This document shows positions 1 to 62,086 of a DNA stretch of 62,086 nt, in pieces. Positions within the stretch are counted from its first letter, which is position 1; the number at the start of each line of letters is the position of its first letter. The position numbers were made by a program, and so were the translations under genes. A model generated the notes under the pieces. The model did not search any database. It was not told where the DNA came from and saw only the letters and a list, made by a program, of their open reading frames with translations. Source of the DNA: Acidobacteriota bacterium (GTDB lineage: Bacteria > Acidobacteriota > Polarisedimenticolia > Gp22-AA2); contig JAGYID010000002.1 of assembly GCA_018606725.1 (NCBI GenBank), positions 1 through 62,086 on the forward strand. The letters run 5' to 3'.

Positions 1-2
1 CG

Positions 3-314
3 CGGCCGACGGTGTTTCACTGGCACGGCGACACGTTCGACCTGCCGCCGGGGGCGACGCTGCTGGCCTCGTCCGATCTCTACCCGCACCAGGCGTTCCG
101 CGCCGGGCCGCGCGCCTGGGGCGTGCAGTTCCACATCGAGGTCAGCGCCGGGATGATCGATCGCTGGGTCAAGATGTTCTCGCCGGCCGAGAACGAGGCG
201 GCCGGCGGCGCCGCCGCCGTCGCGCGGCTGCAGGCGGAGGCGCCGGGCCATGCCGCGGCGCTGACTCCCTACATCGACCGGATGGTGGCGGCGCTGGTCG
301 CGTCCCTCAGGTGA
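3..314 (+). CDS. Class I glutamine amidotransferase, C-terminal part (5' end outside window)
   Basis: The reading frame is open from the window edge, so this is the C-terminal end of a longer protein. The visible part contains FHWHGD and then GVQFHIEVS, the HxE that supplies the catalytic His and Glu of class I (triad) glutamine amidotransferases; the Cys nucleophile must lie upstream of the window. It most resembles the stand-alone GMP-synthase-like amidotransferases, which release ammonia from glutamine, but the partner or true substrate cannot be told from this fragment. It converges on the aldo/keto reductase gene and overlaps its 3' end by 8 bp. Confidence 0.8.
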   Translation, partial: RPTVFHWHGDTFDLPPGATLLASSDLYPHQAFRAGPRAWGVQFHIEVSAGMIDRWVKMFSPAENEAAGGAAAVARLQAEAPGHAAALTPYIDRMVAALVASLR

Positions 315-1482
315 AGGCGCGGTAGACCGCCAGCGGATCGGGCAGGGGAGGCCAGGCGGCGATCCCCATGGCGTCCTCGACGTACGACACCTGCCGCATG
401 CCGACCAGGACGCAGGTCACGCCGGGGGTGCTGGCGACGGTCCACAGCGCCTTGCGCGACAGGCTCTCGGGGCGACGCGCCTCGGGGAGCAGCGGATCCA
501 TGACGCGCGCCACCGCCGCCGGGGCGGTCTCGCCCGACCTGCCGGGTGACGCGAACGACGGCGGCGGATCGGCCAGACGCAGCAGCCGGTGACCGACGAT
601 GGCGTTGAGCGGACGGTTGATCAGCACGGCGAGCCCGCCATCGGCGGCCGCCTGCAGCGCCGTGCGGTCGCCGCGAACGCTGGTGTTCTGCACGAGCGCC
701 CCGCCCGACTCGATGAGGTTCATCGGCACCTGCAGGACGCGGAAGTGGTGTCCGGGTCCGCCGGCCGCCTCCGCCGCCCGCAGCATCCTGCCGACCGAGG
801 TCGCCTCCTCATCGTCCGGCGCCGCGACGGCGGTGTTCGATGAAATGCCGTAGAAGCGGATGACGCCCTGCCGGACAGCTTCCTCGAAGAACGCGAACGC
901 CGCCGTCACCCGGCGATAGAACTCGTCGCGCCGCCGCTCGAGATCTCCACCGCCTCCGCCCGACCCGCCGCCCCGGTGCGCCGCGTCCGACAGGAAATAC
1001 TCCGGGTTGTGCAGCAGGCAGACGTCGAGCGCCTCGAGGCGAAGCCGCTCCAGCGAGCGGGTCAGCTGGTCGCGCAGGAACTCGGGATGGATGCAGTGCC
1101 AGCAGCCGTCCATGTAGCGGACCATCTCGGGGAACGGCGTCCCGGCGCGCTCGCGCTCCAGGGCCAGCCGGAGGTTCTGCCCCTGCACGTAGCCGATCTT
1201 GCTGACCACGACCACGCCGTCGCGCGGCGGCAGGCCGTCGCGCCCGCAGCGCGTCAGGACCTCGCCGACCAGCCGCTCGCTGCCGCCGTCGGTGTAATTG
1301 GTCGAGGTGTCGATCAGGTTGCAGCCGGAGCGCAGGGCCGCCTCGAGGGCGGCACGATGCTCGGGTGTTGTGTCGTCGACCCGGTAGCACCCGAACCCGA
1401 GCGGGCTGACCGACAGGCCGGTCGCCCCGAGCGGTCGCCGCGCGTGCCCCGGAGTCCCGGCGGACGGCCGGCGCTCAGACAT
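307..1482 (-). CDS. Aldo/keto reductase
   Basis: A 391-residue NAD(P)H-dependent oxidoreductase of the AKR TIM-barrel family, probably cytosolic. The four catalytic positions are visible in order: Asp in NLIDTSTNY, Tyr in the same motif, Lys in VVVSKIGY and His in CLLHNPE. A glycine-rich insertion near residue 175 (GGGSGGGGG) is unusual and may be a flexible loop. The ATG lies 8 bp inside the end of the upstream DUF523/DUF1722 gene, so the two are probably co-transcribed. Substrate not predictable; similar proteins are often annotated as L-galactose or pyridoxine reductases. Confidence 0.85.
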   Translation of the reverse strand: MSERRPSAGTPGHARRPLGATGLSVSPLGFGCYRVDDTTPEHRAALEAALRSGCNLIDTSTNYTDGGSERLVGEVLTRCGRDGLPPRDGVVVVSKIGYVQGQNLRLALERERAGTPFPEMVRYMDGCWHCIHPEFLRDQLTRSLERLRLEALDVCLLHNPEYFLSDAAHRGGGSGGGGGDLERRRDEFYRRVTAAFAFFEEAVRQGVIRFYGISSNTAVAAPDDEEATSVGRMLRAAEAAGGPGHHFRVLQVPMNLIESGGALVQNTSVRGDRTALQAAADGGLAVLINRPLNAIVGHRLLRLADPPPSFASPGRSGETAPAAVARVMDPLLPEARRPESLSRKALWTVASTPGVTCVLVGMRQVSYVEDAMGIAAWPPLPDPLAVYRAFT

Positions 1483-2449
1483 GGTTGCGCAGCATCAGTT
1501 CTTTCGGGTGCGGATGCAGATAGACCTGGTCGCGGACGTACGGCACGTCGAAGCGCCGCAGGTGGTGCTTCAGCAGCGTCAGCGGCACGACCAGCGGCAC
1601 GAGGCCCCGGCGGTACTCGTCGATCACCGACAGCGCCTCGGCGCGGTCTTCCGACGAGGCGTCGCGCTTGAAGAAGCCGAGCAGGTGCTGCAGGACGTTG
1701 GCGTGCTTGCCGCGCGTCGCCTTGACCCGCAGCGCCTCCATGAACAGGGCGCCGTACTCCTCCTCAAGCGCGCCGGCGGGCTTCGAGCTGGCCCGCGCAA
1801 CCAGTTGCCCGAGGAGGGTGTAATGCTTCGTGCTGTGGGCCAGGATCTGGAACTTGTGGGCGGTGTGGAAGGCGACCAGCCGGCCGCGGGTCAGGCCGGC
1901 CGCCACCAGGTCGCGCCAGCGCCGGTAGGCGAAGACGCGCTCGACGAAGTTCTCGCGCAGCGGCAGGTCGTACAGGCGCCCCTCCTCCTCCACCGGCAGG
2001 AGAGGGAAGCGCTCCTGGAGCGCCCGCGCGAACACCCCCGCCCCCCTGCGGCCGGCCATCGCGGACCCCGACGCATAGACCCGCACCCGTTCCATGCCGC
2101 AGGAGGGGGAGCCCTTCTTGAGGATGTAGCCGCTCAGGTCCTCGCCGTCCAGCTCCGCGAGGCGGCCGCGGGTCCAGGCCATCATCCGGTCGGTCTGGTC
2201 GGTCCGCTCCTTGGTGAACACCAACCGCGGATCGTCCGGATCGCCCTCCAGCCGCAGCGTCGGCCGCGGCACGCCGAAGCCGGCCTCCAGCTCGGGGCAG
2301 ACCGGCACCCACACGAAGAACTTCCCGAGCGTGTCGGTGATGTAGTGGTCGCGCTTGTGGCCGCCGTCGTATCGGACTTCCTGTCCGAGCAGGCAGGAGC
2401 TGATGCCGACGCGGATGCGGGAGCCCGGGCGGGGCATCAGGCGGGGCAT
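1475..2449 (-). CDS. DUF523 and DUF1722 domain protein
   Basis: A 324-residue two-domain protein. Residues about 12-160 match DUF523 (SSCLLGQEVRYDGGHK near the start, then KKGSPSCG), with two conserved cysteines; residues about 190-315 match DUF1722 (FHTAHKFQILAHS and a KHHL-containing end). The fusion is common in bacteria and often lies near DNA photolyase genes, but no photolyase is visible here. Biochemical role unknown. It ends inside the aldo/keto reductase gene (8-bp overlap). Confidence 0.85.
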   Translation of the reverse strand: MPRLMPRPGSRIRVGISSCLLGQEVRYDGGHKRDHYITDTLGKFFVWVPVCPELEAGFGVPRPTLRLEGDPDDPRLVFTKERTDQTDRMMAWTRGRLAELDGEDLSGYILKKGSPSCGMERVRVYASGSAMAGRRGAGVFARALQERFPLLPVEEEGRLYDLPLRENFVERVFAYRRWRDLVAAGLTRGRLVAFHTAHKFQILAHSTKHYTLLGQLVARASSKPAGALEEEYGALFMEALRVKATRGKHANVLQHLLGFFKRDASSEDRAEALSVIDEYRRGLVPLVVPLTLLKHHLRRFDVPYVRDQVYLHPHPKELMLRNHV

Positions 2450-2480
2450 CAGACGGGACCGGGGGGGGCGGCCGGACGCG

Positions 2481-2825
2481 CTACTGCTTCTTGAGCGTCG
2501 AGAGGTAGGTCGCCAGCGCGTCGAGATCCTCGGCCGCCAGCGTCGGGTACGCCTTCATCTTGCTGTCGGCCTTGGCGCCCTTCGGGTTGGTCACGTAGCT
2601 CTTGATCTGGTCGATGCTCAGCTTGCTGCCGACGTCATCGAGCGGGTTCTTGCTGTTGCCCTTGCCGGCGATGGCGTGACACATCGAGCACTTCTGGGCG
2701 GCGTACACCTGCGTGCCCTTCTCGACCTTGGCCGCATCGGGGGCGGCATCATCGGCGCGCAGGAGCGCCGGGGCGGCGGTCAGGGCCAGGACCAGAACAA
2801 CTGCGAACGCGATGACGCTGCGCAT
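2481..2825 (-). CDS. Small secreted class I cytochrome c
   Basis: A 114-residue periplasmic electron carrier. An N-terminal hydrophobic signal (residues 1-24) is followed by the heme-attachment motif CSMCH at residues 46-50 and a likely distal Met ligand at residue 90 (SKMKAYPTL). I placed the start at the ATG at 2825 because GGAGGA sits 8 nt upstream on the minus strand and the signal peptide begins there; the longer open frame upstream adds only unrelated residues. It lies between the PLP dehydratase and the DUF523 gene in the same orientation. Electron partner unknown. Confidence 0.88.
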   Translation of the reverse strand: MRSVIAFAVVLVLALTAAPALLRADDAAPDAAKVEKGTQVYAAQKCSMCHAIAGKGNSKNPLDDVGSKLSIDQIKSYVTNPKGAKADSKMKAYPTLAAEDLDALATYLSTLKKQ

Positions 2826-2887
2826 CGGTGCGTATCCTCCATCAGTTGAGGGGAGCGCTACGATATCACGCTCGCCGGGCCATTTCA

Positions 2888-3871
2888 CTACAGCGCGCCC
2901 AGCAGGACTTTCCGCAGCGTGGCGGCGTCGATGTTGGAGCCGGACAGGACGATCGCCACCTTGCGGCGCGCCAGTCGATCGCGCAGCTTGAGCAGGCCGG
3001 CCAGCGAGGCGGCGCCGGCCCCCTCGGCGAGGTTGTGGGTGGTGCGCAGCAGCAGGCGCACCGCTTCGGCCAGCTCGCCCTCCGAGGCCAGCACGAACCC
3101 CTTCAAACCCTCGCGCAGCGCCGGGAAGGTCAACTCGTAGGTCATCCGGGTGGCGAGGCCGTCGGCGAAGGTGTCGGCGCTGTCGCGCGTCAGCGGCGCG
3201 CCGGCGTGCCAGGAATCGTGCGCCGCCGGGGCCTTCGCCGCCTGCACGCCGTAGATCTCCAGCTCCGGCCGCAGGGCGCGCACCACGGTCAGAGCCCCGA
3301 CCGCCTGCGAGCCGCCGCCGACCGACACGACCATCGCCTCGATGTCCGGCTGCTGCTCGAGGATCTCCAGGGTCAGCGTGCCGGCCCCGGCCAGGACCAG
3401 CGGTTCATTGCTCGAGTGGACGATGTGCAGGCCGCGCGCCTCCGCCAGGCGCCGCATGACCTGCACCGATTCGTCGTAGTCACGCCCCTCCTCGATGACC
3501 TCGGCGCCGAGGCCGCGCAGCGCCTCGTTCTTCTCCGGGCTGTTGCCGATCGGCACGCAGATGACCGCCGGCACGCCGTGCAGGCTCGCCGCCCACGCCA
3601 GGCCAAGTCCGTGATTGCCGCGCGTCGCCGCCACCACCCCGCGCCGCTTCGCTTCGTCGCTCAGCGCGGTCACGACCGCCAGGTCGTTGCGCGCCTTGAA
3701 CGCGTTGGTCGGGTTGTGGTTCTCGTGCTTGACGTACACCTCGATCGAGCAGCCGACGGCGGCGTCGAGCGGGGCGTAGCGGCGCAGCGCCGTGGGCGGC
3801 AGGTGCGGCCGGATGCGCCGCTCGGCGGCGCGCACATCATCAAGGCTGATCGGCCAGGCGTCGGCGGTCAT
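2888..3871 (-). CDS. PLP-dependent threonine/serine dehydratase-like enzyme
   Basis: A 327-residue fold-type II PLP enzyme. The cofactor lysine is K59 in NAFKARN, and a glycine-rich phosphate-binding loop is seen in VVSVGGGSQAVGAL. It is the length of single-domain dehydratases and lacks the C-terminal ACT regulatory domain of biosynthetic IlvA, so a catabolic or specialised deaminase or racemase role is more likely. The lysine motif departs from the usual SFKxRG, which leaves the substrate open. The gene ends 62 bp upstream of the cytochrome c start and begins 13 bp after the alpha/beta hydrolase stop. Confidence 0.82.
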   Translation of the reverse strand: MTADAWPISLDDVRAAERRIRPHLPPTALRRYAPLDAAVGCSIEVYVKHENHNPTNAFKARNDLAVVTALSDEAKRRGVVAATRGNHGLGLAWAASLHGVPAVICVPIGNSPEKNEALRGLGAEVIEEGRDYDESVQVMRRLAEARGLHIVHSSNEPLVLAGAGTLTLEILEQQPDIEAMVVSVGGGSQAVGALTVVRALRPELEIYGVQAAKAPAAHDSWHAGAPLTRDSADTFADGLATRMTYELTFPALREGLKGFVLASEGELAEAVRLLLRTTHNLAEGAGAASLAGLLKLRDRLARRKVAIVLSGSNIDAATLRKVLLGAL

Positions 3872-3884
3872 GGGGCGGTCTCCT

Positions 3885-4556
3885 TCAAACCGGGTGGGGG
3901 CCGGATGGACGGCTGGACCGGAGCTCGGGCGGAATCGCCTCGGTGACGCGGGCGGCCAGCTCGTCGAGGTGGCCGGCGAAGTTGTGCTCGGCCCCGCGCA
4001 CGGCCAGGACGCGGGCCCCGTGCGGCAGCATCGCCGCCAGCGTCATCACCAGCCCGAGGGGACCGTACGGGTCGGCGTCGCCCTGCACCAGCGCCAGCGG
4101 CTTGGCGCAGTCCTGCAGGAAGCCGAAGTTCACCAGCGACACCGGCGCGCCGATGCCGATCAGCGCCGCCGCCCGCCGGTCGGCGCAGCCGACGCGCAGG
4201 CCGACGTAGGCGCCGAAGGAATAACCGGCGACCAGCAGCGGCCGCCCCGGGTAACGCCCGGCCAGGTGGTCGAGCAGGACGCGCAGGTCGTCCTGCTCGC
4301 CCTTGCCGGCATCGTGCGCGCCGTCGCTGCCACCGACGCCGCGGAAATTGAAGCGCAGCACCGGGAGCCCGGCCGCGCTGATCGCCTCGGCGGTCGTGTG
4401 CACGACCTTGTTGTGCATGGTGCCGCCGAACAGCGGATGCGGATGGCAGACGACCGCGGCGGCCGCCGCGTCGTCCCCGCCCGGCGGGTGCTTCAGCATG
4501 CACTCGATCCGCCCGGCCGGGCCGTGCAGGAAGAAGTTCTCGATCCGGTGCGTCAA
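3885..4556 (-). CDS. Alpha/beta hydrolase (COG2945-like)
   Basis: A 223-residue cytosolic alpha/beta hydrolase. The oxyanion-side motif HPHPLFGGTMHNKVV and the nucleophile elbow GYSFGAY (Ser) are both seen, followed by an Asp in GDADPYGPL and the catalytic His in GAEHNF. Proteins of this type are small esterases or lipase-like enzymes of unknown physiological substrate. It is the first gene of the minus-strand run and diverges from the dam gene across 99 bp. Confidence 0.85.
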   Translation of the reverse strand: MTHRIENFFLHGPAGRIECMLKHPPGGDDAAAAAVVCHPHPLFGGTMHNKVVHTTAEAISAAGLPVLRFNFRGVGGSDGAHDAGKGEQDDLRVLLDHLAGRYPGRPLLVAGYSFGAYVGLRVGCADRRAAALIGIGAPVSLVNFGFLQDCAKPLALVQGDADPYGPLGLVMTLAAMLPHGARVLAVRGAEHNFAGHLDELAARVTEAIPPELRSSRPSGPHPV

Positions 4557-4624
4557 CGAGCGGCTTCCTCAGGGGACGTTCGCCGTGGTAGAGTTCGCCG
4601 CGTCAAAGTATGTGAGCGGCCACC

Positions 4625-4646
4625 AACTCAGCTCCAAAACTGAGTT
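4625..4646. promoter_or_regulatory. Inverted repeat upstream of dam (candidate operator)
   Basis: Perfect 7-bp arms (AACTCAG at 4625-4631 and CTGAGTT at 4640-4646) separated by 8 nt, ending 9 nt before the dam ATG. Restriction-modification genes are often autoregulated through such palindromes, and a TTTACT box overlaps the right arm. No controller gene is visible, so methylase self-regulation or a chance hairpin are both possible. Confidence 0.4.
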
Positions 4647-4655
4647 TACTCCATC

Positions 4656-5519
4656 ATGCTTCAGTCGACCCTCACCCCGAAGGCATCACCGCGAGCTGGA
4701 CGGGTCGCACGCGTCAGGCCTCTGCCGCGCGACGCAGGCCCAGCCTCAGAAACGCCACCTCTCAAATGGGCCGGCGGCAAGCGCTGGCAGATTCCTCATC
4801 TCATGCCGTTCTGGGAGCCCCAGAAGCACCGAAGACTGGTTGAGCCATTCTGCGGTGGTCTCGCAGTGGCTCTCGGGTTACGCCCAAACATTGCGCTGTT
4901 GAACGATCTCAACCCTCATGTCATTAACTTTTACCGATGGCTGAAGAGAGGACTCGCCCTCACGCTCAAAATGGAGAACCGCTCCGACCTCTACTATGCC
5001 CACCGAAACAAATTCAACCGGCTTCTCGATTCCGGGAAGCGCGCGACGAGTGAGGCAGCGCAATTATTTTATTACCTGAATCGCACCGGGTATAACGGGC
5101 TTTGCCGATTCAATCGCTCCGGTCAGTTCAACGTCCCGTTTGGTCGCTACAAGACGATCAACTATCGTGAGGATTTCAGCTCGTTCAAGATCAGCTTTTC
5201 GCGATGGAATTTCACGACTGTTGAGTTCGACCGACTCCCGCTTGAGCCGAACGACTTCGTCTATGCAGACCCACCCTACGACGTACCTTTCACGCAGTAC
5301 TCGCAGGGTGGCTTCGCATGGGAAGACCAGGTCCGGGCGGCTGAATGGCTGGCGCGGCACCCCGGGCCGGTCATACTATCCAATCAGGCAACGAGGCGGA
5401 TCGTGGGTCTCTATGAGGGCCTTGGCTACTCACTCAAGTACTTCAAGGCGCCGCGCATGATCAGTTGTACCGGGGACAGGACGCCTGCCCGCGAGGTGCT
5501 GGCGACGAGGAATCTCTGA
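4656..5519 (+). CDS. dam: Dam-family DNA adenine N6-methyltransferase
   Basis: A 287-residue SAM-dependent methyltransferase acting on adenine in DNA. Class alpha order is visible: PLKWAGGKRWQ (motif X) at about residues 35-45, the SAM-binding VEPFCGG at about 69-75, and the catalytic DPPY at about residue 207. The family usually methylates GATC; specificity is inferred. Base composition is clearly lower in G+C than in its neighbours and codon use is mixed, suggesting horizontal acquisition. The nuclease gene begins 5 bp after its stop. The first 33 residues are not conserved family sequence and a later start is possible, though no better start is seen. Confidence 0.92.
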   Translation: MLQSTLTPKASPRAGRVARVRPLPRDAGPASETPPLKWAGGKRWQIPHLMPFWEPQKHRRLVEPFCGGLAVALGLRPNIALLNDLNPHVINFYRWLKRGLALTLKMENRSDLYYAHRNKFNRLLDSGKRATSEAAQLFYYLNRTGYNGLCRFNRSGQFNVPFGRYKTINYREDFSSFKISFSRWNFTTVEFDRLPLEPNDFVYADPPYDVPFTQYSQGGFAWEDQVRAAEWLARHPGPVILSNQATRRIVGLYEGLGYSLKYFKAPRMISCTGDRTPAREVLATRNL

Positions 5520-5524
5520 GTTCA

Positions 5525-5941
5525 ATGCAACCCAGGGATACCGGAACCGGGGATGTGTTGGAGCTGATGGTCATCCCCGCGCTTCAGAGAGGTAGCTACG
5601 AGTTTCGCAAACGAGTGCGAATCGGCAGGCGACTGGGCTGTGGTGCGCACATCGTTGATCTGGTGGCCGAGCGAGACGGAAGGAAGGTTCTGATCTCCTT
5701 GAAATGGCAACAGACACGAGGGACGGTAGAACAAAAGATTCCCTTCGAAGTTATCTGCTTGGGGGAAGCGCTCGCTGCTGGTGAATTCCAAAAGGCGTAC
5801 CTGGTGCTGGGTGGAGAAGGCTGGACCTTGCGCGACTTTTACACTCGAGGCGGTTTGCAGGCATACCTCAAGAACGTTGCCGACGTATCTATCGTGACCC
5901 TGGAATCCTTCATCGCAGAGGCGAACCGAGGGCGACTCTAA
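5525..5941 (+). CDS. PD-(D/E)XK nuclease, probable restriction partner of the Dam methylase
   Basis: A 138-residue protein. The core reads GAHIVDLVAERDG, then KVLISLKWQQ, which fits a PD-(D/E)XK active site (D, then the x-x-K strand), followed by a conserved PFEVICLGEAL helix and a VLGGEGWTLRDFY segment. Proteins with this pattern are recurrently found beside Dam-type methylases, so a GATC-type or related restriction endonuclease is the best call; cleavage itself is inferred. Start chosen at 5525, directly after the methylase stop; an ATG at 5465 would overlap the methylase by 55 bp. Shares the low-GC character of dam. Confidence 0.75.
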   Translation: MQPRDTGTGDVLELMVIPALQRGSYEFRKRVRIGRRLGCGAHIVDLVAERDGRKVLISLKWQQTRGTVEQKIPFEVICLGEALAAGEFQKAYLVLGGEGWTLRDFYTRGGLQAYLKNVADVSIVTLESFIAEANRGRL

Positions 5942-5982
5942 GTATCCGGTGCCTCGTTCGACTCCCTCTGAAAGGACAAAGC

Positions 5983-6492
5983 TTGCCGGCGTCCCCCGAC
6001 CAGTTCCGCAGTGCCCTGCGCCGATGGGGCAGCGGTGTGTCGGTGGTCACCACCGACCGGCTGGGCGGCATCCAGGGGATCACCGTCAGCTCGTTCTGCT
6101 CGCTGTCGCTCGAGCCGCCGCTGGTGCTCATCTGCATCAACAAGCGGACCGGCAGCCACCGGTTGATCGAGGAGCACCGCGCCTTCGGCGTCAACATCCT
6201 GCGCGACGACCAGAAGACGATCTCCGACCGGGCGGCCGGCCTCACCGGGCCGCAGGGGAACTGGCTCGACGATCTGCCGCACCGGAGGTTCGTCACCGGC
6301 GCGCCGGTCCTGTCGGACTGCCTGGCGTGGCTCGATTGCGCCGTCGAGGCGGCGCACGATGGCGGCGACCACACCATCTTCGTCGGGCGGGTCGAAGCGG
6401 CGGGCCAGGCGGACGGCGGCCCGCTGCTGTATTTCGACGGCGCCTACCGGCGCCTCGGGAGGGCGATCGTCGGCCGCTCCCGCCGCGCTTGA
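5983..6492 (+). CDS. Flavin reductase-like FMN-binding protein
   Basis: A 169-residue split-barrel flavoprotein of the flavin reductase domain family, which reduces FMN or FAD with NAD(P)H and often supplies reduced flavin to a monooxygenase. Family features are the start FRSALRRWGSGVSVVTT, then GITVSSFCSLSLEPPLVLICI (FMN-binding strands) and FGVNIL. It begins with TTG, preceded by GAAAGGAC; no ATG or GTG fits the conserved N-terminus. No monooxygenase partner is adjacent. G+C returns to the level of the rest of the window here. Confidence 0.85.
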   Translation: MPASPDQFRSALRRWGSGVSVVTTDRLGGIQGITVSSFCSLSLEPPLVLICINKRTGSHRLIEEHRAFGVNILRDDQKTISDRAAGLTGPQGNWLDDLPHRRFVTGAPVLSDCLAWLDCAVEAAHDGGDHTIFVGRVEAAGQADGGPLLYFDGAYRRLGRAIVGRSRRA

Positions 6493-6517
6493 CAGTCACC
6501 GGCCGCCTGCGTAAGGT
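6489..6517 (+). promoter_or_regulatory. Candidate sigma-70-like promoter for the phosphate transport pair
   Basis: A perfect -35 hexamer TTGACA (6489-6494), a 17-bp spacer and a weak -10 TAAGGT (6512-6517). It overlaps the stop codon of the flavin reductase gene and would give a leader of about 18 nt carrying the AGGAGG site before 6542. Not tested. Confidence 0.45.
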
Positions 6518-6541
6518 GGCGCCGGCTTAGGAGGACCGCCC

Positions 6542-7156
6542 GTGCTGTTCAAGAACAATCACAAGATCTTCTTCGACCTGTTCGGCGCCATGGCGGCCGG
6601 GGCGGCCGAGGCGGCGCTGACCCTGGAGGAGATGTTCAAGGGCGACTCCAAGGGGCCGGCCCACTACGCCGAGCAGATCAAGGCGATCGAGCACCGCTGC
6701 GACGCCCACATGCACGACCTGGTCCGCACCCTGCACAAGACTTTCATCACGCCGATCGACCGCGAGGACATCCACGACCTCGGCGCCGCCCTCGACGACG
6801 TCGTCGACCTGATCGACGCCACCGCCAGCCGGGCGGTGCTGTTCAAGGTCGGCAACGACATCCCCGACGGCGCCCAGTTCGCCCGCATCATCCACAAGCA
6901 GGCGGAGGAGATCCGCCAGGCGGTCGGCAACCTCAAGGACGGCGCCGCGGTGATGGAGCGCTGCCGCCGGATCAACGACCTGGAGAAGGAAGGCGACAAG
7001 CTGTACCGCGAGGCGATGGCGCGGGTGTTCGAGTCCGGCCGCGACCCGATCTACGTCATCAAGGCGAAGGAGATCGTCGAGACGCTCGAGGGCGCCACCG
7101 ATGCCGGCGAGTACGTCGCCATCGTGCTCGAGAGGATTATCTTGAAAAACCAGTAG
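6542..7156 (+). CDS. DUF47 / PhoU-like phosphate transport regulator
   Basis: A 204-residue, all-helical cytosolic protein of the DUF47 (PhoU-like, Pit accessory) family. The FDLFGAMA start, the DAHMHDLVRTLHKTFITPIDREDIHDL segment (shown here in part, with its acidic metal-ligand positions) and the second EKEGDKLYREA repeat fit the family. GTG start with a strong AGGAGG 7 nt upstream. It ends 2 bp before the PiT transporter gene, the usual operon pairing, and is thought to gate or regulate phosphate flow through that transporter. Confidence 0.9.
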   Translation: MLFKNNHKIFFDLFGAMAAGAAEAALTLEEMFKGDSKGPAHYAEQIKAIEHRCDAHMHDLVRTLHKTFITPIDREDIHDLGAALDDVVDLIDATASRAVLFKVGNDIPDGAQFARIIHKQAEEIRQAVGNLKDGAAVMERCRRINDLEKEGDKLYREAMARVFESGRDPIYVIKAKEIVETLEGATDAGEYVAIVLERIILKNQ

Positions 7157-7158
7157 GG

Positions 7159-8163
<1,005 letters not shown>

Positions 8164-8165
8164 GG

Positions 8166-8198
8166 CGCGACGCCGGGCCCGGCCGGCGCGGTGTCGCG
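8166..8198. terminator. GC hairpin between convergent pit and zwf
   Basis: Outer arms CGCGAC (8166-8171) and GTCGCG (8193-8198) enclose inner arms GCCGG (8172-8176) and CCGGC (8183-8187). It lies in the only gap between two convergent genes, which fits a bidirectional terminator, but there is no U-tract on either side. Confidence 0.4.
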
Positions 8199-8205
8199 GG
8201 CCGGC

Positions 8206-9660
8206 TCAGTCCCGCTCCGAGGCGGTGTCCAGCACCCAGGCGCGGCCTTCGCCGGCGATCAGCGCGTCGGCCTGCGGCGGCCCCCACGATCCGACCTTGT
8301 ACGACGGCGGGGCGGGGGCGTCGGGGTCCTCGGCCACCCGGGTGAGCGGGTCGATGATCGACCAGGCCTCCTCGATCTCGTCGTGGCGCATGAACAGCGA
8401 GGCGTCGCCGTTCAGCGCATCGAGCAGCAGCCGCTCGTAGGCGTCCGGGCCGGGCACGCCCGGCTCGTTGAAGTGGTACTGCAGCGTCGAGGAGCGCACC
8501 TCCATGCCGCGCTCCGGCACCTTGGTCTGGAAGCGGATGTGGACCCCCTCATCCGGCTGGATGCCGAGGCTGATCCGGTTGGGCTCCGGCGACCGCCCGT
8601 TGGTCAGCTCGAACATATTGTGCGGCGGGCGGTGCAGCTGGATGGTGATCTCGGTCATCCGTTTCGCCAGTCCCTTGCCGGAGCGCAGGTAGAACGGCAC
8701 CCCGTGCCAGCGCCAGTTGTCGATGTACAGGCGGACCGCCGCGAAGGTCGGCGTCTTCGTGTCGCGCCGCACCCCGGCGCTGCCGCGGTAGCCGTCGTAC
8801 TGCCCGAGGACCATGTGCCGCCCGGCTGTCGCCGGGGAGATGCGGCGCACCGAGTCGAGCAGCTTGACCTTCTCGCCGCGCAGGGCGTTCGCCTCGAAGC
8901 GGTTCGGCGCCCCCATGGCGATGAGGGACAGCAGCTGTAATAGGTGATTTTGGAACATGTCGCGCAGCACGCCGGCGCCGTCGTAGTAGGCGCCGCGTTC
9001 GCCGACCGTCCCCGACTCGGCGACGGTGATCTGCACGTGGTCGATCATGTTGCGGTGCCAGAGCGGCTCGAACATGACGTTGCCGAAGCGGAACACCAGG
9101 ATGTTCTGCACCGTCTCCTTGCCGAGGTAATGATCGATGCGGAACACCTGCGACTCCTTGAACACCTCGAGGATCCGGCGGTTGAGCGCGCGGGCCGATT
9201 CGAGATCCCGGCCGAACGGCTTCTCGATGACGACCCGCCGCCAGGCGGCCTCGTCCGGGCCGGGCGCCGCCAGGCCGGAGCGCTGCAGCGACACCAGCGC
9301 CTTGTCGTACAGCCACGGCGCCAGCGCCAGGTACAGCAGCCGGCCGCCGTCAGCGTCGAGAACCCGGCGCACGGCGGCCAGCCCGTCGGGCTCGGACACG
9401 TCGCCCTTGACGAAGCGGATGGCGCGGGCGAACCCGGCCCAGGCGTCCGGCTCGCGCGGCGCCTGCGGGTCGGACCGCAGCGCCTCCGCCAGCTCGTTCC
9501 GGAACGACTCGTCGTCGTACGCGTGGCGCGCCACGCCGACGATCTGCAATCCCTCCGGAAGCCGCTTCTTGCGGTGCAGGTTGAACAGGGCGGGGATGAG
9601 CTTGCGGAAGGTCAGGCTGCCGGAAGCGCCGAAGATGACCAGCGTCGGGTGGCGCGCCAC
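8206..9660 (-). CDS. zwf: Glucose-6-phosphate 1-dehydrogenase
   Basis: A 484-residue enzyme oxidising glucose 6-phosphate to 6-phosphogluconolactone with NADP+, entry of the oxidative pentose phosphate pathway. The substrate-binding RIDHYLGKETVQN is intact. The nucleotide-binding loop reads VIFGASGSLTFRK instead of the usual GASGDL, an unusual Asp-to-Ser change. Start placed at GTG 9660, 5 nt after the rpiB stop, because the conserved N-terminus TLVIFGASG begins six residues later; the longer upstream frame is the shadow of rpiB. The rpiB-zwf pairing joins two pentose phosphate steps. Confidence 0.93.
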   Translation of the reverse strand: MARHPTLVIFGASGSLTFRKLIPALFNLHRKKRLPEGLQIVGVARHAYDDESFRNELAEALRSDPQAPREPDAWAGFARAIRFVKGDVSEPDGLAAVRRVLDADGGRLLYLALAPWLYDKALVSLQRSGLAAPGPDEAAWRRVVIEKPFGRDLESARALNRRILEVFKESQVFRIDHYLGKETVQNILVFRFGNVMFEPLWHRNMIDHVQITVAESGTVGERGAYYDGAGVLRDMFQNHLLQLLSLIAMGAPNRFEANALRGEKVKLLDSVRRISPATAGRHMVLGQYDGYRGSAGVRRDTKTPTFAAVRLYIDNWRWHGVPFYLRSGKGLAKRMTEITIQLHRPPHNMFELTNGRSPEPNRISLGIQPDEGVHIRFQTKVPERGMEVRSSTLQYHFNEPGVPGPDAYERLLLDALNGDASLFMRHDEIEEAWSIIDPLTRVAEDPDAPAPPSYKVGSWGPPQADALIAGEGRAWVLDTASERD

Positions 9661-9665
9661 GGCGG

Positions 9666-10112
9666 TCAGCGGCCCTCGTCCAGGGCGAGGGTCTTGCGCA
9701 GGCGGCGGGCGTGCCGCTCTTCGTTGGAAAAGTGCGCCCGCAGGAAGGTCTCGACGATCTCGCGCGCCAGCGACTCGCCGATGATGCGCGCCCCGAGACA
9801 GAGAATGTTGACGTCGTCGTGCTCGACCCCCTGGTGGGCGCTGTAGGTGTCGTGGCACAGCCCGGCGCGGGCTCCCTTGATCTTGTTGGCGGCCACCGAG
9901 GCGCCGACGCCGCTGCCGCAGACGATCAGGCCGCGTTCGGCGGCGCCGCCGGCGACCGCCCGCGCCACCGCCGCCGCCGAGTCCGGGTAGTCGTCGTGCG
10001 GATCGCAGGTCGGGGACAGGTCGGTCACCGCGTGCCCGTGGCCGCGCAGCAGATCGGCGAGGACGTTCTTGAGCGCGAACCCGGCGTGATCCGCACCGAT
10101 GGCGATCTTCAT
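9666..10112 (-). CDS. rpiB: Ribose-5-phosphate isomerase B
   Basis: A 148-residue cytosolic isomerase interconverting ribose 5-phosphate and ribulose 5-phosphate. The start MKIAIGADHAGF and the catalytic-Cys segment VCGSGVGASVAANK, then RAGLCHDTYSAHQGVEHDDVN in part, are typical of RpiB/LacAB. Its ATG overlaps the TGA of the DUF4198 gene by 4 bp (ATGA), so translational coupling is likely. Zwf follows at once, giving a pentose phosphate cluster. Confidence 0.93.
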   Translation of the reverse strand: MKIAIGADHAGFALKNVLADLLRGHGHAVTDLSPTCDPHDDYPDSAAAVARAVAGGAAERGLIVCGSGVGASVAANKIKGARAGLCHDTYSAHQGVEHDDVNILCLGARIIGESLAREIVETFLRAHFSNEERHARRLRKTLALDEGR

Positions 10113-11044
10113 CGGACAGGCTCTGCCACGACGTGGAACGTGAGCGACCCCCAGTACGACGCCCAGTCGGCCTTGCCGTCGCCGGCCAGGGCGCGCATCT
10201 TGGTGGTCCTCAGCAGATACCAGCCGGCCGACGGGACCGGGACCGAGGCCCGGCCGTCGGCGTCGAGGGCGCCGCACCAGTCGTAGTCGCCCTCGTCCTT
10301 CTTCGAGGCCTTGCGCTCGCGGTCTTTGCGGTCTCCGCCCGCCGCTCCGGGGTCGGCGGCGTATGCGGCGCACAGCCGGCCTCCGGCGTAGGGGAGACCC
10401 TCGAACAGAACGCGCACCGGCATCGGCGTGCCCGGCTGCAGGCCGACCGGCGACGCTTCCGGGATGATCTCGAGCGTCAGGCCGAGCGGGGCGAGAGCCG
10501 GATCGCGCGGCATCGAACTGGGCGCAGCCGCTGACCCGGGAGCCGCCGCGGTCGCCGGCACCGCCGCCGAAGTGCCCGCGACGACAAGCACCTTCACGAA
10601 GCGGCTGTAGCGCTCGCGGCCGGGCGATTTGTTCGCCTTCATCTTCGAGCGCATCTCGAGGATGTCAGCGTGCGCTTCGTCCTTGAGATAGGTCTGGAAC
10701 TCCTTCGCCGGCAGGGCGATGTATGCGGGCGAGGTGGTCAGGGCGATCGCCGTCAGCCCCGGGCGGCGCAGATTCAGCCGGGCCTGCGTCGGCAGGCCTC
10801 CCAGCGGTGCCGCCTTCAGATCGGCCCGACCGGCGGCGTCCACCAGAAAGAACTCCTTGACCTGTTCCTTGCGCCAGTTGGTGGCCGGCCCGGGGAAGAC
10901 GCCGCTGATGTGCATCGCCAGGTCGAAGGTGTCGCCGACCGCCGGGGCAGCGTCGTCCGGCATCAGGAAGAAATCGTGCGCCGTGGCCACGCCGGCCCAG
11001 GCGCAAAGCAGCAGGAGTCCCGCGAATGCCGTGCGTCGTGTCAT
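10109..11044 (-). CDS. Secreted DUF4198 domain protein
   Basis: A 311-residue protein with an N-terminal signal peptide (cleavage probably after ATA at about residue 22, leaving HDFFLMPDD). The HDFFL start of the mature chain, the Ig-like beta strands and the C-terminal GWYLLRTTKMRALAGDG region match DUF4198, a periplasmic family often linked with nickel, cobalt or other metal uptake. Here it sits upstream of rpiB and downstream of the heme genes with no transporter nearby, so a metal role is only a family-level guess. A low-complexity Ala/Pro stretch near residue 175 and a Lys/Asp-rich stretch near 250 are inserts. Confidence 0.8.
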   Translation of the reverse strand: MTRRTAFAGLLLLCAWAGVATAHDFFLMPDDAAPAVGDTFDLAMHISGVFPGPATNWRKEQVKEFFLVDAAGRADLKAAPLGGLPTQARLNLRRPGLTAIALTTSPAYIALPAKEFQTYLKDEAHADILEMRSKMKANKSPGRERYSRFVKVLVVAGTSAAVPATAAAPGSAAAPSSMPRDPALAPLGLTLEIIPEASPVGLQPGTPMPVRVLFEGLPYAGGRLCAAYAADPGAAGGDRKDRERKASKKDEGDYDWCGALDADGRASVPVPSAGWYLLRTTKMRALAGDGKADWASYWGSLTFHVVAEPVR

Positions 11045-11077
11045 CTCAACCCTCCGGTGCGGCGCGCCGCCGCGTCA

Positions 11078-12571
11078 TTAAGATACCACCCAGCGACGCG
11101 CGATCGCCTCGGCCGCCCGCTCGCCGCTGCGGATGCAGTCGGGGATGCCGACGCCGTTCAACCCGTTGCCGGCCAGCGCCAGCCCCGGGAACAGCGCCAG
11201 CCGCTCCTCGATGCCGCTCACCACGTCGAGGTGGCCGACGCCGTACTGCGCCATGGCGCGCGGCCAGATGCAGGTGCGCGCCAGGATCGGCGCCGCGGTG
11301 ATGCCGAGGATATGCTTCAAGTCTTCGCGCGCCAGCGCCTCGATCCGTCCGGGGTCGGCGGCGGCGCCCTCCGCGCCGGCCGACCGGCCGGAGGCGAAGG
11401 CGCGCAGCAGCACCGTCCCCGCGGGCGCGCGGCCGGCGAACTTGACGCTGGAGAACGAGCAGGCGATCAATGCGCGCTTCTCGGAGCGCGGGATGACGAT
11501 GCCGAAGCCGTCGAGAGGGTGCGGGATGTCGGCCCGGCGATAGCCGAGGCTGACGGTGATCGACGTCCCGTACGGGATGGACGCGAGCAAGTCGGCGAGA
11601 CGGGGGTCGGCGTCGCGCAGGAGCGGCGCCGCCGCCGGGGCCGGCAGCGCCAGGACGACGTCGTCCGCCGGCAGCCGCTCGCCGGAGGCGGTGGTCACCA
11701 CCAGCAGGCCGTCCGTGCCGGTCGGGGCAATCGACGCGACGGGCGCGCCGAGCCGCAGCGCCCCGGGCGGCAGGAGCGATTCGAGCGTGCTGACGAGGGT
11801 CTGCAGCCCGTCGCGCAGCGTCATGAACAGCGAGTAGCGGGCGCCGGAGACGCCGGAACGCTGCGCCGCGCCCGCTTTCCTCCGGGCCCGCAGCAGCGCC
11901 AGGATGATGCTGCGGTGCTCGCGCTCCATCTCCAGGAAGCGCGGCATGGTCGCCCTCAGGCTGAGCTGTTCCGGCTCGGCGGTGTAGATGCCGGCGACCA
12001 GCGGTTGGGCCAGCCCCTCGAGTGCCTCGCGCCCGAAGCGCCGCAGGACGAACGATGCCAGGCTCTCGTCGCCCCCGCCACGTCGCCCCGCGCCGCGCGG
12101 CAGCACCAGGTCGCATGCCAGCCGCAGCTTGCCGAGCGGGCTGATGACCGGCGACGCCAGGAACGGCGTCAGCCGGGCCGGCGCCATCAGCTGGAACCCC
12201 TCCGGGATCGGCAGGACCCGGCCACGCCGCAGCACGAACGCGCGCCGGCAGTCGGGGTTGGTGCCGATGAGCTCGGGCTCCAGCCCGAGCCGGCGGCACA
12301 GGTCGAGCGCCCAGGGTTTCTCGGAGATGAAGCAGTCGGGGCCGCCTTCGACGAGGAACCCGTCGGCTCGCTCGGTGGCGATGACGCCGCCGGTCCGGCT
12401 CGACGACTCGAGGAGCGCAATGTCGACCGGCACCCGGCGCTCGCGCGCCAGGGTCGCCAGGCGGTGGGCGCAGGCCAGACCGGCAATGCCGGCGCCGACG
12501 ACGATGGCCCGCCGGCGCGTCCCCGGCGGGACGAGCGTCGCGGTCCCGCCGCCGGATCGCGGCCCGGTCAT
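11078..12571 (-). CDS. hemY: Protoporphyrinogen oxidase (oxygen-dependent, FAD)
   Basis: A 497-residue FAD enzyme that oxidises protoporphyrinogen IX to protoporphyrin IX. The dinucleotide-binding motif VVGAGIAGLACAHRLA is at about residues 25-40, followed by ESSSRTGG (FAD ribose Glu) and EGGPDCF; a C-terminal GLALAGNGLNGVGIPDCI segment closes the FAD site. Its ATG overlaps the hemH stop by 4 bp. Order hemDE-hemH-hemY makes this a late heme pathway operon. Some databases call the same enzyme HemG. Confidence 0.92.
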   Translation of the reverse strand: MTGPRSGGGTATLVPPGTRRRAIVVGAGIAGLACAHRLATLARERRVPVDIALLESSSRTGGVIATERADGFLVEGGPDCFISEKPWALDLCRRLGLEPELIGTNPDCRRAFVLRRGRVLPIPEGFQLMAPARLTPFLASPVISPLGKLRLACDLVLPRGAGRRGGGDESLASFVLRRFGREALEGLAQPLVAGIYTAEPEQLSLRATMPRFLEMEREHRSIILALLRARRKAGAAQRSGVSGARYSLFMTLRDGLQTLVSTLESLLPPGALRLGAPVASIAPTGTDGLLVVTTASGERLPADDVVLALPAPAAAPLLRDADPRLADLLASIPYGTSITVSLGYRRADIPHPLDGFGIVIPRSEKRALIACSFSSVKFAGRAPAGTVLLRAFASGRSAGAEGAAADPGRIEALAREDLKHILGITAAPILARTCIWPRAMAQYGVGHLDVVSGIEERLALFPGLALAGNGLNGVGIPDCIRSGERAAEAIARRWVVS

Positions 12572-13533
12572 CGGCGCCCCATCCGATCGCGAACGACCGC
12601 GGCGAGCATCCGGATGAACGCCGGGTGGTCGCCGGCGGTCCCGGCGCGGTGGAAGCCGAGACCGATCGTCTCGGCGGTCTTGCGGGCCGCGATGTCGAGG
12701 TCATAGAGAACCTCGACGTGGTCGCTGACGAAGCCGATCGGCGCCACCACGACGTCGGCGACGCCGCGCCCGCGCAGGTCGCGCAGCGCGTCGGAGATGT
12801 CCGGCTCCAGCCACGGATCGCGCGGTCCGCCGCTGCGGCTCTGCCAGGCCATCGTCCAGGAGGCGATGCCGAGCTGTCCGGCGACCAGCGTCGCGGTGCG
12901 GGCGAGATGCTCCGGATACGATGACCGCTGCGCCATCGGGATCGGGATGCTGTGGGCGGTGAACACCAGCGCCGCCGCGCGGCGGCGCGCTTCGGGGATC
13001 GTCTCGTACGCGGCGGCGACCCGCGCCGCGTTGGCTTCGATGAACAGCGGGTGGTCGAACCACGCCTCGACGTGGTCGACCGCCGGCGCGGACGCGCCGA
13101 TGGCGCGCTGCGCGCCGGCCACCGCTTCGAGATAACTGTCGCGCGACGCCTCGGACGGGTGGGCCGCCAGGATGACGCCGACGGCCCGACGGCGCCCCTC
13201 GCCGGCCATCCGCCGGAGCGTCGCCTCGATGAACGGATCCCAGTGCCGCATGCCGACGTACACGGGACGATCGGGCCCTTCGACCTTCAGCAGCGCCTGC
13301 AGCGCCTCCGCCTGCTGGAACGTCAGGCGGGTCAGCGGCGACGAGCCGCCGACGTCCTCGTAGTGCCGCACGACCTCCTCGTAGCGCTCGCGCGGCACCG
13401 GCTTGCCGCGCAGGACGTTGTCGAGGAACGGGCGCACGTCCGCGAACCGCGCCGGGCCGCCATAGGCCAGCAGCAGGACCGCGTCGTGGGCCGGCGGATT
13501 CCCGTGGTCCGGCATGAGGTCGGGCGATCGCAT
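12568..13533 (-). CDS. hemH: Ferrochelatase
   Basis: A 321-residue enzyme inserting Fe2+ (or acting on coproporphyrin) at the end of heme synthesis. Family features: LLLAYGGP at the start, FTAHSIPIPMAQ with the metal-ligand His, WQSRSGGPRDPWLEPD and PIGFVSDHVEVLYDLD with the second catalytic His/Glu. Start taken at ATG 13533, five nt past the hemDE stop; the frame extends a little further upstream into hemDE without family similarity. It overlaps hemY by 4 bp. Confidence 0.93.
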   Translation of the reverse strand: MRSPDLMPDHGNPPAHDAVLLLAYGGPARFADVRPFLDNVLRGKPVPRERYEEVVRHYEDVGGSSPLTRLTFQQAEALQALLKVEGPDRPVYVGMRHWDPFIEATLRRMAGEGRRRAVGVILAAHPSEASRDSYLEAVAGAQRAIGASAPAVDHVEAWFDHPLFIEANAARVAAAYETIPEARRRAAALVFTAHSIPIPMAQRSSYPEHLARTATLVAGQLGIASWTMAWQSRSGGPRDPWLEPDISDALRDLRGRGVADVVVAPIGFVSDHVEVLYDLDIAARKTAETIGLGFHRAGTAGDHPAFIRMLAAVVRDRMGRR

Positions 13534-13537
13534 GGCG

Positions 13538-15553
13538 TCAGGCACCGGCCCGGTCGTGGACGGCGTCGACCAGCGCCAGCACATTGTCCAGCGGCGTATG
13601 CGGCAGGATGCCGTGGCCGAGGTTGAAGATGTGGCCCGGCCGCCCGCCGACGCGCTCCAGCAGCGCCTGCGCCCGGCGGACCAGCTCGCCGCGCGGCCCG
13701 AACAGCAGGGTCGGATCGAGGTTTCCCTGCACCGCGAGATTGCCCAGCCCGTTCCACGCGTCCACCAGGTCGAGACGCCAGTCGAGACCGATCACCCCGA
13801 CGCCCAGCTCGCGGATGTCGCCGAGCAGGTGACCGGTCTGCGTGCCGAAATGGATGACCGGCGTGCCGGGCGTCAACCCGGCAATCAGCGTGCGGGTGTG
13901 GGGCAGGACGAAGGCGCGGTAGTCCTCCGGCGTCAGGCAGCCGACCCAGGTGTCGAAGATCTGGATCGCCTGCGCCCCGGCGGCGATCTGGCCGTTGACG
14001 TAGGCGATCGTGGCGGTGGTGATCCGCGCGAGCAGATCGTGCCAGGCCTGCGGCTCGCGCAGGAAGAACGACTTGGTCTGGACGTAGTGCGTCGAGCCGC
14101 CCCCTTCGATCATGTACGACGCCATGGTGAACGGCGCCCCGGCGAAGCCGAGCAGCGGGATATCCGGCCGCAGCGCCCGGCGGGTCCGGCGGATCGCCTC
14201 GAACACGTATCCGACCGTCTCCTCGACGTCCGGCGTCCGCAGCCGCTTGACGTCGTCGCCGGTGCGCAGCGGCGGATCGATCGCCGGTCCCTCGCCCTTG
14301 GCGTAGGCGAGGCCGAGCCCGAAGCCCGGCACCGGCAGCAGCAGGTCGGCGAAGATGATGGCGGCGTCGACGCCGAGCCGCTCGACGGCGTAGACGGTGA
14401 TCTCGGTCACCAGGTCGGGGTCGCGGCACATCTCGAGGAAGCCCCGGCGGGCGCGGATCTGGCGGTACTCCCGCATGTAACGCCCCGCCTGCCGCATCAG
14501 CCAGACCGGGGTGACGGCGGTCGGCTCGCGCCGGCAGGCCTTCATGAACGGGCTCTGCGCCAGTGCCGGCGTCAGCGGCGGCGCCCCGCCGGTCAGAGCC
14601 GTCCCGCCGGTCCGCGGTGCCGGAGATCGCAAAGTTTCGGTGACCATCGGCCGACCCGCGCCTCCTGCCCCCATCGTCACCGGTCCGCCGCCGTCGCGCT
14701 TCGCCTCCAGGATGTCGTGGCAGCGGAGGCTCGCCTCGCGCACCAGCGGCCCCATCTTCGGATGCTGCGGCTCGAGGTCGACCGCCAGGCCGTGATTGCG
14801 CAGGCTCTCGCTCGCCACCGGCCCGACCGAGGCGACGACGGCGCGCCCGAGCGCCGCCCGCAGCCGCCCGTCGAGTCCGGTCTCGCGCGCCACCTGCATG
14901 ACGTTCTCGACCTGGTTGGCGTTGGTGAACAGGGCGACGGCGACGTCGCCGTCGGCCACCTGCCGCAGGGCCGCCTGCAGCGGGGCGAGATCGTCCGGCA
15001 GCGCCCAGCGGTAGATCGGCACGCGGGTCACCTGCGCGCCCCGCTCCTTCAGCCCCTGCAGGAGCTCGAGGTTTGTGACGCCGTATTCCTGCACCGCCAC
15101 CCGTTTGCCGCGCACGGGGGCCTTGGCGTCGAGGGCGGCGAGCAGCTCGACCCAGGTGTTCGGCTCGGGCACCGTGAGGCCCGGTTCGAGACCGAGCCCC
15201 TTGAGTGCCGCGACCGGCTTGGGACCGCGGCAGACCAGGGTGACGCGCCGCAGCGCCTCGACGATCCGCTCGCGCGGGTGCCGCGTCTCCAGGGCCTGCA
15301 CCAGCGTCCGGATGCCGACTCCCGTCAGGGCGATCAGGATGTCGTGGTCCCCGGCCAGCAGCCGCTCGCCGAACGCCAGCGCCTCGCGGTTCTGCTCGAG
15401 CGGGATCTCGCGCATCGACGGGGCCATCACCGGCACACCGCCGTGGCTCAGAATCAGGCGCGACATCTCCGCCGCCATGCGGCTCTCGAAGGCGACCACC
15501 CGCAGACCGCGGAAGCCGCCTTCTCCTGGCGCGCCGGACAATGGTTTCTCCAT
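13538..15553 (-). CDS. hemDE: Fused uroporphyrinogen-III synthase / uroporphyrinogen decarboxylase (HemD-HemE)
   Basis: A 671-residue bifunctional protein. Residues about 15-285 are a HemD domain (LRVVAFESRMAAEMSRLI, then RVAVQEYGVTN and VALFTNANQVENV), which closes hydroxymethylbilane to uroporphyrinogen III. A Gly/Pro/Thr-rich linker of about 45 residues follows. Residues about 332-671 are a full HemE domain (VWLMRQAGRYM, then FADLLLPV, YMIEGGGSTHY, FNLGHGILPHTP), which decarboxylates the product to coproporphyrinogen III. The fusion is one open frame with no internal stop. No Shine-Dalgarno site precedes the ATG; a candidate -10 lies 11 nt upstream. Confidence 0.92.
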   Translation of the reverse strand: MEKPLSGAPGEGGFRGLRVVAFESRMAAEMSRLILSHGGVPVMAPSMREIPLEQNREALAFGERLLAGDHDILIALTGVGIRTLVQALETRHPRERIVEALRRVTLVCRGPKPVAALKGLGLEPGLTVPEPNTWVELLAALDAKAPVRGKRVAVQEYGVTNLELLQGLKERGAQVTRVPIYRWALPDDLAPLQAALRQVADGDVAVALFTNANQVENVMQVARETGLDGRLRAALGRAVVASVGPVASESLRNHGLAVDLEPQHPKMGPLVREASLRCHDILEAKRDGGGPVTMGAGGAGRPMVTETLRSPAPRTGGTALTGGAPPLTPALAQSPFMKACRREPTAVTPVWLMRQAGRYMREYRQIRARRGFLEMCRDPDLVTEITVYAVERLGVDAAIIFADLLLPVPGFGLGLAYAKGEGPAIDPPLRTGDDVKRLRTPDVEETVGYVFEAIRRTRRALRPDIPLLGFAGAPFTMASYMIEGGGSTHYVQTKSFFLREPQAWHDLLARITTATIAYVNGQIAAGAQAIQIFDTWVGCLTPEDYRAFVLPHTRTLIAGLTPGTPVIHFGTQTGHLLGDIRELGVGVIGLDWRLDLVDAWNGLGNLAVQGNLDPTLLFGPRGELVRRAQALLERVGGRPGHIFNLGHGILPHTPLDNVLALVDAVHDRAGA

Positions 15554-15564
15554 GAGCGGCCCGG

Positions 15565-15594
15565 ATCGTACTGTCTGCCGGGGGCGACATACAA
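15565..15594 (-). promoter_or_regulatory. Candidate promoter of the heme operon
   Basis: On the minus strand, TTGTAT (15589-15594), an 18-bp spacer and TACGAT (15565-15570). The -10 ends 11 nt before the hemDE ATG, so the transcript would have a leader of only a few nucleotides, consistent with the missing ribosome binding site. Confidence 0.35.
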
Positions 15595-15600
15595 GACTTC

Positions 15601-15735
15601 CATGGTGGTGCGGAGCTTGTTGCGGTCCGCCCGGAGGCTCCCGGAGGGCTTATGGCGGCAACCCAAAGAACGCGGTAACCGACTCAAGACGCAGGTGGCT
15701 AGCCCCCGCGCCGCAACAAGCTCCGCACCACGATG
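15601..15735. repeat. Long perfect inverted repeat between hemDE and the suf regulator
   Basis: Arms of 21 bp at 15605-15625 and 15711-15731 are exact reverse complements; after one mismatch they continue for 3 more pairs (CAT at 15601, ATG at 15733). The 85-nt interior holds smaller pairings (CCGCC with GGCGG, and GGCTAGCC). It could be a MITE-like non-autonomous element, a structured RNA, or a double terminator. No ORF or tRNA fits. Confidence 0.75.
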
Positions 15736-15743
15736 ATTATCAT
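15733..15743. promoter_or_regulatory. Fur-like palindrome at the suf promoter
   Basis: ATGAT-T-ATCAT, a perfect 5-1-5 palindrome, abuts the -35 hexamer of the suf promoter. Aligned with the 19-bp Fur consensus it matches 13 of 19 positions. Iron repression of a Fe-S assembly operon would make sense; an Rrf2-type site is the alternative. Confidence 0.4.
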
Positions 15744-15771
15744 TGACAAATAAGTACACGTTTAATAGACT
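15743..15771 (+). promoter_or_regulatory. Candidate promoter of the suf operon
   Basis: Perfect -35 TTGACA (15743-15748), 17-bp spacer, -10 TAGACT (15766-15771), in a markedly A+T-rich stretch of about 40 bp. The start of transcription would be near 15778, leaving a 60-nt leader with GAGGGG before the regulator ATG. Confidence 0.55.
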
Positions 15772-15837
15772 TCGTCCGCCTTCCGGAAAGAGCGGGTCCA
15801 TGCGGAAATGCTCGCCGGGCGGGTCTGACGAGGGGTC

Positions 15838-16323
15838 ATGAAGGTCTCAGCCCAGGAAGAATACGGTCTGCGGTGCATGCTGCAGCTGGCCCGGCGGCAG
15901 AACAACGGACAGGAGCTGCCGGTGACCCTCGCCGAGATCGCCCGGGAGGAGGGCCTCACCGTCCCGCACGTCGCCAAGCTGATCCGCGAGCTGCGGCGCT
16001 CCGGCCTGGTCCGCAGCGTCCTGGGCCGGACCGGCGGCTACACTTTGAGCCGGACCGCCGCCTCGATCAGCGTCGCCGAGATTCTCTCGGCGCTGGGCGG
16101 CAAGCTGTACGACGACAGTCACTGCCAGAAGTTCACCGGCGACCTGAAAATCTGCAGCCACAACAGCGACTGCTCGATCCGATCCCTGTGGGGCGTCCTG
16201 GAGACCCTCCTCGAGAGGGTCCTCAGCAAGACGACGTTGTTCGACCTGATCGCCACCGAGCAGGGGATGTGCGCGACGCTCGACGGCAAGACGCCGCCCC
16301 TGCGCGCGGGCCTGGGGCGCTGA
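15838..16323 (+). CDS. sufR: Rrf2-family Fe-S-sensing transcriptional regulator of the suf operon
   Basis: A 161-residue winged-helix regulator. N-terminal [18 protein letters not shown], recognition region [17 protein letters not shown] and the wing RTGGYTLSR are typical of Rrf2/IscR. Three cysteines near residues 98-115 (C-x9-C-x5-C) can hold an iron-sulfur cluster, so it probably represses or activates suf in response to cluster status. It lies 13 bp upstream of sufB in the same direction, behind a promoter with a palindrome. The symbol follows the suf context; the family also contains IscR. Confidence 0.88.
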
Positions 16324-16336
16324 GCGGGAGACGAGG

Positions 16337-17785
<1,449 letters not shown>

Positions 17786-17802
17786 GGAAAAAGGACACAC
17801 GC

Positions 17803-18585
17803 ATGCTGGAAATCGCGGATCTGCACGCCAGGGCCGGCGGGAAGGACATCCTGCGCGGCATCGACCTGGTCATCAAGCCCGGCGAGGTGCACGCCATCAT
17901 GGGCCCCAACGGCTCTGGCAAGAGCACCCTCGCCAACGTCCTCGCCGGCCGCGAGTCGGTCGAGGTGACCCGGGGCACGGTGCGGTTCGCCGGCCGGGAC
18001 CTGCTGGCGTTGCCGCCCGAAGAGCGCGCCTGGGAGGGCGTCTTCCTGGCGTTCCAGTACCCGGTCGAGATCCCCGGCGTCAGCACCATGTACCTCCTGA
18101 AGGCCGGCCTCAACGCCATCCGCAAGCACCGCGGCGAGCCGGAGCTCGATGCCATGGAGTTCCTGGCGCTGGTCCGTGACAAGCTCAAGCTGGTCGAGAT
18201 GGACCAGGCGTTCCTGAACCGCTCGGTGAACGAGGGGTTTTCCGGCGGCGAGAAGAAGCGCAACGAAATTCTTCAAATGGCGGTCCTCGACCCGAAGCTG
18301 GCGATCCTCGACGAGACCGACTCGGGGCTGGACATCGATGCGCTGCGCATCGTCGCCAACGGCGTCAACGGCCTGCGCAATCCGCAGCGTTCGATGCTGG
18401 TGATCACGCACTACCAGAGGTTGCTCAACTACATCGTTCCCGACCGCGTCCACGTGCTGTCGGGCGGGCGCATCGTCAAGTCCGGCGGCAAGGAGCTGGC
18501 GCTGCAGCTCGAGAAGGAAGGGTACGCATGGATCGACACCCGCGCGGACGGCGGCGTCAAGCCGGCACCGGCGCCAACCCGCTGA
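17803..18585 (+). CDS. sufC: Fe-S assembly ATPase SufC
   Basis: A 260-residue ABC-type ATPase that powers the SufBCD scaffold. Walker A GPNGSGKST is at residues 34-42, the signature FSGGEKKRNEIL in the middle, and Walker B AILDETDSGLDIDAL after it, with the SufC-specific replacement of the usual LSGGQ. It begins 17 bp after sufB, with AAGGA upstream, and its last 58 bp overlap the start of sufD in another frame. Confidence 0.97.
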   Translation: MLEIADLHARAGGKDILRGIDLVIKPGEVHAIMGPNGSGKSTLANVLAGRESVEVTRGTVRFAGRDLLALPPEERAWEGVFLAFQYPVEIPGVSTMYLLKAGLNAIRKHRGEPELDAMEFLALVRDKLKLVEMDQAFLNRSVNEGFSGGEKKRNEILQMAVLDPKLAILDETDSGLDIDALRIVANGVNGLRNPQRSMLVITHYQRLLNYIVPDRVHVLSGGRIVKSGGKELALQLEKEGYAWIDTRADGGVKPAPAPTR

Positions 18586-20033
18586 AGACGACGAAGCGCA
18601 AGCGCGTCTCGGGCGGGAAGGGCCCCGCCAGCGGCAAGCGCGCCATCGCCGCCAAGCGCGCCGCGATCGACACTCCGACTCCCGGCACGAACGCCGAGAC
18701 CGCCCCCTGGCTGTCCGCCTTCGCGGCGCTGGAGCACGACGGCTGGCTGCGACGCGACCGCTGGACCGCGCCGCTGCGGCGCGCGGCTCTCGACCGCTTC
18801 GCGGCGCTCGGCTTCCCGACCACCCGGCAGGAGGAGTGGCGCTTCACCAGCGTCGCGCCGATCGCCCGGGTGCCGTTCCGCCCGCAGGCGGCGTACCAGC
18901 CTAACGGCCTGACGCCGGAGCAGTTCGAGCGCTTCACCTTCGAGCCGTGGGAGTGCAGTCACCTGGTGTTCGTGAACGGTTACTTCGCGCCCGAGCTGTC
19001 GACGCTGCGTTCGATGCCGGATGGGGTGCGGGTCATGAGCCTCGCGGAGGCGCTCCGCACCCAGCGCGATGCGGTCGCGCCGCACCTCGGACGGCTGGCC
19101 GGCACCGATGTCAACACCAACGTCTTCGCGGCGCTCAACACCGCCTTCATGCAGGACGGCTTGTTCATGGAGATCCCGGCGGGGGTGGCCGTCGACGAGC
19201 CGATCCATCTGCTGTTTGTCTCGTCGCCGCACGGCCGAGACCTGGCCTCGTGCCCGCGCAACCTGATCGTCGCCGGGCCGGGCAGCCAGGCGGCGATCGT
19301 CGAGAGCTACGTCAACCTGGATGACGGGGCCCGCTATTTCACCAACGCCGTGACCGAGATCGTCGTCATGCAGGGCGCCGGCGTCGATCACTACAAGATC
19401 GAGCGCGAGGGGCCGGCGGCGTTCCACGTCGCCACGGTGCAGGCGCACCTGGCCCGCGACAGCCGGCTGGCGTCGTACAACGTGTCGATCGGCGGGGCGC
19501 TGGTGCGCAACGACATCAACGTCGTGCTGGACGGCGAGGGCGCCGAGTGCCGGCTCGACGGCCTGTACACCCTCTCGGGCAGCCAGCACGTCGACAACCA
19601 CACTCTCATCGACCATGCGCGGCCGCACGGCACCAGCCACGAGCTGTACAAGGGGGTCCTCGACGGCCGCTCGCGCGGCGTGTTCGACGGGCGCATCATC
19701 GTGCGCGCCGACGCCCAGAAGACCGACGCGCACCAGGTCAACAAGAACCTGGTGCTGTCCGAGGAGGCGCTGGTCGACACCACGCCGCGGCTGGAGATCC
19801 TCGCCGACGACGTGAAATGCACCCACGGCGCCACCGTCGGACAACTCGATGAGGACGCCCTGTTCTACCTGCGCTCGCGCGCCATCGGGCAGGAGGCGGC
19901 GGCCAACATGTTGATGCAGGCATTCGTCAGCGACGTCGTGCACCGCATCAAGATCGCCCCGATCCGCGCCGGGCTGGAGTGCCTGCTGTTCACCCGGCTG
20001 CCGCGCGAGCACCGGCGGGAGGCGCACACGTGA
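18528..20033 (+). CDS. sufD: Fe-S assembly protein SufD
   Basis: A 501-residue SufB paralogue of the SufBCD complex. The core begins near residue 65 ([15 protein letters not shown]) and ends with the shared [21 protein letters not shown] and LFTRLP. The first 50 residues are basic, low-complexity and atypical. The ATG at 18528 lies inside sufC (58-bp overlap); no ATG, GTG or TTG downstream precedes the conserved core, so this start is accepted although unusual. Confidence 0.92.
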
Positions 20034-21325
20034 GGACGGCGGGCGAGCGGTCGGCGGGCGGGCAAATCGCCGGCGCAGCGACCCGGGCCAGCGCCTCGGG
20101 CGGGAGGGCCTTCGACCCGCTCGCGGTGCGCGAGGATTTCCCGATCCTGCGGCAGAAGGTGTATGGAAAGCCGCTCGTCTATCTCGACAACGCCGCCACC
20201 ACGCACAAGCCGCGCGTCGTGATCGAGGCGATCGAGCGGTTCTACGAGAACGACAACTCCAATATCCACCGCGGCCTACACGCCCTGAGCGAACGGGCCA
20301 CGGCGGCGTTCGAGGCCGCCCGCGACACCGTGCGCCGGACGCTCAACGCCGCCGACCTCAGGGAGATCGTCTTCACGCGCGGCACCACCGAGGCGATCAA
20401 CCTGGTGGCCCAGTCGTTCGCCCGGCCACGCCTGCGCCCGGGGGACGAGATCGTCATCTCGACTCTCGAGCATCACTCCAACATCGTCCCGTGGCAGATG
20501 GTCTGCGAGGCGACCGGCGCCCGCCTGCGGGTCATCCCGATCGGCGAGGCCGGCGAGCTCGACATGAAGGCGTACGAGGCCCTCCTCGGTCCGCGCACGC
20601 GGCTGGTGGCGATCGTGCACGTGTCGAACGCGCTCGGCACCATCAACCCGGTCGAGCGCGTCATCGAGGCGGCGCACGCCCGCGGCATCCCGGTCCTGCT
20701 CGACGGGGCGCAAGCGGTGGCGCACATGAAGGTCGACGTGCGGGCGCTCGACTGCGACTTCTACGCCTTCTCCGGCCACAAGGTGTACGGGCCGACCGGC
20801 ATCGGCGTCCTGTACGGCAAGGTCGAGCACCTCGAGGCGATGCCGCCGTATCAGGGGGGCGGCGACATGATCGCCTCCGTCACCTTCGAGAAGACCACCT
20901 GGAACCGGCTGCCGTACAAGTTCGAGGCCGGCACGCCGCACATCGCCGGCGGCATCGGCCTGGCGGCGGCGCTCGACTATCTCGATCGGCTCGGGCTCGA
21001 GGGACGCGCCGCGCACGAGCAGGATCTGCTGGTCCGCGCCACCGCGGCGCTGCGGGCGATCCCGCGGGTGCGGATCATCGGCACGGCCCCCGCCAAGGCG
21101 AGCGTGCTGTCGTTCGTCATCGACGGCATCCACCCGCACGACATCGGCACCATCCTCGATCGGGACGGGATCGCCATCCGCGCCGGGCATCACTGCACGC
21201 AGCCGCTGATGGATCGGTTCGGAGTACCGGCGACGGCCCGCGCCTCGTTCGCGCTCTACAACACCCGCGACGAGGTCGACGCGCTCGCGAAGGGCGTCGC
21301 CCGGGTCATCGAGGTCTTCTCCTGA
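20030..21325 (+). CDS. sufS: Cysteine desulfurase SufS
   Basis: A 431-residue PLP enzyme releasing sulfur from cysteine as a persulfide for cluster assembly. PLP lysine K251 lies in [11 protein letters not shown]; the persulfide cysteine C389 lies in [11 protein letters not shown], the group II (SufS/CsdA) form. Start is GTG 20030, overlapping the sufD TGA by 4 bp (GTGA), with GGGAGG upstream; the open frame further upstream is sufD in another phase. SufU follows with a 1-bp overlap and is its expected sulfur acceptor. Confidence 0.96.
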
Positions 21326-21771
21326 TGTCCGAGCTGGGCGATCTGTATCAAGAGGTCATCCTCGACCACAACAAGCGGCCGCGGAACTTCCGGGCGCTGC
21401 CGGGGGCGGACCACCGGGCGGTGGGGCACAACCCGCTGTGCGGCGACCGGATGACCATCTACCTGAAACTCGACGGCGACGTGGTCACCGAGGTGACATT
21501 CGAAGGATCGGGCTGCGCCATCTCGAAGGCGTCGGCCTCGATGATGACCGAGAGCATCAAGGGGAAGACCCGCGCCCAGGTCGAGGCTCTGTTCAAGAAA
21601 TTCCACGGACTGGTGACCGGCGAGCCGCCGGCGTCCGGCGCCGACCTGGGCAAGCTGGTGGTGTTCTCCGGCGTCAGCGAGTTCCCGGTGCGGGTCAAGT
21701 GCGCCACGCTCGCCTGGCACACGCTGCGGGCGGCGCTGGAAGAGCGGACCGAGGCGGTCTCGACCGAGTGA
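21325..21771 (+). CDS. sufU: Sulfur-transfer protein SufU
   Basis: A 148-residue zinc-dependent sulfurtransferase-type IscU relative. Conserved ligands are C39 with D41 (NPLCGDR), C64 (GSGCAISKASAS) and C126 (VRVKCATLAW), and the SufU-specific insertion between the second and third Cys (about residues 94-118) is present, which separates it from scaffold IscU. It accepts persulfide from SufS. ATG overlaps the sufS stop by one base. Confidence 0.95.
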   Translation: MSELGDLYQEVILDHNKRPRNFRALPGADHRAVGHNPLCGDRMTIYLKLDGDVVTEVTFEGSGCAISKASASMMTESIKGKTRAQVEALFKKFHGLVTGEPPASGADLGKLVVFSGVSEFPVRVKCATLAWHTLRAALEERTEAVSTE

Positions 21772-21824
21772 TGAGCGACGGCGGGCCGATGATCGGCGTC
21801 GGCCCGGTGCGCGACAGGGGAGCG

Positions 21825-22202
21825 ATGATGGATGATTCGAGCAAGCCACAGGGTCAATCACCGGACGACGGCAGCCCGCTGCCCGATCTCGGCAAGCCGC
21901 CCGACCTGCGCGACAAGATCGTCGAAGTGCTGCAGACCTGCTTCGACCCGGAGATCCCGGTCAACATCTACGAGCTGGGGCTGATCTACGACATCGACAT
22001 CAAGCCGGAGGGGGAGGTCGGCATCAAGATGACGCTGACCTCGCCGATGTGCCCGGTCGCCGGCTCGCTGCCGCCGGAGGTCGAGGCGAAGGTCGGCGGG
22101 GTCCCGGGCGTGAAGAGCGCCAAGGTCGAGGTCGTCTGGGAGCCGCCCTGGACGCCGGAAAAGATGACCGAGGCCGCCCGCCTTATGCTGGGGATGATGT
22201 AG
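21825..22202 (+). CDS. sufT: SufT-like MIP18/DUF59 protein
   Basis: A 125-residue protein of the MIP18 (DUF59/PaaD) family, which helps mature Fe-S proteins. LRDKIVEVLQTCFDPEIPVN and IYELGLIYDIDI, then TSPMCPVAGSLPPEVE with the reactive Cys, define it. Start placed at ATG 21825 after AGGGGAG; an ATG at 21771 overlapping the sufU stop would add 18 residues without family similarity. Last gene of the suf operon; it converges with the Rieske gene. Confidence 0.88.
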   Translation: MMDDSSKPQGQSPDDGSPLPDLGKPPDLRDKIVEVLQTCFDPEIPVNIYELGLIYDIDIKPEGEVGIKMTLTSPMCPVAGSLPPEVEAKVGGVPGVKSAKVEVVWEPPWTPEKMTEAARLMLGMM

Positions 22203-22212
22203 GGGCGACCCG

Positions 22213-22235
22213 CGCCGGGCTCAGCCCCACCGGCG
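22213..22235. terminator. Weak hairpin at the end of the suf operon
   Basis: Arms CGCCGG (22213-22218) and CCGGCG (22230-22235) lie 11 nt after the sufT stop in the 50-bp gap before the convergent Rieske gene. No U-tract, so it is only a candidate terminator. Confidence 0.3.
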
Positions 22236-22252
22236 AACTGCCGGCCCCAGGC

Positions 22253-23515
22253 TCAGGGGGTCTGTCGGCTCGCCGGCAGCGGCGCCGTCTTGCCGGTCAG
22301 CCGGTCGGCGACGAAGTTGTCGAAGATGTGCACCATCCACTCGAGGCTCGACAGCCGGCCGCGGTCGTAGCCGCCCGAACCGATCCCCTGCTGCGTCAGC
22401 TCGCACGCCTTCCAGTCCTGCTTGTTGGTCAGGTCCCAGAAATCGGATGCGTCGGAGGGGTCGAACCCCGCCTTCGTCACCTCGGCCGGATCGAACAGAT
22501 AGTCGTTGACGATCTCGCAGCGGTCGGGAGCAACCGGCCACACCTGGTGCGTCATCACGTAGTCCGGGTGCAGGCTCAGGAGCAGGTTCGGATAGACGAT
22601 GTAGTAATGGATCTTCCGGTACTCGTCGGCCGGCAGCCAGGGGAGCGGCGGCCGCTGGGTTTGGCCGGAAAGCGTCATCGTCTGATACTCGTCCTTGCGC
22701 AGGTCCATCCAGCCGCCGACGGTCGCCCGGTTGACCAGGTCGGTCTGCCCGCTCATGTAGTGCGACACCTTGTTGAGCTCGGGATGGATCAGGGAGCAGT
22801 GATAGCACTCGGAATAGTTCTCCGCCAGGATCTTCCAGTTCGCCTGCACGGTGTAGTGCAGTCGCTTGCCGCGCTTGAGCGTCCCCATCCGGTAATGGGC
22901 GAACTTCGACCCCATCTCTGCGAGGTGCTCCATGAGGCCGGGGCCGTCGGGCGAGAAGTTGATGAACAGGAAGCCGTCCCACGTATCCAGCCGGACCCGG
23001 TGCAGACCGAAGGCGGTCTTGTCGAAGTTGCGGCTGTCCTCCATGTGCGGGGCCGAGCGCAAAGCACCGTTCAGCTCGTAGGTCCAGGCGTGGTAGGGGC
23101 ACCGCAGCCGGGAGAGCCCGCCACCGCACGGCTCCGTCAGCAGGCGCGAGCCGCGGTGCCGGCAGACGTTGTGGAAGGCGTTGACCGTGCCGTCGGAGTC
23201 GCGCATGACAATGACGCTGTCGCTGCCGATCGTCCGGGTCAGGTAGTCGCCCGGGTTGGCGACGTCCTCGTCGCGGCCGACGCACAGCCACATCTTGGTG
23301 AAGATGCGGTCGACCTCCAGCGCGAAGATCGCCGGGTCGCGGTAGAGGCGGCCGGGCAGCGTGGTCGACTCCTCCAGCGGCACGCGGATGGAGGCGAGAT
23401 CGCGTTCGAGGTCGGCCGGCTCCGGAGGCGCGGGCTCCGTCATCCGGCGCGCCGCAGCGGCGCACGACATCTCCACCGTCCCCTGCGTTCTCGTTTCCAT
23501 GCGTCCGTCTGCCAT
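22253..23515 (-). CDS. Rieske-type aromatic ring-hydroxylating oxygenase, alpha subunit family
   Basis: About 420 residues. The Rieske [2Fe-2S] ligands are CRHRGS and CPYHAW (C-x-H, then C-x2-H), and the catalytic mononuclear iron site is NYSECYHCSLIHPEL with its two His. The domain order and length fit Rieske oxygenase alpha subunits; no beta subunit, ferredoxin or reductase gene is adjacent, so it may be a homotrimeric type such as those acting on quaternary amines or small aromatics. Start taken at ATG 23515; GTG 23557 or later ATGs at 23500 and 23443 are possible. Convergent with sufT, the source of its clusters. Confidence 0.88.
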   Translation of the reverse strand: MADGRMETRTQGTVEMSCAAAARRMTEPAPPEPADLERDLASIRVPLEESTTLPGRLYRDPAIFALEVDRIFTKMWLCVGRDEDVANPGDYLTRTIGSDSVIVMRDSDGTVNAFHNVCRHRGSRLLTEPCGGGLSRLRCPYHAWTYELNGALRSAPHMEDSRNFDKTAFGLHRVRLDTWDGFLFINFSPDGPGLMEHLAEMGSKFAHYRMGTLKRGKRLHYTVQANWKILAENYSECYHCSLIHPELNKVSHYMSGQTDLVNRATVGGWMDLRKDEYQTMTLSGQTQRPPLPWLPADEYRKIHYYIVYPNLLLSLHPDYVMTHQVWPVAPDRCEIVNDYLFDPAEVTKAGFDPSDASDFWDLTNKQDWKACELTQQGIGSGGYDRGRLSSLEWMVHIFDNFVADRLTGKTAPLPASRQTP

Positions 23516-23614
23516 GGCGTGCCTCGTTTCTGACCGGGATAAAGAGTCGCGCGCCACCCGGCGGCGGCAATTCTACCAGCGACCGGAGCGCGATCTTCGG
23601 TGTTGCGCGGAGAG

Positions 23615-23643
23615 AGAATACCGCGTGAAAGCACAATGCGCAA
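23615..23643 (-). promoter_or_regulatory. Candidate promoter of the Rieske oxygenase gene
   Basis: On the minus strand, TTGCGC (23638-23643), a 17-bp spacer and TATTCT (23615-23620). The same stretch contains two interleaved inverted repeats: TGTTGCGC at 23601-23608 with GCGCAACA at 23638-23645, and GAGAAT at 23614-23619 with ATTCTC at 23647-23652, which could bind a regulator. The 264-bp gap holds nothing else that I can name. Confidence 0.4.
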
Positions 23644-23766
23644 CACATTCTCACTATATGAAATTATGAAGATTGGCATGACCGCGCCCGGTCACGCCGC
23701 GCCGGTCGCGGCGCCGCTCGCCGCGCCATGGCGCCGGACAACGCACCGCGGCGCGGGCCGAGGCTC

Positions 23767-23772
23767 TATACT
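23767..23772 (+). promoter_or_regulatory. -10 box directly before the aminotransferase start
   Basis: TATACT followed by 7 nt and the ATG at 23780. Transcription would begin at or next to the start codon, so the mRNA would be leaderless; no Shine-Dalgarno site is present. Confidence 0.4.
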
Positions 23773-23779
23773 CGCCGCC

Positions 23780-25015
23780 ATGTTCGCGCACCGTCTCGCG
23801 TGGCCGAACCGGGTGAACCGCCTCGCCGCCCTTCTGGAGGAGAAGCGGCGGCAGGGGCGTCCGATCCTCGACCTGACCGAGTCGAACCCGACCCGCGTCG
23901 GGCTCGACTATCCGGTCGAGGAAATCCGCCGGGCGATCGCCGACCCGGGGATCGCCGCCTACGAGCCGTCGGCGCGCGGACTGTCCGCCGCCCGCGAGGC
24001 GGTGGCGGCGTGGCATCGGCGGCGCGGCTGGGTCGTGGATCCGGAGCGCATCGTCCTGACCGCCAGCACCAGCGAAGCCTACGCGCTGCTCTTCAAGCTG
24101 CTCGCCGATCCAGGGGAGACGGTGCTGGTGCCGCGCCCGAGCTACCCGCTGTTCGACTTCCTCGCCGCGCTCGAGTCGGTGCGCCCGGTTCCGTACCCGC
24201 TCGAGTCCGACGGCGGGTGGAGCATCGATCTCGAGACGCTCGAGCGGCTGGCGGCGGCGCAAGGGCCGGGGCGGCCGCGGGCGATCGTCACGGTGAACCC
24301 GAACAACCCGACCGGCACCGCGCTGCGCCCGGACGAGCTCGCGGCCCTGGAGGAAATAGCTGCCCGCCACGACCTGGCGGTCGTCTCCGACGAAGTGTTC
24401 CTCGACTATCTCGATGACCGATCCACAGCCGATCGATCCACCGGCACGCGGGCGGACCGGGCCGGCTCTGCGCCGCATCGCGCCGTTTCGGTCCTGGAGG
24501 GGGAGGGGAGGGCGCTGTCGTTCGTCCTGGGCGGTCTGTCGAAGTCGTGTGGCCTGCCGCAGATGAAGCTCGGCTGGATCGTCATCCGCGGCCCGCAGGC
24601 GGCGGCGTTCGAGGCGCTGGAGCGGCTCGAGCTGATCGCCGACACCTACCTGTCGGTCGGGGCGCCGGTGCAGCTCGGCGCCGCCGCGCTGCTCGATCTT
24701 GGCGAGGGGATCCGCGCGCAGATCGCCGCCCGCATCCGCCACAACCGGGCGGCGCTCGCCGCGGCGATCGGCCCCTCGTCAGCCTGCCGGTTGCTGCCGT
24801 CGGCCGGCGGCTGGTACGCGGTCGTGCAGATCCCCGCGGTCAAATCGGAGGAGAACACAGTCCTCGCACTCCTCGATCAGGACGACGTCCTCGTCCACCC
24901 CGGCTACTTCTTCGACTTCCCGCACGAAGCGTTCCTGATACTCAGCCTTTTGCCCGAGCGCTCGACGTTCGTCGAGGCGCTCCGTCGGATTCTGTCGCGC
25001 TCGGGCGCGACCTGA
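23780..25015 (+). CDS. PLP-dependent class I/II aminotransferase
   Basis: A 411-residue fold-type I aminotransferase. NPNNPTG (substrate/PLP binding), VVSDEVFLDY (Asp to the pyridine N) and GGLSKSCGLPQMKLGW (PLP Lys followed by the phosphate-binding Arg-less variant) appear in order. Family members transfer amino groups from alanine, aspartate or aromatic amino acids; substrate unknown. A 25-residue Ser/Arg/Asp-rich insert follows VFLDYLDD near residue 215. Start at ATG 23780 because the conserved N-terminus RLAWPNRVNRLA begins there; the frame upstream is unconserved. Confidence 0.88.
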   Translation: MFAHRLAWPNRVNRLAALLEEKRRQGRPILDLTESNPTRVGLDYPVEEIRRAIADPGIAAYEPSARGLSAAREAVAAWHRRRGWVVDPERIVLTASTSEAYALLFKLLADPGETVLVPRPSYPLFDFLAALESVRPVPYPLESDGGWSIDLETLERLAAAQGPGRPRAIVTVNPNNPTGTALRPDELAALEEIAARHDLAVVSDEVFLDYLDDRSTADRSTGTRADRAGSAPHRAVSVLEGEGRALSFVLGGLSKSCGLPQMKLGWIVIRGPQAAAFEALERLELIADTYLSVGAPVQLGAAALLDLGEGIRAQIAARIRHNRAALAAAIGPSSACRLLPSAGGWYAVVQIPAVKSEENTVLALLDQDDVLVHPGYFFDFPHEAFLILSLLPERSTFVEALRRILSRSGAT

Positions 25016-25050
25016 TGGTGGAAGGCGCAACCGGCGTCCCCGAATAACAC

Positions 25051-25081
25051 CGAGGCCGCCGGTGTGGCACCGGCGGCCTCG
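25051..25081. terminator. Strong hairpin between convergent genes
   Basis: A 14-bp perfect GC-rich stem (25051-25064 with 25068-25081) and a 3-nt loop, 35 bp after the aminotransferase stop and 80 bp after the end of the convergent protease gene. Its position fits a bidirectional terminator; no clear U-tract. Confidence 0.65.
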
Positions 25082-25161
25082 TTCCACCCAACCCCACCAG
25101 GCGAGCCCGGCGCGGCTGGTTCCCCCGCTCGGTTAGTTCTTCGCCGACCTGAGCCCTCCGC

Positions 25162-26361
25162 TCAGTCCGCCACGCAGCTCAGCAATCCGGCCGCGTCGGC
25201 GCAGATGGCGGCCATCGCCGTGCCGGAATTGAGGCACGGGTTGTCATCGACGCCGCCGAAGTGGTGCAGCACGATGACGCGGTTGGTCCCGGACGCGAGG
25301 ATCGGCGAGCCGGACGACCCACCTTCGCTGTCGCAGGCATAGGCGATCTGGCTGGCGGTCGCCGTCCTGGCGTACGTCTGTCCGATGTCGTCGACGTCGC
25401 ACAGCGCCGTCCTGGCGCCGTCCTCGTAGACCCCGACCTTCTTCTCGTTGCCGCCCGGGTGCTGGATGAACCAGATCGGGTCGCCGATCGTCACCGGCCG
25501 GGTCGATGGGGTCAGCTCGCCCCAGGTCGCCTCGGGGTTCCCGAGCAGCGTGAACAGCGTGTAGTCGAGCCCCTCCTTCTGGCCTTTCCGCTTGATGCTG
25601 TTGGTCTTCAGGAAGGTGCCGCCGGTGTAGCTGGTCGTCGGCGCGGCCATCGTGCCGCCGCAGCCGGCGCTCTGGAAGTTGAACAGCGCCTGCACCGTCT
25701 CGGTCTCGCGTTGGGTGCTGAAGCAGTGGTTGTTGGTCACCATGGTGCTGTCGTTCGCCCCCGCCGCCAGCCAGCCGGTGCAGGCATAGATGTAGGCCCC
25801 CTGGATCCACGACAGCCGGGCGACAGCCCTCTGGTCGGAGTCGAATACCGGGTCGGAGGTGTAGCAAGCCACGTCCTCGACCCCGTTGGTGCCACAGATG
25901 ACCTCCGGGACCGGCCCGGCCTGCTTCTGGTAGAACGGCATCGTGCCGTGCCCGACGGCGTCGATCACGTAGCCGAACCCCATCCCCCGGCCGCCGTACA
26001 GACGGACGATCGCCGTGTCGCCGGCGACGGCGAGCGCCCAGACATCGCCGTTCTGGTGCGGCCCCTTGCCGCGATAGGTCCAGACCTGCGCCCCGTCGGG
26101 GCTGCTGACCGTGAGGTAGTCGCCCGGTGCCAGCCGCAGATCGGAGAAATGGACCCGCACGAACTCGGCCCCCGGAGAGATCACCCGGTCGGTCCAGACC
26201 ACCTTGCGGGCGTCGGTGCCCGCCGGGTAGGGGTGCGGGGTCTCGAGACGCATCGGCCGGACCTCCCCGGCCTTGAGCGGCGCCTGGGCGAAGGCCGGGG
26301 CCGCGACAACCACGGCGAGGACGGCGACGAAGAGAATGAAAGCGATGGACGGACGGTGCAT
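25162..26361 (-). CDS. Secreted trypsin-like serine protease
   Basis: A 399-residue extracellular S1-fold protease. A signal peptide (about residues 1-26) precedes a beta-rich pre-domain, then the catalytic domain with His in VTNNHC, Asp in GLDYTLF and Ser in CDSEGGSSGSPIL. Eight or more cysteines suggest disulfides. It resembles the lysyl endopeptidase-like secreted proteases, with a pre-domain like the one used to bind the cell surface or substrate. Start at ATG 26361, 9 nt after AAGGAGG; a TTG 6 nt upstream is less well spaced. Confidence 0.9.
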   Translation of the reverse strand: MHRPSIAFILFVAVLAVVVAAPAFAQAPLKAGEVRPMRLETPHPYPAGTDARKVVWTDRVISPGAEFVRVHFSDLRLAPGDYLTVSSPDGAQVWTYRGKGPHQNGDVWALAVAGDTAIVRLYGGRGMGFGYVIDAVGHGTMPFYQKQAGPVPEVICGTNGVEDVACYTSDPVFDSDQRAVARLSWIQGAYIYACTGWLAAGANDSTMVTNNHCFSTQRETETVQALFNFQSAGCGGTMAAPTTSYTGGTFLKTNSIKRKGQKEGLDYTLFTLLGNPEATWGELTPSTRPVTIGDPIWFIQHPGGNEKKVGVYEDGARTALCDVDDIGQTYARTATASQIAYACDSEGGSSGSPILASGTNRVIVLHHFGGVDDNPCLNSGTAMAAICADAAGLLSCVAD

Positions 26362-26387
26362 GGGCAACCCCCTCCTTCTTTCCGGCC

Positions 26388-26416
26388 CATATACGCCGGT
26401 CCGGATCCGGGGTCAA
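26388..26416 (-). promoter_or_regulatory. Candidate promoter of the secreted protease gene
   Basis: On the minus strand, TTGACC (26411-26416), 17-bp spacer, TATATG (26388-26393), followed by the AAGGAGG site and ATG 27 nt downstream. The -35 is the same as that in front of the gene at 61003. Confidence 0.55.
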
Positions 26417-26546
26417 GGAGATTTCCCGGCTGAACTTCCTGAAGACTGTCACCCCGACGCCTCGCCTGTTCCGGGGGGACGATCCGCCGGGTTCGGTGAA
26501 TCCGGTCGAGGTCACCTGCATCTACAGGGCATGACCCGGAGCCGCG

Positions 26547-26575
26547 TTGTCCGCCGGAGACCCCTTGTGTATACT
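26547..26575 (+). promoter_or_regulatory. Candidate promoter of the bufferin operon
   Basis: TTGTCC (26547-26552), 17-bp spacer, TATACT (26570-26575). Predicted start near 26582, which places a hairpin at the very 5' end of the message. Confidence 0.5.
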
Positions 26576-26586
26576 CCGGCGCTCCC

Positions 26587-26609
26587 AATCGGACCATGGG
26601 GGTCCGATT
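26587..26609. promoter_or_regulatory. Hairpin or operator in the bufferin 5' leader
   Basis: Perfect 9-bp arms AATCGGACC (26587-26595) and GGTCCGATT (26601-26609), loop of 5 nt, lying between the promoter and the GAGGAGG site. It may be a repressor site just downstream of the start of transcription or a stabilising 5' stem. Confidence 0.5.
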
Positions 26610-26640
26610 CGGTTCTGGGCGACTCACGAGGAGGTCCGGA

Positions 26641-26937
26641 ATGAACAGGAAGAAGGCGGTTGGGTTCGCGGTTGCCGCGGCGGTTGTCGGCATGCTGGCG
26701 TCGGGCTATCAGTTCGCCGGCGACGAGGCGAAGAAGGACTCGGGCAAGGAAGTGAAGTGCGCCGGCATCAACAGCTGCAAGGGCCACGGCGCCTGCGCCT
26801 CGGCCGACGGCAGCAGCGCCTGCGCCGGCAAGAACGAGTGCAAGGGCAAGGGCTGGGTGAAGGTGAAGAGCGAGAAAGAGTGCACCGACAAGGGCGGCAC
26901 CGTCGTGAAGGACGCCCCCAAGGAAGAGCAGAAGTAA
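26641..26937 (+). CDS. bufA2: Bufferin-like precursor peptide (BufA2-type), exported, Cys-rich
   Basis: A 98-residue precursor. Residues 1-26 form a signal peptide; the mature part has six cysteines (40, 46, 52, 61, 67, 81) in the repeated pattern CxGxxxCKGxGxC and CAGKNECKGKG, then a Lys/Glu-rich tail. This is the pattern of bufferin-type RiPPs, periplasmic copper-binding peptides in which MNIO enzymes turn Cys into thiooxazole-type groups. Strong GAGGAGG before the ATG. The modifying enzyme genes follow directly, so the family call rests on sequence and context; the metal bound here is inferred. Confidence 0.82.
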   Translation: MNRKKAVGFAVAAAVVGMLASGYQFAGDEAKKDSGKEVKCAGINSCKGHGACASADGSSACAGKNECKGKGWVKVKSEKECTDKGGTVVKDAPKEEQK

Positions 26938-26972
26938 CTCCCTTCCGACCGCAAGGATTCAGCTGCGACGGC

Positions 26973-27004
26973 AGGGTCCGGGCCGCACGGGCGGCCCGGA
27001 CCCT
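26973..27004 (+). terminator. Intra-operon hairpin (attenuator) after the precursor gene
   Basis: A perfect 14-bp stem (26973-26986 with 26991-27004) and a 4-nt loop, 36 bp after the precursor stop and 31 bp before the next ATG. It probably causes partial termination or protects the 3' end of the precursor message, giving more peptide than enzyme. No U-tract. Confidence 0.65.
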
Positions 27005-27034
27005 CCGATCCTGCACCAGCATCAATCCGAAATC

Positions 27035-27976
27035 ATGAGCGCGCGGACAACAGCGGCGGGAAGTCCAGACGGTGTCCGGCCCGGGATCCCCGGGGTCGGA
27101 GGGAGTCGGCCCGCCGGTCTGGGCCACGGGGTCGGTCTGCGCCGCGACCACTTCGAGCGGGTCCTGTCGGGCCCGACCCGGATCGACTGGTTCGAGGTCA
27201 TCTCCGAGAATTTCATGGTCGACGGCGGCCGGCCGCTCGACGTCCTCACCAAAGTGCGCGGGAACTATCCGGTCGTCCTGCACGGCGTGTCGCTGTCGAT
27301 CGGCTCGACCGACCCGCTCGACGAGGAGTACCTGGGCCGGCTGGGCGACCTGGCCCGCCGCGTCGAGCCGGCCTGGGTGTCCGACCATCTGTGCTGGACC
27401 AGCATCGGCGGTCACCACGCCCACGACCTGCTGCCGCTGCCGTACACCTCCGAGGCGCTCGACAATGTCGTCGCCCGGGTGGCCCGCGTGCAGGAGTGGC
27501 TCGGCCGGCCGATCGCGCTGGAGAACGTGTCGTCCTACGTCGCCCATCGCTCCTCCGAGATGACCGAGTGGGAGTTCCTGGCCGAGGTCGCGCGCCGCTC
27601 CGGCTGCGGCATCCTGCTCGACGTCAACAACATCTACGTCAGCGCCCGCAACCACCGCTTCGACCCGCGGGCCTATCTCGCCGGCATCCCGCCGGCGGCG
27701 GTCTGGCAGTTCCATCTCGCCGGGCATTCCGACAAAGGCTCGTTCCTGCTCGACACCCACGATCATCCGGTGGCCGACGCGGTGTGGGACCTGTACCGCG
27801 ACGCGGTGCGGCGCTTCGGCCCGGCCAGCACTCTGATCGAATGGGATGACCGGATTCCGCCCTTCGAGCGCCTGGAGGAGGAGTCGGAGCGGGCCCGGGC
27901 CCTGAAGGATGCGACGCTCGCGGAGTCGGCCGCGCCGGCGCGTGACGCGGCGGCCTCGACGCCGGTGGCGCGATGA
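27035..27976 (+). CDS. bufB: DUF692 multinuclear non-heme iron oxidase (MNIO), bufferin maturase
   Basis: A 313-residue TIM-barrel oxidase of the DUF692/MNIO family (MbnB, TglH and BufB relatives), which use two or three irons and O2 to rearrange peptide cysteines. GVGLRRDHF at the barrel start, EVISENFM, VLHGVSLSIGS, SDHLCW, ENVSSY, DVNNIYVSA, FHLAGHS and IEWDD carry the expected metal-ligand Glu, His, Asp and Asn. It would modify the precursor encoded just upstream. The last 25 residues are low-complexity. Overlaps the next gene by 4 bp. Confidence 0.9.
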   Translation: MSARTTAAGSPDGVRPGIPGVGGSRPAGLGHGVGLRRDHFERVLSGPTRIDWFEVISENFMVDGGRPLDVLTKVRGNYPVVLHGVSLSIGSTDPLDEEYLGRLGDLARRVEPAWVSDHLCWTSIGGHHAHDLLPLPYTSEALDNVVARVARVQEWLGRPIALENVSSYVAHRSSEMTEWEFLAEVARRSGCGILLDVNNIYVSARNHRFDPRAYLAGIPPAAVWQFHLAGHSDKGSFLLDTHDHPVADAVWDLYRDAVRRFGPASTLIEWDDRIPPFERLEEESERARALKDATLAESAAPARDAAASTPVAR

Positions 27977-28935
27977 GCGCCATCCCGGCCGCCGGCCGGC
28001 TCCGCGCCACGCAGCAACTGTTCTGGGACCTGATCACCGCGCCGCAGGGCGTCGGCCCGGCGCTCGAGGGCGCCGATCCCGGCGGTCGTCCAAGGCGGGA
28101 GAAGTTCGACGCGACGTTCGCCGGGGACGCAGCGCTGCCGGCCTCCGAGCGGCTCGAGATCTACGCCAACATGTACTTCTTCCGGCTGCACGACTGCCTG
28201 AGGGAGGATTTCCCGCGCACGGCGGCCTGGCTCGGCGCCGATCGGTTCCACAACCTGGCGACCGACCTCCTGCTCGCCCACCCGTCGTCCCACCCGTCAC
28301 TGCGCTTCCTCGGAGCCCCGCTGCCGCGATTCATCGCCGGCCATCCGCTGGCGGGCGACTATCCGGGACTTGCCGACATGGCGCGGCTGGAGTGGAGCCG
28401 GGCCGACATCTTCGACGCCGCCGAGGCGCCGGCCCTGACCCGCGACCGGCTGGCGGCGCTCCCTCAAGAGCGGGTCGGCGACGGACGGCTGCGGCCTATC
28501 CCGGCACTCCGGCTGCTGCGTCTGGAGTACGATGTCGTGCCGCTGTGGCGGAGGCTGGAGAAGGATGCGGGCGGCGCGGCCGCCGGCTCACACGGCGGCG
28601 GCAGTGGCAGCGGCAATGCCGCGCCCGACGTCGATGGGGCCGCGGATGAGGCGGGTCACCAGCACCGCTGCGATCCGGGCGCGCCCGGCGACGCGGCCCG
28701 CCGGAAACCGATTGCGGTGCGCATCTGGCGAAACGGCTTCATCGTCTACCACAAGCAGATGGACGACGACGAAGCGCTCTGTCTCGAGGGAGCGCTCGCC
28801 GGCGAACCGCTGGCGCGCCTGTGCCAGCGGCTGGCGGCCGGCCGCAGCGTCGCGCGGGCGACCGCGCGCGTCGGTCGCATCCTGCAGGGCTGGCTCGACG
28901 ACGGTATCCTGACTTCAATCGACATGTCCGAGTGA
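27973..28935 (+). CDS. bufC: DUF2063 partner protein of the MNIO enzyme
   Basis: A 320-residue protein. Residues about 10-110 match DUF2063 (LQFF-like start, then RLEIYANMYFFRLHDCLREDF in part and PSSHPSLRFLG), described in databases as putative DNA-binding but in MNIO operons acting as the recognition partner that presents the peptide to the oxidase. A Gly/Ala/Asp-rich spacer of about 60 residues (190-250) splits it from a C-terminal helical domain. ATG overlaps the bufB stop (ATGA), so the two are made together. Confidence 0.82.
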   Translation: MSAIPAAGRLRATQQLFWDLITAPQGVGPALEGADPGGRPRREKFDATFAGDAALPASERLEIYANMYFFRLHDCLREDFPRTAAWLGADRFHNLATDLLLAHPSSHPSLRFLGAPLPRFIAGHPLAGDYPGLADMARLEWSRADIFDAAEAPALTRDRLAALPQERVGDGRLRPIPALRLLRLEYDVVPLWRRLEKDAGGAAAGSHGGGSGSGNAAPDVDGAADEAGHQHRCDPGAPGDAARRKPIAVRIWRNGFIVYHKQMDDDEALCLEGALAGEPLARLCQRLAAGRSVARATARVGRILQGWLDDGILTSIDMSE

Positions 28936-28948
28936 GAGCGGAGGCGCG

Positions 28949-31174
28949 ATGGCATTCTCGCTGCGGTCGTCCGGGGTGGTGTGGCTCATGGGGTTCGTGG
29001 CGATCGCGGTCGCGACAACCAGTGGCGGGACGGTGAGCGGCGCGCCGGTGGAGGAGACCAAACCGGCCCCGGCGGCTCAGGCGGCCGCAGCAGGGGAAGC
29101 CGCGGCGGCCCGGGCCGCCGTGCCCGCGGCGTCCGTCACATCGGCGGCGCCGCCGACGAAGGTCGAGGACGTCGTCGAGGTTTTGCACGGCGTCACCGTC
29201 CACGATCCGTACCGCTGGCTGGAGAACGGCGATGCGCCCGAGGTGCGCGCCTGGGTCGAGGCGCAGAACGCCCACACCCGCGCCGTCCTCGACGCCAGAC
29301 AGGGCCGCGAGCAAGTGCGCGCCCGGCTTACTGAGTTGCTGTCGATCGGCACGATCACCGCCCCGTCGGTCCGCCGCGGGCACTACTTCTTCACCCGCCG
29401 CGAGGGCCACCAGAACCAGCCGGTGCTCTACGTGCGCGACGGGCTGAAGGGGAAGGACCGCGTGCTGGTCGACCCCAACGAGCTGAGCCCCGACGGCACC
29501 GCGGCGCTCGACTGGTGGTACCCGTCCGAGGACGGCGGCCTGCTCGCCTACGGCGTGTCGACGAGCGGCGACGAGAAGAGCACGCTGCGCGTCATCGAGG
29601 TCGCCACCGGCAAGGCGCGGCCGGACGTCATCCCGCACACCCGCTACGCGTCGCTCGCCTGGCTGCCGGACGGCAGCGGCTTCTACTACACCCGCTACCC
29701 GACCCCGGGCGAGGTCCCGCCCGGCCAGGAGAACTACAACAGCCACGTCTTCCTGCACCGGTTGGGGAGCGATTGGAAGGGCGACCCGAAGATCTTCGGC
29801 GAGGGGCGCAAGCCGGAGGACATGATCGGCGTCGGGCTGTCGCCCGACGGACGCTGGCTGGTCGCGCAGGCGAACGAGGGCTGGGGCCGCGCCGATCTGT
29901 ACATCAAGGACGTCAAAACCGCGAGCGCCGGCTTCACGCCGGTGGCGCAGGGGATCGACGCCCTGTTCAGCGGCGAGGTGGTCGGCGACACGCTCTACCT
30001 CCTGACCAACTGGCAGGCGCCGCGCTTCCGGCTGTTCGCCGTCGACGTGCGCCATCCCGAGCGCGAGCGCTGGAAGCAGCTCATCCCGGAGACCGACGCG
30101 GTGCTCAACCAGGTGGCGCTGGTGCGGGGGAAGATCGTCGCCTTGTATACGAAGGACGCGTCGTCACGCGTCGCGGTGCATGGCGCCGACGGCAGGAAGA
30201 TCCGCGACATCGCACTGCCGGCGCTCGGCACCGTGACCGGGATCTCCGGCCGGCACGACGAGGACGAGGCGTTCTTCGACTTCTCCTCCTACGCCACTCC
30301 GCCGGCCATCTACCGCTATGACGCCAAGACCGGCGTAAGCGGCGTCTGGGAGCGCGTCAAGGCGAACCTCGACCTGTCGAGTCTGGAGGTCCGCCAGGTC
30401 TTCTACCCGTCGAAGGACGGCACCCGGGTGTCGATGTTCCTGGTGCACCGCAAGGGACTGAAGCTCGACGGGACGAACGCGACCGTGCTGTATGGCTACG
30501 GCGGCTTCAACGTCGGCATCACCCCCGACTTCTCGCGCGCCACGGTGCTGTGGCTGGAGCGCGGCGGCGTGTACGCCGAGGCGAACCTGCGCGGCGGGAG
30601 CGAGTACGGCGAGGAATGGCACCGCGGCGGCATGCTGGGGAAGAAGCAGAACGTCTTCGACGACTACATCGCCGCCGCCGGCTGGCTGACCGACAACGGC
30701 TACACCACCCCGGAGCGGCTGGCGATCTACGGCGGCAGCAATGGCGGCCTGCTGGTCGGCGCCGCCCTGACGCAGCGGCCGGAGCTGTACCGCGCCGTCG
30801 TCTGCGCCGTGCCGCTGCTCGACATGGTGCGTTACCAGAACTACCAGATCGCCCGGCTGTGGATCGCCGAGTACGGCTCGGCCGAGAACGCCGAGCAGTT
30901 CGGCTGGCTGTACGCCTACTCGCCCTATCACCACGTCACCCAGGGAACCGCCTATCCGGCGGTGCTGCTCACCGCCGCCGAGAGCGACAGCCGGGTCGAC
31001 CCGATGCACGCCCGCAAGATGACCGCCGCCCTGCAGGCCGCCACCGGCTCCGGGCGGCCGATCCTGCTGCGCCTGGAGACCAAGGCGGGACACGGCGTCG
31101 GCAAGCCGCTGACCAAGCAGATCGACGAGGCGACCGACATCTGGTCCTTCCTCCTGTGGCAGCTCGGGATGTAG
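28949..31174 (+). CDS. Exported prolyl oligopeptidase (S9A family)
   Basis: A 741-residue serine peptidase cutting short peptides after proline. A signal peptide and an Ala-rich linker (about residues 28-65) lead to VHDPYRWLEN, a seven-bladed propeller, and the alpha/beta hydrolase domain with GGSNGGLLVGA (Ser), an Asp in AESDSRVDP and KAGHGVGKP (His). AGCGGAGG lies before the ATG. Probably periplasmic; begins 13 bp after bufC but is unlikely to be part of that function. Confidence 0.92.
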   Translation: MAFSLRSSGVVWLMGFVAIAVATTSGGTVSGAPVEETKPAPAAQAAAAGEAAAARAAVPAASVTSAAPPTKVEDVVEVLHGVTVHDPYRWLENGDAPEVRAWVEAQNAHTRAVLDARQGREQVRARLTELLSIGTITAPSVRRGHYFFTRREGHQNQPVLYVRDGLKGKDRVLVDPNELSPDGTAALDWWYPSEDGGLLAYGVSTSGDEKSTLRVIEVATGKARPDVIPHTRYASLAWLPDGSGFYYTRYPTPGEVPPGQENYNSHVFLHRLGSDWKGDPKIFGEGRKPEDMIGVGLSPDGRWLVAQANEGWGRADLYIKDVKTASAGFTPVAQGIDALFSGEVVGDTLYLLTNWQAPRFRLFAVDVRHPERERWKQLIPETDAVLNQVALVRGKIVALYTKDASSRVAVHGADGRKIRDIALPALGTVTGISGRHDEDEAFFDFSSYATPPAIYRYDAKTGVSGVWERVKANLDLSSLEVRQVFYPSKDGTRVSMFLVHRKGLKLDGTNATVLYGYGGFNVGITPDFSRATVLWLERGGVYAEANLRGGSEYGEEWHRGGMLGKKQNVFDDYIAAAGWLTDNGYTTPERLAIYGGSNGGLLVGAALTQRPELYRAVVCAVPLLDMVRYQNYQIARLWIAEYGSAENAEQFGWLYAYSPYHHVTQGTAYPAVLLTAAESDSRVDPMHARKMTAALQAATGSGRPILLRLETKAGHGVGKPLTKQIDEATDIWSFLLWQLGM

Positions 31175-31263
31175 AATCCCCAATGCTGGCGGCGCCGCCG
31201 GCTGCAACCGCGCCCGTCCCGGCCCCGGGCGCCTTCACACCAACGATCAATGGAGAGCCCAGC

Positions 31264-31542
31264 ATGCAGCGATTCCCTCGACTCGCCGTCCGTTCGCTGG
31301 CCGTCATCGCCGTCGCCGGTCTTCTGGCGACGGCCATTCAGTTGTCGCCCGTCCCGCGGGATCCGTACGCCTCCGCCCTCGCCGACCTCAGCGTCGCCAC
31401 GACGGCTGTCGCGGCGAACACCTGCAACAAGCAGTGCGGGCAGGCGCCGCGCGGCCTGAAGTTCCGCTGCTACGACACCACCAACAGCACCTCCTGCAAG
31501 GTGGTCAACGGCGGCAACGACTGCGCCGTCGGCACCTGCTGA
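31264..31542 (+). CDS. Small secreted six-cysteine protein, unrecognised
   Basis: A 92-residue protein with an N-terminal hydrophobic segment (residues 8-24) and a C-terminal knot of six cysteines (54, 58, 69, 78, 87, 92) rich in Asn, Thr and Gly. No family recognised; it looks like a disulfide-rich exported peptide. GGAGA lies 8 nt before this ATG. The same frame is open from ATG 31183, where a TAGAAT box sits 5 nt upstream, so a 119-residue version is possible. A strong hairpin follows 18 bp after the stop, which supports a real short transcript. Confidence 0.6.
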   Translation: MQRFPRLAVRSLAVIAVAGLLATAIQLSPVPRDPYASALADLSVATTAVAANTCNKQCGQAPRGLKFRCYDTTNSTSCKVVNGGNDCAVGTC

Positions 31543-31560
31543 ATCCGGGATCCGATCCCT

Positions 31561-31596
31561 CCCGGTCGGGCCGGTGGCGCCGCCGGCCCGACCGGG
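31561..31596 (+). terminator. Strong hairpin after the six-cysteine protein gene
   Basis: A perfect 14-bp stem (31561-31574 with 31583-31596) with an 8-nt loop that can pair further. It separates the small gene from the molybdopterin enzyme gene. No U-tract. Confidence 0.6.
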
Positions 31597-31622
31597 ACAT
31601 TCAGGACTCCGAACGCCGCTTT

Positions 31623-31631
31623 TGCTAGAAT
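31623..31631 (+). promoter_or_regulatory. Extended -10 directly before the molybdopterin enzyme start
   Basis: TGC-TAGAAT (an extended -10) at 31623-31631, then 6 nt and the ATG at 31638. A near-copy (TGCTAGAATCCGC, then CAT) stands at 35386. Transcription would start at the ATG, giving a leaderless mRNA; no Shine-Dalgarno site is present. Confidence 0.5.
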
Positions 31632-31637
31632 CCGCCC

Positions 31638-33653
31638 ATGCCGACGACTCACAGCGTCTGCCCGCTCGACTGCCCCGACCGCTGCAGCCTCGATGTCACC
31701 GTCGAGGCGGGGAAGGTCACGGCGATCGCCGGCAGCCGGGTCAACCCGATCACCGACGGCTTCATCTGCGACAAGGTGCGCCATTTCACCGAGCGCCAGT
31801 ACGGCGCCGACCGGCTGCTCCACCCGATGCGCCGCAGCGGCCCGCGCGGCTCCGGCCAGTTCGAGCGGATCACCTGGGACGAGGCGCTCGACACCATCGC
31901 GGTCCGCATGCGCGAGGCGCGCAAAGTCCACGGCGGCGAGGCGATCCTGCCGTTCAACTACGGTGGCTCGAACGGCATGCTGACCCAGGGCGGGACGGAC
32001 GAGTGGCTGTGGCGCTCGATCGGCGCGTCGCGGCTGGCCCGCACCGTGTGCGCCGCGCCGACCGGCGAGGCGTGCCGGGCGCTGTACGGGCGGATGGCGA
32101 GCCACGACTTCCCCGACTTCGAGCAGGCCCGCTTCATCCTGATCTGGGGCGCCAATCCGAAGCACAGCAACATCCATCTGATGCCGTACCTGAAGGCGGC
32201 GCGCGCCGCGGGGGCGAAGATCGCCCTCGTCGATCCGCGCCTGACAATGTCGGCGCAGTACGTCGACATGCATCTCCCGGTGTACCCCGGCAGCGACGCG
32301 GCGGTGGCGCTGGCGATGATCGGGCACCTCGATCGGAGCGGCCGCGTCGACCGCGGCTTCCTGAATGCGCACGCGACCGGGTCGGATCGCCTGCTGTCGC
32401 GGGCCCGGGAATGGACGCTGGAGCGGGCGGCGGCGCGGGCCCGCGTCAAGGCTTCCGACATCGCCGCCATCGCCGAGGCCTACGCCGCCGCCCAGCCGGC
32501 GCTGCTCCGCTGCGGCTGGGGCCTGGAGCGCAACCGCAACGCCGAGTCGTCGGTCGCCGCGGTGCTGGCGCTGCCGGCCGTCGCCGGCAAGTTCGGCGTG
32601 CCGGGTGGAGGGTACGCGCTCGCCGCCTCGCCGGCCTACGACGTGGATGACGATCGGCTGGCCGGCAAGCCGGAGGCGCCGACGCGTTCCATCAACATGA
32701 ACCGGCTCGGCCGCGCGCTCGTCGAGGAAACCCGCCCGCCGATCGACGTCCTGTTCGTCTACAACTGCAACCCGGTCGTGACCATTCCGGACCAGAACCG
32801 GGTGCGGCGCGGCCTGATGCGCGACGATCTGTTCACGGTGGTGTTCGAGCAAGTGATGACCGACTCGGCCCTCTACGCCGATATCCTGCTGCCGGCGACG
32901 ACGTTTCTCGAGCACACCGAGCTGTCGAATTCCTACGGCACCTACGCCGTCATGCTGGGGGCGCCCGCCGTCGCGCCGGCCGGTGAGGCGCGCAGCAACG
33001 AGGAGGTGTTCGCCGCGCTGGCGGAGCGGCTCGGCGTCGCCGAGGGGATGCCGCGCGGCGAGGCGCTGCTGCGCCGGGCGCTGGCCTCGATCGGCGGGCC
33101 GATGGGCGGGGACGGCGGCCGGAAGGAGGACGCGCTCGAGCGGCTGCGGCGCGACAAGATCCTGCGCTTCGATTTCCCCGGCGAGCGGCCGGTGCAGTTT
33201 GTGACGACGTTCCCGACCACCGCCGACGGCAAGGTCCATCTGTGGCCCGAGGCCCTCGGTGACGATCCGTACGTCGTCCTGCCCGACCCGGGCGACGCCG
33301 ACCCCCGTCATCCGCTGGCGCTGATCTCGCCGGCGACCAACAAGACGATCTCGTCGTCGCTCGCCGAGTACGGCTTCCGTGAGGCGGTCCTGGAGATGCA
33401 TCCCGACGATGCCCGCTCCCGGCGGCTCGCGGACGGCGCCCTGGTGCGGGTCCACAACGATCTCGGCGAGGTCGTCGTGCCGCTGCGGATCAACCGGGAG
33501 GTGCGCCCCGGCGTGGTGTTCCTGCCGAAAGGGTTGTGGAATCGCCACACGCGCAATGGCGCCGTCAGCACCGCCGTATCCCCCGATCACGTGACGGCGG
33601 TGTCGGGCGGCGCCTGCTTCAACGACGCGCGCGTGGAGGTGCAGTCAGCGTGA
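31638..33653 (+). CDS. Molybdopterin-dependent oxidoreductase with [4Fe-4S] cluster
   Basis: A 671-residue enzyme of the DMSO reductase family. C8, C12, C16 and C44 (C-x3-C-x3-C-x27-C) bind a [4Fe-4S] cluster; ITWDEALDTIA, LIWGANPKHSNIH, VDPRLT, CGWGLERN and the C-terminal cofactor domain (PLALISPATNK, FLPKGLWNRHTRNGA in part) follow. There is no Tat signal, so it is cytosolic. Substrate is unknown; the single-subunit form resembles proteins labelled BisC-like or formate dehydrogenase-like. Confidence 0.9.
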   Translation: MPTTHSVCPLDCPDRCSLDVTVEAGKVTAIAGSRVNPITDGFICDKVRHFTERQYGADRLLHPMRRSGPRGSGQFERITWDEALDTIAVRMREARKVHGGEAILPFNYGGSNGMLTQGGTDEWLWRSIGASRLARTVCAAPTGEACRALYGRMASHDFPDFEQARFILIWGANPKHSNIHLMPYLKAARAAGAKIALVDPRLTMSAQYVDMHLPVYPGSDAAVALAMIGHLDRSGRVDRGFLNAHATGSDRLLSRAREWTLERAAARARVKASDIAAIAEAYAAAQPALLRCGWGLERNRNAESSVAAVLALPAVAGKFGVPGGGYALAASPAYDVDDDRLAGKPEAPTRSINMNRLGRALVEETRPPIDVLFVYNCNPVVTIPDQNRVRRGLMRDDLFTVVFEQVMTDSALYADILLPATTFLEHTELSNSYGTYAVMLGAPAVAPAGEARSNEEVFAALAERLGVAEGMPRGEALLRRALASIGGPMGGDGGRKEDALERLRRDKILRFDFPGERPVQFVTTFPTTADGKVHLWPEALGDDPYVVLPDPGDADPRHPLALISPATNKTISSSLAEYGFREAVLEMHPDDARSRRLADGALVRVHNDLGEVVVPLRINREVRPGVVFLPKGLWNRHTRNGAVSTAVSPDHVTAVSGGACFNDARVEVQSA

Positions 33654-33667
33654 CCAGCGAGGTGACC

Positions 33668-34768
33668 ATGATGACACCCGGGATGAAAGCACAGACGAAC
33701 AGGATCGTGGCCTTCCTCTGCGCCGTCGGCGCGCTCGCGGCCGGGACGATCGGCTGCGGCGGGGCGCCCACTCAGCCTGCCAGGCCGGCCCTGCCGGCGG
33801 GCGAGACCCTGACGTCGGGCCAGTACAGCCTGACGCTGCCGCTGGGGCTGCAGGCCGGCGCGGTGTACATCCCCGACAACAATCCATTGTCGCAGGCGAA
33901 GATCGAGCTCGGCCGGCAGCTCTACTTCGACCCGCGGCTCAGCCGTGACGGCAAGGTCTCCTGCGCCACGTGTCACGACCCGGACAAGGGGTTCTCGGAC
34001 GGCCGCCCGACGTCGGCCGGGATCGGCGGGCAGACCGGGGCGCGAAATTCGCCGACGGTCATGAACCGCCTGTTCAGCAAGGAGCAGTTCTGGGACGGTC
34101 GCGCCGAGGATCTCGAGGCGCAGGCCCTCGGACCGGTGCAGAACCCGATCGAGATGGGCCACACGCTCGAGGGGATGCTCACCAACCTGAAGGGGATCCA
34201 GCCCTACGCGCCGGCGTTCGAGACCGCCTTCGGCAGTCCGGGGATCACCGCCGACCGGGTCGGGCAGGCGATCGCCTCGTACGAGCGGGTCGTGCTGGCG
34301 GGCAACGCCCCGTACGACCGCCAGCAGGCGGGGGAGACGGCGGCACTGAGCGAATCGGCGGCGCGTGGCATGGCGATCTTCAACGACGCGCAGCGCGGCA
34401 ACTGTGTCACCTGCCACGCCGGCTTCAACTTCACCGACGAGTCGTACCACAACCTCGGCGTCGGCATGGACAAGCCGAACCCCGACTGGGGTCGCTTCGG
34501 CGTCACCAAGCAGGAGTTCGACAAGGGGGCGTTCAAGACCCCGACGCTGCGCAACGTCACGCAGTCGGCCCCCTACATGCACGACGGCAGCGAGGCGACG
34601 CTGCAGGACGTGGTCGAGTTCTACGACCGGGGCGGCCGCCCGAATCATTGGCTGTCGAAGGAGATCAAGCCGCTGCACCTGGGCGCGCAGGACAAGGCCG
34701 ACCTGGTCGCCTTCCTCGAGGCGCTGACCGGCGAGGTGCGCGGCACCGAGAAGCCGACCTTGCCCTGA
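33668..34768 (+). CDS. Di-heme cytochrome c peroxidase (MauG/CcpA family)
   Basis: A 366-residue exported protein reducing H2O2 with electrons from cytochrome c, or a MauG-like oxidase. Two c-heme sites are seen, CATCH near residue 99 and CVTCH near residue 249, with the intervening NSPTVMN and QFWDGRAEDLEAQALGP motifs and a C-terminal FKTPTLRNVTQSAPYMHDGS in part. The N-terminus is a signal peptide ending GTIGCGG, perhaps a lipoprotein site. Start at ATG 33668 behind GCGAGG; GTG 33650 overlapping the upstream stop is possible. Confidence 0.92.
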   Translation: MMTPGMKAQTNRIVAFLCAVGALAAGTIGCGGAPTQPARPALPAGETLTSGQYSLTLPLGLQAGAVYIPDNNPLSQAKIELGRQLYFDPRLSRDGKVSCATCHDPDKGFSDGRPTSAGIGGQTGARNSPTVMNRLFSKEQFWDGRAEDLEAQALGPVQNPIEMGHTLEGMLTNLKGIQPYAPAFETAFGSPGITADRVGQAIASYERVVLAGNAPYDRQQAGETAALSESAARGMAIFNDAQRGNCVTCHAGFNFTDESYHNLGVGMDKPNPDWGRFGVTKQEFDKGAFKTPTLRNVTQSAPYMHDGSEATLQDVVEFYDRGGRPNHWLSKEIKPLHLGAQDKADLVAFLEALTGEVRGTEKPTLP

Positions 34769-34772
34769 TCCT

Positions 34773-35294
34773 CTACGCCCCCGGCTTCGGCGCCGCAGCG
34801 GCTGACGCGTCCTTGGTGGACGGCGCGTCCGAGTAATGCATGTGGACGATTTTCCACTTGCCGTTGATCTTGTGGATGACGTCCGTCTCCTGGTTCCACG
34901 ACTCGCTGATCGAGCCGTCGACCAGCTTCTCCTTGACGAAGATGCGGTAGCTGGCGACGGCCGAATCGTTCGACGGTCCCGTGTGGATCGCCATGTCGGC
35001 GGTCCGCACCTCGAGCACCCGCCGCCCCTTGTCGATCTCCCCGGGCCAGAAGATGCGGTACTCGGGCATGTCCATCCGCCCCTCCTGCCAGACCTGCGTC
35101 ATGTCGTCGGTGAAGAAGTCGAGGAACGCCTTCACGTCGTTCGACTCGTAGGTCTTGTTGAACCGCCCTTCGAAATCGCGGATCTCGGCGAGTGTTCTGT
35201 CCTTGTCCCCCGACGCGGCGGGCTTGGGCGAAGCGGCGGCGACCAGGAGCGCGGCCAGGGGGATGAGCAGCAGCGGCAACAGGCGTTTCGACAT
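34773..35294 (-). CDS. Secreted NTF2-like (SnoaL/DUF4440-type) protein
   Basis: A 173-residue protein: signal peptide (about residues 1-25), then a cone-shaped NTF2-like domain (RDFEGRFNKTYESNDVKAFLDFFTDD in part, ending WKIVHMHYSD) and a short Ala/Pro-rich tail. The family binds small molecules or is an unspecialised periplasmic domain; function unknown. It converges on the peroxidase gene with only 4 bp between stops. Confidence 0.78.
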   Translation of the reverse strand: MSKRLLPLLLIPLAALLVAAASPKPAASGDKDRTLAEIRDFEGRFNKTYESNDVKAFLDFFTDDMTQVWQEGRMDMPEYRIFWPGEIDKGRRVLEVRTADMAIHTGPSNDSAVASYRIFVKEKLVDGSISESWNQETDVIHKINGKWKIVHMHYSDAPSTKDASAAAAPKPGA

Positions 35295-35385
35295 GGAGAC
35301 GTCCTCCGTATCGGAATGTGGAACCGGGTTTCGGGTGCGGGCGCATCCTAGCAGATCGCCGGGCGGATCGGACCGGTCGTTCCTC

Positions 35386-35394
35386 TGCTAGAAT
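35386..35394 (+). promoter_or_regulatory. Extended -10 before the class III aminotransferase start
   Basis: TGC-TAGAAT at 35386-35394, 9 nt before ATG 35404; same motif as at 31623. No ribosome binding site is seen. Confidence 0.45.
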
Positions 35395-35403
35395 CCGCTC
35401 ATC

Positions 35404-36861
35404 ATGTCAACGAAGACGACGCGTTCATCCCGAGCCAACGGCGTTCGAACCAGGAAGTCCGGGGCGCCCCACGCCGCGGACCGGCGCGGCAACGGCGGCG
35501 CTGCGGCGCGATCCGGCGCGACCGCGGAGCCGGCAGCCGAAACCCCGGCGACCGCCCTCGATCGCGGGCTGCGGCCGGGCGCCCTCGACACCGCCGCCAA
35601 GCACAGGCGCTATCTGTTCCCGTGCGCCACGACCTATTACCAGGAGCCCCTGACCCTGGTGCGCGGGCAGGGGATGCACGTCTGGGACGACCGGGGCCGC
35701 CAGTACCTGGATTGCTTCGGCGGCGTGCTGACGGTCAGCGTCGGCCACTGCCACCCGGAGGTCACCGAGGCGATCGTCAAGCAGGCCCAGACGCTGGTGC
35801 ACACCTCGACCCTCTATCCGAACCCGCCGCTGTCGGACCTCGCCGAGACGCTCGCCCAGATCCTGCCCGGCGACATCAACCGGACGTTCTTCACCAGCTC
35901 CGGGACCGAGGCGGACGAGACGGCGGTGCTGCTGGCGCGCATGCACACCCGCAACCAGGAGATCATCGTCCTGCGCTACGGCTACTCCGGCCGCTCGATG
36001 ATGGCGCTCGCCGCCGCCGGCCAGGCCCCCTGGAGGCAGACCGGGACGCAGGTCGCCGGCTTCGTGCACGCCATGGCGCCGTATTGCTACCGCTGCCCGC
36101 TAAACCTGACCTACCCGTCCTGCGAGGTCGCCTGCGCGAAGGATGTGGAAGAGGTCATCAACACGGCGACCAGCGGCGCGATCGCCGGCATGCTGGTGGA
36201 GGTGGTCATCGGCTCGGGCGGTTTCATCGTGCCGCCGAAGGAATATTTCCAGATCGTCGCCGAGTCGGTCCGTCGGGCCGGCGGCGTGTTCATCGCCGAC
36301 GAGGTGCAGACCGGCTGGGGCCGGACCGGGAAAATGTTCGGCATCCAGCACTACGGCGTGACCCCCGACATCATGACGTTCGCCAAGGGGATGGCGAACG
36401 GCAGCCCGATCGGCTGCACCGCCACCACCGAGGCCATCGCCTCGGCCATCCGGCCGCTGTCGTTCTCGACCTTCGGCGGCAACCCGATCACCTCGGCCGC
36501 GGCGCTCGCCACCCTGCGGGTCATCCAGAAGCAGAAGCTGGCCGAGAACGCGCGCGACATGGGCGACCACCTGCACCAGGGCCTCCTGGAGCTGCAGTGC
36601 AAGCACCGGGTCATCGGCGATGTGCGGGGCTTAGGCCTGATGCAGGGGTGCGAGCTGGTCGGGCCGGAGAAGACGCCGGATCCGAAGTCCGCCGCCGCCG
36701 TCCTCGAGGGCACCCGCCGTCGCGGTGTGCTCATCGGCAAGGGCGGCATGTGGGGCCACATGCTGCGCGTCGCCCCGCCGCTCACCGTCAACCGCTCCCA
36801 GATCGACGAGCTGCTCGCCGCCCTCGACGGCGCCTTCGCCGACCTCGCGCTCAGCGCCTGA
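35404..36861 (+). CDS. Class III aminotransferase (AGXT2-like / acetylornithine-type)
   Basis: A 485-residue PLP enzyme. The first 60 residues are low-complexity and basic. The core has FTSSGTEADETAV (phosphate cup), FIADEVQTGWGRTG (Asp to pyridine N) and FAKGMANGSPIG with the PLP lysine. It is closest in form to alanine-glyoxylate or 4-aminobutyrate-type omega-aminotransferases; the donor is not predictable. A cluster of three or four Cys (CYRCPLNLTYPSC, then C) near residue 225-240 is uncommon. Confidence 0.87.
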   Translation: MSTKTTRSSRANGVRTRKSGAPHAADRRGNGGAAARSGATAEPAAETPATALDRGLRPGALDTAAKHRRYLFPCATTYYQEPLTLVRGQGMHVWDDRGRQYLDCFGGVLTVSVGHCHPEVTEAIVKQAQTLVHTSTLYPNPPLSDLAETLAQILPGDINRTFFTSSGTEADETAVLLARMHTRNQEIIVLRYGYSGRSMMALAAAGQAPWRQTGTQVAGFVHAMAPYCYRCPLNLTYPSCEVACAKDVEEVINTATSGAIAGMLVEVVIGSGGFIVPPKEYFQIVAESVRRAGGVFIADEVQTGWGRTGKMFGIQHYGVTPDIMTFAKGMANGSPIGCTATTEAIASAIRPLSFSTFGGNPITSAAALATLRVIQKQKLAENARDMGDHLHQGLLELQCKHRVIGDVRGLGLMQGCELVGPEKTPDPKSAAAVLEGTRRRGVLIGKGGMWGHMLRVAPPLTVNRSQIDELLAALDGAFADLALSA

Positions 36862-36882
36862 CGGCGGGTCGCGGCCGACCCG

Positions 36883-38076
36883 ATGCTCACCCCGAATGCA
36901 GAGACGGATCGGCCCGCCCCGGCGACGCCGGCCCCGGGCGGCGTGGCGCCGACGGTCGTCCTGGCGCTGACCATGTTCATCGAGGCGCTCGGCTACGGCA
37001 TGGTGGCGCCGACGCTGCCGTTCCTGGCGCAGCAGGCAGGGGGCGGCGAGCGCGCCATCGGCTTCCTCGTCGGGCTGTACGCCGCCGTCGGGCTGCTCCT
37101 CTCGGTGCCGCTCGGCGCGCTGGCCAACACCCACGGACGGCGCTCGCTGGTGCTGATCGGGCTGGGCTCGATGACCGTCGCCTCGCTCGGCTTCGTGGTC
37201 GCGCCGGCCTATGGGTGGCTGGTGGTGGCGCGCTTCGTCCAGGGGATCGGCGCGACGGCGATCTGGGTCGGCGCCTTGACGATCGCCGCCGACCTCAGCA
37301 GCGATGAGTCGATGGGCAAGTCGCTGTCGCTGATCGCCGGAGCGTGGTCGCTCGGCTTCGTCGTCGGACCGGCGCTGGGCGGTATCGGCACCGTCCGCAC
37401 GCCGTTCATGCTGTATGCCGCCCTGTCGGCGGCGGCGCTGGTCGCGGCGCTGGTGGCGCTGCCGGAGACCGGGACGATCGGCGTGCGCACGACCTTCGCT
37501 GGCATCATGCGCGTCTTCCGCCGGCCGCCGGTCCTGGCGTCGGCGGCCGCCACCTTCACGCTGTCGTTCTATTACGGCGTGCTCGAGGCCTTCCTGCCGC
37601 TGTTCGTCAACCGGATGAACGTCAACCGGCTGGGCATCGGGCTGCTGTTCGCCATCGCCGGCCTGCCGAGCATCTTCCTGCCGCGCCTCGTCGGGAACCT
37701 CGCCGACCGCGTCGGCGACGTCCGGCTGATCATCGTCGGCCTGGTCTACGGCGCGCTGTTCTGCGCATCGTTCCTGCTCCTGGTCGGTCACCTGCCGCTG
37801 TGGCTGATGTTCTTCCTGGTCGGGACGATCGAGTTGCTGATCTACATCCCGGCGGTGGCGCTCCTCAATCGCGGTCTCGACCGGGACGAGCGGGTGTTCG
37901 CCACCGGCTCGCATTCGTACGCCTTCTCGACCGGCTTCTTCGTCGGACCGATGATCGGCGGCCTGCTGCTGCCGCTGTGCGGCTTCCCGGGCCTGTTCAT
38001 CATGCTGACTGTGGTGATGCTGGCGGGTCTGGTGACGCTGGTCGCGCTGCGGGCGAGCGCCGAGGCGGCGGCGTGA
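36883..38076 (+). CDS. Major facilitator superfamily transporter
   Basis: A 397-residue inner-membrane transporter with about twelve hydrophobic segments. The loop 2-3 motif GALANTHGRRSLVLIG and the second-half NLADRVGDVRLI are typical of 12-TMS drug or metabolite exporters. It starts 21 bp after the aminotransferase and may be co-transcribed with it. No Shine-Dalgarno site is obvious; substrate unknown. Confidence 0.88.
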   Translation: MLTPNAETDRPAPATPAPGGVAPTVVLALTMFIEALGYGMVAPTLPFLAQQAGGGERAIGFLVGLYAAVGLLLSVPLGALANTHGRRSLVLIGLGSMTVASLGFVVAPAYGWLVVARFVQGIGATAIWVGALTIAADLSSDESMGKSLSLIAGAWSLGFVVGPALGGIGTVRTPFMLYAALSAAALVAALVALPETGTIGVRTTFAGIMRVFRRPPVLASAAATFTLSFYYGVLEAFLPLFVNRMNVNRLGIGLLFAIAGLPSIFLPRLVGNLADRVGDVRLIIVGLVYGALFCASFLLLVGHLPLWLMFFLVGTIELLIYIPAVALLNRGLDRDERVFATGSHSYAFSTGFFVGPMIGGLLLPLCGFPGLFIMLTVVMLAGLVTLVALRASAEAAA

Positions 38077-38115
38077 GCGCGCCGCCGGCGCGCGGCTGTG
38101 AGCGCCCCAAGTCGA

Positions 38116-38283
38116 GGGCGGCCCGGGCTGCGCCTCGCGGGGCACGCGGTCGCGCCGCCCGGCTACGGCTGGAATACGCCGTACAGGCGGCGCGCCGCTC
38201 TCTCTCCCGCGCCCGGCCGCCGAAGAGCGGCGGCTTGCGGGCGCGGTCCGAGATGACCCCGCGAGGCGCAGCCCGGGCCACCC
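38116..38283. repeat. Long perfect inverted repeat in the gap before the PurD-like gene
   Basis: Arms of 23 bp at 38120-38142 and 38257-38279 are exact reverse complements, extended by 3 bp after one mismatch (38116-38118 with 38281-38283). The 114-nt interior has its own nested hairpin (GCGCCCG with CGGGCGC around GCCGCC with GGCGGC). Apart from this, the 286-bp gap (38077-38362) holds no gene that I can see. Candidate MITE/REP-like element or structured RNA. Confidence 0.75.
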
Positions 38284-38362
38284 GTCACCGCTGTCGATCA
38301 CCCCGCACGCCGCCGCCGCGGTCTTGCCGATCAACGGCACAAGCATTAATCTTCAACCCTGC

Positions 38363-39832
38363 ATGAAACCCGACGACAAGGACGCGACGCGCGGCGACGA
38401 CAAGGACGCACCGCGCCCGGACGCGAGGGACGCCGTGAAAGTCTCCGCGAAGAACGGCGGGCCCTCGGAGAACGCGGCCGCGCCGAACGGCGCGGTGCCC
38501 GAGCCCGCGGCCGAGGCGCCGACGGTCGCACCGGTCGCGAAAGAGGGGCCGCCGCCGAGGCGCTTCCTGTTCATCTCCAAGTTCGCGCTGATCCACGACC
38601 TCGCCTGGCAGGTGGCCAAGGAAGGGAACGACGTGCGCTACCACATCATGATGAAAAGCGAGCGCGACGTCGGCGACGGCTTCGTCGAGAAGGTCGACCG
38701 CTGGGAGGACCACAAGGACTGGGCCGACGTGATCGTCTTCGACGACTGCGAGTTCGGGTCGCTGGTCGAGAGGCTGCGCAAGGAGGGGAAGGCGGTCGTC
38801 GGCGGCAACCAGTACACCGACCGGCTGGAGATGGACCGCGACTTCGGCCAGGAAGAGATGCAGGCGGCGGGGCTGTCCATCCTGCCGCGCTGGGAGTTCA
38901 GCTCGTTCGACGACGCGCTGGCGTTCATCCGCGCCAACCCGGGGCGCTACGTCGTCAAGCCCTCGGGGCGGGCGCAGAACGAGAAGGTCCTGTCGTTCGT
39001 CGGGCAGGAGGAAGACGGCCTCGACGTCACCATGATGCTCGAGCATTACAAGAAGGGGTGGGCCAGCAAGATCAAGTCGTTCCAGCTGCAGAAGTTCGCC
39101 GCCGGCGTCGAGGTGGCGGTCGGCGGCTTCTTCAACGGCTCGGATTTTGTCCTGCCGGTGCACATCAACTTCGAGCACAAGCGGATGTTCAACGACGACA
39201 TCGGCCCGCAGACCGGCGAGATGGGGACGGCGGGTTTCTGGTTCGCGCCGAGCCGCCTGTACAACGAGACCCTTTTGAAGATGAAGGAGCGCCTGGCCGA
39301 GAACCACTACGTCGGCTATGTCGACATCAACTGCATCGTCAACTCGCGCGGCATCTACCCGCTGGAGTTCACCTGCCGCTTCGGCTACCCGACGATCAAT
39401 CTGCAGATCGAGGGGGTGCTGTCGAAGTGGGGGGACTTCCTGTACGCCATCGCCCGCGGCGAGCCGTTCAACCTGCGCACCAAGAGGGGCTTCCAGATCT
39501 GCGTCGTCATCGCCGTGCCGCCGTTCCCGTTCGTCGACCCCGACACCTTCAAGAAGTTTTCCGAGGACGCCGTCGTGCTGTTCCGCAAGCCGATGACCGA
39601 GGGGATCCACCCGGGCGACATCCGGCTGGTCGAGGACGACTGGCGGCTGGCCGGCAGCTCGGGCTACGCGCTGATCGTCAGCGGCTCCGGCTCGACGATG
39701 GACGACGCCCGCCGCGAGGCCTACAACCGGGTCAAGAACATCATCATCCCGAACATGTTCTATCGCACCGACATCGGCGAGCGCTGGAGCCGCGACGGCG
39801 ACCTGCTGCAGACCTGGGGATTCCTGTCATGA
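38363..39832 (+). CDS. PurD-like ATP-grasp protein
   Basis: A 489-residue protein. After a 65-residue acidic, Ala/Pro-rich tail at the N-terminus, FLFISKFALIHDLAWQVAKEG opens a GARS-type N domain (shown in part), followed by an ATP-grasp core (GRYVVKPSGRAQNEKVLSFV, VEVAVGGFFNGSDFV and the metal ligands in EFTCRFGYPTIN). It is related to phosphoribosylamine-glycine ligase but the conserved PurD motifs are much altered and no purine gene is near, so another amide or peptide bond-forming role is possible. Start at ATG 38363; the frame continues 13 codons upstream. Confidence 0.7.
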   Translation: MKPDDKDATRGDDKDAPRPDARDAVKVSAKNGGPSENAAAPNGAVPEPAAEAPTVAPVAKEGPPPRRFLFISKFALIHDLAWQVAKEGNDVRYHIMMKSERDVGDGFVEKVDRWEDHKDWADVIVFDDCEFGSLVERLRKEGKAVVGGNQYTDRLEMDRDFGQEEMQAAGLSILPRWEFSSFDDALAFIRANPGRYVVKPSGRAQNEKVLSFVGQEEDGLDVTMMLEHYKKGWASKIKSFQLQKFAAGVEVAVGGFFNGSDFVLPVHINFEHKRMFNDDIGPQTGEMGTAGFWFAPSRLYNETLLKMKERLAENHYVGYVDINCIVNSRGIYPLEFTCRFGYPTINLQIEGVLSKWGDFLYAIARGEPFNLRTKRGFQICVVIAVPPFPFVDPDTFKKFSEDAVVLFRKPMTEGIHPGDIRLVEDDWRLAGSSGYALIVSGSGSTMDDARREAYNRVKNIIIPNMFYRTDIGERWSRDGDLLQTWGFLS

Positions 39833-39887
39833 CGGCCGGCGCATAGGCGTCGGGCCCCTATCATTATTAGTAGCGTATCCCGGCGCC

Positions 39888-39917
39888 TTGACTTCCGGAA
39901 ATCGATCACCATATTGA
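39888..39917 (+). promoter_or_regulatory. Candidate promoter of the AmpG-like transporter
   Basis: TTGACT (39888-39893), 18-bp spacer, TATTGA (39912-39917) in an A+T-rich patch; two GAAATCG direct repeats at 39898 and 39916 flank the -10. Confidence 0.35.
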
Positions 39918-39946
39918 AATCGTCGTGCGCGCGAAGCGGAGGCGCA

Positions 39947-41230
39947 GTGAAGCTGTCGAACAAGCTGCTGTGGATCTCGATCCTCTACTTCGCCGAGGGG
40001 CTGCCGTACGGCTTTGTCTACGACGTCCTGCCGGTCTACTTCCGCCAGCACAACGTGTCGCTGAAGGAGATCGGCTTCATGTTCCTGCTGACGCTGCCGT
40101 GGGCGATCAAGGTCTTCTGGGCGCCGCTGATCGACCGGTTCGGGCAGCGCAAGGCGTGGGTCAGCGCCTGCTGCGTCGTCATGTCGCTGGTGGCGATCTC
40201 GGTGCCGCTGTTCGACGCCGCCAACCCCACCATGGTCCTATGGGCGCTGCTGCTGGGGCTGACGATCGCCTCGGCGACGCAGGACATCGCCATCGACGCC
40301 TACACCATCGGCCTGGTGTCGCGCGGCGAGGAGGGGATCGCCAACGGCTTCCGCTTCACCACCTACCGGCTGGCGCTGATGCTGGGGGGCGGCGGCACGA
40401 TGTTCCTGGTCCGGCCGCTCGGCTGGACCTGGGTGTTCATCGTCGTCGGGCTGGCGTTCCTGGCGCTGGCGTTCACCGCCTGGCTGACCCCGCCGGTGCA
40501 GGTCGTCCACCAGAGCGCACGGCAATGGGCGCAGCACTTCCGCGCCTTCCTCACGCGGCCCGGCTCGATCGCCATCTTCGCCTTCATCTTCACCTATCGC
40601 ATCAGCGACCTGGTGATGGGTCCGATGGTCAAGCCGTTCTGGGTCGACCGCGGCATGAGCACGGAGGAGATCGGCACCATCTCGACCATCTTCGGCGTCG
40701 TCATGGGGGTGCTCGGCGCGCTCGCCGGCGGTTGGCTCACCAGCCGCATCGGCATCTTCCACGGCCTGTGGGTCCTCGGCCTGGCGCAAGCCGCCTCCAA
40801 CCTCGGCTACGCCGCGGTGGCGCAGTTCGACCTCGGCCGCCCGTATCTGTACGGCTCGTCGCTGTTCGAATCGTTCACCGCCGGCCTCGGCTCCGCGGCA
40901 TTTCTCGCCTTCCTGATGCGCATCTGCGACAAGGACCAGGCCGCCACCCAGTACGCCCTGCTGTCGGCCCTGTTCGGCCTCACCCGCTTCGCCGGCGGCT
41001 GGTCCGGCCAGGCCGTCGAGCAGTTCGGCTACGCCGGCTTCTTCACCCTGACCGCGCTGCTCGGCCTGGTCTCCTACGCGCTATTGCCGTGGGTGAGGCG
41101 GTGGGTGGGGAACGGGAACGGACTCGGCCGTCGCGAAGCAGGGGCAGCGGTCGGCCAGGGGGAAACCGGAACCATCGCCGGACGCTCCGATTCCGGCCAC
41201 GGCGCGCCGGCGCCAGCTTCGCTCCGCTAG
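39947..41230 (+). CDS. ampG: AmpG-like muropeptide MFS transporter
   Basis: A 427-residue inner-membrane permease. The start KLLWISILYFAEGLPYGF, then LPWAIKVFWAPLIDRFG and SATQDIAIDAYTIGLV, are the AmpG family signature; it imports anhydro-muropeptides for cell-wall recycling. GTG start with GCGGAGG 4 nt upstream. The C-terminal 40 residues are a low-complexity hydrophilic tail. Gene symbol assigned by family; substrate not proven. Confidence 0.85.
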   Translation: MKLSNKLLWISILYFAEGLPYGFVYDVLPVYFRQHNVSLKEIGFMFLLTLPWAIKVFWAPLIDRFGQRKAWVSACCVVMSLVAISVPLFDAANPTMVLWALLLGLTIASATQDIAIDAYTIGLVSRGEEGIANGFRFTTYRLALMLGGGGTMFLVRPLGWTWVFIVVGLAFLALAFTAWLTPPVQVVHQSARQWAQHFRAFLTRPGSIAIFAFIFTYRISDLVMGPMVKPFWVDRGMSTEEIGTISTIFGVVMGVLGALAGGWLTSRIGIFHGLWVLGLAQAASNLGYAAVAQFDLGRPYLYGSSLFESFTAGLGSAAFLAFLMRICDKDQAATQYALLSALFGLTRFAGGWSGQAVEQFGYAGFFTLTALLGLVSYALLPWVRRWVGNGNGLGRREAGAAVGQGETGTIAGRSDSGHGAPAPASLR

Positions 41231-41282
41231 GCCCCTCTTCTCGTCAACGCCGCTTCATGGCCGCTTTGCGGCCAAAAACATG

Positions 41283-41310
41283 TTGATCGACCCCCTCTTC
41301 AAAGTATATT
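41283..41310 (+). promoter_or_regulatory. Promoter candidate of the giant secreted protein gene
   Basis: TTGATC (41283-41288), 16-bp spacer, TATATT (41305-41310), start predicted near 41317, leader about 73 nt with AGAGGGGG before the ATG. The same layout stands in front of the gene at 61003. A 7-bp hairpin at 41258-41274 lies just upstream. Confidence 0.6.
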
Positions 41311-41389
41311 CAGGGAACTTCGGGCTCTGAGCACGCTTAATCCGCATGAAACGCCAGTGGGAGGGGTGCCCGCCGGCAGAGGGGGATCC

Positions 41390-44300
41390 ATGCGCCGGAC
41401 ATCCCGATCGCGACACCCGTCCAACCGGGTGGCGATTGCCCTGGCTCTCTTCGTTGCGTGCACTCCTCTGATCGGCGGGACACAGCCCGCGCCGGCTTCC
41501 GGGTCCGGTCTTCAAGTCAGGCCGGTTCGCGGGGCGCACGTTCCCGGCGAGCTCATCATCAAGTTCATCGGCAGCGCGTCCGACGCCGACAAGCAGAACC
41601 TCCGCGCCCAGGCGCATGCGCAGCGGTTGCGCCGCTTCAGGAGCGACGCCGAGCACTGGAAGCTGGGGCACGGCGTCACCACCGAGCAGGCGATCGCCCG
41701 GTTCCGCGGCCACCCGCGTGTCGAATACGTCGAGCCGAACTACCTGGTGAACCTGGCGCTGACCCCCGACGACCCCTTCTTCGGGAATCTGTGGGGGCTG
41801 AACAACGAAGGTCAGAGCGGCGGGCTCGCCGGGGCGGACATCGATGCCGTGCGCGCCTGGGACATCAGCACGGGCAGCCCCGGCATAGTGGTCGCGGTGA
41901 TCGACACGGGGATTGACGCGGGCCACGTCGAGCTCGCGCCGAACGTCTGGACCAACACCCGGGAGATCGCGGGGAATGGCCGCGATGACGACGGGAACGG
42001 CTACGTCGACGACGTCCACGGGTGGGATTTCGTCAATCACGACAACAATCCGTTCGACGACCACAGCCACGGGACGCATGTCAGCGGAACGATCGCCGCG
42101 GTCGGGAATAACGGCATCGGGGTCGCCGGCGTCACCTGGCACACCTCGATCCTGCCGCTGAAGTTCCTCGACGCATTCGGTTCGGGCACCGACGCCGATG
42201 CCATCGCGGCGATCGATTACGCGGCTGCCAACGGCGCCCGCGTCATCAACGCCTCGTGGGGCAGCCCCGAGTACTCGAACGCACTGCTGGAGTCGATCCA
42301 GCGGGCCGGCAACGACGGAGTGCTGATCGTGGCGGCCGCCGGCAACTATTCCCTGGACATCGATTCGGTGCCGTTCTACCCGGCCGCCTTCAACGCCGAC
42401 AACATCGTCGCGGTCGCCGCGTCGGATGATCGCGATCGGCTCGCCGGGTTCTCAAATTACGGAGCGCAGAGCGTCGACCTGGCCGCTCCCGGGGACGGCA
42501 TCCTGAGCACCGTCCCCGGTGGGGGCTACGCCGTGTTCAGCGGCACCTCGATGGCCGCCCCGCACGTCGCCGGCACCGCCGCACTGACCCTCGCCGTCGC
42601 GCCGGGTCTCGACGTGGCGCAGTTGAAGCAGCGCCTCCTCGACTCCACCGATTCGATCGCCGACTTGCAGGGGAAGGTGCTCACCGGCGGCCGGCTGAAC
42701 GCCTTCCTGGCGATCGCCACGCTCGACCAGACGCCGCCGGGCCCGATCGCCGACCTGGCCGTGACCGGCGCCACGAGCAACTCGGTCCAGCTGCGGTGGA
42801 CGGCGACGGGCGACGATGGCGAAGAGGGGACCGCCGCCGCCTATGACGTCCGCTACTCGACGGCCCCGATCGATGCGACCAACGTCGATGCCGCATCGCT
42901 GGCCGCCGGGGCGCCGCATCCCGCCCCCGCCGGCTCGCCGGAGGCCATGGAGGTCATCGGCCTCGAAGCGGGGACCGAATACCACTTCGTCGTCAGGGCG
43001 ATCGATGACTGGGGGAACCTCGGGGCGATCGACAACGATGTCGCGGCGAGCACGCTGCCGCCGCCGACTTTCCGGTGGGCGCCGGAGCGGTTCGACCTGG
43101 ACCTGGTCGCGGGTCAGTCGGTCACCCGGACGTTGACGATCGAGAATGCCGGCGAGGGCACGCTCGACTGGCAGGTCGCGCTGCCCGCGATCGGGACCGC
43201 TGCGGCGGCTCCGTCCGCCGCTCCCATGGCATTGCCGAAGGGAGCGGCGGATCCGCGTGTGGGGCGGCCGGTCACCAGCGGCTTCGGCGGCCCCGATGCG
43301 TTCGGATATACCTTCGTCGACAGCGATGAGCCGGGAGGTCCCGGCTTCACGTGGGACGACATCGAGCTGACCGGCACGTCGATCGGGTCGCTGCAGAGGG
43401 ATGATCAGATCAGCGAGCCGATCCCCCTCGGCTTTTCATTCCCGTTCTACGGGGCGTCCTACGACGCCGTCCGGGTCACCACCAACGGCTTCCTCAGCTT
43501 CCTGCAGGTCGAACCCATCTACGACAACCAGCCGCTGCCCAGCGATCTCGCCCCGCTCACCCTGATTGCGCCGCTATGGGATGACCTTCACTTTCACGAC
43601 AGCGCGCGCGCCGTCTACCGGAGCGAGCCGGGCCGGTTCACCGTGCAATACACGGGGGTCGAGCGCTACGAGGGTCCAGGTTCCTACACCTTCCAGGTCA
43701 CCCTGCTCGCCTCCGGCGACATCGAGTATCGCTACCTCGAGCTGACCGGCGACGTCACGTCGGCCACGATCGGAATCCAGGACGAGGCGGGCCTCCGGGG
43801 TCTCGAAGTCGCGTTCAACACGCCGTACCTCCATGACCGGCTCGCGGTGCAGATCGGGCAGACTCCCCAGTGGCTGTCGGCGGCCCCGACGTCGGGACGA
43901 CTGGCTGCCGGCGAGCACCAGGATGTCGCGATCGCGATCGACTCCGCCTTCCTGCGAGCCGGCGCCCATCAGGGCGTGGTGGTGGTCACCACCAACGATC
44001 CGCAGGCGTCCCTGGTCGGCATCCCGGTGGCATTGAACGTCGAGGGGGCGCCGGCGATCCGGATCGACCCGCAGGCGCTGGACTTCGGCGCCGTATTCCT
44101 CGGATATCCCCAGAGCCGTCGATTCCAGACGATCAACATCGGCTCCGATCCCCTGATCGTCAGCTCCGTCGCATCGTCCGACCCGCTGGTCACCGTCTCG
44201 CCGGCGTCCTTCACGGTCGCTCCGGGAGTCCGGCAGGAGGTCGAGGTGACCTACGCCCCCGCGAGCCCCGGTCAACTCGAGACGGCTCTGATGATCACCA

Positions 44301-47300
44301 GCAACGCAGCGAACCAGCCGTCCCTCGCGCTCCCCGTCACCGGGACGGCCCTGCCCGCGCCGTCGATCGCCGTGATGCCCGACCGCCTGGATGCGACGAT
44401 CGGCGAGGGAACGCAGAGCGCCGCCACTCTCACCCTCGCCAACCACGGCGGCAGTCCGCTGAACTACACGCTCGAGGTCCTGCCGGCCGCGGATGCCTTC
44501 TGCGCGAATGAGCGGGTCTATGTCACGGAATTCTATGCCGGGGCGGTCTCACGGGTGAGCCTCGGCTCCGGCGAGGTGACGCGAATTTCCACGGCCTTCG
44601 TCAACCCCGAGGGATTGCTCGTCGACCGCGACACGAATACGGCGATCGTGTCGGACCTCGGCACCGGCTCCCTGTACGAACTCGGGCTCGCGACCGGGAC
44701 GGTGCGGACGATCGCCAGCGGCCTTGGGGCGCCGTTCCACGCGGCGTTCTCGCCCGACCGGAGATCGATCTACCTGACCGAGGCCGAGAGCGGCAGCCTG
44801 CTCAGGATCGACCGGGCCGGCGGGGCGATCAGCGTCATCGCCAGCGACCTGGGAGGGGTCTGGGGCATGGTGCTCGACCATGACGGAGCCACGGCCTACA
44901 TTTCGGAAGTTGTCGAGGACCGGATCTTCCGGCTCGACCTCGCCACGGGCGATCTGAGCGTCCTGCCCGCATCCGGCCTGGTCGAACCGGCCGGTCTCGC
45001 CCTCAGCCAGGACGAAACCACTCTTTACGTCACCGGCTTCGACAGCCCCGGGTCTCTGTACAAGGTGGATGTGGCGAGCGGCTCGGTCACGACGGTGGCG
45101 CAGGGGCTCGCTTATCCCGACGGCGTGTTGCTCGACTCATCCGGGGATATCGCCTATGTCGCCGAGAGCGTTGACAACATTGAGGGTGGCGGGATCGTGG
45201 CCATCGATCTGAGGGACGGCTCGAAGCGAGGGATCGCGTCCGGGGCGCTGAATGGCCCCTCGGTGATGGCGATCGATCCGGGTGGTCCCTGCCATGGCGG
45301 TTTCCTGTCGGCGGCACCGACAACTGGATCGATCGAGCCCGACGGGTCCGCTGCCATCCACGTCGGGTTCGACGGGAACGGGGTCGAGCCGGGCTCTTAT
45401 GCGGCCATCCTCCGGGTGTCGAGCAACGACCCCGCGACGCCGGTGGTCGACGTGCCCGCGACGCTGACCGTGTTCGGGGCGCCGCACATCGCAATTGAAC
45501 CATCCTCCCTCGACTTCGGCCTGGTGTATTCCGGGTTCGCGCGCAACCTGGGCCTGACGATTCGCAACGCCGGGTCGGCTCCGCTGACGATCTCCGCCGT
45601 CACCGCGAACGACCCGGCGCTGACGGTCGAGCCCGGCGCCCTGGTGGTGCCGGCACGCGGGAGCGCCGGCGTCACGGTCACCTACGCGCCGCTCTCGCCG
45701 GGAGCGCTGGCGGCCAGCCTGACAATCGAGAGCGACGCAGCCAACGGCCCTCTTCAGACGGTGCCGGTCACCGGCTCGGCGCTGCCGCCGCCGCAGATCC
45801 GGGTCGAGCCGGCGTCGTTCAGCGAGACTCTGCTCACTGGTGGCGTCATCGGACGCACGCTGCGGGTCGGCAATGACGGCGGCAGCGAGCTGAGCGTCAC
45901 TCTGTCCCCCGAGCTGATGACCGAGGCCGGCAGCGCAACTGTCACTGCGCCGGCGGGACGCTACCGGCTGGCGGCGGGCGACGTCACGCTCGATCGCCGG
46001 ATGGTCGGTGGGAAACAGGGCGGGGGAGCGGCGCAGGACGGTGACATGGTCACCAGGTTGTACCCGCCGGACCGATCGGGGCTGGTCGATGCGCCCTCTC
46101 GAAGGTTCAGCGATCACGCCTACCCCGGGTCCGCCCCGGTCATATGGACGCCGGTCGCATCCCTGAGCTCCACGCAGCAGCAGGAATTCGACCTGGTGAA
46201 CGGCGGCTTCGAGATCGGCGATTTCACCGGCTGGCAGGCGTCGTCGAACGGCTACGCCGAGCTGACGCCGTGGACCGTCACCAGCGGCGGCGGCAGCTGG
46301 TTCGGGGACAACCTTCCGTTGGAGGGATCGTTCGAGGCGATCAACGGGTTCGACGGGGAGGGGGGGTTGGAGTACACCCTGCAGCAGGCGTTTACACTGC
46401 CCCCAACCCTCTTCGGTGCGGAGCTGTCCTACAGCGATCACATCCGCTTCGACAGCCTGGGGATCTCGAGCGCCCTGCCGAGGATCTACGAAGCGACCTT
46501 GCGCGATACGAGCGGCCAGGTCCTGGCCCTGATCGCCCGCGAGGAGATTCTGTTGAACGGTCACGGCTATACCGACCTCGGCTGGCAACGGCGCAGCGTC
46601 GACCTCGCGCCCTACGTCGGTCGGACGCTGGTGTTGTACATCCGCGAGTTCATCCCGGAGACGTACACCGGTCCCGCCAGCATCGAGTTCGATGATGCCC
46701 GGATCACCGGCACATCCATTCCGGATTGGCTGAAAGTCAGCCCCGCAGCCGGGTTGATCCCTCCGGGCGAGTCCCGCGATTTCGCAATCACCTTCGATGC
46801 CGATGGGTCGGGCTCGGCGCTCTACCAGGGCGCGGTGCGGATTGAGACCAATGTGCCAGGGCTGGAGGTCGTCAGAGTCCCCGCCGCATTGACGGTGATC
46901 GGCGCGCCGAATCTCAGGCTCGACGCCGGCCGGCTCGATTTCGGCAATGTCTATACGGGCCAGACGCGCGTACTGGATCTGCCGATTCACAACGACGGCC
47001 CCGACCTGCTGGTGATCACTTCGATCGCGGCGGACCGATCCGAGTTCGTGCCGTCCGCCCAATCCCTCGAGGTGGCGCCCCGCTCCGTCGAGACGCTTCG
47101 CGTCAGCTTCGCACCGGTGACCCCGGGCGAGTTGCCGGCGCAGCTCGCGCTCGAAAGCAACGATCCGGATTCGCCGATCGTCACGGTGATGTTGACCGGC
47201 GTCGGCGTCGAGCCGCCGGTGGTGACCGTCGCCCCGGAATCGTTCGACCTCACATTGAACGAGGGGGAGATCGCGACCCGCAGCCTGACGATCGGCAACG

Positions 47301-50300
47301 CCGGGGGCAGCCCGCTCGATTTCGAGCTCGGCGCGAACCTGACGCCTGCCGGCGGGCTCAAGGCCCTGTCGGCCGGCTGCACGCCGAGCGCGGCGTACGT
47401 CACGGAGTGGTACAGCGGCCGCCTGGTGAAAGTGGACCTGGCCACCGGCGGCACCGCGATCGTGGCCGAGAACCTGTTTTATCCGAACAAGGGACTGGCG
47501 CTCAACGCCGATGCGACGACCGCTTATCTGGTGGAATCGTACGGGGGTACTGTCGATGCCGTGAACCTGGCGACCGGAGCGGGCACCATCATCGCGTCCG
47601 GGCTCGGCTTTCCGATCGGCCTCGATCTGAATGCTGCCGGCGATACCCTGTACGTCACCGATGCCGACCCGAATGATCTGATCGCCATCGACCTGCGCAG
47701 CGGCGATCGCCGCACGATCGCCTCCGGCATCGGCGGGGCGACCAACGGCGTCGCGCTCGACCCCCTTGAAGGCACTGCCTACGTCGCGGACTACCTGGGC
47801 AATACCTTGATCAAGGTCGACCTGACCAGCGGGACGTCCAGTGTCGCAGCGAGCGGGCTGCAGGGTCCCGTGTCCGTGACGGTTGATCCCTCCGGCACGA
47901 CGGCGTTGGTTGTCGAGACGGCCGGCGGCAGTATCGCGCAGGTCGATCTCTTCTCCGGCGCCGTCCAGCGCGTCAGCACCGGCTTATGGGGTCCGGTCGG
48001 ACTCGACATCCTGCCGGGCAGCACGACCGCCTTCGTCACCGAGGTGGGCATCAATGCCCTCTCCAGCGTCGACCTCTCCGACGGGACCGTCACCCGACTT
48101 ACGCAGAGCCTGTTCAGTCCCCTCGGCGTGGCCCTCGATGTTCCGTCGTCCTGCCGTGGCGGGTTCTTGAGCCTCGAACCCGATCGCGGGTCGATCGCGG
48201 CGGGCGAGTCGGCCGATGTGACGCTGCGCATCGACAGTAATGACCTGATTGGCGGGAGCTACCGGGCCGACATCAGCGTGGCGAGCAACGACCCGGTGCG
48301 GCCGGTGGTCGAAGTCCCGGTCTCGCTGACCGTCATCGGGAGACCGAATATCGAGGTGAGTCCCGACCGGCTCGACTTCGGATCGCTGTTCGTCGGCCTG
48401 GACCGGACTCTGTCGTTGACGGTCCGCAATCGAGGGAGCGATGTGCTCCACGTGACGTCGATCGCCAGCACCATCGCGGTGTTCGCTCCTTCGGCCTCCG
48501 ACCTGGTTGTGGCTCCGAGGACCGTGGGAACTCTCGCGGTCACTTTCACCCCCTCGAGCGCCACGGCATTCGACGGACAGCTCCTCCTGAACAGCGACGA
48601 CCCGGACACCCCGCTGGTGACGGTGGGTCTGTCGGGGACGGGTCTGCCGCCGCCGGACATCGAGGTGGCGCCGCCCTCCCTGACGCAGGACCTGTTCACC
48701 GGTGGGACGGCGATACAGGCCCTGACGCTCCGCAACACCGGCGACAGCGACCTGACGTTCGCCGTCACCTTGGTGAACCGATCCGCCCTCACCGGGCCGA
48801 TGGTCATGCAGGGGGAGGGTCTGGAGCAGCCACGCCCTGCCGCCGGGATCGGTCCGCAGCGCTGGGGTGACCCTGACCGAAGCCCAAGTCCGTCCATCGG
48901 TGCCATCAGTGTGCGACCGTCCGCACCGTTGCTCGCGACCAGCCTGCCACTGGTGATCTCCGACCCCGCGGGGGACGGCGGCCAGGTGGACGTCATCGAG
49001 GTGCGGGCCCAGAGCAGCCTGACGGCGCTGGACATCGAGATTGATTCAAGCACGTCGATCAATCCCTTCGACTTCGGTGGGTACCTGTCGCTCGATGTGG
49101 ACCAGAATCCCCTCACGGGTTTCGCCCCGAGCTTCGGCAGTCCGGGTCAGGACATCGGCGCAGAGTACGAATTCACCTTCTTCGAACTCGGATATGGGGT
49201 CGTTTCACTGATCAGGCTGTCGGACTATGCCTTGATTGCGCAGTATCCGGTAGACATCCAGGCGCACTCGCTTCGCTTCAGTGCGCCGCTCGCCGGCCTT
49301 GGCAACGACGACGGCAACATCGATCTCACCGGGGTCGTAGGCACCAGCTACGGTCCAACGGACTGGTTCCCCGACGCCGGGCACGGCACGATCGCCACCC
49401 TCACATGGGTCACCGTCGCGCCTGCCTCGGGGGCGGTCCCGCCGGGGTCCTCGCTCCCTCTGCAGATATCGTTCAACGCCCTGGGCCTGATCGGTGGCGA
49501 CTACGACGCGGACATCGTCGTCCAGAGCAACGACCCCGACGAGAGCCGGGTGGTGGTGCCGGTCCGCCTGCACGTCACCGGAGCCCCGGATATCGACCTG
49601 TCCGCAACGTCGTTCGACTTCGGTCCGCTGTTCATCGGCGCCTGCGCCACGCGAACGCTCACTGTCTCGAATGCCGGCACGGACGTCCTGAATGTCTCCG
49701 AGCTGAGCACCAACGATCCCGAGTTCACGGTCGACGCGAGCAGCTTCAGCCTGGCCGCGGGCGCGCACCGGGACGTGACCGTGAGCTTCTGCCCGGCGAG
49801 CGCGGCCGTCCTCGAGGCAACGCTCACCGTGCACAGCGACGACCCGGACACCCCGCTGGTGACGGTTGGGCTGTCGGGGACGGGGCTGGTGGCGCCCGAC
49901 ATCGACGTCGCGCCCTCCTCCATGACGCAGGACCTGTTCACCGGCGGGACGGCCATCCAGACCCTGACGCTCGGCAACGCCGGCGGCAGCGACCTGACGT
50001 TCGACATTTCGCCCGCCGAAAGGACCGCGGCCCGGGTTGCGACCGCCTCCTGCACCCTGACCACGGCCATCGTCACTGAAAACAACTTCGGCAGGATCTC
50101 GACGGTCGATCTGACGACGGGTAACATCGCCTTGATTGCCTCCGAGCTGGGCGGTCCGGTGGGAGTGGCTCTGAATCCGGACGCAACAGTCGCCTATGTG
50201 GCTGAGCTCGACTCCGGGGTCGTCTCTTCAATCAACCTCACGACAGGTACAAGAACCGTCATTGCGTTCGGACTGAGTGCGCCTGTAGGCCTGGATATCA

Positions 50301-53300
50301 ACAAGGCGGGGACGACGGTTTATGTGACGGAGTACAACACAGGGGAGCTCTCTGCCGTAGACCTCGCCACCGGAAGCATCACCACCATCGCTTCCGGCTT
50401 GGGCACTCTGGTGTTCGTGGCTCTGGACGCCACGGGCAGGACCGCCTACCTGAGCGCATCGTATGCGGGCACGCTCTCTGCAGTCGACCTCGCCACCGGC
50501 GTGCGAACCACGATCGCCACAGGTCTTCCATTTCCGGAGAACCTGGCCCTCTCGCCTGACGGCACCACTGCGTACGTTGCGGCGGCCAACAGCGGGGAAC
50601 TTCTGGCCGTGGATCTTGCCAGTGGCGCGACCGAGCCGGTGGCTTCGGGGCTTAATGGCCCTGTTGCCGTGGCGCTCGACACCCGCGCCCACGAGGCCTA
50701 CGTGACCACCCTCTATGAGGGCGCGTTGTGGCGGATCGACCTCGCGACCGGGACCAACAGCCGTATCGTCTCCGGACTGGGCGGCCCCTTCGGGATCGCT
50801 CTCAAGCTTCCGTGGTCGTGTCGACTCGGGTTCCTTCAAGTCGATCCGACGAGCGGCATCGTGTCAGCGGGTCAGGAGACACCCGTCACCGTCACGTTCG
50901 ACGCCGCCGGTCTGATCGGTGGCGACTACGACGCGGACATCGTCGTGGAGAGCAATGACCCCGACGAGAGCCGGGTGACTGTGCCGGTCCACCTGCACGT
51001 CACCGGCGCTCCGAACATCACACTTTCGGCCGCCTCACTCGATTTCGGCAGCCTGTTCATCGGCGCCTGCTCCACCCGGACTCTCACGGTTTCGAACACC
51101 GGCACGGACGTCCTGAATGTCTCCGAGCTGAGCATCGATGCCCCCGAGTTCACGGTCGACGCGGGCAGCTTCAGCCTGGCCGTGGGCGCGCACCAGGACG
51201 TGACCGTGAGCTTCTGCCCTGCCAGCGCAACGCTCCACGAGGCCACACTCACCGTTCTCAGCAACGACCCTGACCAGGGTTCGCTGTCAGTGTCCCTGAG
51301 CGGGACAGGGCTGGTGGCGCCCGACATCGACGTCGCGCCCTCCTCCCTGACGCAGGACCTGTTCACCGGCGGGAAGGCGACGCAGACCCTGACGCTCCGC
51401 AACACCGGCGGCAGCGACCTGACCTTCGAGATTGCTCCGGCCTTCGCAGCGTCCTCGCTCCCGGCCCCCGGGTCAAGTCTCGAAGACATCCTCGCCGTGC
51501 TGAACACCAACTTCGCGGCCGTCACCGCAGCCATTCCGAACCGCTATGACTTTTTCGAGGGTGAGTTCGGCTACTACATCGATGACGGGGGCGGCGACAT
51601 GTACGACGGGGGGAATCTTCTGAACACCAACCTCGGAGGTTCCCTCAACTACTCCAACAACGTCATCGCCGGCAGCAACGTGCTTGGCACCGGCGGGCGG
51701 TACTTCACCCGCAAGTACCCCGGGCTGTTCGTCCTGGTGGCGGACATTCAGGGCCTTGACTCCTTCACGATCACCGGAAACCTGGGGGCGGACGGCGGCG
51801 GCAACCTGGACGGCGCCGTTGTCGAATCCCAAGTGGGCGGGGTCCGCTATCGCGGCTTCGTCAAGAGGGTCTTCAACGCCTTCGACCCGTCGGTGAATCA
51901 CCTCATCATCGTGGACGACTCCCCCGGCGTCACGCACGACTTCCCCCTCGACACGAACGACGACTATCACCGGGTCTCCGGCCTGACCACGACCCGCCGC
52001 CTCTATGACCTGCTCTATGCCGGGACGGACGGGGCGTACATCGACAACGACGCCACTCTGACCATCATGAAGGCGTTCCTCGAGTCGCTCCATCTGCTGC
52101 CACCCTGGGTGACCGTCGCGCCATCGTCCGGCACCGTGCCGGCGGGGGCCAGCCTCGACGTCACCGTCAGGTTCGACGCCGCCGATCTGATCGGTGGCGA
52201 CTACGACGCGGACATCGTCGTCGAAAGCAACGACCCCGACGAGAGCCGGGTGACGGTGCCGGTCCGCCTGCACGTCACCGGCGCCCCGGACATCGCGCTT
52301 TCGGCCGCCTCATTCGATTTCGGCAGCGTGTTCATCGGCGCCTGCTCCACCCGGACGCTGACGGTCTCGAACATCGGCACGGACGTCCTGAATGTCTCCG
52401 AGCTGAGCACCGATGACCCCGAGTTTACTGTTGACGCGAGCGGCTTCACCCTCGCCGTGGGTGCGCACCGTGACGTGACCGTGAGCTTCTGCCCGGCCAG
52501 CGCAGAGGTTCTCAAGGCAACGCTCACCGTGCGCAGCAACGACCCGGATCAGGGTTCGCTGCCCGTGTCCCTGAGCGGGAGGGGGCTGGTGGCGCCGGAC
52601 ATCGAGGTCGCGCCGCCATCCCTGACGCAGGACCTGTTCACCGGCGGGACGGCCACCCAGACCCTGACGCTCGGCAACGCCGGCGGCAGCGACCTGACGT
52701 TCGATATTTCGCTTGCGGCATCATCCGCGCCCCTGATCGCCACCGATCCCTGCACCCCCACCACGGCCATCGTCACTGAAGACTTCGCCGACCAGATCTC
52801 GACGGTCGATCTGGCTACGGGTGGCATCGGCTTGCTCGCCTCCGGGCCGGGCGGGCCGGTCGGGGTGGCTCTGAACCCGGACGCAACGGTCGCCTATGTC
52901 GCCGAGGTCAACTTAAACGTCGTCTCGTCAATCGACCTCACGACAGGGGCAAGGACCGTCATCGCGTCCGGCCTGAGTGGGCCTTTGGGCCTGGACATTA
53001 ACCCGCCGGGGACGACGGTCTATGTGACGCAATTCTATACAGGGGAGCTCTCTGCCATAGACCTCGGCACCGGAAACATCACGCCCATCGCAGGCGGTTT
53101 GGGCTCCCAGGTGTTCGTGGCTCTCGACGCCACCGGTAGGACCGCCTACCTGAGCGATTCGTCTGCGAACACGCTCTCGGCCGTCGACCTCGCCACCGGC
53201 GTGCGAACCACGATCGCGACAGGCCTTCCATTTCCCGAGAACCTCGCCCTCTCGCCTGACGGCACGACTGCCTATGTTGCGGCGTTCAGCAGTGGGCAGC

Positions 53301-56300
53301 TCCTCGCTGTGGATCTTTCCAGTGGGGCGACTGTGCCGATCGCTTCGGGGCTCAACGGCCCTCTTGCCGTGGCCCTCGACACCCGCGCCCGTGAGGCCTA
53401 TGTGACCAATTGGGACGGTGAGTTGTGGCAGGTCGACCTCGCGACCGGGACCAAGAGCCGTATCGCCTCCGGACTCCAAGGTCCCTTCGGGATCGCTCTC
53501 AAGATCCCGTCGTCGTGTCGAATCGCTTTCCTGAAGGTCGATCCGACGAGCGGCATCGTGTCTGCGGGCCAGGAGAGGCCCGTCACCGTCACCTTCGACG
53601 CCGCTGGTCTGATCGGGGGCGACTACGACGCGGACATCGTCGTCCGGAGCAACGACCCCGACGAGAGCCGGGTGACGGTGCCGGTCCGCCTGCACGTCAC
53701 CGGCGCCCCGGATATCGACCTGTCCCCGACGTCGTTCGACTTCGGAACGCAGTTCATCGGCGCGACGGCGACGCAGACGCTGACGGTGCGGAACCGCGGG
53801 ACGGACGTGTTGCAGGCAGACGTCACGGTGGAGGGGGAGGCGTACGGCGCCGACACCGGGACGTTCAGCCTGGCGGTCGGGGCGAGCCAGACGGTGACGG
53901 TGACGTTCCGGCCACAGTCCGCCGGGCTGCTGACCGGCACCCTGACGATCACCAGTAACGATCCGACTTCGCCGACGATCGCCGTACCGCTGACCGGCAC
54001 CGGCGTCGAGGCACCGATCATCTCCGTCCGGCCGACGCAAATGGAAATCGCCATCGCCGAGGGAGAGCGACGAACTACGACTCTGAGCATCGACAACTCG
54101 GGGGCCGGCCAGCTGGAGTACCGACTCGCGATCGAACCGCGCTTTGACGACTGCACCGCGACCGCCGCCATCGTCAGCACGCAATCGGGCACGCTCTCGA
54201 GGCTGGATCTGAGCACGGGCAGCACCGTCTTGATCGCTGCGGGACTTTCCGATCCCAGGGGCGTCAAAGTGAACGACGCGGGGACCACCGCGTATGTCGT
54301 CGAGCGCACTGCTGGCGCGCTGACGCGCATCGACCTCGCGAGCGGCATCGTGAACAGGGTCGTCACCGGCCTCGAGTATCCCAACGATGTCACCCTGAGC
54401 GCGGATGAGCAGTTCGCCTACGTCACCGATCTGGGGGGTGGCGGGCGCGTCGCCCGGATCGCCCTGGCGTCCGACGCGGTGACCACGATCGCAAACGTCA
54501 CGAACGCCCGCGCCCTCGCGCTGACACGGGATGCGACGACGCTCTACGTCGCCGCCGCCGGCGGGATTTACAGGATCATCGTCGGCACCGGCGAGAAATC
54601 CTTGTTCACCGGCGGTGTGAGCGATCCGACCGATCTGGCGCTGACCCCGGACCAGGGCTTCCTCATTGTCTCCCAGGCGTTTTCATCGGCCGTCTGGACT
54701 ATCGACATGCGGACCGCGGCACAATCGCTCCTCAGCCTTCAGGTCGCCTACCCGGGCGTTCTCGATGTCGATGGATCGGCGGCGTACGTGGGGCAGTCGT
54801 TGCAGCCGGGCTACGTTTTCCGCATCGACCTTACGACCCGCGTGGTCGGGCGTTACGCGCCTTCGTTCACCGGCCCGCAGGGGCTGTCCCTGGTCTATCC
54901 GCGCGAGTGCACAGGAGCGTACGTCACCGTGGCGCCCCAGGCCGGTTCGGTGCCGGGGCACGGCAGCGCCGACGTTGCCGTCACGGTTGACGCCGGGGGT
55001 CTCAGCGCCGGCACCTACCGGGCCGCGATCATCGCCACGAGCAACGACCCGGTCACGCCCTGGTTGGAGATCCCGGTAACGGTAACCGTCTCCGCCGATC
55101 GTGATCATGACGGGGTCCTCGACAATGTGGACAATTGCCCGGCGATCCCGAACCCGGATCAGCAGGACGGTGATACGGACGGGCTCGGGGATGCCTGCGA
55201 CAACTGCCCGGCGGCAGCCAATCCGACCCAATCGGATGTCGACAGAGACGGGATTGGCGATGCGTGCGATCCGTGCACCGATAGCGACCTGGACGGATTC
55301 GGAAACCCCGGGTTCCCCTCCACCACCTGCCCGATCGATAACTGCCCCATGATGGCGAATCCGGCTCAGGCGGACGTCGATCACGACGGCGTGGGCGATG
55401 TTTGCGACACCTGCACCGACACCGACGGCGACGGCTTCGGCGACCCGCAGCATCCGGCCAATCAGTGCTTCCCGGACAATTGCCCCCTGGTCGTCAACCC
55501 CACCCAGAGCGATGCCGACCACGACGGCATCGGCGATCCCTGCGATCCCTGCCCGCTTGATCCGCTCAACGATCCGGACCACGACGGCGCGTGCACCGAC
55601 GTCGACAACTGCCGGCCGGTGGCGAACCCGGGGCAGGAGGATGCCGACGGCGACGGCCGGGGCGATGCGTGCGACAACTGCCCGGCGGCGCCCAATCTCG
55701 ATCAGGTCGACGTCGATGGCGACGGCGCCGGCGACGCCTGTGACGTCTGCCCCCGCGCCGCCGACCCGTCGCAGCTCGACACCGACGGCGATGGTCCGGG
55801 TGATGCCTGCGACAACTGTCCGGCGACCGCCAACCCCGGCCAGGCCGACGCCGACGGGGACGGCTCCGGCGACGCCTGCCAGCCGACCGTCTCAATCATA
55901 TCGATCCGCCAGGACGGCGGCAGCGATCTGGAGGTGACCGCCGAGGCGCTCGACCCGCAGGGGGAGAGTCTTTCCGGCGACGTGTCGATCCTGTTGGGGG
56001 CCAGCCCGTTCATGACGCTGCACGACATCGGCTACACGTTCGACTGCTCGCTTGGCTGGCTGCCCGACGGCGTGCCGGGAGAGGGGATCGGGTTCGCCTT
56101 CGGCTCGGTCGACGAAGCGCTGCTGTTCGACCTCGACGCCAATATCGGCTGCAACGATGCCGCGCAGGATTTCGGCATTCTCATCGGCCCTTGCGCCAAC
56201 CCGGAAAGCGAACCCTGGAGCATCATCGGGTTGGCCGCCCTGACTCTGCCTCAGTCGATCTGCGTCCGCCGGCTGACGGAGGACTCGGGGGGAACTGACC

Positions 56301-57595
56301 TGACTCTCATCTCCTACGACCGCGATCAAGTCACGCTCAGGATCGGATCGGACGTCACGGTCCTGAAAGTTCCGTTCGCTAACGGCCTGCCGGCCCGCAC
56401 CGATATCTCGTCGCTTGCCCCGGGGACTCCCTACCGCCTGCGACTGACGGTCACCGACGGCAACACCATGCCGGCGAGCGCGGAGTCGGAATTCCTGTAC
56501 CAGGGCGAAGGCACCATGGTGATCGCGGCCCCGACCGGTGGCAACCGCCCGCCGCAGGCGACTATCGCGGCGCCGGACAGGGTCGAGTGCGGCAGCCCGG
56601 CGGGCGGTGTCGTGCCGCTCGACGGTTCGGGCTCGACCGATCCCGACTCGACCGGATCGGTCAACGACATCGTCGGCTACGACTGGATCGAGGATATCGG
56701 CGCCCCGACGCAGCGGGTCCTCGGCACCGGCGCGACGCTGGCGGTGGTGCTGCCGCTCGGCCCGCACGCCATCACGCTGCGGGTCACCGACAGGCAGGGG
56801 TTGTCAGGGACGGCCCAGACGATCGTGACCGTCGCCGACACGATCCCGCCGTCGCTGTCGTTGTCGGTCGACCCGTCGGTGCTGTGGCCGCCCAATCACC
56901 GGCTGGTGCCGGTGCAGGTGGCGTGGCAGACAAACGACGCCTGCAGCCCGGCGGTGATGGTGACGTTGATTTCGGCCGTCAGCAGCGAGCCGGACGACGC
57001 GCCCGGCGACGGGGACGGCCGGACGACCGGTGACATCGCCGGTGCCGCTCCGGGCACCGCCGCCACGACGATCGAGCTGCGCGCCGAGCGCGCCAGCAGC
57101 GGCGCTGGACGGACCTACACGCTGACCTACCAGGCGACCGACGCGGCGGGGAACGCCGCGCCGGCGATCGCGCTGGTGAGCGTGCCGCACGATCTGGGGG
57201 AGGGGCCGGAGCCGCTGCAACTGCGGCTGGAGCACGCCGGCGCGGACGGCGCGGCGCGGGCGTACTGGAACGCCGTCAACGGGGCGCGGGCCTACGACCT
57301 GGTGCGCGGCGATCTCGCCAGCCTGAAACAGGAGATCGACCGGGTGTCGCTGGGGGCGGTGACGGTGCCGGCGCGCGAGACGGCGGTCACCAGCTGGACC
57401 GGCGGCGGGATGGCGGACAACCCGGCGCTGGGGCGTGCGTTCTTCTACCTCGTACAGTCGCGCGACGCCCAGCTGCGCCCGAGCGGCTTCGGCACCGAGT
57501 CGGTCCCGCTGCCGCGCTTGCCGGCCTCGTGCGAAAGCGGCTGCCCGGGTGACATCGTGACACGAACAACGGCAGGCGATCCGAAACGCAAGTAG
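41390..57595 (+). CDS. Giant secreted S8 protease-fold protein with nine host-guest units (5401 residues)
   Basis: Order, in residues: signal peptide 1-36; S8 inhibitor-like prodomain about 52-125; subtilisin domain with D172 (VIDTGID), H227 (HGTHVSGT) and S387 (GTSMAAPHVAG), all intact; FN3 domain about 449-556; nine repeat units 557-4568; thrombospondin type-3 calcium repeats 4569-4830 (eight or so DxDxDGxGDxCD loops); a trailing beta domain to about 5048; PKD domain about 5050-5150; Ig-like domain (DPSVLWPPNHRLVPV) and a C-terminal FN3-like end. Each unit is an Ig-like host domain interrupted by a guest domain; the first eight are followed by an ASH/choice-of-anchor-D domain. No membrane anchor or known sorting signal at the C-terminus. 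Start at ATG 41390 behind AGAGGGGG. The protein is probably secreted or surface-bound, calcium-stabilised and self-processed. Substrate and partner unknown; adhesion or degradation are the family-level options. Confidence 0.93.
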   Translation: MRRTSRSRHPSNRVAIALALFVACTPLIGGTQPAPASGSGLQVRPVRGAHVPGELIIKFIGSASDADKQNLRAQAHAQRLRRFRSDAEHWKLGHGVTTEQAIARFRGHPRVEYVEPNYLVNLALTPDDPFFGNLWGLNNEGQSGGLAGADIDAVRAWDISTGSPGIVVAVIDTGIDAGHVELAPNVWTNTREIAGNGRDDDGNGYVDDVHGWDFVNHDNNPFDDHSHGTHVSGTIAAVGNNGIGVAGVTWHTSILPLKFLDAFGSGTDADAIAAIDYAAANGARVINASWGSPEYSNALLESIQRAGNDGVLIVAAAGNYSLDIDSVPFYPAAFNADNIVAVAASDDRDRLAGFSNYGAQSVDLAAPGDGILSTVPGGGYAVFSGTSMAAPHVAGTAALTLAVAPGLDVAQLKQRLLDSTDSIADLQGKVLTGGRLNAFLAIATLDQTPPGPIADLAVTGATSNSVQLRWTATGDDGEEGTAAAYDVRYSTAPIDATNVDAASLAAGAPHPAPAGSPEAMEVIGLEAGTEYHFVVRAIDDWGNLGAIDNDVAASTLPPPTFRWAPERFDLDLVAGQSVTRTLTIENAGEGTLDWQVALPAIGTAAAAPSAAPMALPKGAADPRVGRPVTSGFGGPDAFGYTFVDSDEPGGPGFTWDDIELTGTSIGSLQRDDQISEPIPLGFSFPFYGASYDAVRVTTNGFLSFLQVEPIYDNQPLPSDLAPLTLIAPLWDDLHFHDSARAVYRSEPGRFTVQYTGVERYEGPGSYTFQVTLLASGDIEYRYLELTGDVTSATIGIQDEAGLRGLEVAFNTPYLHDRLAVQIGQTPQWLSAAPTSGRLAAGEHQDVAIAIDSAFLRAGAHQGVVVVTTNDPQASLVGIPVALNVEGAPAIRIDPQALDFGAVFLGYPQSRRFQTINIGSDPLIVSSVASSDPLVTVSPASFTVAPGVRQEVEVTYAPASPGQLETALMITSNAANQPSLALPVTGTALPAPSIAVMPDRLDATIGEGTQSAATLTLANHGGSPLNYTLEVLPAADAFCANERVYVTEFYAGAVSRVSLGSGEVTRISTAFVNPEGLLVDRDTNTAIVSDLGTGSLYELGLATGTVRTIASGLGAPFHAAFSPDRRSIYLTEAESGSLLRIDRAGGAISVIASDLGGVWGMVLDHDGATAYISEVVEDRIFRLDLATGDLSVLPASGLVEPAGLALSQDETTLYVTGFDSPGSLYKVDVASGSVTTVAQGLAYPDGVLLDSSGDIAYVAESVDNIEGGGIVAIDLRDGSKRGIASGALNGPSVMAIDPGGPCHGGFLSAAPTTGSIEPDGSAAIHVGFDGNGVEPGSYAAILRVSSNDPATPVVDVPATLTVFGAPHIAIEPSSLDFGLVYSGFARNLGLTIRNAGSAPLTISAVTANDPALTVEPGALVVPARGSAGVTVTYAPLSPGALAASLTIESDAANGPLQTVPVTGSALPPPQIRVEPASFSETLLTGGVIGRTLRVGNDGGSELSVTLSPELMTEAGSATVTAPAGRYRLAAGDVTLDRRMVGGKQGGGAAQDGDMVTRLYPPDRSGLVDAPSRRFSDHAYPGSAPVIWTPVASLSSTQQQEFDLVNGGFEIGDFTGWQASSNGYAELTPWTVTSGGGSWFGDNLPLEGSFEAINGFDGEGGLEYTLQQAFTLPPTLFGAELSYSDHIRFDSLGISSALPRIYEATLRDTSGQVLALIAREEILLNGHGYTDLGWQRRSVDLAPYVGRTLVLYIREFIPETYTGPASIEFDDARITGTSIPDWLKVSPAAGLIPPGESRDFAITFDADGSGSALYQGAVRIETNVPGLEVVRVPAALTVIGAPNLRLDAGRLDFGNVYTGQTRVLDLPIHNDGPDLLVITSIAADRSEFVPSAQSLEVAPRSVETLRVSFAPVTPGELPAQLALESNDPDSPIVTVMLTGVGVEPPVVTVAPESFDLTLNEGEIATRSLTIGNAGGSPLDFELGANLTPAGGLKALSAGCTPSAAYVTEWYSGRLVKVDLATGGTAIVAENLFYPNKGLALNADATTAYLVESYGGTVDAVNLATGAGTIIASGLGFPIGLDLNAAGDTLYVTDADPNDLIAIDLRSGDRRTIASGIGGATNGVALDPLEGTAYVADYLGNTLIKVDLTSGTSSVAASGLQGPVSVTVDPSGTTALVVETAGGSIAQVDLFSGAVQRVSTGLWGPVGLDILPGSTTAFVTEVGINALSSVDLSDGTVTRLTQSLFSPLGVALDVPSSCRGGFLSLEPDRGSIAAGESADVTLRIDSNDLIGGSYRADISVASNDPVRPVVEVPVSLTVIGRPNIEVSPDRLDFGSLFVGLDRTLSLTVRNRGSDVLHVTSIASTIAVFAPSASDLVVAPRTVGTLAVTFTPSSATAFDGQLLLNSDDPDTPLVTVGLSGTGLPPPDIEVAPPSLTQDLFTGGTAIQALTLRNTGDSDLTFAVTLVNRSALTGPMVMQGEGLEQPRPAAGIGPQRWGDPDRSPSPSIGAISVRPSAPLLATSLPLVISDPAGDGGQVDVIEVRAQSSLTALDIEIDSSTSINPFDFGGYLSLDVDQNPLTGFAPSFGSPGQDIGAEYEFTFFELGYGVVSLIRLSDYALIAQYPVDIQAHSLRFSAPLAGLGNDDGNIDLTGVVGTSYGPTDWFPDAGHGTIATLTWVTVAPASGAVPPGSSLPLQISFNALGLIGGDYDADIVVQSNDPDESRVVVPVRLHVTGAPDIDLSATSFDFGPLFIGACATRTLTVSNAGTDVLNVSELSTNDPEFTVDASSFSLAAGAHRDVTVSFCPASAAVLEATLTVHSDDPDTPLVTVGLSGTGLVAPDIDVAPSSMTQDLFTGGTAIQTLTLGNAGGSDLTFDISPAERTAARVATASCTLTTAIVTENNFGRISTVDLTTGNIALIASELGGPVGVALNPDATVAYVAELDSGVVSSINLTTGTRTVIAFGLSAPVGLDINKAGTTVYVTEYNTGELSAVDLATGSITTIASGLGTLVFVALDATGRTAYLSASYAGTLSAVDLATGVRTTIATGLPFPENLALSPDGTTAYVAAANSGELLAVDLASGATEPVASGLNGPVAVALDTRAHEAYVTTLYEGALWRIDLATGTNSRIVSGLGGPFGIALKLPWSCRLGFLQVDPTSGIVSAGQETPVTVTFDAAGLIGGDYDADIVVESNDPDESRVTVPVHLHVTGAPNITLSAASLDFGSLFIGACSTRTLTVSNTGTDVLNVSELSIDAPEFTVDAGSFSLAVGAHQDVTVSFCPASATLHEATLTVLSNDPDQGSLSVSLSGTGLVAPDIDVAPSSLTQDLFTGGKATQTLTLRNTGGSDLTFEIAPAFAASSLPAPGSSLEDILAVLNTNFAAVTAAIPNRYDFFEGEFGYYIDDGGGDMYDGGNLLNTNLGGSLNYSNNVIAGSNVLGTGGRYFTRKYPGLFVLVADIQGLDSFTITGNLGADGGGNLDGAVVESQVGGVRYRGFVKRVFNAFDPSVNHLIIVDDSPGVTHDFPLDTNDDYHRVSGLTTTRRLYDLLYAGTDGAYIDNDATLTIMKAFLESLHLLPPWVTVAPSSGTVPAGASLDVTVRFDAADLIGGDYDADIVVESNDPDESRVTVPVRLHVTGAPDIALSAASFDFGSVFIGACSTRTLTVSNIGTDVLNVSELSTDDPEFTVDASGFTLAVGAHRDVTVSFCPASAEVLKATLTVRSNDPDQGSLPVSLSGRGLVAPDIEVAPPSLTQDLFTGGTATQTLTLGNAGGSDLTFDISLAASSAPLIATDPCTPTTAIVTEDFADQISTVDLATGGIGLLASGPGGPVGVALNPDATVAYVAEVNLNVVSSIDLTTGARTVIASGLSGPLGLDINPPGTTVYVTQFYTGELSAIDLGTGNITPIAGGLGSQVFVALDATGRTAYLSDSSANTLSAVDLATGVRTTIATGLPFPENLALSPDGTTAYVAAFSSGQLLAVDLSSGATVPIASGLNGPLAVALDTRAREAYVTNWDGELWQVDLATGTKSRIASGLQGPFGIALKIPSSCRIAFLKVDPTSGIVSAGQERPVTVTFDAAGLIGGDYDADIVVRSNDPDESRVTVPVRLHVTGAPDIDLSPTSFDFGTQFIGATATQTLTVRNRGTDVLQADVTVEGEAYGADTGTFSLAVGASQTVTVTFRPQSAGLLTGTLTITSNDPTSPTIAVPLTGTGVEAPIISVRPTQMEIAIAEGERRTTTLSIDNSGAGQLEYRLAIEPRFDDCTATAAIVSTQSGTLSRLDLSTGSTVLIAAGLSDPRGVKVNDAGTTAYVVERTAGALTRIDLASGIVNRVVTGLEYPNDVTLSADEQFAYVTDLGGGGRVARIALASDAVTTIANVTNARALALTRDATTLYVAAAGGIYRIIVGTGEKSLFTGGVSDPTDLALTPDQGFLIVSQAFSSAVWTIDMRTAAQSLLSLQVAYPGVLDVDGSAAYVGQSLQPGYVFRIDLTTRVVGRYAPSFTGPQGLSLVYPRECTGAYVTVAPQAGSVPGHGSADVAVTVDAGGLSAGTYRAAIIATSNDPVTPWLEIPVTVTVSADRDHDGVLDNVDNCPAIPNPDQQDGDTDGLGDACDNCPAAANPTQSDVDRDGIGDACDPCTDSDLDGFGNPGFPSTTCPIDNCPMMANPAQADVDHDGVGDVCDTCTDTDGDGFGDPQHPANQCFPDNCPLVVNPTQSDADHDGIGDPCDPCPLDPLNDPDHDGACTDVDNCRPVANPGQEDADGDGRGDACDNCPAAPNLDQVDVDGDGAGDACDVCPRAADPSQLDTDGDGPGDACDNCPATANPGQADADGDGSGDACQPTVSIISIRQDGGSDLEVTAEALDPQGESLSGDVSILLGASPFMTLHDIGYTFDCSLGWLPDGVPGEGIGFAFGSVDEALLFDLDANIGCNDAAQDFGILIGPCANPESEPWSIIGLAALTLPQSICVRRLTEDSGGTDLTLISYDRDQVTLRIGSDVTVLKVPFANGLPARTDISSLAPGTPYRLRLTVTDGNTMPASAESEFLYQGEGTMVIAAPTGGNRPPQATIAAPDRVECGSPAGGVVPLDGSGSTDPDSTGSVNDIVGYDWIEDIGAPTQRVLGTGATLAVVLPLGPHAITLRVTDRQGLSGTAQTIVTVADTIPPSLSLSVDPSVLWPPNHRLVPVQVAWQTNDACSPAVMVTLISAVSSEPDDAPGDGDGRTTGDIAGAAPGTAATTIELRAERASSGAGRTYTLTYQATDAAGNAAPAIALVSVPHDLGEGPEPLQLRLEHAGADGAARAYWNAVNGARAYDLVRGDLASLKQEIDRVSLGAVTVPARETAVTSWTGGGMADNPALGRAFFYLVQSRDAQLRPSGFGTESVPLPRLPASCESGCPGDIVTRTTAGDPKRK
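43058..44353 (+). repeat. Unit 1 of the giant protein (guest: nidogen-like sandwich)
   Basis: Host part starts FRWAPERFDLDL; the guest, about 43187-43866, contains FSFPFYG and a NGFLSF strand as in NIDO-type domains; host resumes at PQWLSAAPTSG; then an anchor-D domain (ALDFGAVFLG). Confidence 0.7.
44354..45784 (+). repeat. Unit 2 of the giant protein (guest: beta-propeller)
   Basis: Host SIAVMPDRLDATIGEG; propeller residues 1038-1301 opened by CANERVYVTEF and closed by CHGGFLSAAP; anchor-D domain with SLDFGLVYSG. Confidence 0.8.
45785..47209 (+). repeat. Unit 3 of the giant protein (guest: jelly-roll, carbohydrate-binding-like)
   Basis: Guest about 45920-46720 contains LVNGGFEIGDFTGWQ and the DLAPYVGRTLVLYIRE strand typical of galactose-binding-like jelly rolls; host resumes PDWLKVSPAAG; anchor-D with RLDFGNVYTG. 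Confidence 0.7.
47210..48646 (+). repeat. Unit 4 of the giant protein (guest: beta-propeller)
   Basis: Propeller residues 1997-2255, opened by CTPSAAYVTEWY and closed by CRGGFLSLEP; anchor-D with RLDFGSLFVG. Confidence 0.8.
48647..49888 (+). repeat. Unit 5 of the giant protein (guest: beta-sandwich)
   Basis: Guest about 48781-49405 contains SDPAGDGGQVDVIEV and YLSLDVDQNPLTG, a domain often seen on bacterial surface proteases; host resumes WVTVAPASGAV; anchor-D with two Cys. Confidence 0.7.
49889..51313 (+). repeat. Unit 6 of the giant protein (guest: beta-propeller)
   Basis: Propeller residues 2888-3144, opened by CTLTTAIVTEN and closed by CRLGFLQVDP. Close DNA similarity to unit 8 over its whole length (1425 versus 1419 nt). 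Confidence 0.85.
51314..52588 (+). repeat. Unit 7 of the giant protein (guest: unrecognised domain)
   Basis: Guest about 51475-52105 (some 210 residues) with FGYYIDDGGGDMYDGGN and LIIVDDSPGVTHDF; no family recognised. Host resumes WVTVAPSSGTV; anchor-D with two Cys. Confidence 0.75.
52589..54007 (+). repeat. Unit 8 of the giant protein (guest: beta-propeller)
   Basis: Propeller residues 3788-4043, opened by CTPTTAIVTED and closed by CRIAFLKVDP; its anchor-D domain has lost both cysteines seen in units 5-7. Confidence 0.85.
54008..55093 (+). repeat. Unit 9 of the giant protein (guest: beta-propeller, no anchor-D)
   Basis: Propeller residues 4255-4507, opened by CTATAAIVST and closed by CTGAYVTVAP; the host ends and thrombospondin-3 repeats follow at once. 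Confidence 0.8.
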
Positions 57596-57625
57596 GACCG
57601 CTACGTGCGGTGTGGGGGGAGTCAG

Positions 57626-60600
57626 ATGATTAGGGGCGGCAGTGGGCGAGCTCGAATCGTACTCTTCATTGTTCTGCTCCTCGCGACGCTGTCGATCACA
57701 GGTGCCGGTGCGCAGGTGTCGAATCCGGATCGGGGTGCCACACCACCACCGAGCCTGACCAGGGCGATGTTCCCGGCGCAACTCTTCCCGGTGGGATGGA
57801 ACCCCGAAAGTGCAGTCGTCGGAGATTTCAACAACGACCAGTTCGTCGACCTGGCATTCGCCAATATGGGGAACTACAACTACCCAAATGGATTCATCGG
57901 GGGGGATGTCGCCGTCCTCTTGGGTTACGGTGACGGGACATTCACAACCGACTTGCATCTGAGCGGAGGTGACAGCCCGACCTGGATCGGCGCCGCCGAT
58001 TTCAACTCGGACGGCTACGACGACCTCGCTGTAAGCAACACCAACTCGGCCGATGTCTCGATTCTCCTGAGCAAGGGGGACGGAACGTTCGCTCCGCAGG
58101 CCCGTTATCCGGGAGGAGGAGGGCGCCTCGCGATCGGCGATTTCGACGGTGACCGGCGCAAGGACATCGCCGTCATCGGCGCGGCGGGTCAGGCGTCGGT
58201 CCGTTTCGGCAAGGCAAATGGCGGCTTCGAGGATGCGATCAGCATCGCCGCGCCCGCCTCCGACTGGCCGGTCGCGTCGGATTTCGACGGCGACGGCAAG
58301 GACGACCTCGTCCTGGCGTCCTACACCCGCCCTGAGTTGACCTTCGTGCCGGGTCGGCTGCGTACTTCCTTTGGCCCGATCACCGCCATACCCCTGCCAT
58401 CCGGGGTCGGCGGACTGGTCCCGGGCGACTTCGACTCGGATGGCCGCATCGATCTGGCTGTCTCGCTGACCTCGTGGTACGGCGGCGGACCCGCAATCGG
58501 ATTCCTGCGGGGCAGGGGCGACGGCACGTTCGACGTCCCTTCCGAGGGCCCCTGGGGGACTGGAATGATTCAGCAAGCGAGCATGTTCGCGGCGGACTTC
58601 GATGGCGATGGGTCGAGCGATGTTGTCAGCTACACGCTTGCGGGTCCGACGGTCATGCTCAATGACGGACACGGAGAATACTCGCCGGCACCGGAAGGAG
58701 TCCGTAACAATCTCGGTGGCCTCACCTCGGTGACGGCGGATTTCGATCGTGATGGCCGTGAAGACCTCGCGGTGGCCGGATTTTACGTCGAGCGTCCATC
58801 GGACGTCCTCATCGCCAGGGGCAAGGGAGACGGGACGTTCCTGTTGGAAAATGGCTACCCGACGGCTACAGGGGCCCGCGACATCCTCGTGCGGGATTTC
58901 AACGGCGATCGACGGGATGATGTCGTCGTGGCTGAGTGGGGTGAGGCGACCAACCCCGGGTCGATTGCGTTCTTCCCTGCAGGCGCCGACGGAACGCTGG
59001 GCGAGCCGACGCGGTACCCAGCAGGCGAAACGCCGTTCGGCCTGGCGACGGCCGACTTCAATTCCGACGGCCAGGCCGATGTGGCATTCGGGAGTCGCAC
59101 TTCACATTTCGCAAGCGTCATGCTCGGCGTCAGGGATGGCTCGTTCATGCCGGTGACGACGCTCGACGTTCCCGGATCCCCGATCGCCCTCGTCACGAGC
59201 GACTTCAACGGCGACGATCATGCGGATCTGGCGCTCCTGGTCCGGGACGAGCAATTCTACCTCAATCATGTCTACATTCTGCTCGGTGATGGCCTCGGAG
59301 CCTTTTCGGCTCCATCGCCGCAATACATGACCACGGGCTGGTCGCTCATGGTCGCCGGTGACTTCAACGTCGATGGGTGCAGCGACCTCGTGCTGGCAGA
59401 TGCGTTTGGCACGCCGGTGATCACGCTGCTTGGCGCCTGCGACGGCACCTTCCGGGAGGGGCCATACAGCGCAGACAACGATAGTCGGCCAACGTTCGCC
59501 ATCGTCGTCGGCGACTTCAACTCCGACCAAGTCCCGGACCTGTCGATGGGGATCGCCATCCGTCTTGGTCGCGGCGACGGCTCATTCGCCAAGGCGGTGG
59601 CGCTCCAGGGGCAGTATCTGTCGAATACGCGGTCGACCGTTGGAGACTTCGATCGTGACGGCGATGATGACCTTGCGGTGGTCGATTTCTTCTACACCAA
59701 CGTCTTCCGGGGCGATGGCGCAGGAGGTTTCGCGTCGGCTGCGCTGTTCCATACTCTCGATTCGGCGACCGCTGTGGCGACAGGGGACCTGGACGGTGAC
59801 GGGCGGCTGGATCTCGCCTGGGTCTCCGGCGCCCGTCCGCTTGTCGCGACGCTGCTCAACATCGGGCCGTTCGCCGGCGACGTTGATCATGACGGGATCG
59901 ACGATGCCCTCGACCCGTGCGTCGATTCCGACGGCGACGGCTTCGGCGACCCGGGGTTCTCCGGCACCTGCCCGACCGATAACTGTCCGGCCGTCGCCAA
60001 TCGATCGCAGGACGACGCCGATCGCGATGGTCTCGGGGATGCCTGCGATACCTGCGCCCGTGACCCGCAGAACGACGACGACCGCGATGGAGTCTGCGGT
60101 TCGGTCGACAACTGCCCCATCGATCCGAACCTTGATCAATTCGACAGTGACGGTGACGGGTTGGGCGACGCCTGCGACAATTGCCCGCTCGACGCCGGCC
60201 CCGATCAGACCGACAGCGACGGGGACGGCTGGGGCGATTTCTGCCAGCCGGTCGTCACCATCGCCGGCGTGACGGAGGACGGCGGTTCGATCCTCGAGGT
60301 CGACGCCCGGGCGGTCGATCCGCAGGGCGATCCGCTCAGCATCCTCATTGAATTCTTCGACGTGAACAACCAGTCGGGATTTGGGCTCGGTTACGATCAC
60401 CTGCCGAAGCACCTGTCCCTCTCGTTTCTCGTACCAGATACCACCTACAGAATGCAGATTCGGGCCCAAGACCCGAAGGGAGTTCAGGGTCTAGCCGCGA
60501 CGCAGTTTCTGCATCAGGATGAGTCGGTCATGCTGATCAGCGGCGGGACCGACGCGCCCAGGGTTTACTCCTCCGACGTGTCAATTTCCTACAACCGCCC

Positions 60601-60862
60601 GATCGGTCGGGGTTCGGCGACTGTGTCCTGGAGGACAGCCGGTGAATGGGACATCGCAGGCTTCAACATCGTGGCCGTCGATCCGGTGCGCGGGCGCATC
60701 CGGCTCAACGACGCTCCAATCCGCTGCGTGGAGTGCACGACCGGCGAATCGGCGGACTATCACTTCTTCCTGCCGAAGCACAAATCGGCGCGCCGGGTCT
60801 ACGTCGAGGTGCTCACGACCGGCGCCGGATCCGAGTTCGCCGGACCCGCCATCCGGCGTTAG
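57626..60862 (+). CDS. Secreted FG-GAP/VCBS repeat protein with thrombospondin-3 module
   Basis: A 1078-residue exported protein. Signal peptide about 1-30; then about fourteen FG-GAP/VCBS repeats (pattern ADFNSDGYDDLAV and GDGTFAP), building one or two integrin-like propellers with calcium loops; thrombospondin type-3 repeats at nt 59878-60252; a trailing domain QPVVTIAGVTEDGGS like the one at the end of the giant protein; a C-terminal Ig/FN3-like end. Start at ATG 57626 behind GGGGGGAG; a GTG at 57605 is less well placed. It lies 30 bp after the giant gene with no promoter between, so they are probably one transcript. Confidence 0.9.
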   Translation: MIRGGSGRARIVLFIVLLLATLSITGAGAQVSNPDRGATPPPSLTRAMFPAQLFPVGWNPESAVVGDFNNDQFVDLAFANMGNYNYPNGFIGGDVAVLLGYGDGTFTTDLHLSGGDSPTWIGAADFNSDGYDDLAVSNTNSADVSILLSKGDGTFAPQARYPGGGGRLAIGDFDGDRRKDIAVIGAAGQASVRFGKANGGFEDAISIAAPASDWPVASDFDGDGKDDLVLASYTRPELTFVPGRLRTSFGPITAIPLPSGVGGLVPGDFDSDGRIDLAVSLTSWYGGGPAIGFLRGRGDGTFDVPSEGPWGTGMIQQASMFAADFDGDGSSDVVSYTLAGPTVMLNDGHGEYSPAPEGVRNNLGGLTSVTADFDRDGREDLAVAGFYVERPSDVLIARGKGDGTFLLENGYPTATGARDILVRDFNGDRRDDVVVAEWGEATNPGSIAFFPAGADGTLGEPTRYPAGETPFGLATADFNSDGQADVAFGSRTSHFASVMLGVRDGSFMPVTTLDVPGSPIALVTSDFNGDDHADLALLVRDEQFYLNHVYILLGDGLGAFSAPSPQYMTTGWSLMVAGDFNVDGCSDLVLADAFGTPVITLLGACDGTFREGPYSADNDSRPTFAIVVGDFNSDQVPDLSMGIAIRLGRGDGSFAKAVALQGQYLSNTRSTVGDFDRDGDDDLAVVDFFYTNVFRGDGAGGFASAALFHTLDSATAVATGDLDGDGRLDLAWVSGARPLVATLLNIGPFAGDVDHDGIDDALDPCVDSDGDGFGDPGFSGTCPTDNCPAVANRSQDDADRDGLGDACDTCARDPQNDDDRDGVCGSVDNCPIDPNLDQFDSDGDGLGDACDNCPLDAGPDQTDSDGDGWGDFCQPVVTIAGVTEDGGSILEVDARAVDPQGDPLSILIEFFDVNNQSGFGLGYDHLPKHLSLSFLVPDTTYRMQIRAQDPKGVQGLAATQFLHQDESVMLISGGTDAPRVYSSDVSISYNRPIGRGSATVSWRTAGEWDIAGFNIVAVDPVRGRIRLNDAPIRCVECTTGESADYHFFLPKHKSARRVYVEVLTTGAGSEFAGPAIRR

Positions 60863-60879
60863 CCGGACGCAAACACCAT

Positions 60880-60907
60880 TTGACCGCGCGCGTCCTCGCG
60901 GTATATT
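60880..60907 (+). promoter_or_regulatory. Promoter candidate of the third secreted protein gene
   Basis: TTGACC (60880-60885), 16-bp spacer, TATATT (60902-60907). Same spacing and -10 as at 41283. A 12-bp perfect palindrome CCGGCATGCCGG at 60937-60948 lies in the leader. Confidence 0.6.
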
Positions 60908-61002
60908 CCCGCGGCACCCGGGGTGTGGTGTGGGCGCCGGCATGCCGGGGGCCTGGCATGATGCTGCCGGCGCCATCTTTTCGTCCGTGGGCCGGAGGAA
61001 TC

Positions 61003-62086
61003 GTGAGCGATCGCAACGGGTACCTGGGTATTTCGATGACAGCCGCCGCGCCCACCGCCGCCACGCCGGCAATCGATCGGCGGTGGAATCGCGCTGCCAT
61101 TCTGCCGCTGCTGGCGCTGGTCCTGCTCGTCGCCCCGGCGGCCCGCGCCGACTCGCTCTATCCCGGGCCGCTCTCCGGGCGGGCGGCCGGCCCGTTCGCC
61201 GCCGGCGACCTGAACGGCGACGGGCGGGCCGATCTCGCGGTCGTCTCCGAGGCGCAGGGCGAGGTGGCGGTGCTGATCGGCCGCGGCGACGGGTCGTTCG
61301 AGGCGACCACGTCGTACACCGTCGGGAGCGGTCCGGACGCGGTGGCGATCGGCGACTTCAACGGCAACGGCATCGCCGACCTGGCGGTTGCCAACCGGGA
61401 CAATGATACCGTCACCATCCTGCTCGGCAACGGCAACGGCACGTTCACCATCTGGGTCAACGCGGCGGTCGGTGATGCGCCGTCGGCGATCGCGGTCGCC
61501 GATTTCAACGGTGACGGGCGCGCCGACCTGGCGGTCGCCAACCGGGGCGCCGTGGCCGATACGCTGCCCGACGATCTGTCGGTCCTGCTCGGGCGCGGCG
61601 ACGGGACGTTCCAGGCGCCGACCAGGGTGCTGGCCGCCTTCGGTCCGGCGGCGATCGTCAGCGCCGACTTCAATGGTGACGGCCGGGCCGACCTGGCGGT
61701 CGCCAACGGCCAGAACGTCACGCCGCGCGGCACCGGCACGCTGTCGATTCTGCTCGGACAGGGGAACGGGACGTTTCAGAGCTCCGCCGAGCCGGAGGCG
61801 GGCTCGGCCCCGGTGGCGCTGGTGGCGGCCGACTTCGATCTCGACGGGCGCATCGATCTCGCCGTCGCCAACAGCGGCGACAATGGCACCGGCCCGCTGC
61901 ACAGCGCCTCGCTGCTGCTCGGAGACGGCGCCGGCGGCTTCGCGCCGCAGGCGTATTTGCCGACCGACATCGCCCCCAACGATCTGACGGCGGGCGACCT
62001 CGACGGCGACGGCCGCCCCGACCTCCTGGTCGTCGACGACCGGGCCGCCGACGCGGTCGTCCTGCGCGGGCTGCCGGGCGGGGCCT
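61003..62086 (+). CDS. Secreted FG-GAP/VCBS repeat protein, 3' end outside window
   Basis: At least 361 residues, open to the window edge. A long N region precedes a hydrophobic signal (ILPLLALVLLVAPAARA, cleavage before DSLYPG). At least six FG-GAP/VCBS repeats follow, each with a calcium loop such as DLNGDGRADLAV, DFNGNGIADLAV and DFNGDGRADLAV and a GRGDGSF-type strand. GTG start chosen because GGAGG lies just upstream; ATG at 60958, 60961 or 61036 are alternatives in the same frame. Expected to fold as a seven-bladed integrin-like propeller; binding partner unknown. Confidence 0.85.
   Translation, partial: MSDRNGYLGISMTAAAPTAATPAIDRRWNRAAILPLLALVLLVAPAARADSLYPGPLSGRAAGPFAAGDLNGDGRADLAVVSEAQGEVAVLIGRGDGSFEATTSYTVGSGPDAVAIGDFNGNGIADLAVANRDNDTVTILLGNGNGTFTIWVNAAVGDAPSAIAVADFNGDGRADLAVANRGAVADTLPDDLSVLLGRGDGTFQAPTRVLAAFGPAAIVSADFNGDGRADLAVANGQNVTPRGTGTLSILLGQGNGTFQSSAEPEAGSAPVALVAADFDLDGRIDLAVANSGDNGTGPLHSASLLLGDGAGGFAPQAYLPTDIAPNDLTAGDLDGDGRPDLLVVDDRAADAVVLRGLPGGA

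Follow-up and report, generated by a model that had tools for sequence, protein, structure and literature searches.

A secreted subtilase whose rod consists of alternating ASH/HYDIN/BACON_2-type Ig-like domains, every second one being split by a guest domain, was recognized in the window, i.e., the whole 62,086-nt stretch of DNA that was analysed. It is reasonable to consider this protein a multivalent capture-and-cut device, with a probability of roughly 70%. In sequence comparison and predicted models, the split hosts alternate with an intact spacer, the guests differ from unit to unit, and near-identical hosts surround unrelated guests. The features are as follows.

41357..57595, +, giant ORF, 5412 aa
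41882..42649, +, subtilase (Peptidase_S8) domain, PF00082 E 1e-58, with triad motifs
42743..43009, +, FnIII domain, PF00041 E 2e-7
43067..43180, +, unit 1 host N half
43181..43861, +, unit 1 guest, 36-aa linker, then nidogen-like domain
43862..44041, +, unit 1 host C half
44042..44362, +, anchor-D 1
44363..44476, +, unit 2 host N half
44477..45292, +, unit 2 guest, YVTN/YWTD-type beta-propeller, Cys near start and Cys at end
45293..45472, +, unit 2 host C half
45473..45793, +, anchor-D 2
45794..45907, +, unit 3 host N half
45908..46717, +, unit 3 guest, beta-rich domain of an unnamed family (GFExGxFxGW type)
46718..46897, +, unit 3 host C half
46898..47218, +, anchor-D 3
47219..47332, +, unit 4 host N half
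47333..48154, +, unit 4 guest, beta-propeller with terminal Cys pair
48155..48334, +, unit 4 host C half
48335..48655, +, anchor-D 4
48656..48769, +, unit 5 host N half
48770..49396, +, unit 5 guest, probably beta-rich (by eye), singleton cluster
49397..49576, +, unit 5 host C half
49577..49897, +, anchor-D 5
49898..50011, +, unit 6 host N half, four modelled strands
50012..50821, +, unit 6 guest, beta-propeller, closest to six-bladed YWTD/Pizza6 structures
50822..51001, +, unit 6 host C half, five modelled strands
51002..51322, +, anchor-D 6, uninterrupted, strand order as in the split host
51323..51436, +, unit 7 host N half
51437..52096, +, unit 7 guest, undescribed domain family
52097..52276, +, unit 7 host C half
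52277..52597, +, anchor-D 7
52598..52711, +, unit 8 host N half
52712..53518, +, unit 8 guest, beta-propeller, DNA 82.5% identical to that of guest 6
53519..53698, +, unit 8 host C half
53699..54016, +, anchor-D 8, unlike anchor-D 5-7 (43-47% DNA identity)
54017..54130, +, unit 9 host N half
54131..54910, +, unit 9 guest, beta-propeller with terminal Cys pair
54911..55090, +, unit 9 host C half
55097..55891, +, thrombospondin type-3 (Ca-binding type) repeats

The likely true start of the giant ORF is the ATG at aa 12 (nt 41390), which precedes a hydrophobic signal segment (aa 24-43 in the 5412-aa ORF). Signal, prodomain, S8 domain, FnIII domain, nine units and thrombospondin type-3 repeats follow in this order. 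The prodomain showed a Fervidolysin_NPro-like match (E 6e-10), and the triad motifs were located at aa 183 (DTGID), 238 (HGTHV) and 396 (GTSMA). By its domain, Asp/His/Ser motifs, prodomain and signal, the protein is predicted to be a secreted protease of the subtilase S8 family. The GGxGxD motif of RTX nonapeptides was searched across the 5412 aa and none was found, which places the protein outside the RTX adhesins. No cell anchor was identified in the protein. Repeat misassembly of the giant gene is unlikely, because its longest exact repeat is only 65 bp.

The nine units span aa 571-4578, i.e., nt 43067-55090, and their host halves are constant while the guests differ, as the first-pass annotation had proposed in describing nine host domains split at one site. 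The host N half is 38 aa in every unit and the C half about 58 residues. The stretch running from the C-half start to the unit end measures exactly 164 aa in each of units 1-7 and, in unit 8, 163 aa. The guests of units 1-9 are 227, 272, 270, 274, 209, 270, 220, 269 and 260 aa long. An intact anchor-D closes each of units 1-8, also as proposed, and unit 9 is without one. This HYDIN-type Ig domain is repeated and above cut-off, since profile search found PF22544 in 14 stretches (E 3e-150) and NF012200 in 12 (E 4e-118). By these E-values the alternation of host and anchor-D is far beyond chance.

Sequence and models show each host to be one domain, interrupted by its guest at one fixed loop. The unit 7 halves matched adjoining, non-overlapping parts of PF22544 (HYDIN/ASH Ig), i.e., positions 15-40 for the N half and 49-96 of 100 for the C half. 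They scored 18.3 and 32.1 bits apart and 55.6 bits in a single stretch when joined. Once the guest was taken out, as the first-pass annotation had suggested, the joined hosts were above the PF22544 cut-off in all three tested. They also matched BACON_2 (PF19190) end to end (2-87 of 94), above cut-off in two of the three; joined unit 9 covered 2-86 of 94 with 27.0 bits, above cut-off. In the native protein, BACON_2 matched the halves only.

AlphaFold2 (AF2) models of units 6 and 7 were built from alignments of 5 and 13 rows (pTM 0.55-0.65), from which the genome-scan loci and the rows of two relatives, misaligned over the propeller, were left out. In the unit 6 model (mean pLDDT 90.5), the host strands at 4-7, 11-16, 20-29 and 35-42 precede the propeller at 58-305, and those at 315-318, 321-324, 329-337, 344-354 and 361-371 follow it. 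The anchor-D of this unit has nine strands as in the split host, with a loop of 4 residues against a 272-residue insert in the host. The unit 7 model agrees, with 221 residues in the host against 4 in the anchor-D loop, and its host is likewise completed after the guest in the anchor-D strand order. Thus, in both models an Ig fold is begun, interrupted by a folded guest and completed afterwards. The direction of guest projection is not reliable in these models, because the alignments are shallow and the pTM is low.

With a profile built from joined hosts, 102 split copies were found in 37 proteins of several phyla. The genome scan used an alignment of four close C-D-N blocks, the alignment of all eight blocks being too divergent. 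The N half of the split copies ends near profile position 40, and two relatives, L013 (LDFDIADRPWMTAAPPSG) and L031, carry hosts without a guest beside split hosts in the same protein. It is highly improbable that the flanking segments are two separate small domains in an ordinary bead string, the outcome that the first-pass annotation had set against its own model: the two segments (38 aa and 58 aa) are each a conserved block, but their matches are to complementary parts of a single Pfam domain, and they form one nine-stranded sandwich in the models, directly adjoin in some relatives, and break near one profile position in 37 proteins.

The guests had been described as a nidogen-like sandwich, a jelly roll (unit 3), a beta-sandwich (unit 5), an unrecognised domain and five propellers. 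The propellers stood. Guests 2, 8 and 9, i.e., three of the five, were tested by profile and matched SGL and other propeller families, and guests 4 and 6 were grouped with propeller guests by BLAST. The guest 6 model (pLDDT mostly 86-97) is a propeller of repeated four-stranded blades, with target-normalised TM of 0.88 to Pizza6 (6i39) and 0.84 to the nidogen propeller (1npe); it is therefore predicted to be a six-bladed propeller of the YWTD/NHL type. Guests 3, 5 and 7 gave no match in Pfam or PDB sequence searches, so that the jelly roll and beta-sandwich found no profile support. Fold search with the unit 7 model returned Ig matches only and none for guest 7. Guest 3 has one homologous guest, in L087. 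The nidogen-like guest 1 was borderline: it reached 24.0 bits against NIDO (E 4e-5), just below the cut-off of 25, and clustered with 41 similar guests.

Instead of binding, some guests (ThuA/DUF4350-like alpha/beta domains, SGL-like propellers) might act as enzymes. Two other readings of the guests were weighed. It is rather unlikely that they are exchangeable but neutral additions, or bulky spacers making the protease tail longer or stiffer. Relatives differ freely in how many guests they carry and of which type, and binding display is a function that we infer. However, most guests are recognisable binding or propeller folds and not low-complexity filler, the propeller guests keep their terminal Cys pair, for which a disulfide is predicted, and anchor-D already acts as a spacer. 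Guest 7, which occurs nine times in the phylum sample (396 genomes), always inside this host, is still about 45-60% identical between families within one class. It is unlikely that the guests are catalytic (SGL/lactonase-like propellers, ThuA/DUF4350-like domains) and the rod an extracellular single-chain multi-enzyme complex. The propeller guests hit SGL, arylesterase and lactonase profiles, and one relative's guest passes the DUF4350 cut-off; the propeller matches, however, cover short repeated stretches, and the best folds are non-catalytic (YWTD/LRP, nidogen and the designed Pizza6).

The guests of the split copies fall into 17 clusters. Together with the near-identical hosts around unrelated guests, these clusters support the claim, made from the sequence at first reading, that guests are exchangeable. 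Among 28 multi-unit proteins, 15 carry at least two guest classes. On the host tree, at least 24 guest-class changes were counted among 7 classes, against a shuffled mean of 45.5; exchange therefore has limits, and hosts in part keep their guests. The clade of units 5-8 (support 98) contains three guest classes. In the DNA of these four units, the host N half is 85-94% identical, and past codon 38 identity is 33-47% over five codons. In the C half, codons 1-24 show 42-62% identity between units with differing guests and 89% between units 6 and 8, whereas codons 25-57 show 89-94% in every pair. Hence, the first ~24 C-half codons go with the guest in units 5-8. These sharp junctions, and a guest order that differs in related proteins of other genomes, would also fit rapid inter-repeat recombination, by which the array would serve surface variation between strains instead of being a stable rod for several ligands. 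This is distinctly unlikely, since exact repeats in the gene are at most 65 bp long and inheritance of guest class partly follows that of the host.

Split domains of RTX adhesins were reportedly treated by Graham et al. (2024, Proteins). In the RTX adhesins MpIBP, FrhA and AhLap, which are giant extracellular proteins, a ligand-binding domain interrupts an Ig-like domain and buds out from the axis, the ends of the guest lying on one side (PMC12077191, PMC10865825). This display was described as a means to spot ligand-binding domains. AhLap has few split domains, i.e., two Ig-like ones plus RTX and vWFA, after a long run of intact extenders (PMC12077191, PMC10865825). The present protein shares with them an Ig-like domain interrupted by a guest in a giant extracellular protein. 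It differs in that splitting affects every second Ig domain through nine consecutive units, the host type is ASH/HYDIN/BACON_2-like, RTX nonapeptides are absent and a subtilase stands at the N-terminus. The regular insertion that the first-pass annotation found unusual is thus new in its host family, strict alternation, guest variety and protease head, whereas the principle was already published for RTX adhesins.

Units 1-8 contain bona fide anchor-D (NF012200) or HYDIN-CFA65-VesB Ig (PF22544) domains, whose strand order the split host shares; the host is distinct in that its strand 4-5 loop carries a whole domain, a difference drawn from short family descriptions. Likewise, the BACON_2 model is contiguous, whereas the native host is split. 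The best PDB sequence and fold matches of the host were HYDIN and CFAP47/65/74 of the ciliary central apparatus. These are also giant tandem arrays of ASH-type Ig domains, but they form a eukaryotic intracellular scaffold, and serial guest insertion at one loop was seen in none of the HYDIN/CFAP matches inspected. Literature searching on BACON insertion or anchor-D yielded nothing relevant.

For the capture-and-cut device, the following mechanism is proposed. After the fourth host strand, the chain exits through the loop that has 4 residues in the adjoining anchor-D, folds a whole guest and returns to complete the Ig domain. The guests may project sideways from the rod, so the 'display rail' function of the first-pass annotation is one we infer as well. 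Most guests would be binding modules for different extracellular ligands, and the rod would tether the protease to polymers, particles or cells. The thrombospondin type-3 tail may aid attachment or stiffening with calcium, and new guests probably enter by recombination in conserved host DNA. Tentatively, and at somewhat less than even odds, the array may be a natural plug-in display with a conserved Ig 'socket', in which cassettes of the guest plus the first ~24 C-half codons are swapped from one tandem socket to another and among proteins across phyla; certain guest families, guest 7 for example, may be socket-only.

The existence of split-domain display in a second Ig family, serially arranged on a secreted protease and found in several phyla, suggests that the principle is put to a second, more regular use. 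It also gives a sequence rule, i.e., the segment between the host halves is a guest, which exposes unannotated families such as guest 7. Moreover, it suggests a natural scaffold that accepts inserts of roughly 160-300 residues.

The giant protein, a secreted subtilase, and its nine-unit tail are encoded as follows.

41357-57595, + strand, giant ORF, 5412 aa
43067-55090, + strand, nine-unit array

From the N-terminus, a signal segment, a Fervidolysin-type prodomain, Peptidase_S8 with the triad motifs, and an FnIII domain were recognized. The nine units come next, followed by ten TSP3-type motifs; in the C-terminal region beyond them, no membrane anchor was evident. Each unit contains an Ig-like host whose N half (38 aa) is separated from its C half (about 58 aa) by a guest domain of 209-274 aa, and anchor-D of 106-107 aa closes units 1-8. 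The length from the start of the C half to the unit end is constant at 164 aa throughout units 1-7 and is 163 aa in unit 8. The first-pass annotation had described nine hosts with a guest at one site and anchor-D closing units 1-8, and this layout held throughout.

The halves had been considered one interrupted sandwich, not two domains, and the evidence agreed. In profile search with the guest removed, the joined hosts of units 4, 7, and 9 were above the cut-off of PF22544 (HYDIN-type Ig) as a single stretch across the join, as were those of units 7 and 9 for BACON_2. The unit 7 halves alone matched PF22544 positions 15-40 (N half, 18.3 bits) and 49-96 (C half, 32.1 bits), and the joined host reached 55.6 bits. 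In the AF2 models of units 6 and 7 (mean pLDDT 90.5 and 81.0), the order was four strands, guest, and five strands. Host and anchor-D were compared by strand positions in these models, in place of superposition. The adjoining anchor-D has the same nine strands; a 4-residue loop takes the place of the 272 or 221 residues found in the host, and this uninterrupted domain serves as an internal control. Guest-free hosts also occur beside split hosts in the same protein of two relatives.

L013, aa 551-648, guest-free host, 2 residues between halves
L031, aa 662-761, guest-free host

By BLAST clustering, the guests fell into 17 groups, bearing out the claim of different guests in one host type: nidogen-like (42), YVTN-type propellers (11), kelch-like propellers (8), the guest-7 family (8), several alpha/beta groups, laminin-G/jelly-roll-like, and singletons. 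One alpha/beta group was above the DUF4350 cut-off and matched ThuA weakly. A linker of 11-61 residues precedes nidogen-like guests.

Every propeller guest of the window contains exactly two Cys, the first close to its start and the second at its end.

44477-45292, propeller guest with Cys pair
47333-48154, propeller guest with Cys pair
50012-50821, propeller guest with Cys pair
52712-53518, propeller guest with Cys pair
54131-54910, propeller guest with Cys pair

The four remaining window guests have zero Cys. The start/end pair was found in 5 of 6 homologous propeller guests of relatives, the sixth having one Cys within the boundaries used. From sequence, the pair suggests a disulfide that would close the guest where it exits the host.

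Guest 7, the domain inserted in unit 7, was found in the following copies.

51437-52096, window
L011:7682-8353, relative
L085, L088, L100, L104, further relatives

The family consensus is GRYFTRKYPGLFVLVAD...GNLGADG...RGFVKRV, and no relative was found in Pfam or PDB. Across the 396 genomes sampled from the phylum, each of the nine copies lies between host halves. This undescribed family was seen in split hosts and nowhere else.

In the DNA of units 5-8, the host N half is 85-94% identical, falling to 33-47% over the next five codons. C half codons 1-24 show 42-62% identity where two units differ in guest, but 89% for units 6 and 8, whose guests are of one type; from codon 25 to codon 57, every pair is back at 89-94%. 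The guest and about 24 codons thus act as one piece, which was either swapped into hosts that are nearly identical or left untouched while the constant parts were homogenised. In a host tree of 104 units, at least 24 guest-class changes were counted; shuffling gave a mean of 45.5 and a minimum of 41, so exchange does occur but is constrained. Hosts within one protein with differing guests had a mean identity of 0.440, compared with 0.386 for hosts from different proteins that carry the same guest. Anchor-D 8 (53699-54016, + strand) is divergent despite near-identical host neighbours, sharing 43-47% DNA identity with anchor-D 5-7, which are mutually 79-88% identical and have an internal Cys pair not present in anchor-D 8.

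The joined-host profile detected 102 split copies in 37 proteins; the joining of its input hosts at position 40 biases the reported break towards that position, and the Pfam matches described above do not depend on it. Named genomes with split hosts, mostly MAGs, include Latescibacterota, Melioribacteraceae, Calditrichaceae, Dawidia soli (Bacteroidota), Delongbacteria, Anaerolineales, and unplaced bacteria. Within the phylum to which the window belongs, 30 of 396 genomes gave strong C-D-N block matches (E <= 1e-20), the best coming from the same class. Several relatives are likewise giant (frames of 5712, 4319, 4249, and 3602 aa), and these usually share the subtilase-FnIII head, as read by eye. 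The split-host proteins of L017 (Calditrichaceae MAG) and L036 (Deltaproteobacteria MAG) are near-identical, and therefore one of the two is probably misbinned. The C termini of L013, L014, and L031 (Latescibacterota and Bacteroidota-type relatives) resemble a type IX secretion sorting domain, an end that the window protein lacks.

A further gene begins 10 nt past the stop of the giant one.

57605-60862, + strand, 1085 aa, FG-GAP repeats and TSP3

The tail of its product shows 45% identity to aa 4644-4873 of the giant. Beyond it, more FG-GAP-like sequence seems present in another frame.

In RTX adhesins, Ig-like split domains carry a projecting guest, and several such guests were shown to bind (PMC12077191, PMC10865825). 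These split domains are the closest worked-out parallel, but the giant itself does not belong to the RTX adhesins, as the GGxGxD motif is absent from its 5412 aa. No description of such an array was found in the openly accessible literature. The display principle is known; the different Ig family, the strict alternation, the more numerous and more varied guests, and the secreted protease are new here. Beyond the architecture and exchange signature, which sequence and models show, the guests would protrude from the rod and recognise differing ligands; the rod itself may keep the protease at its targets.
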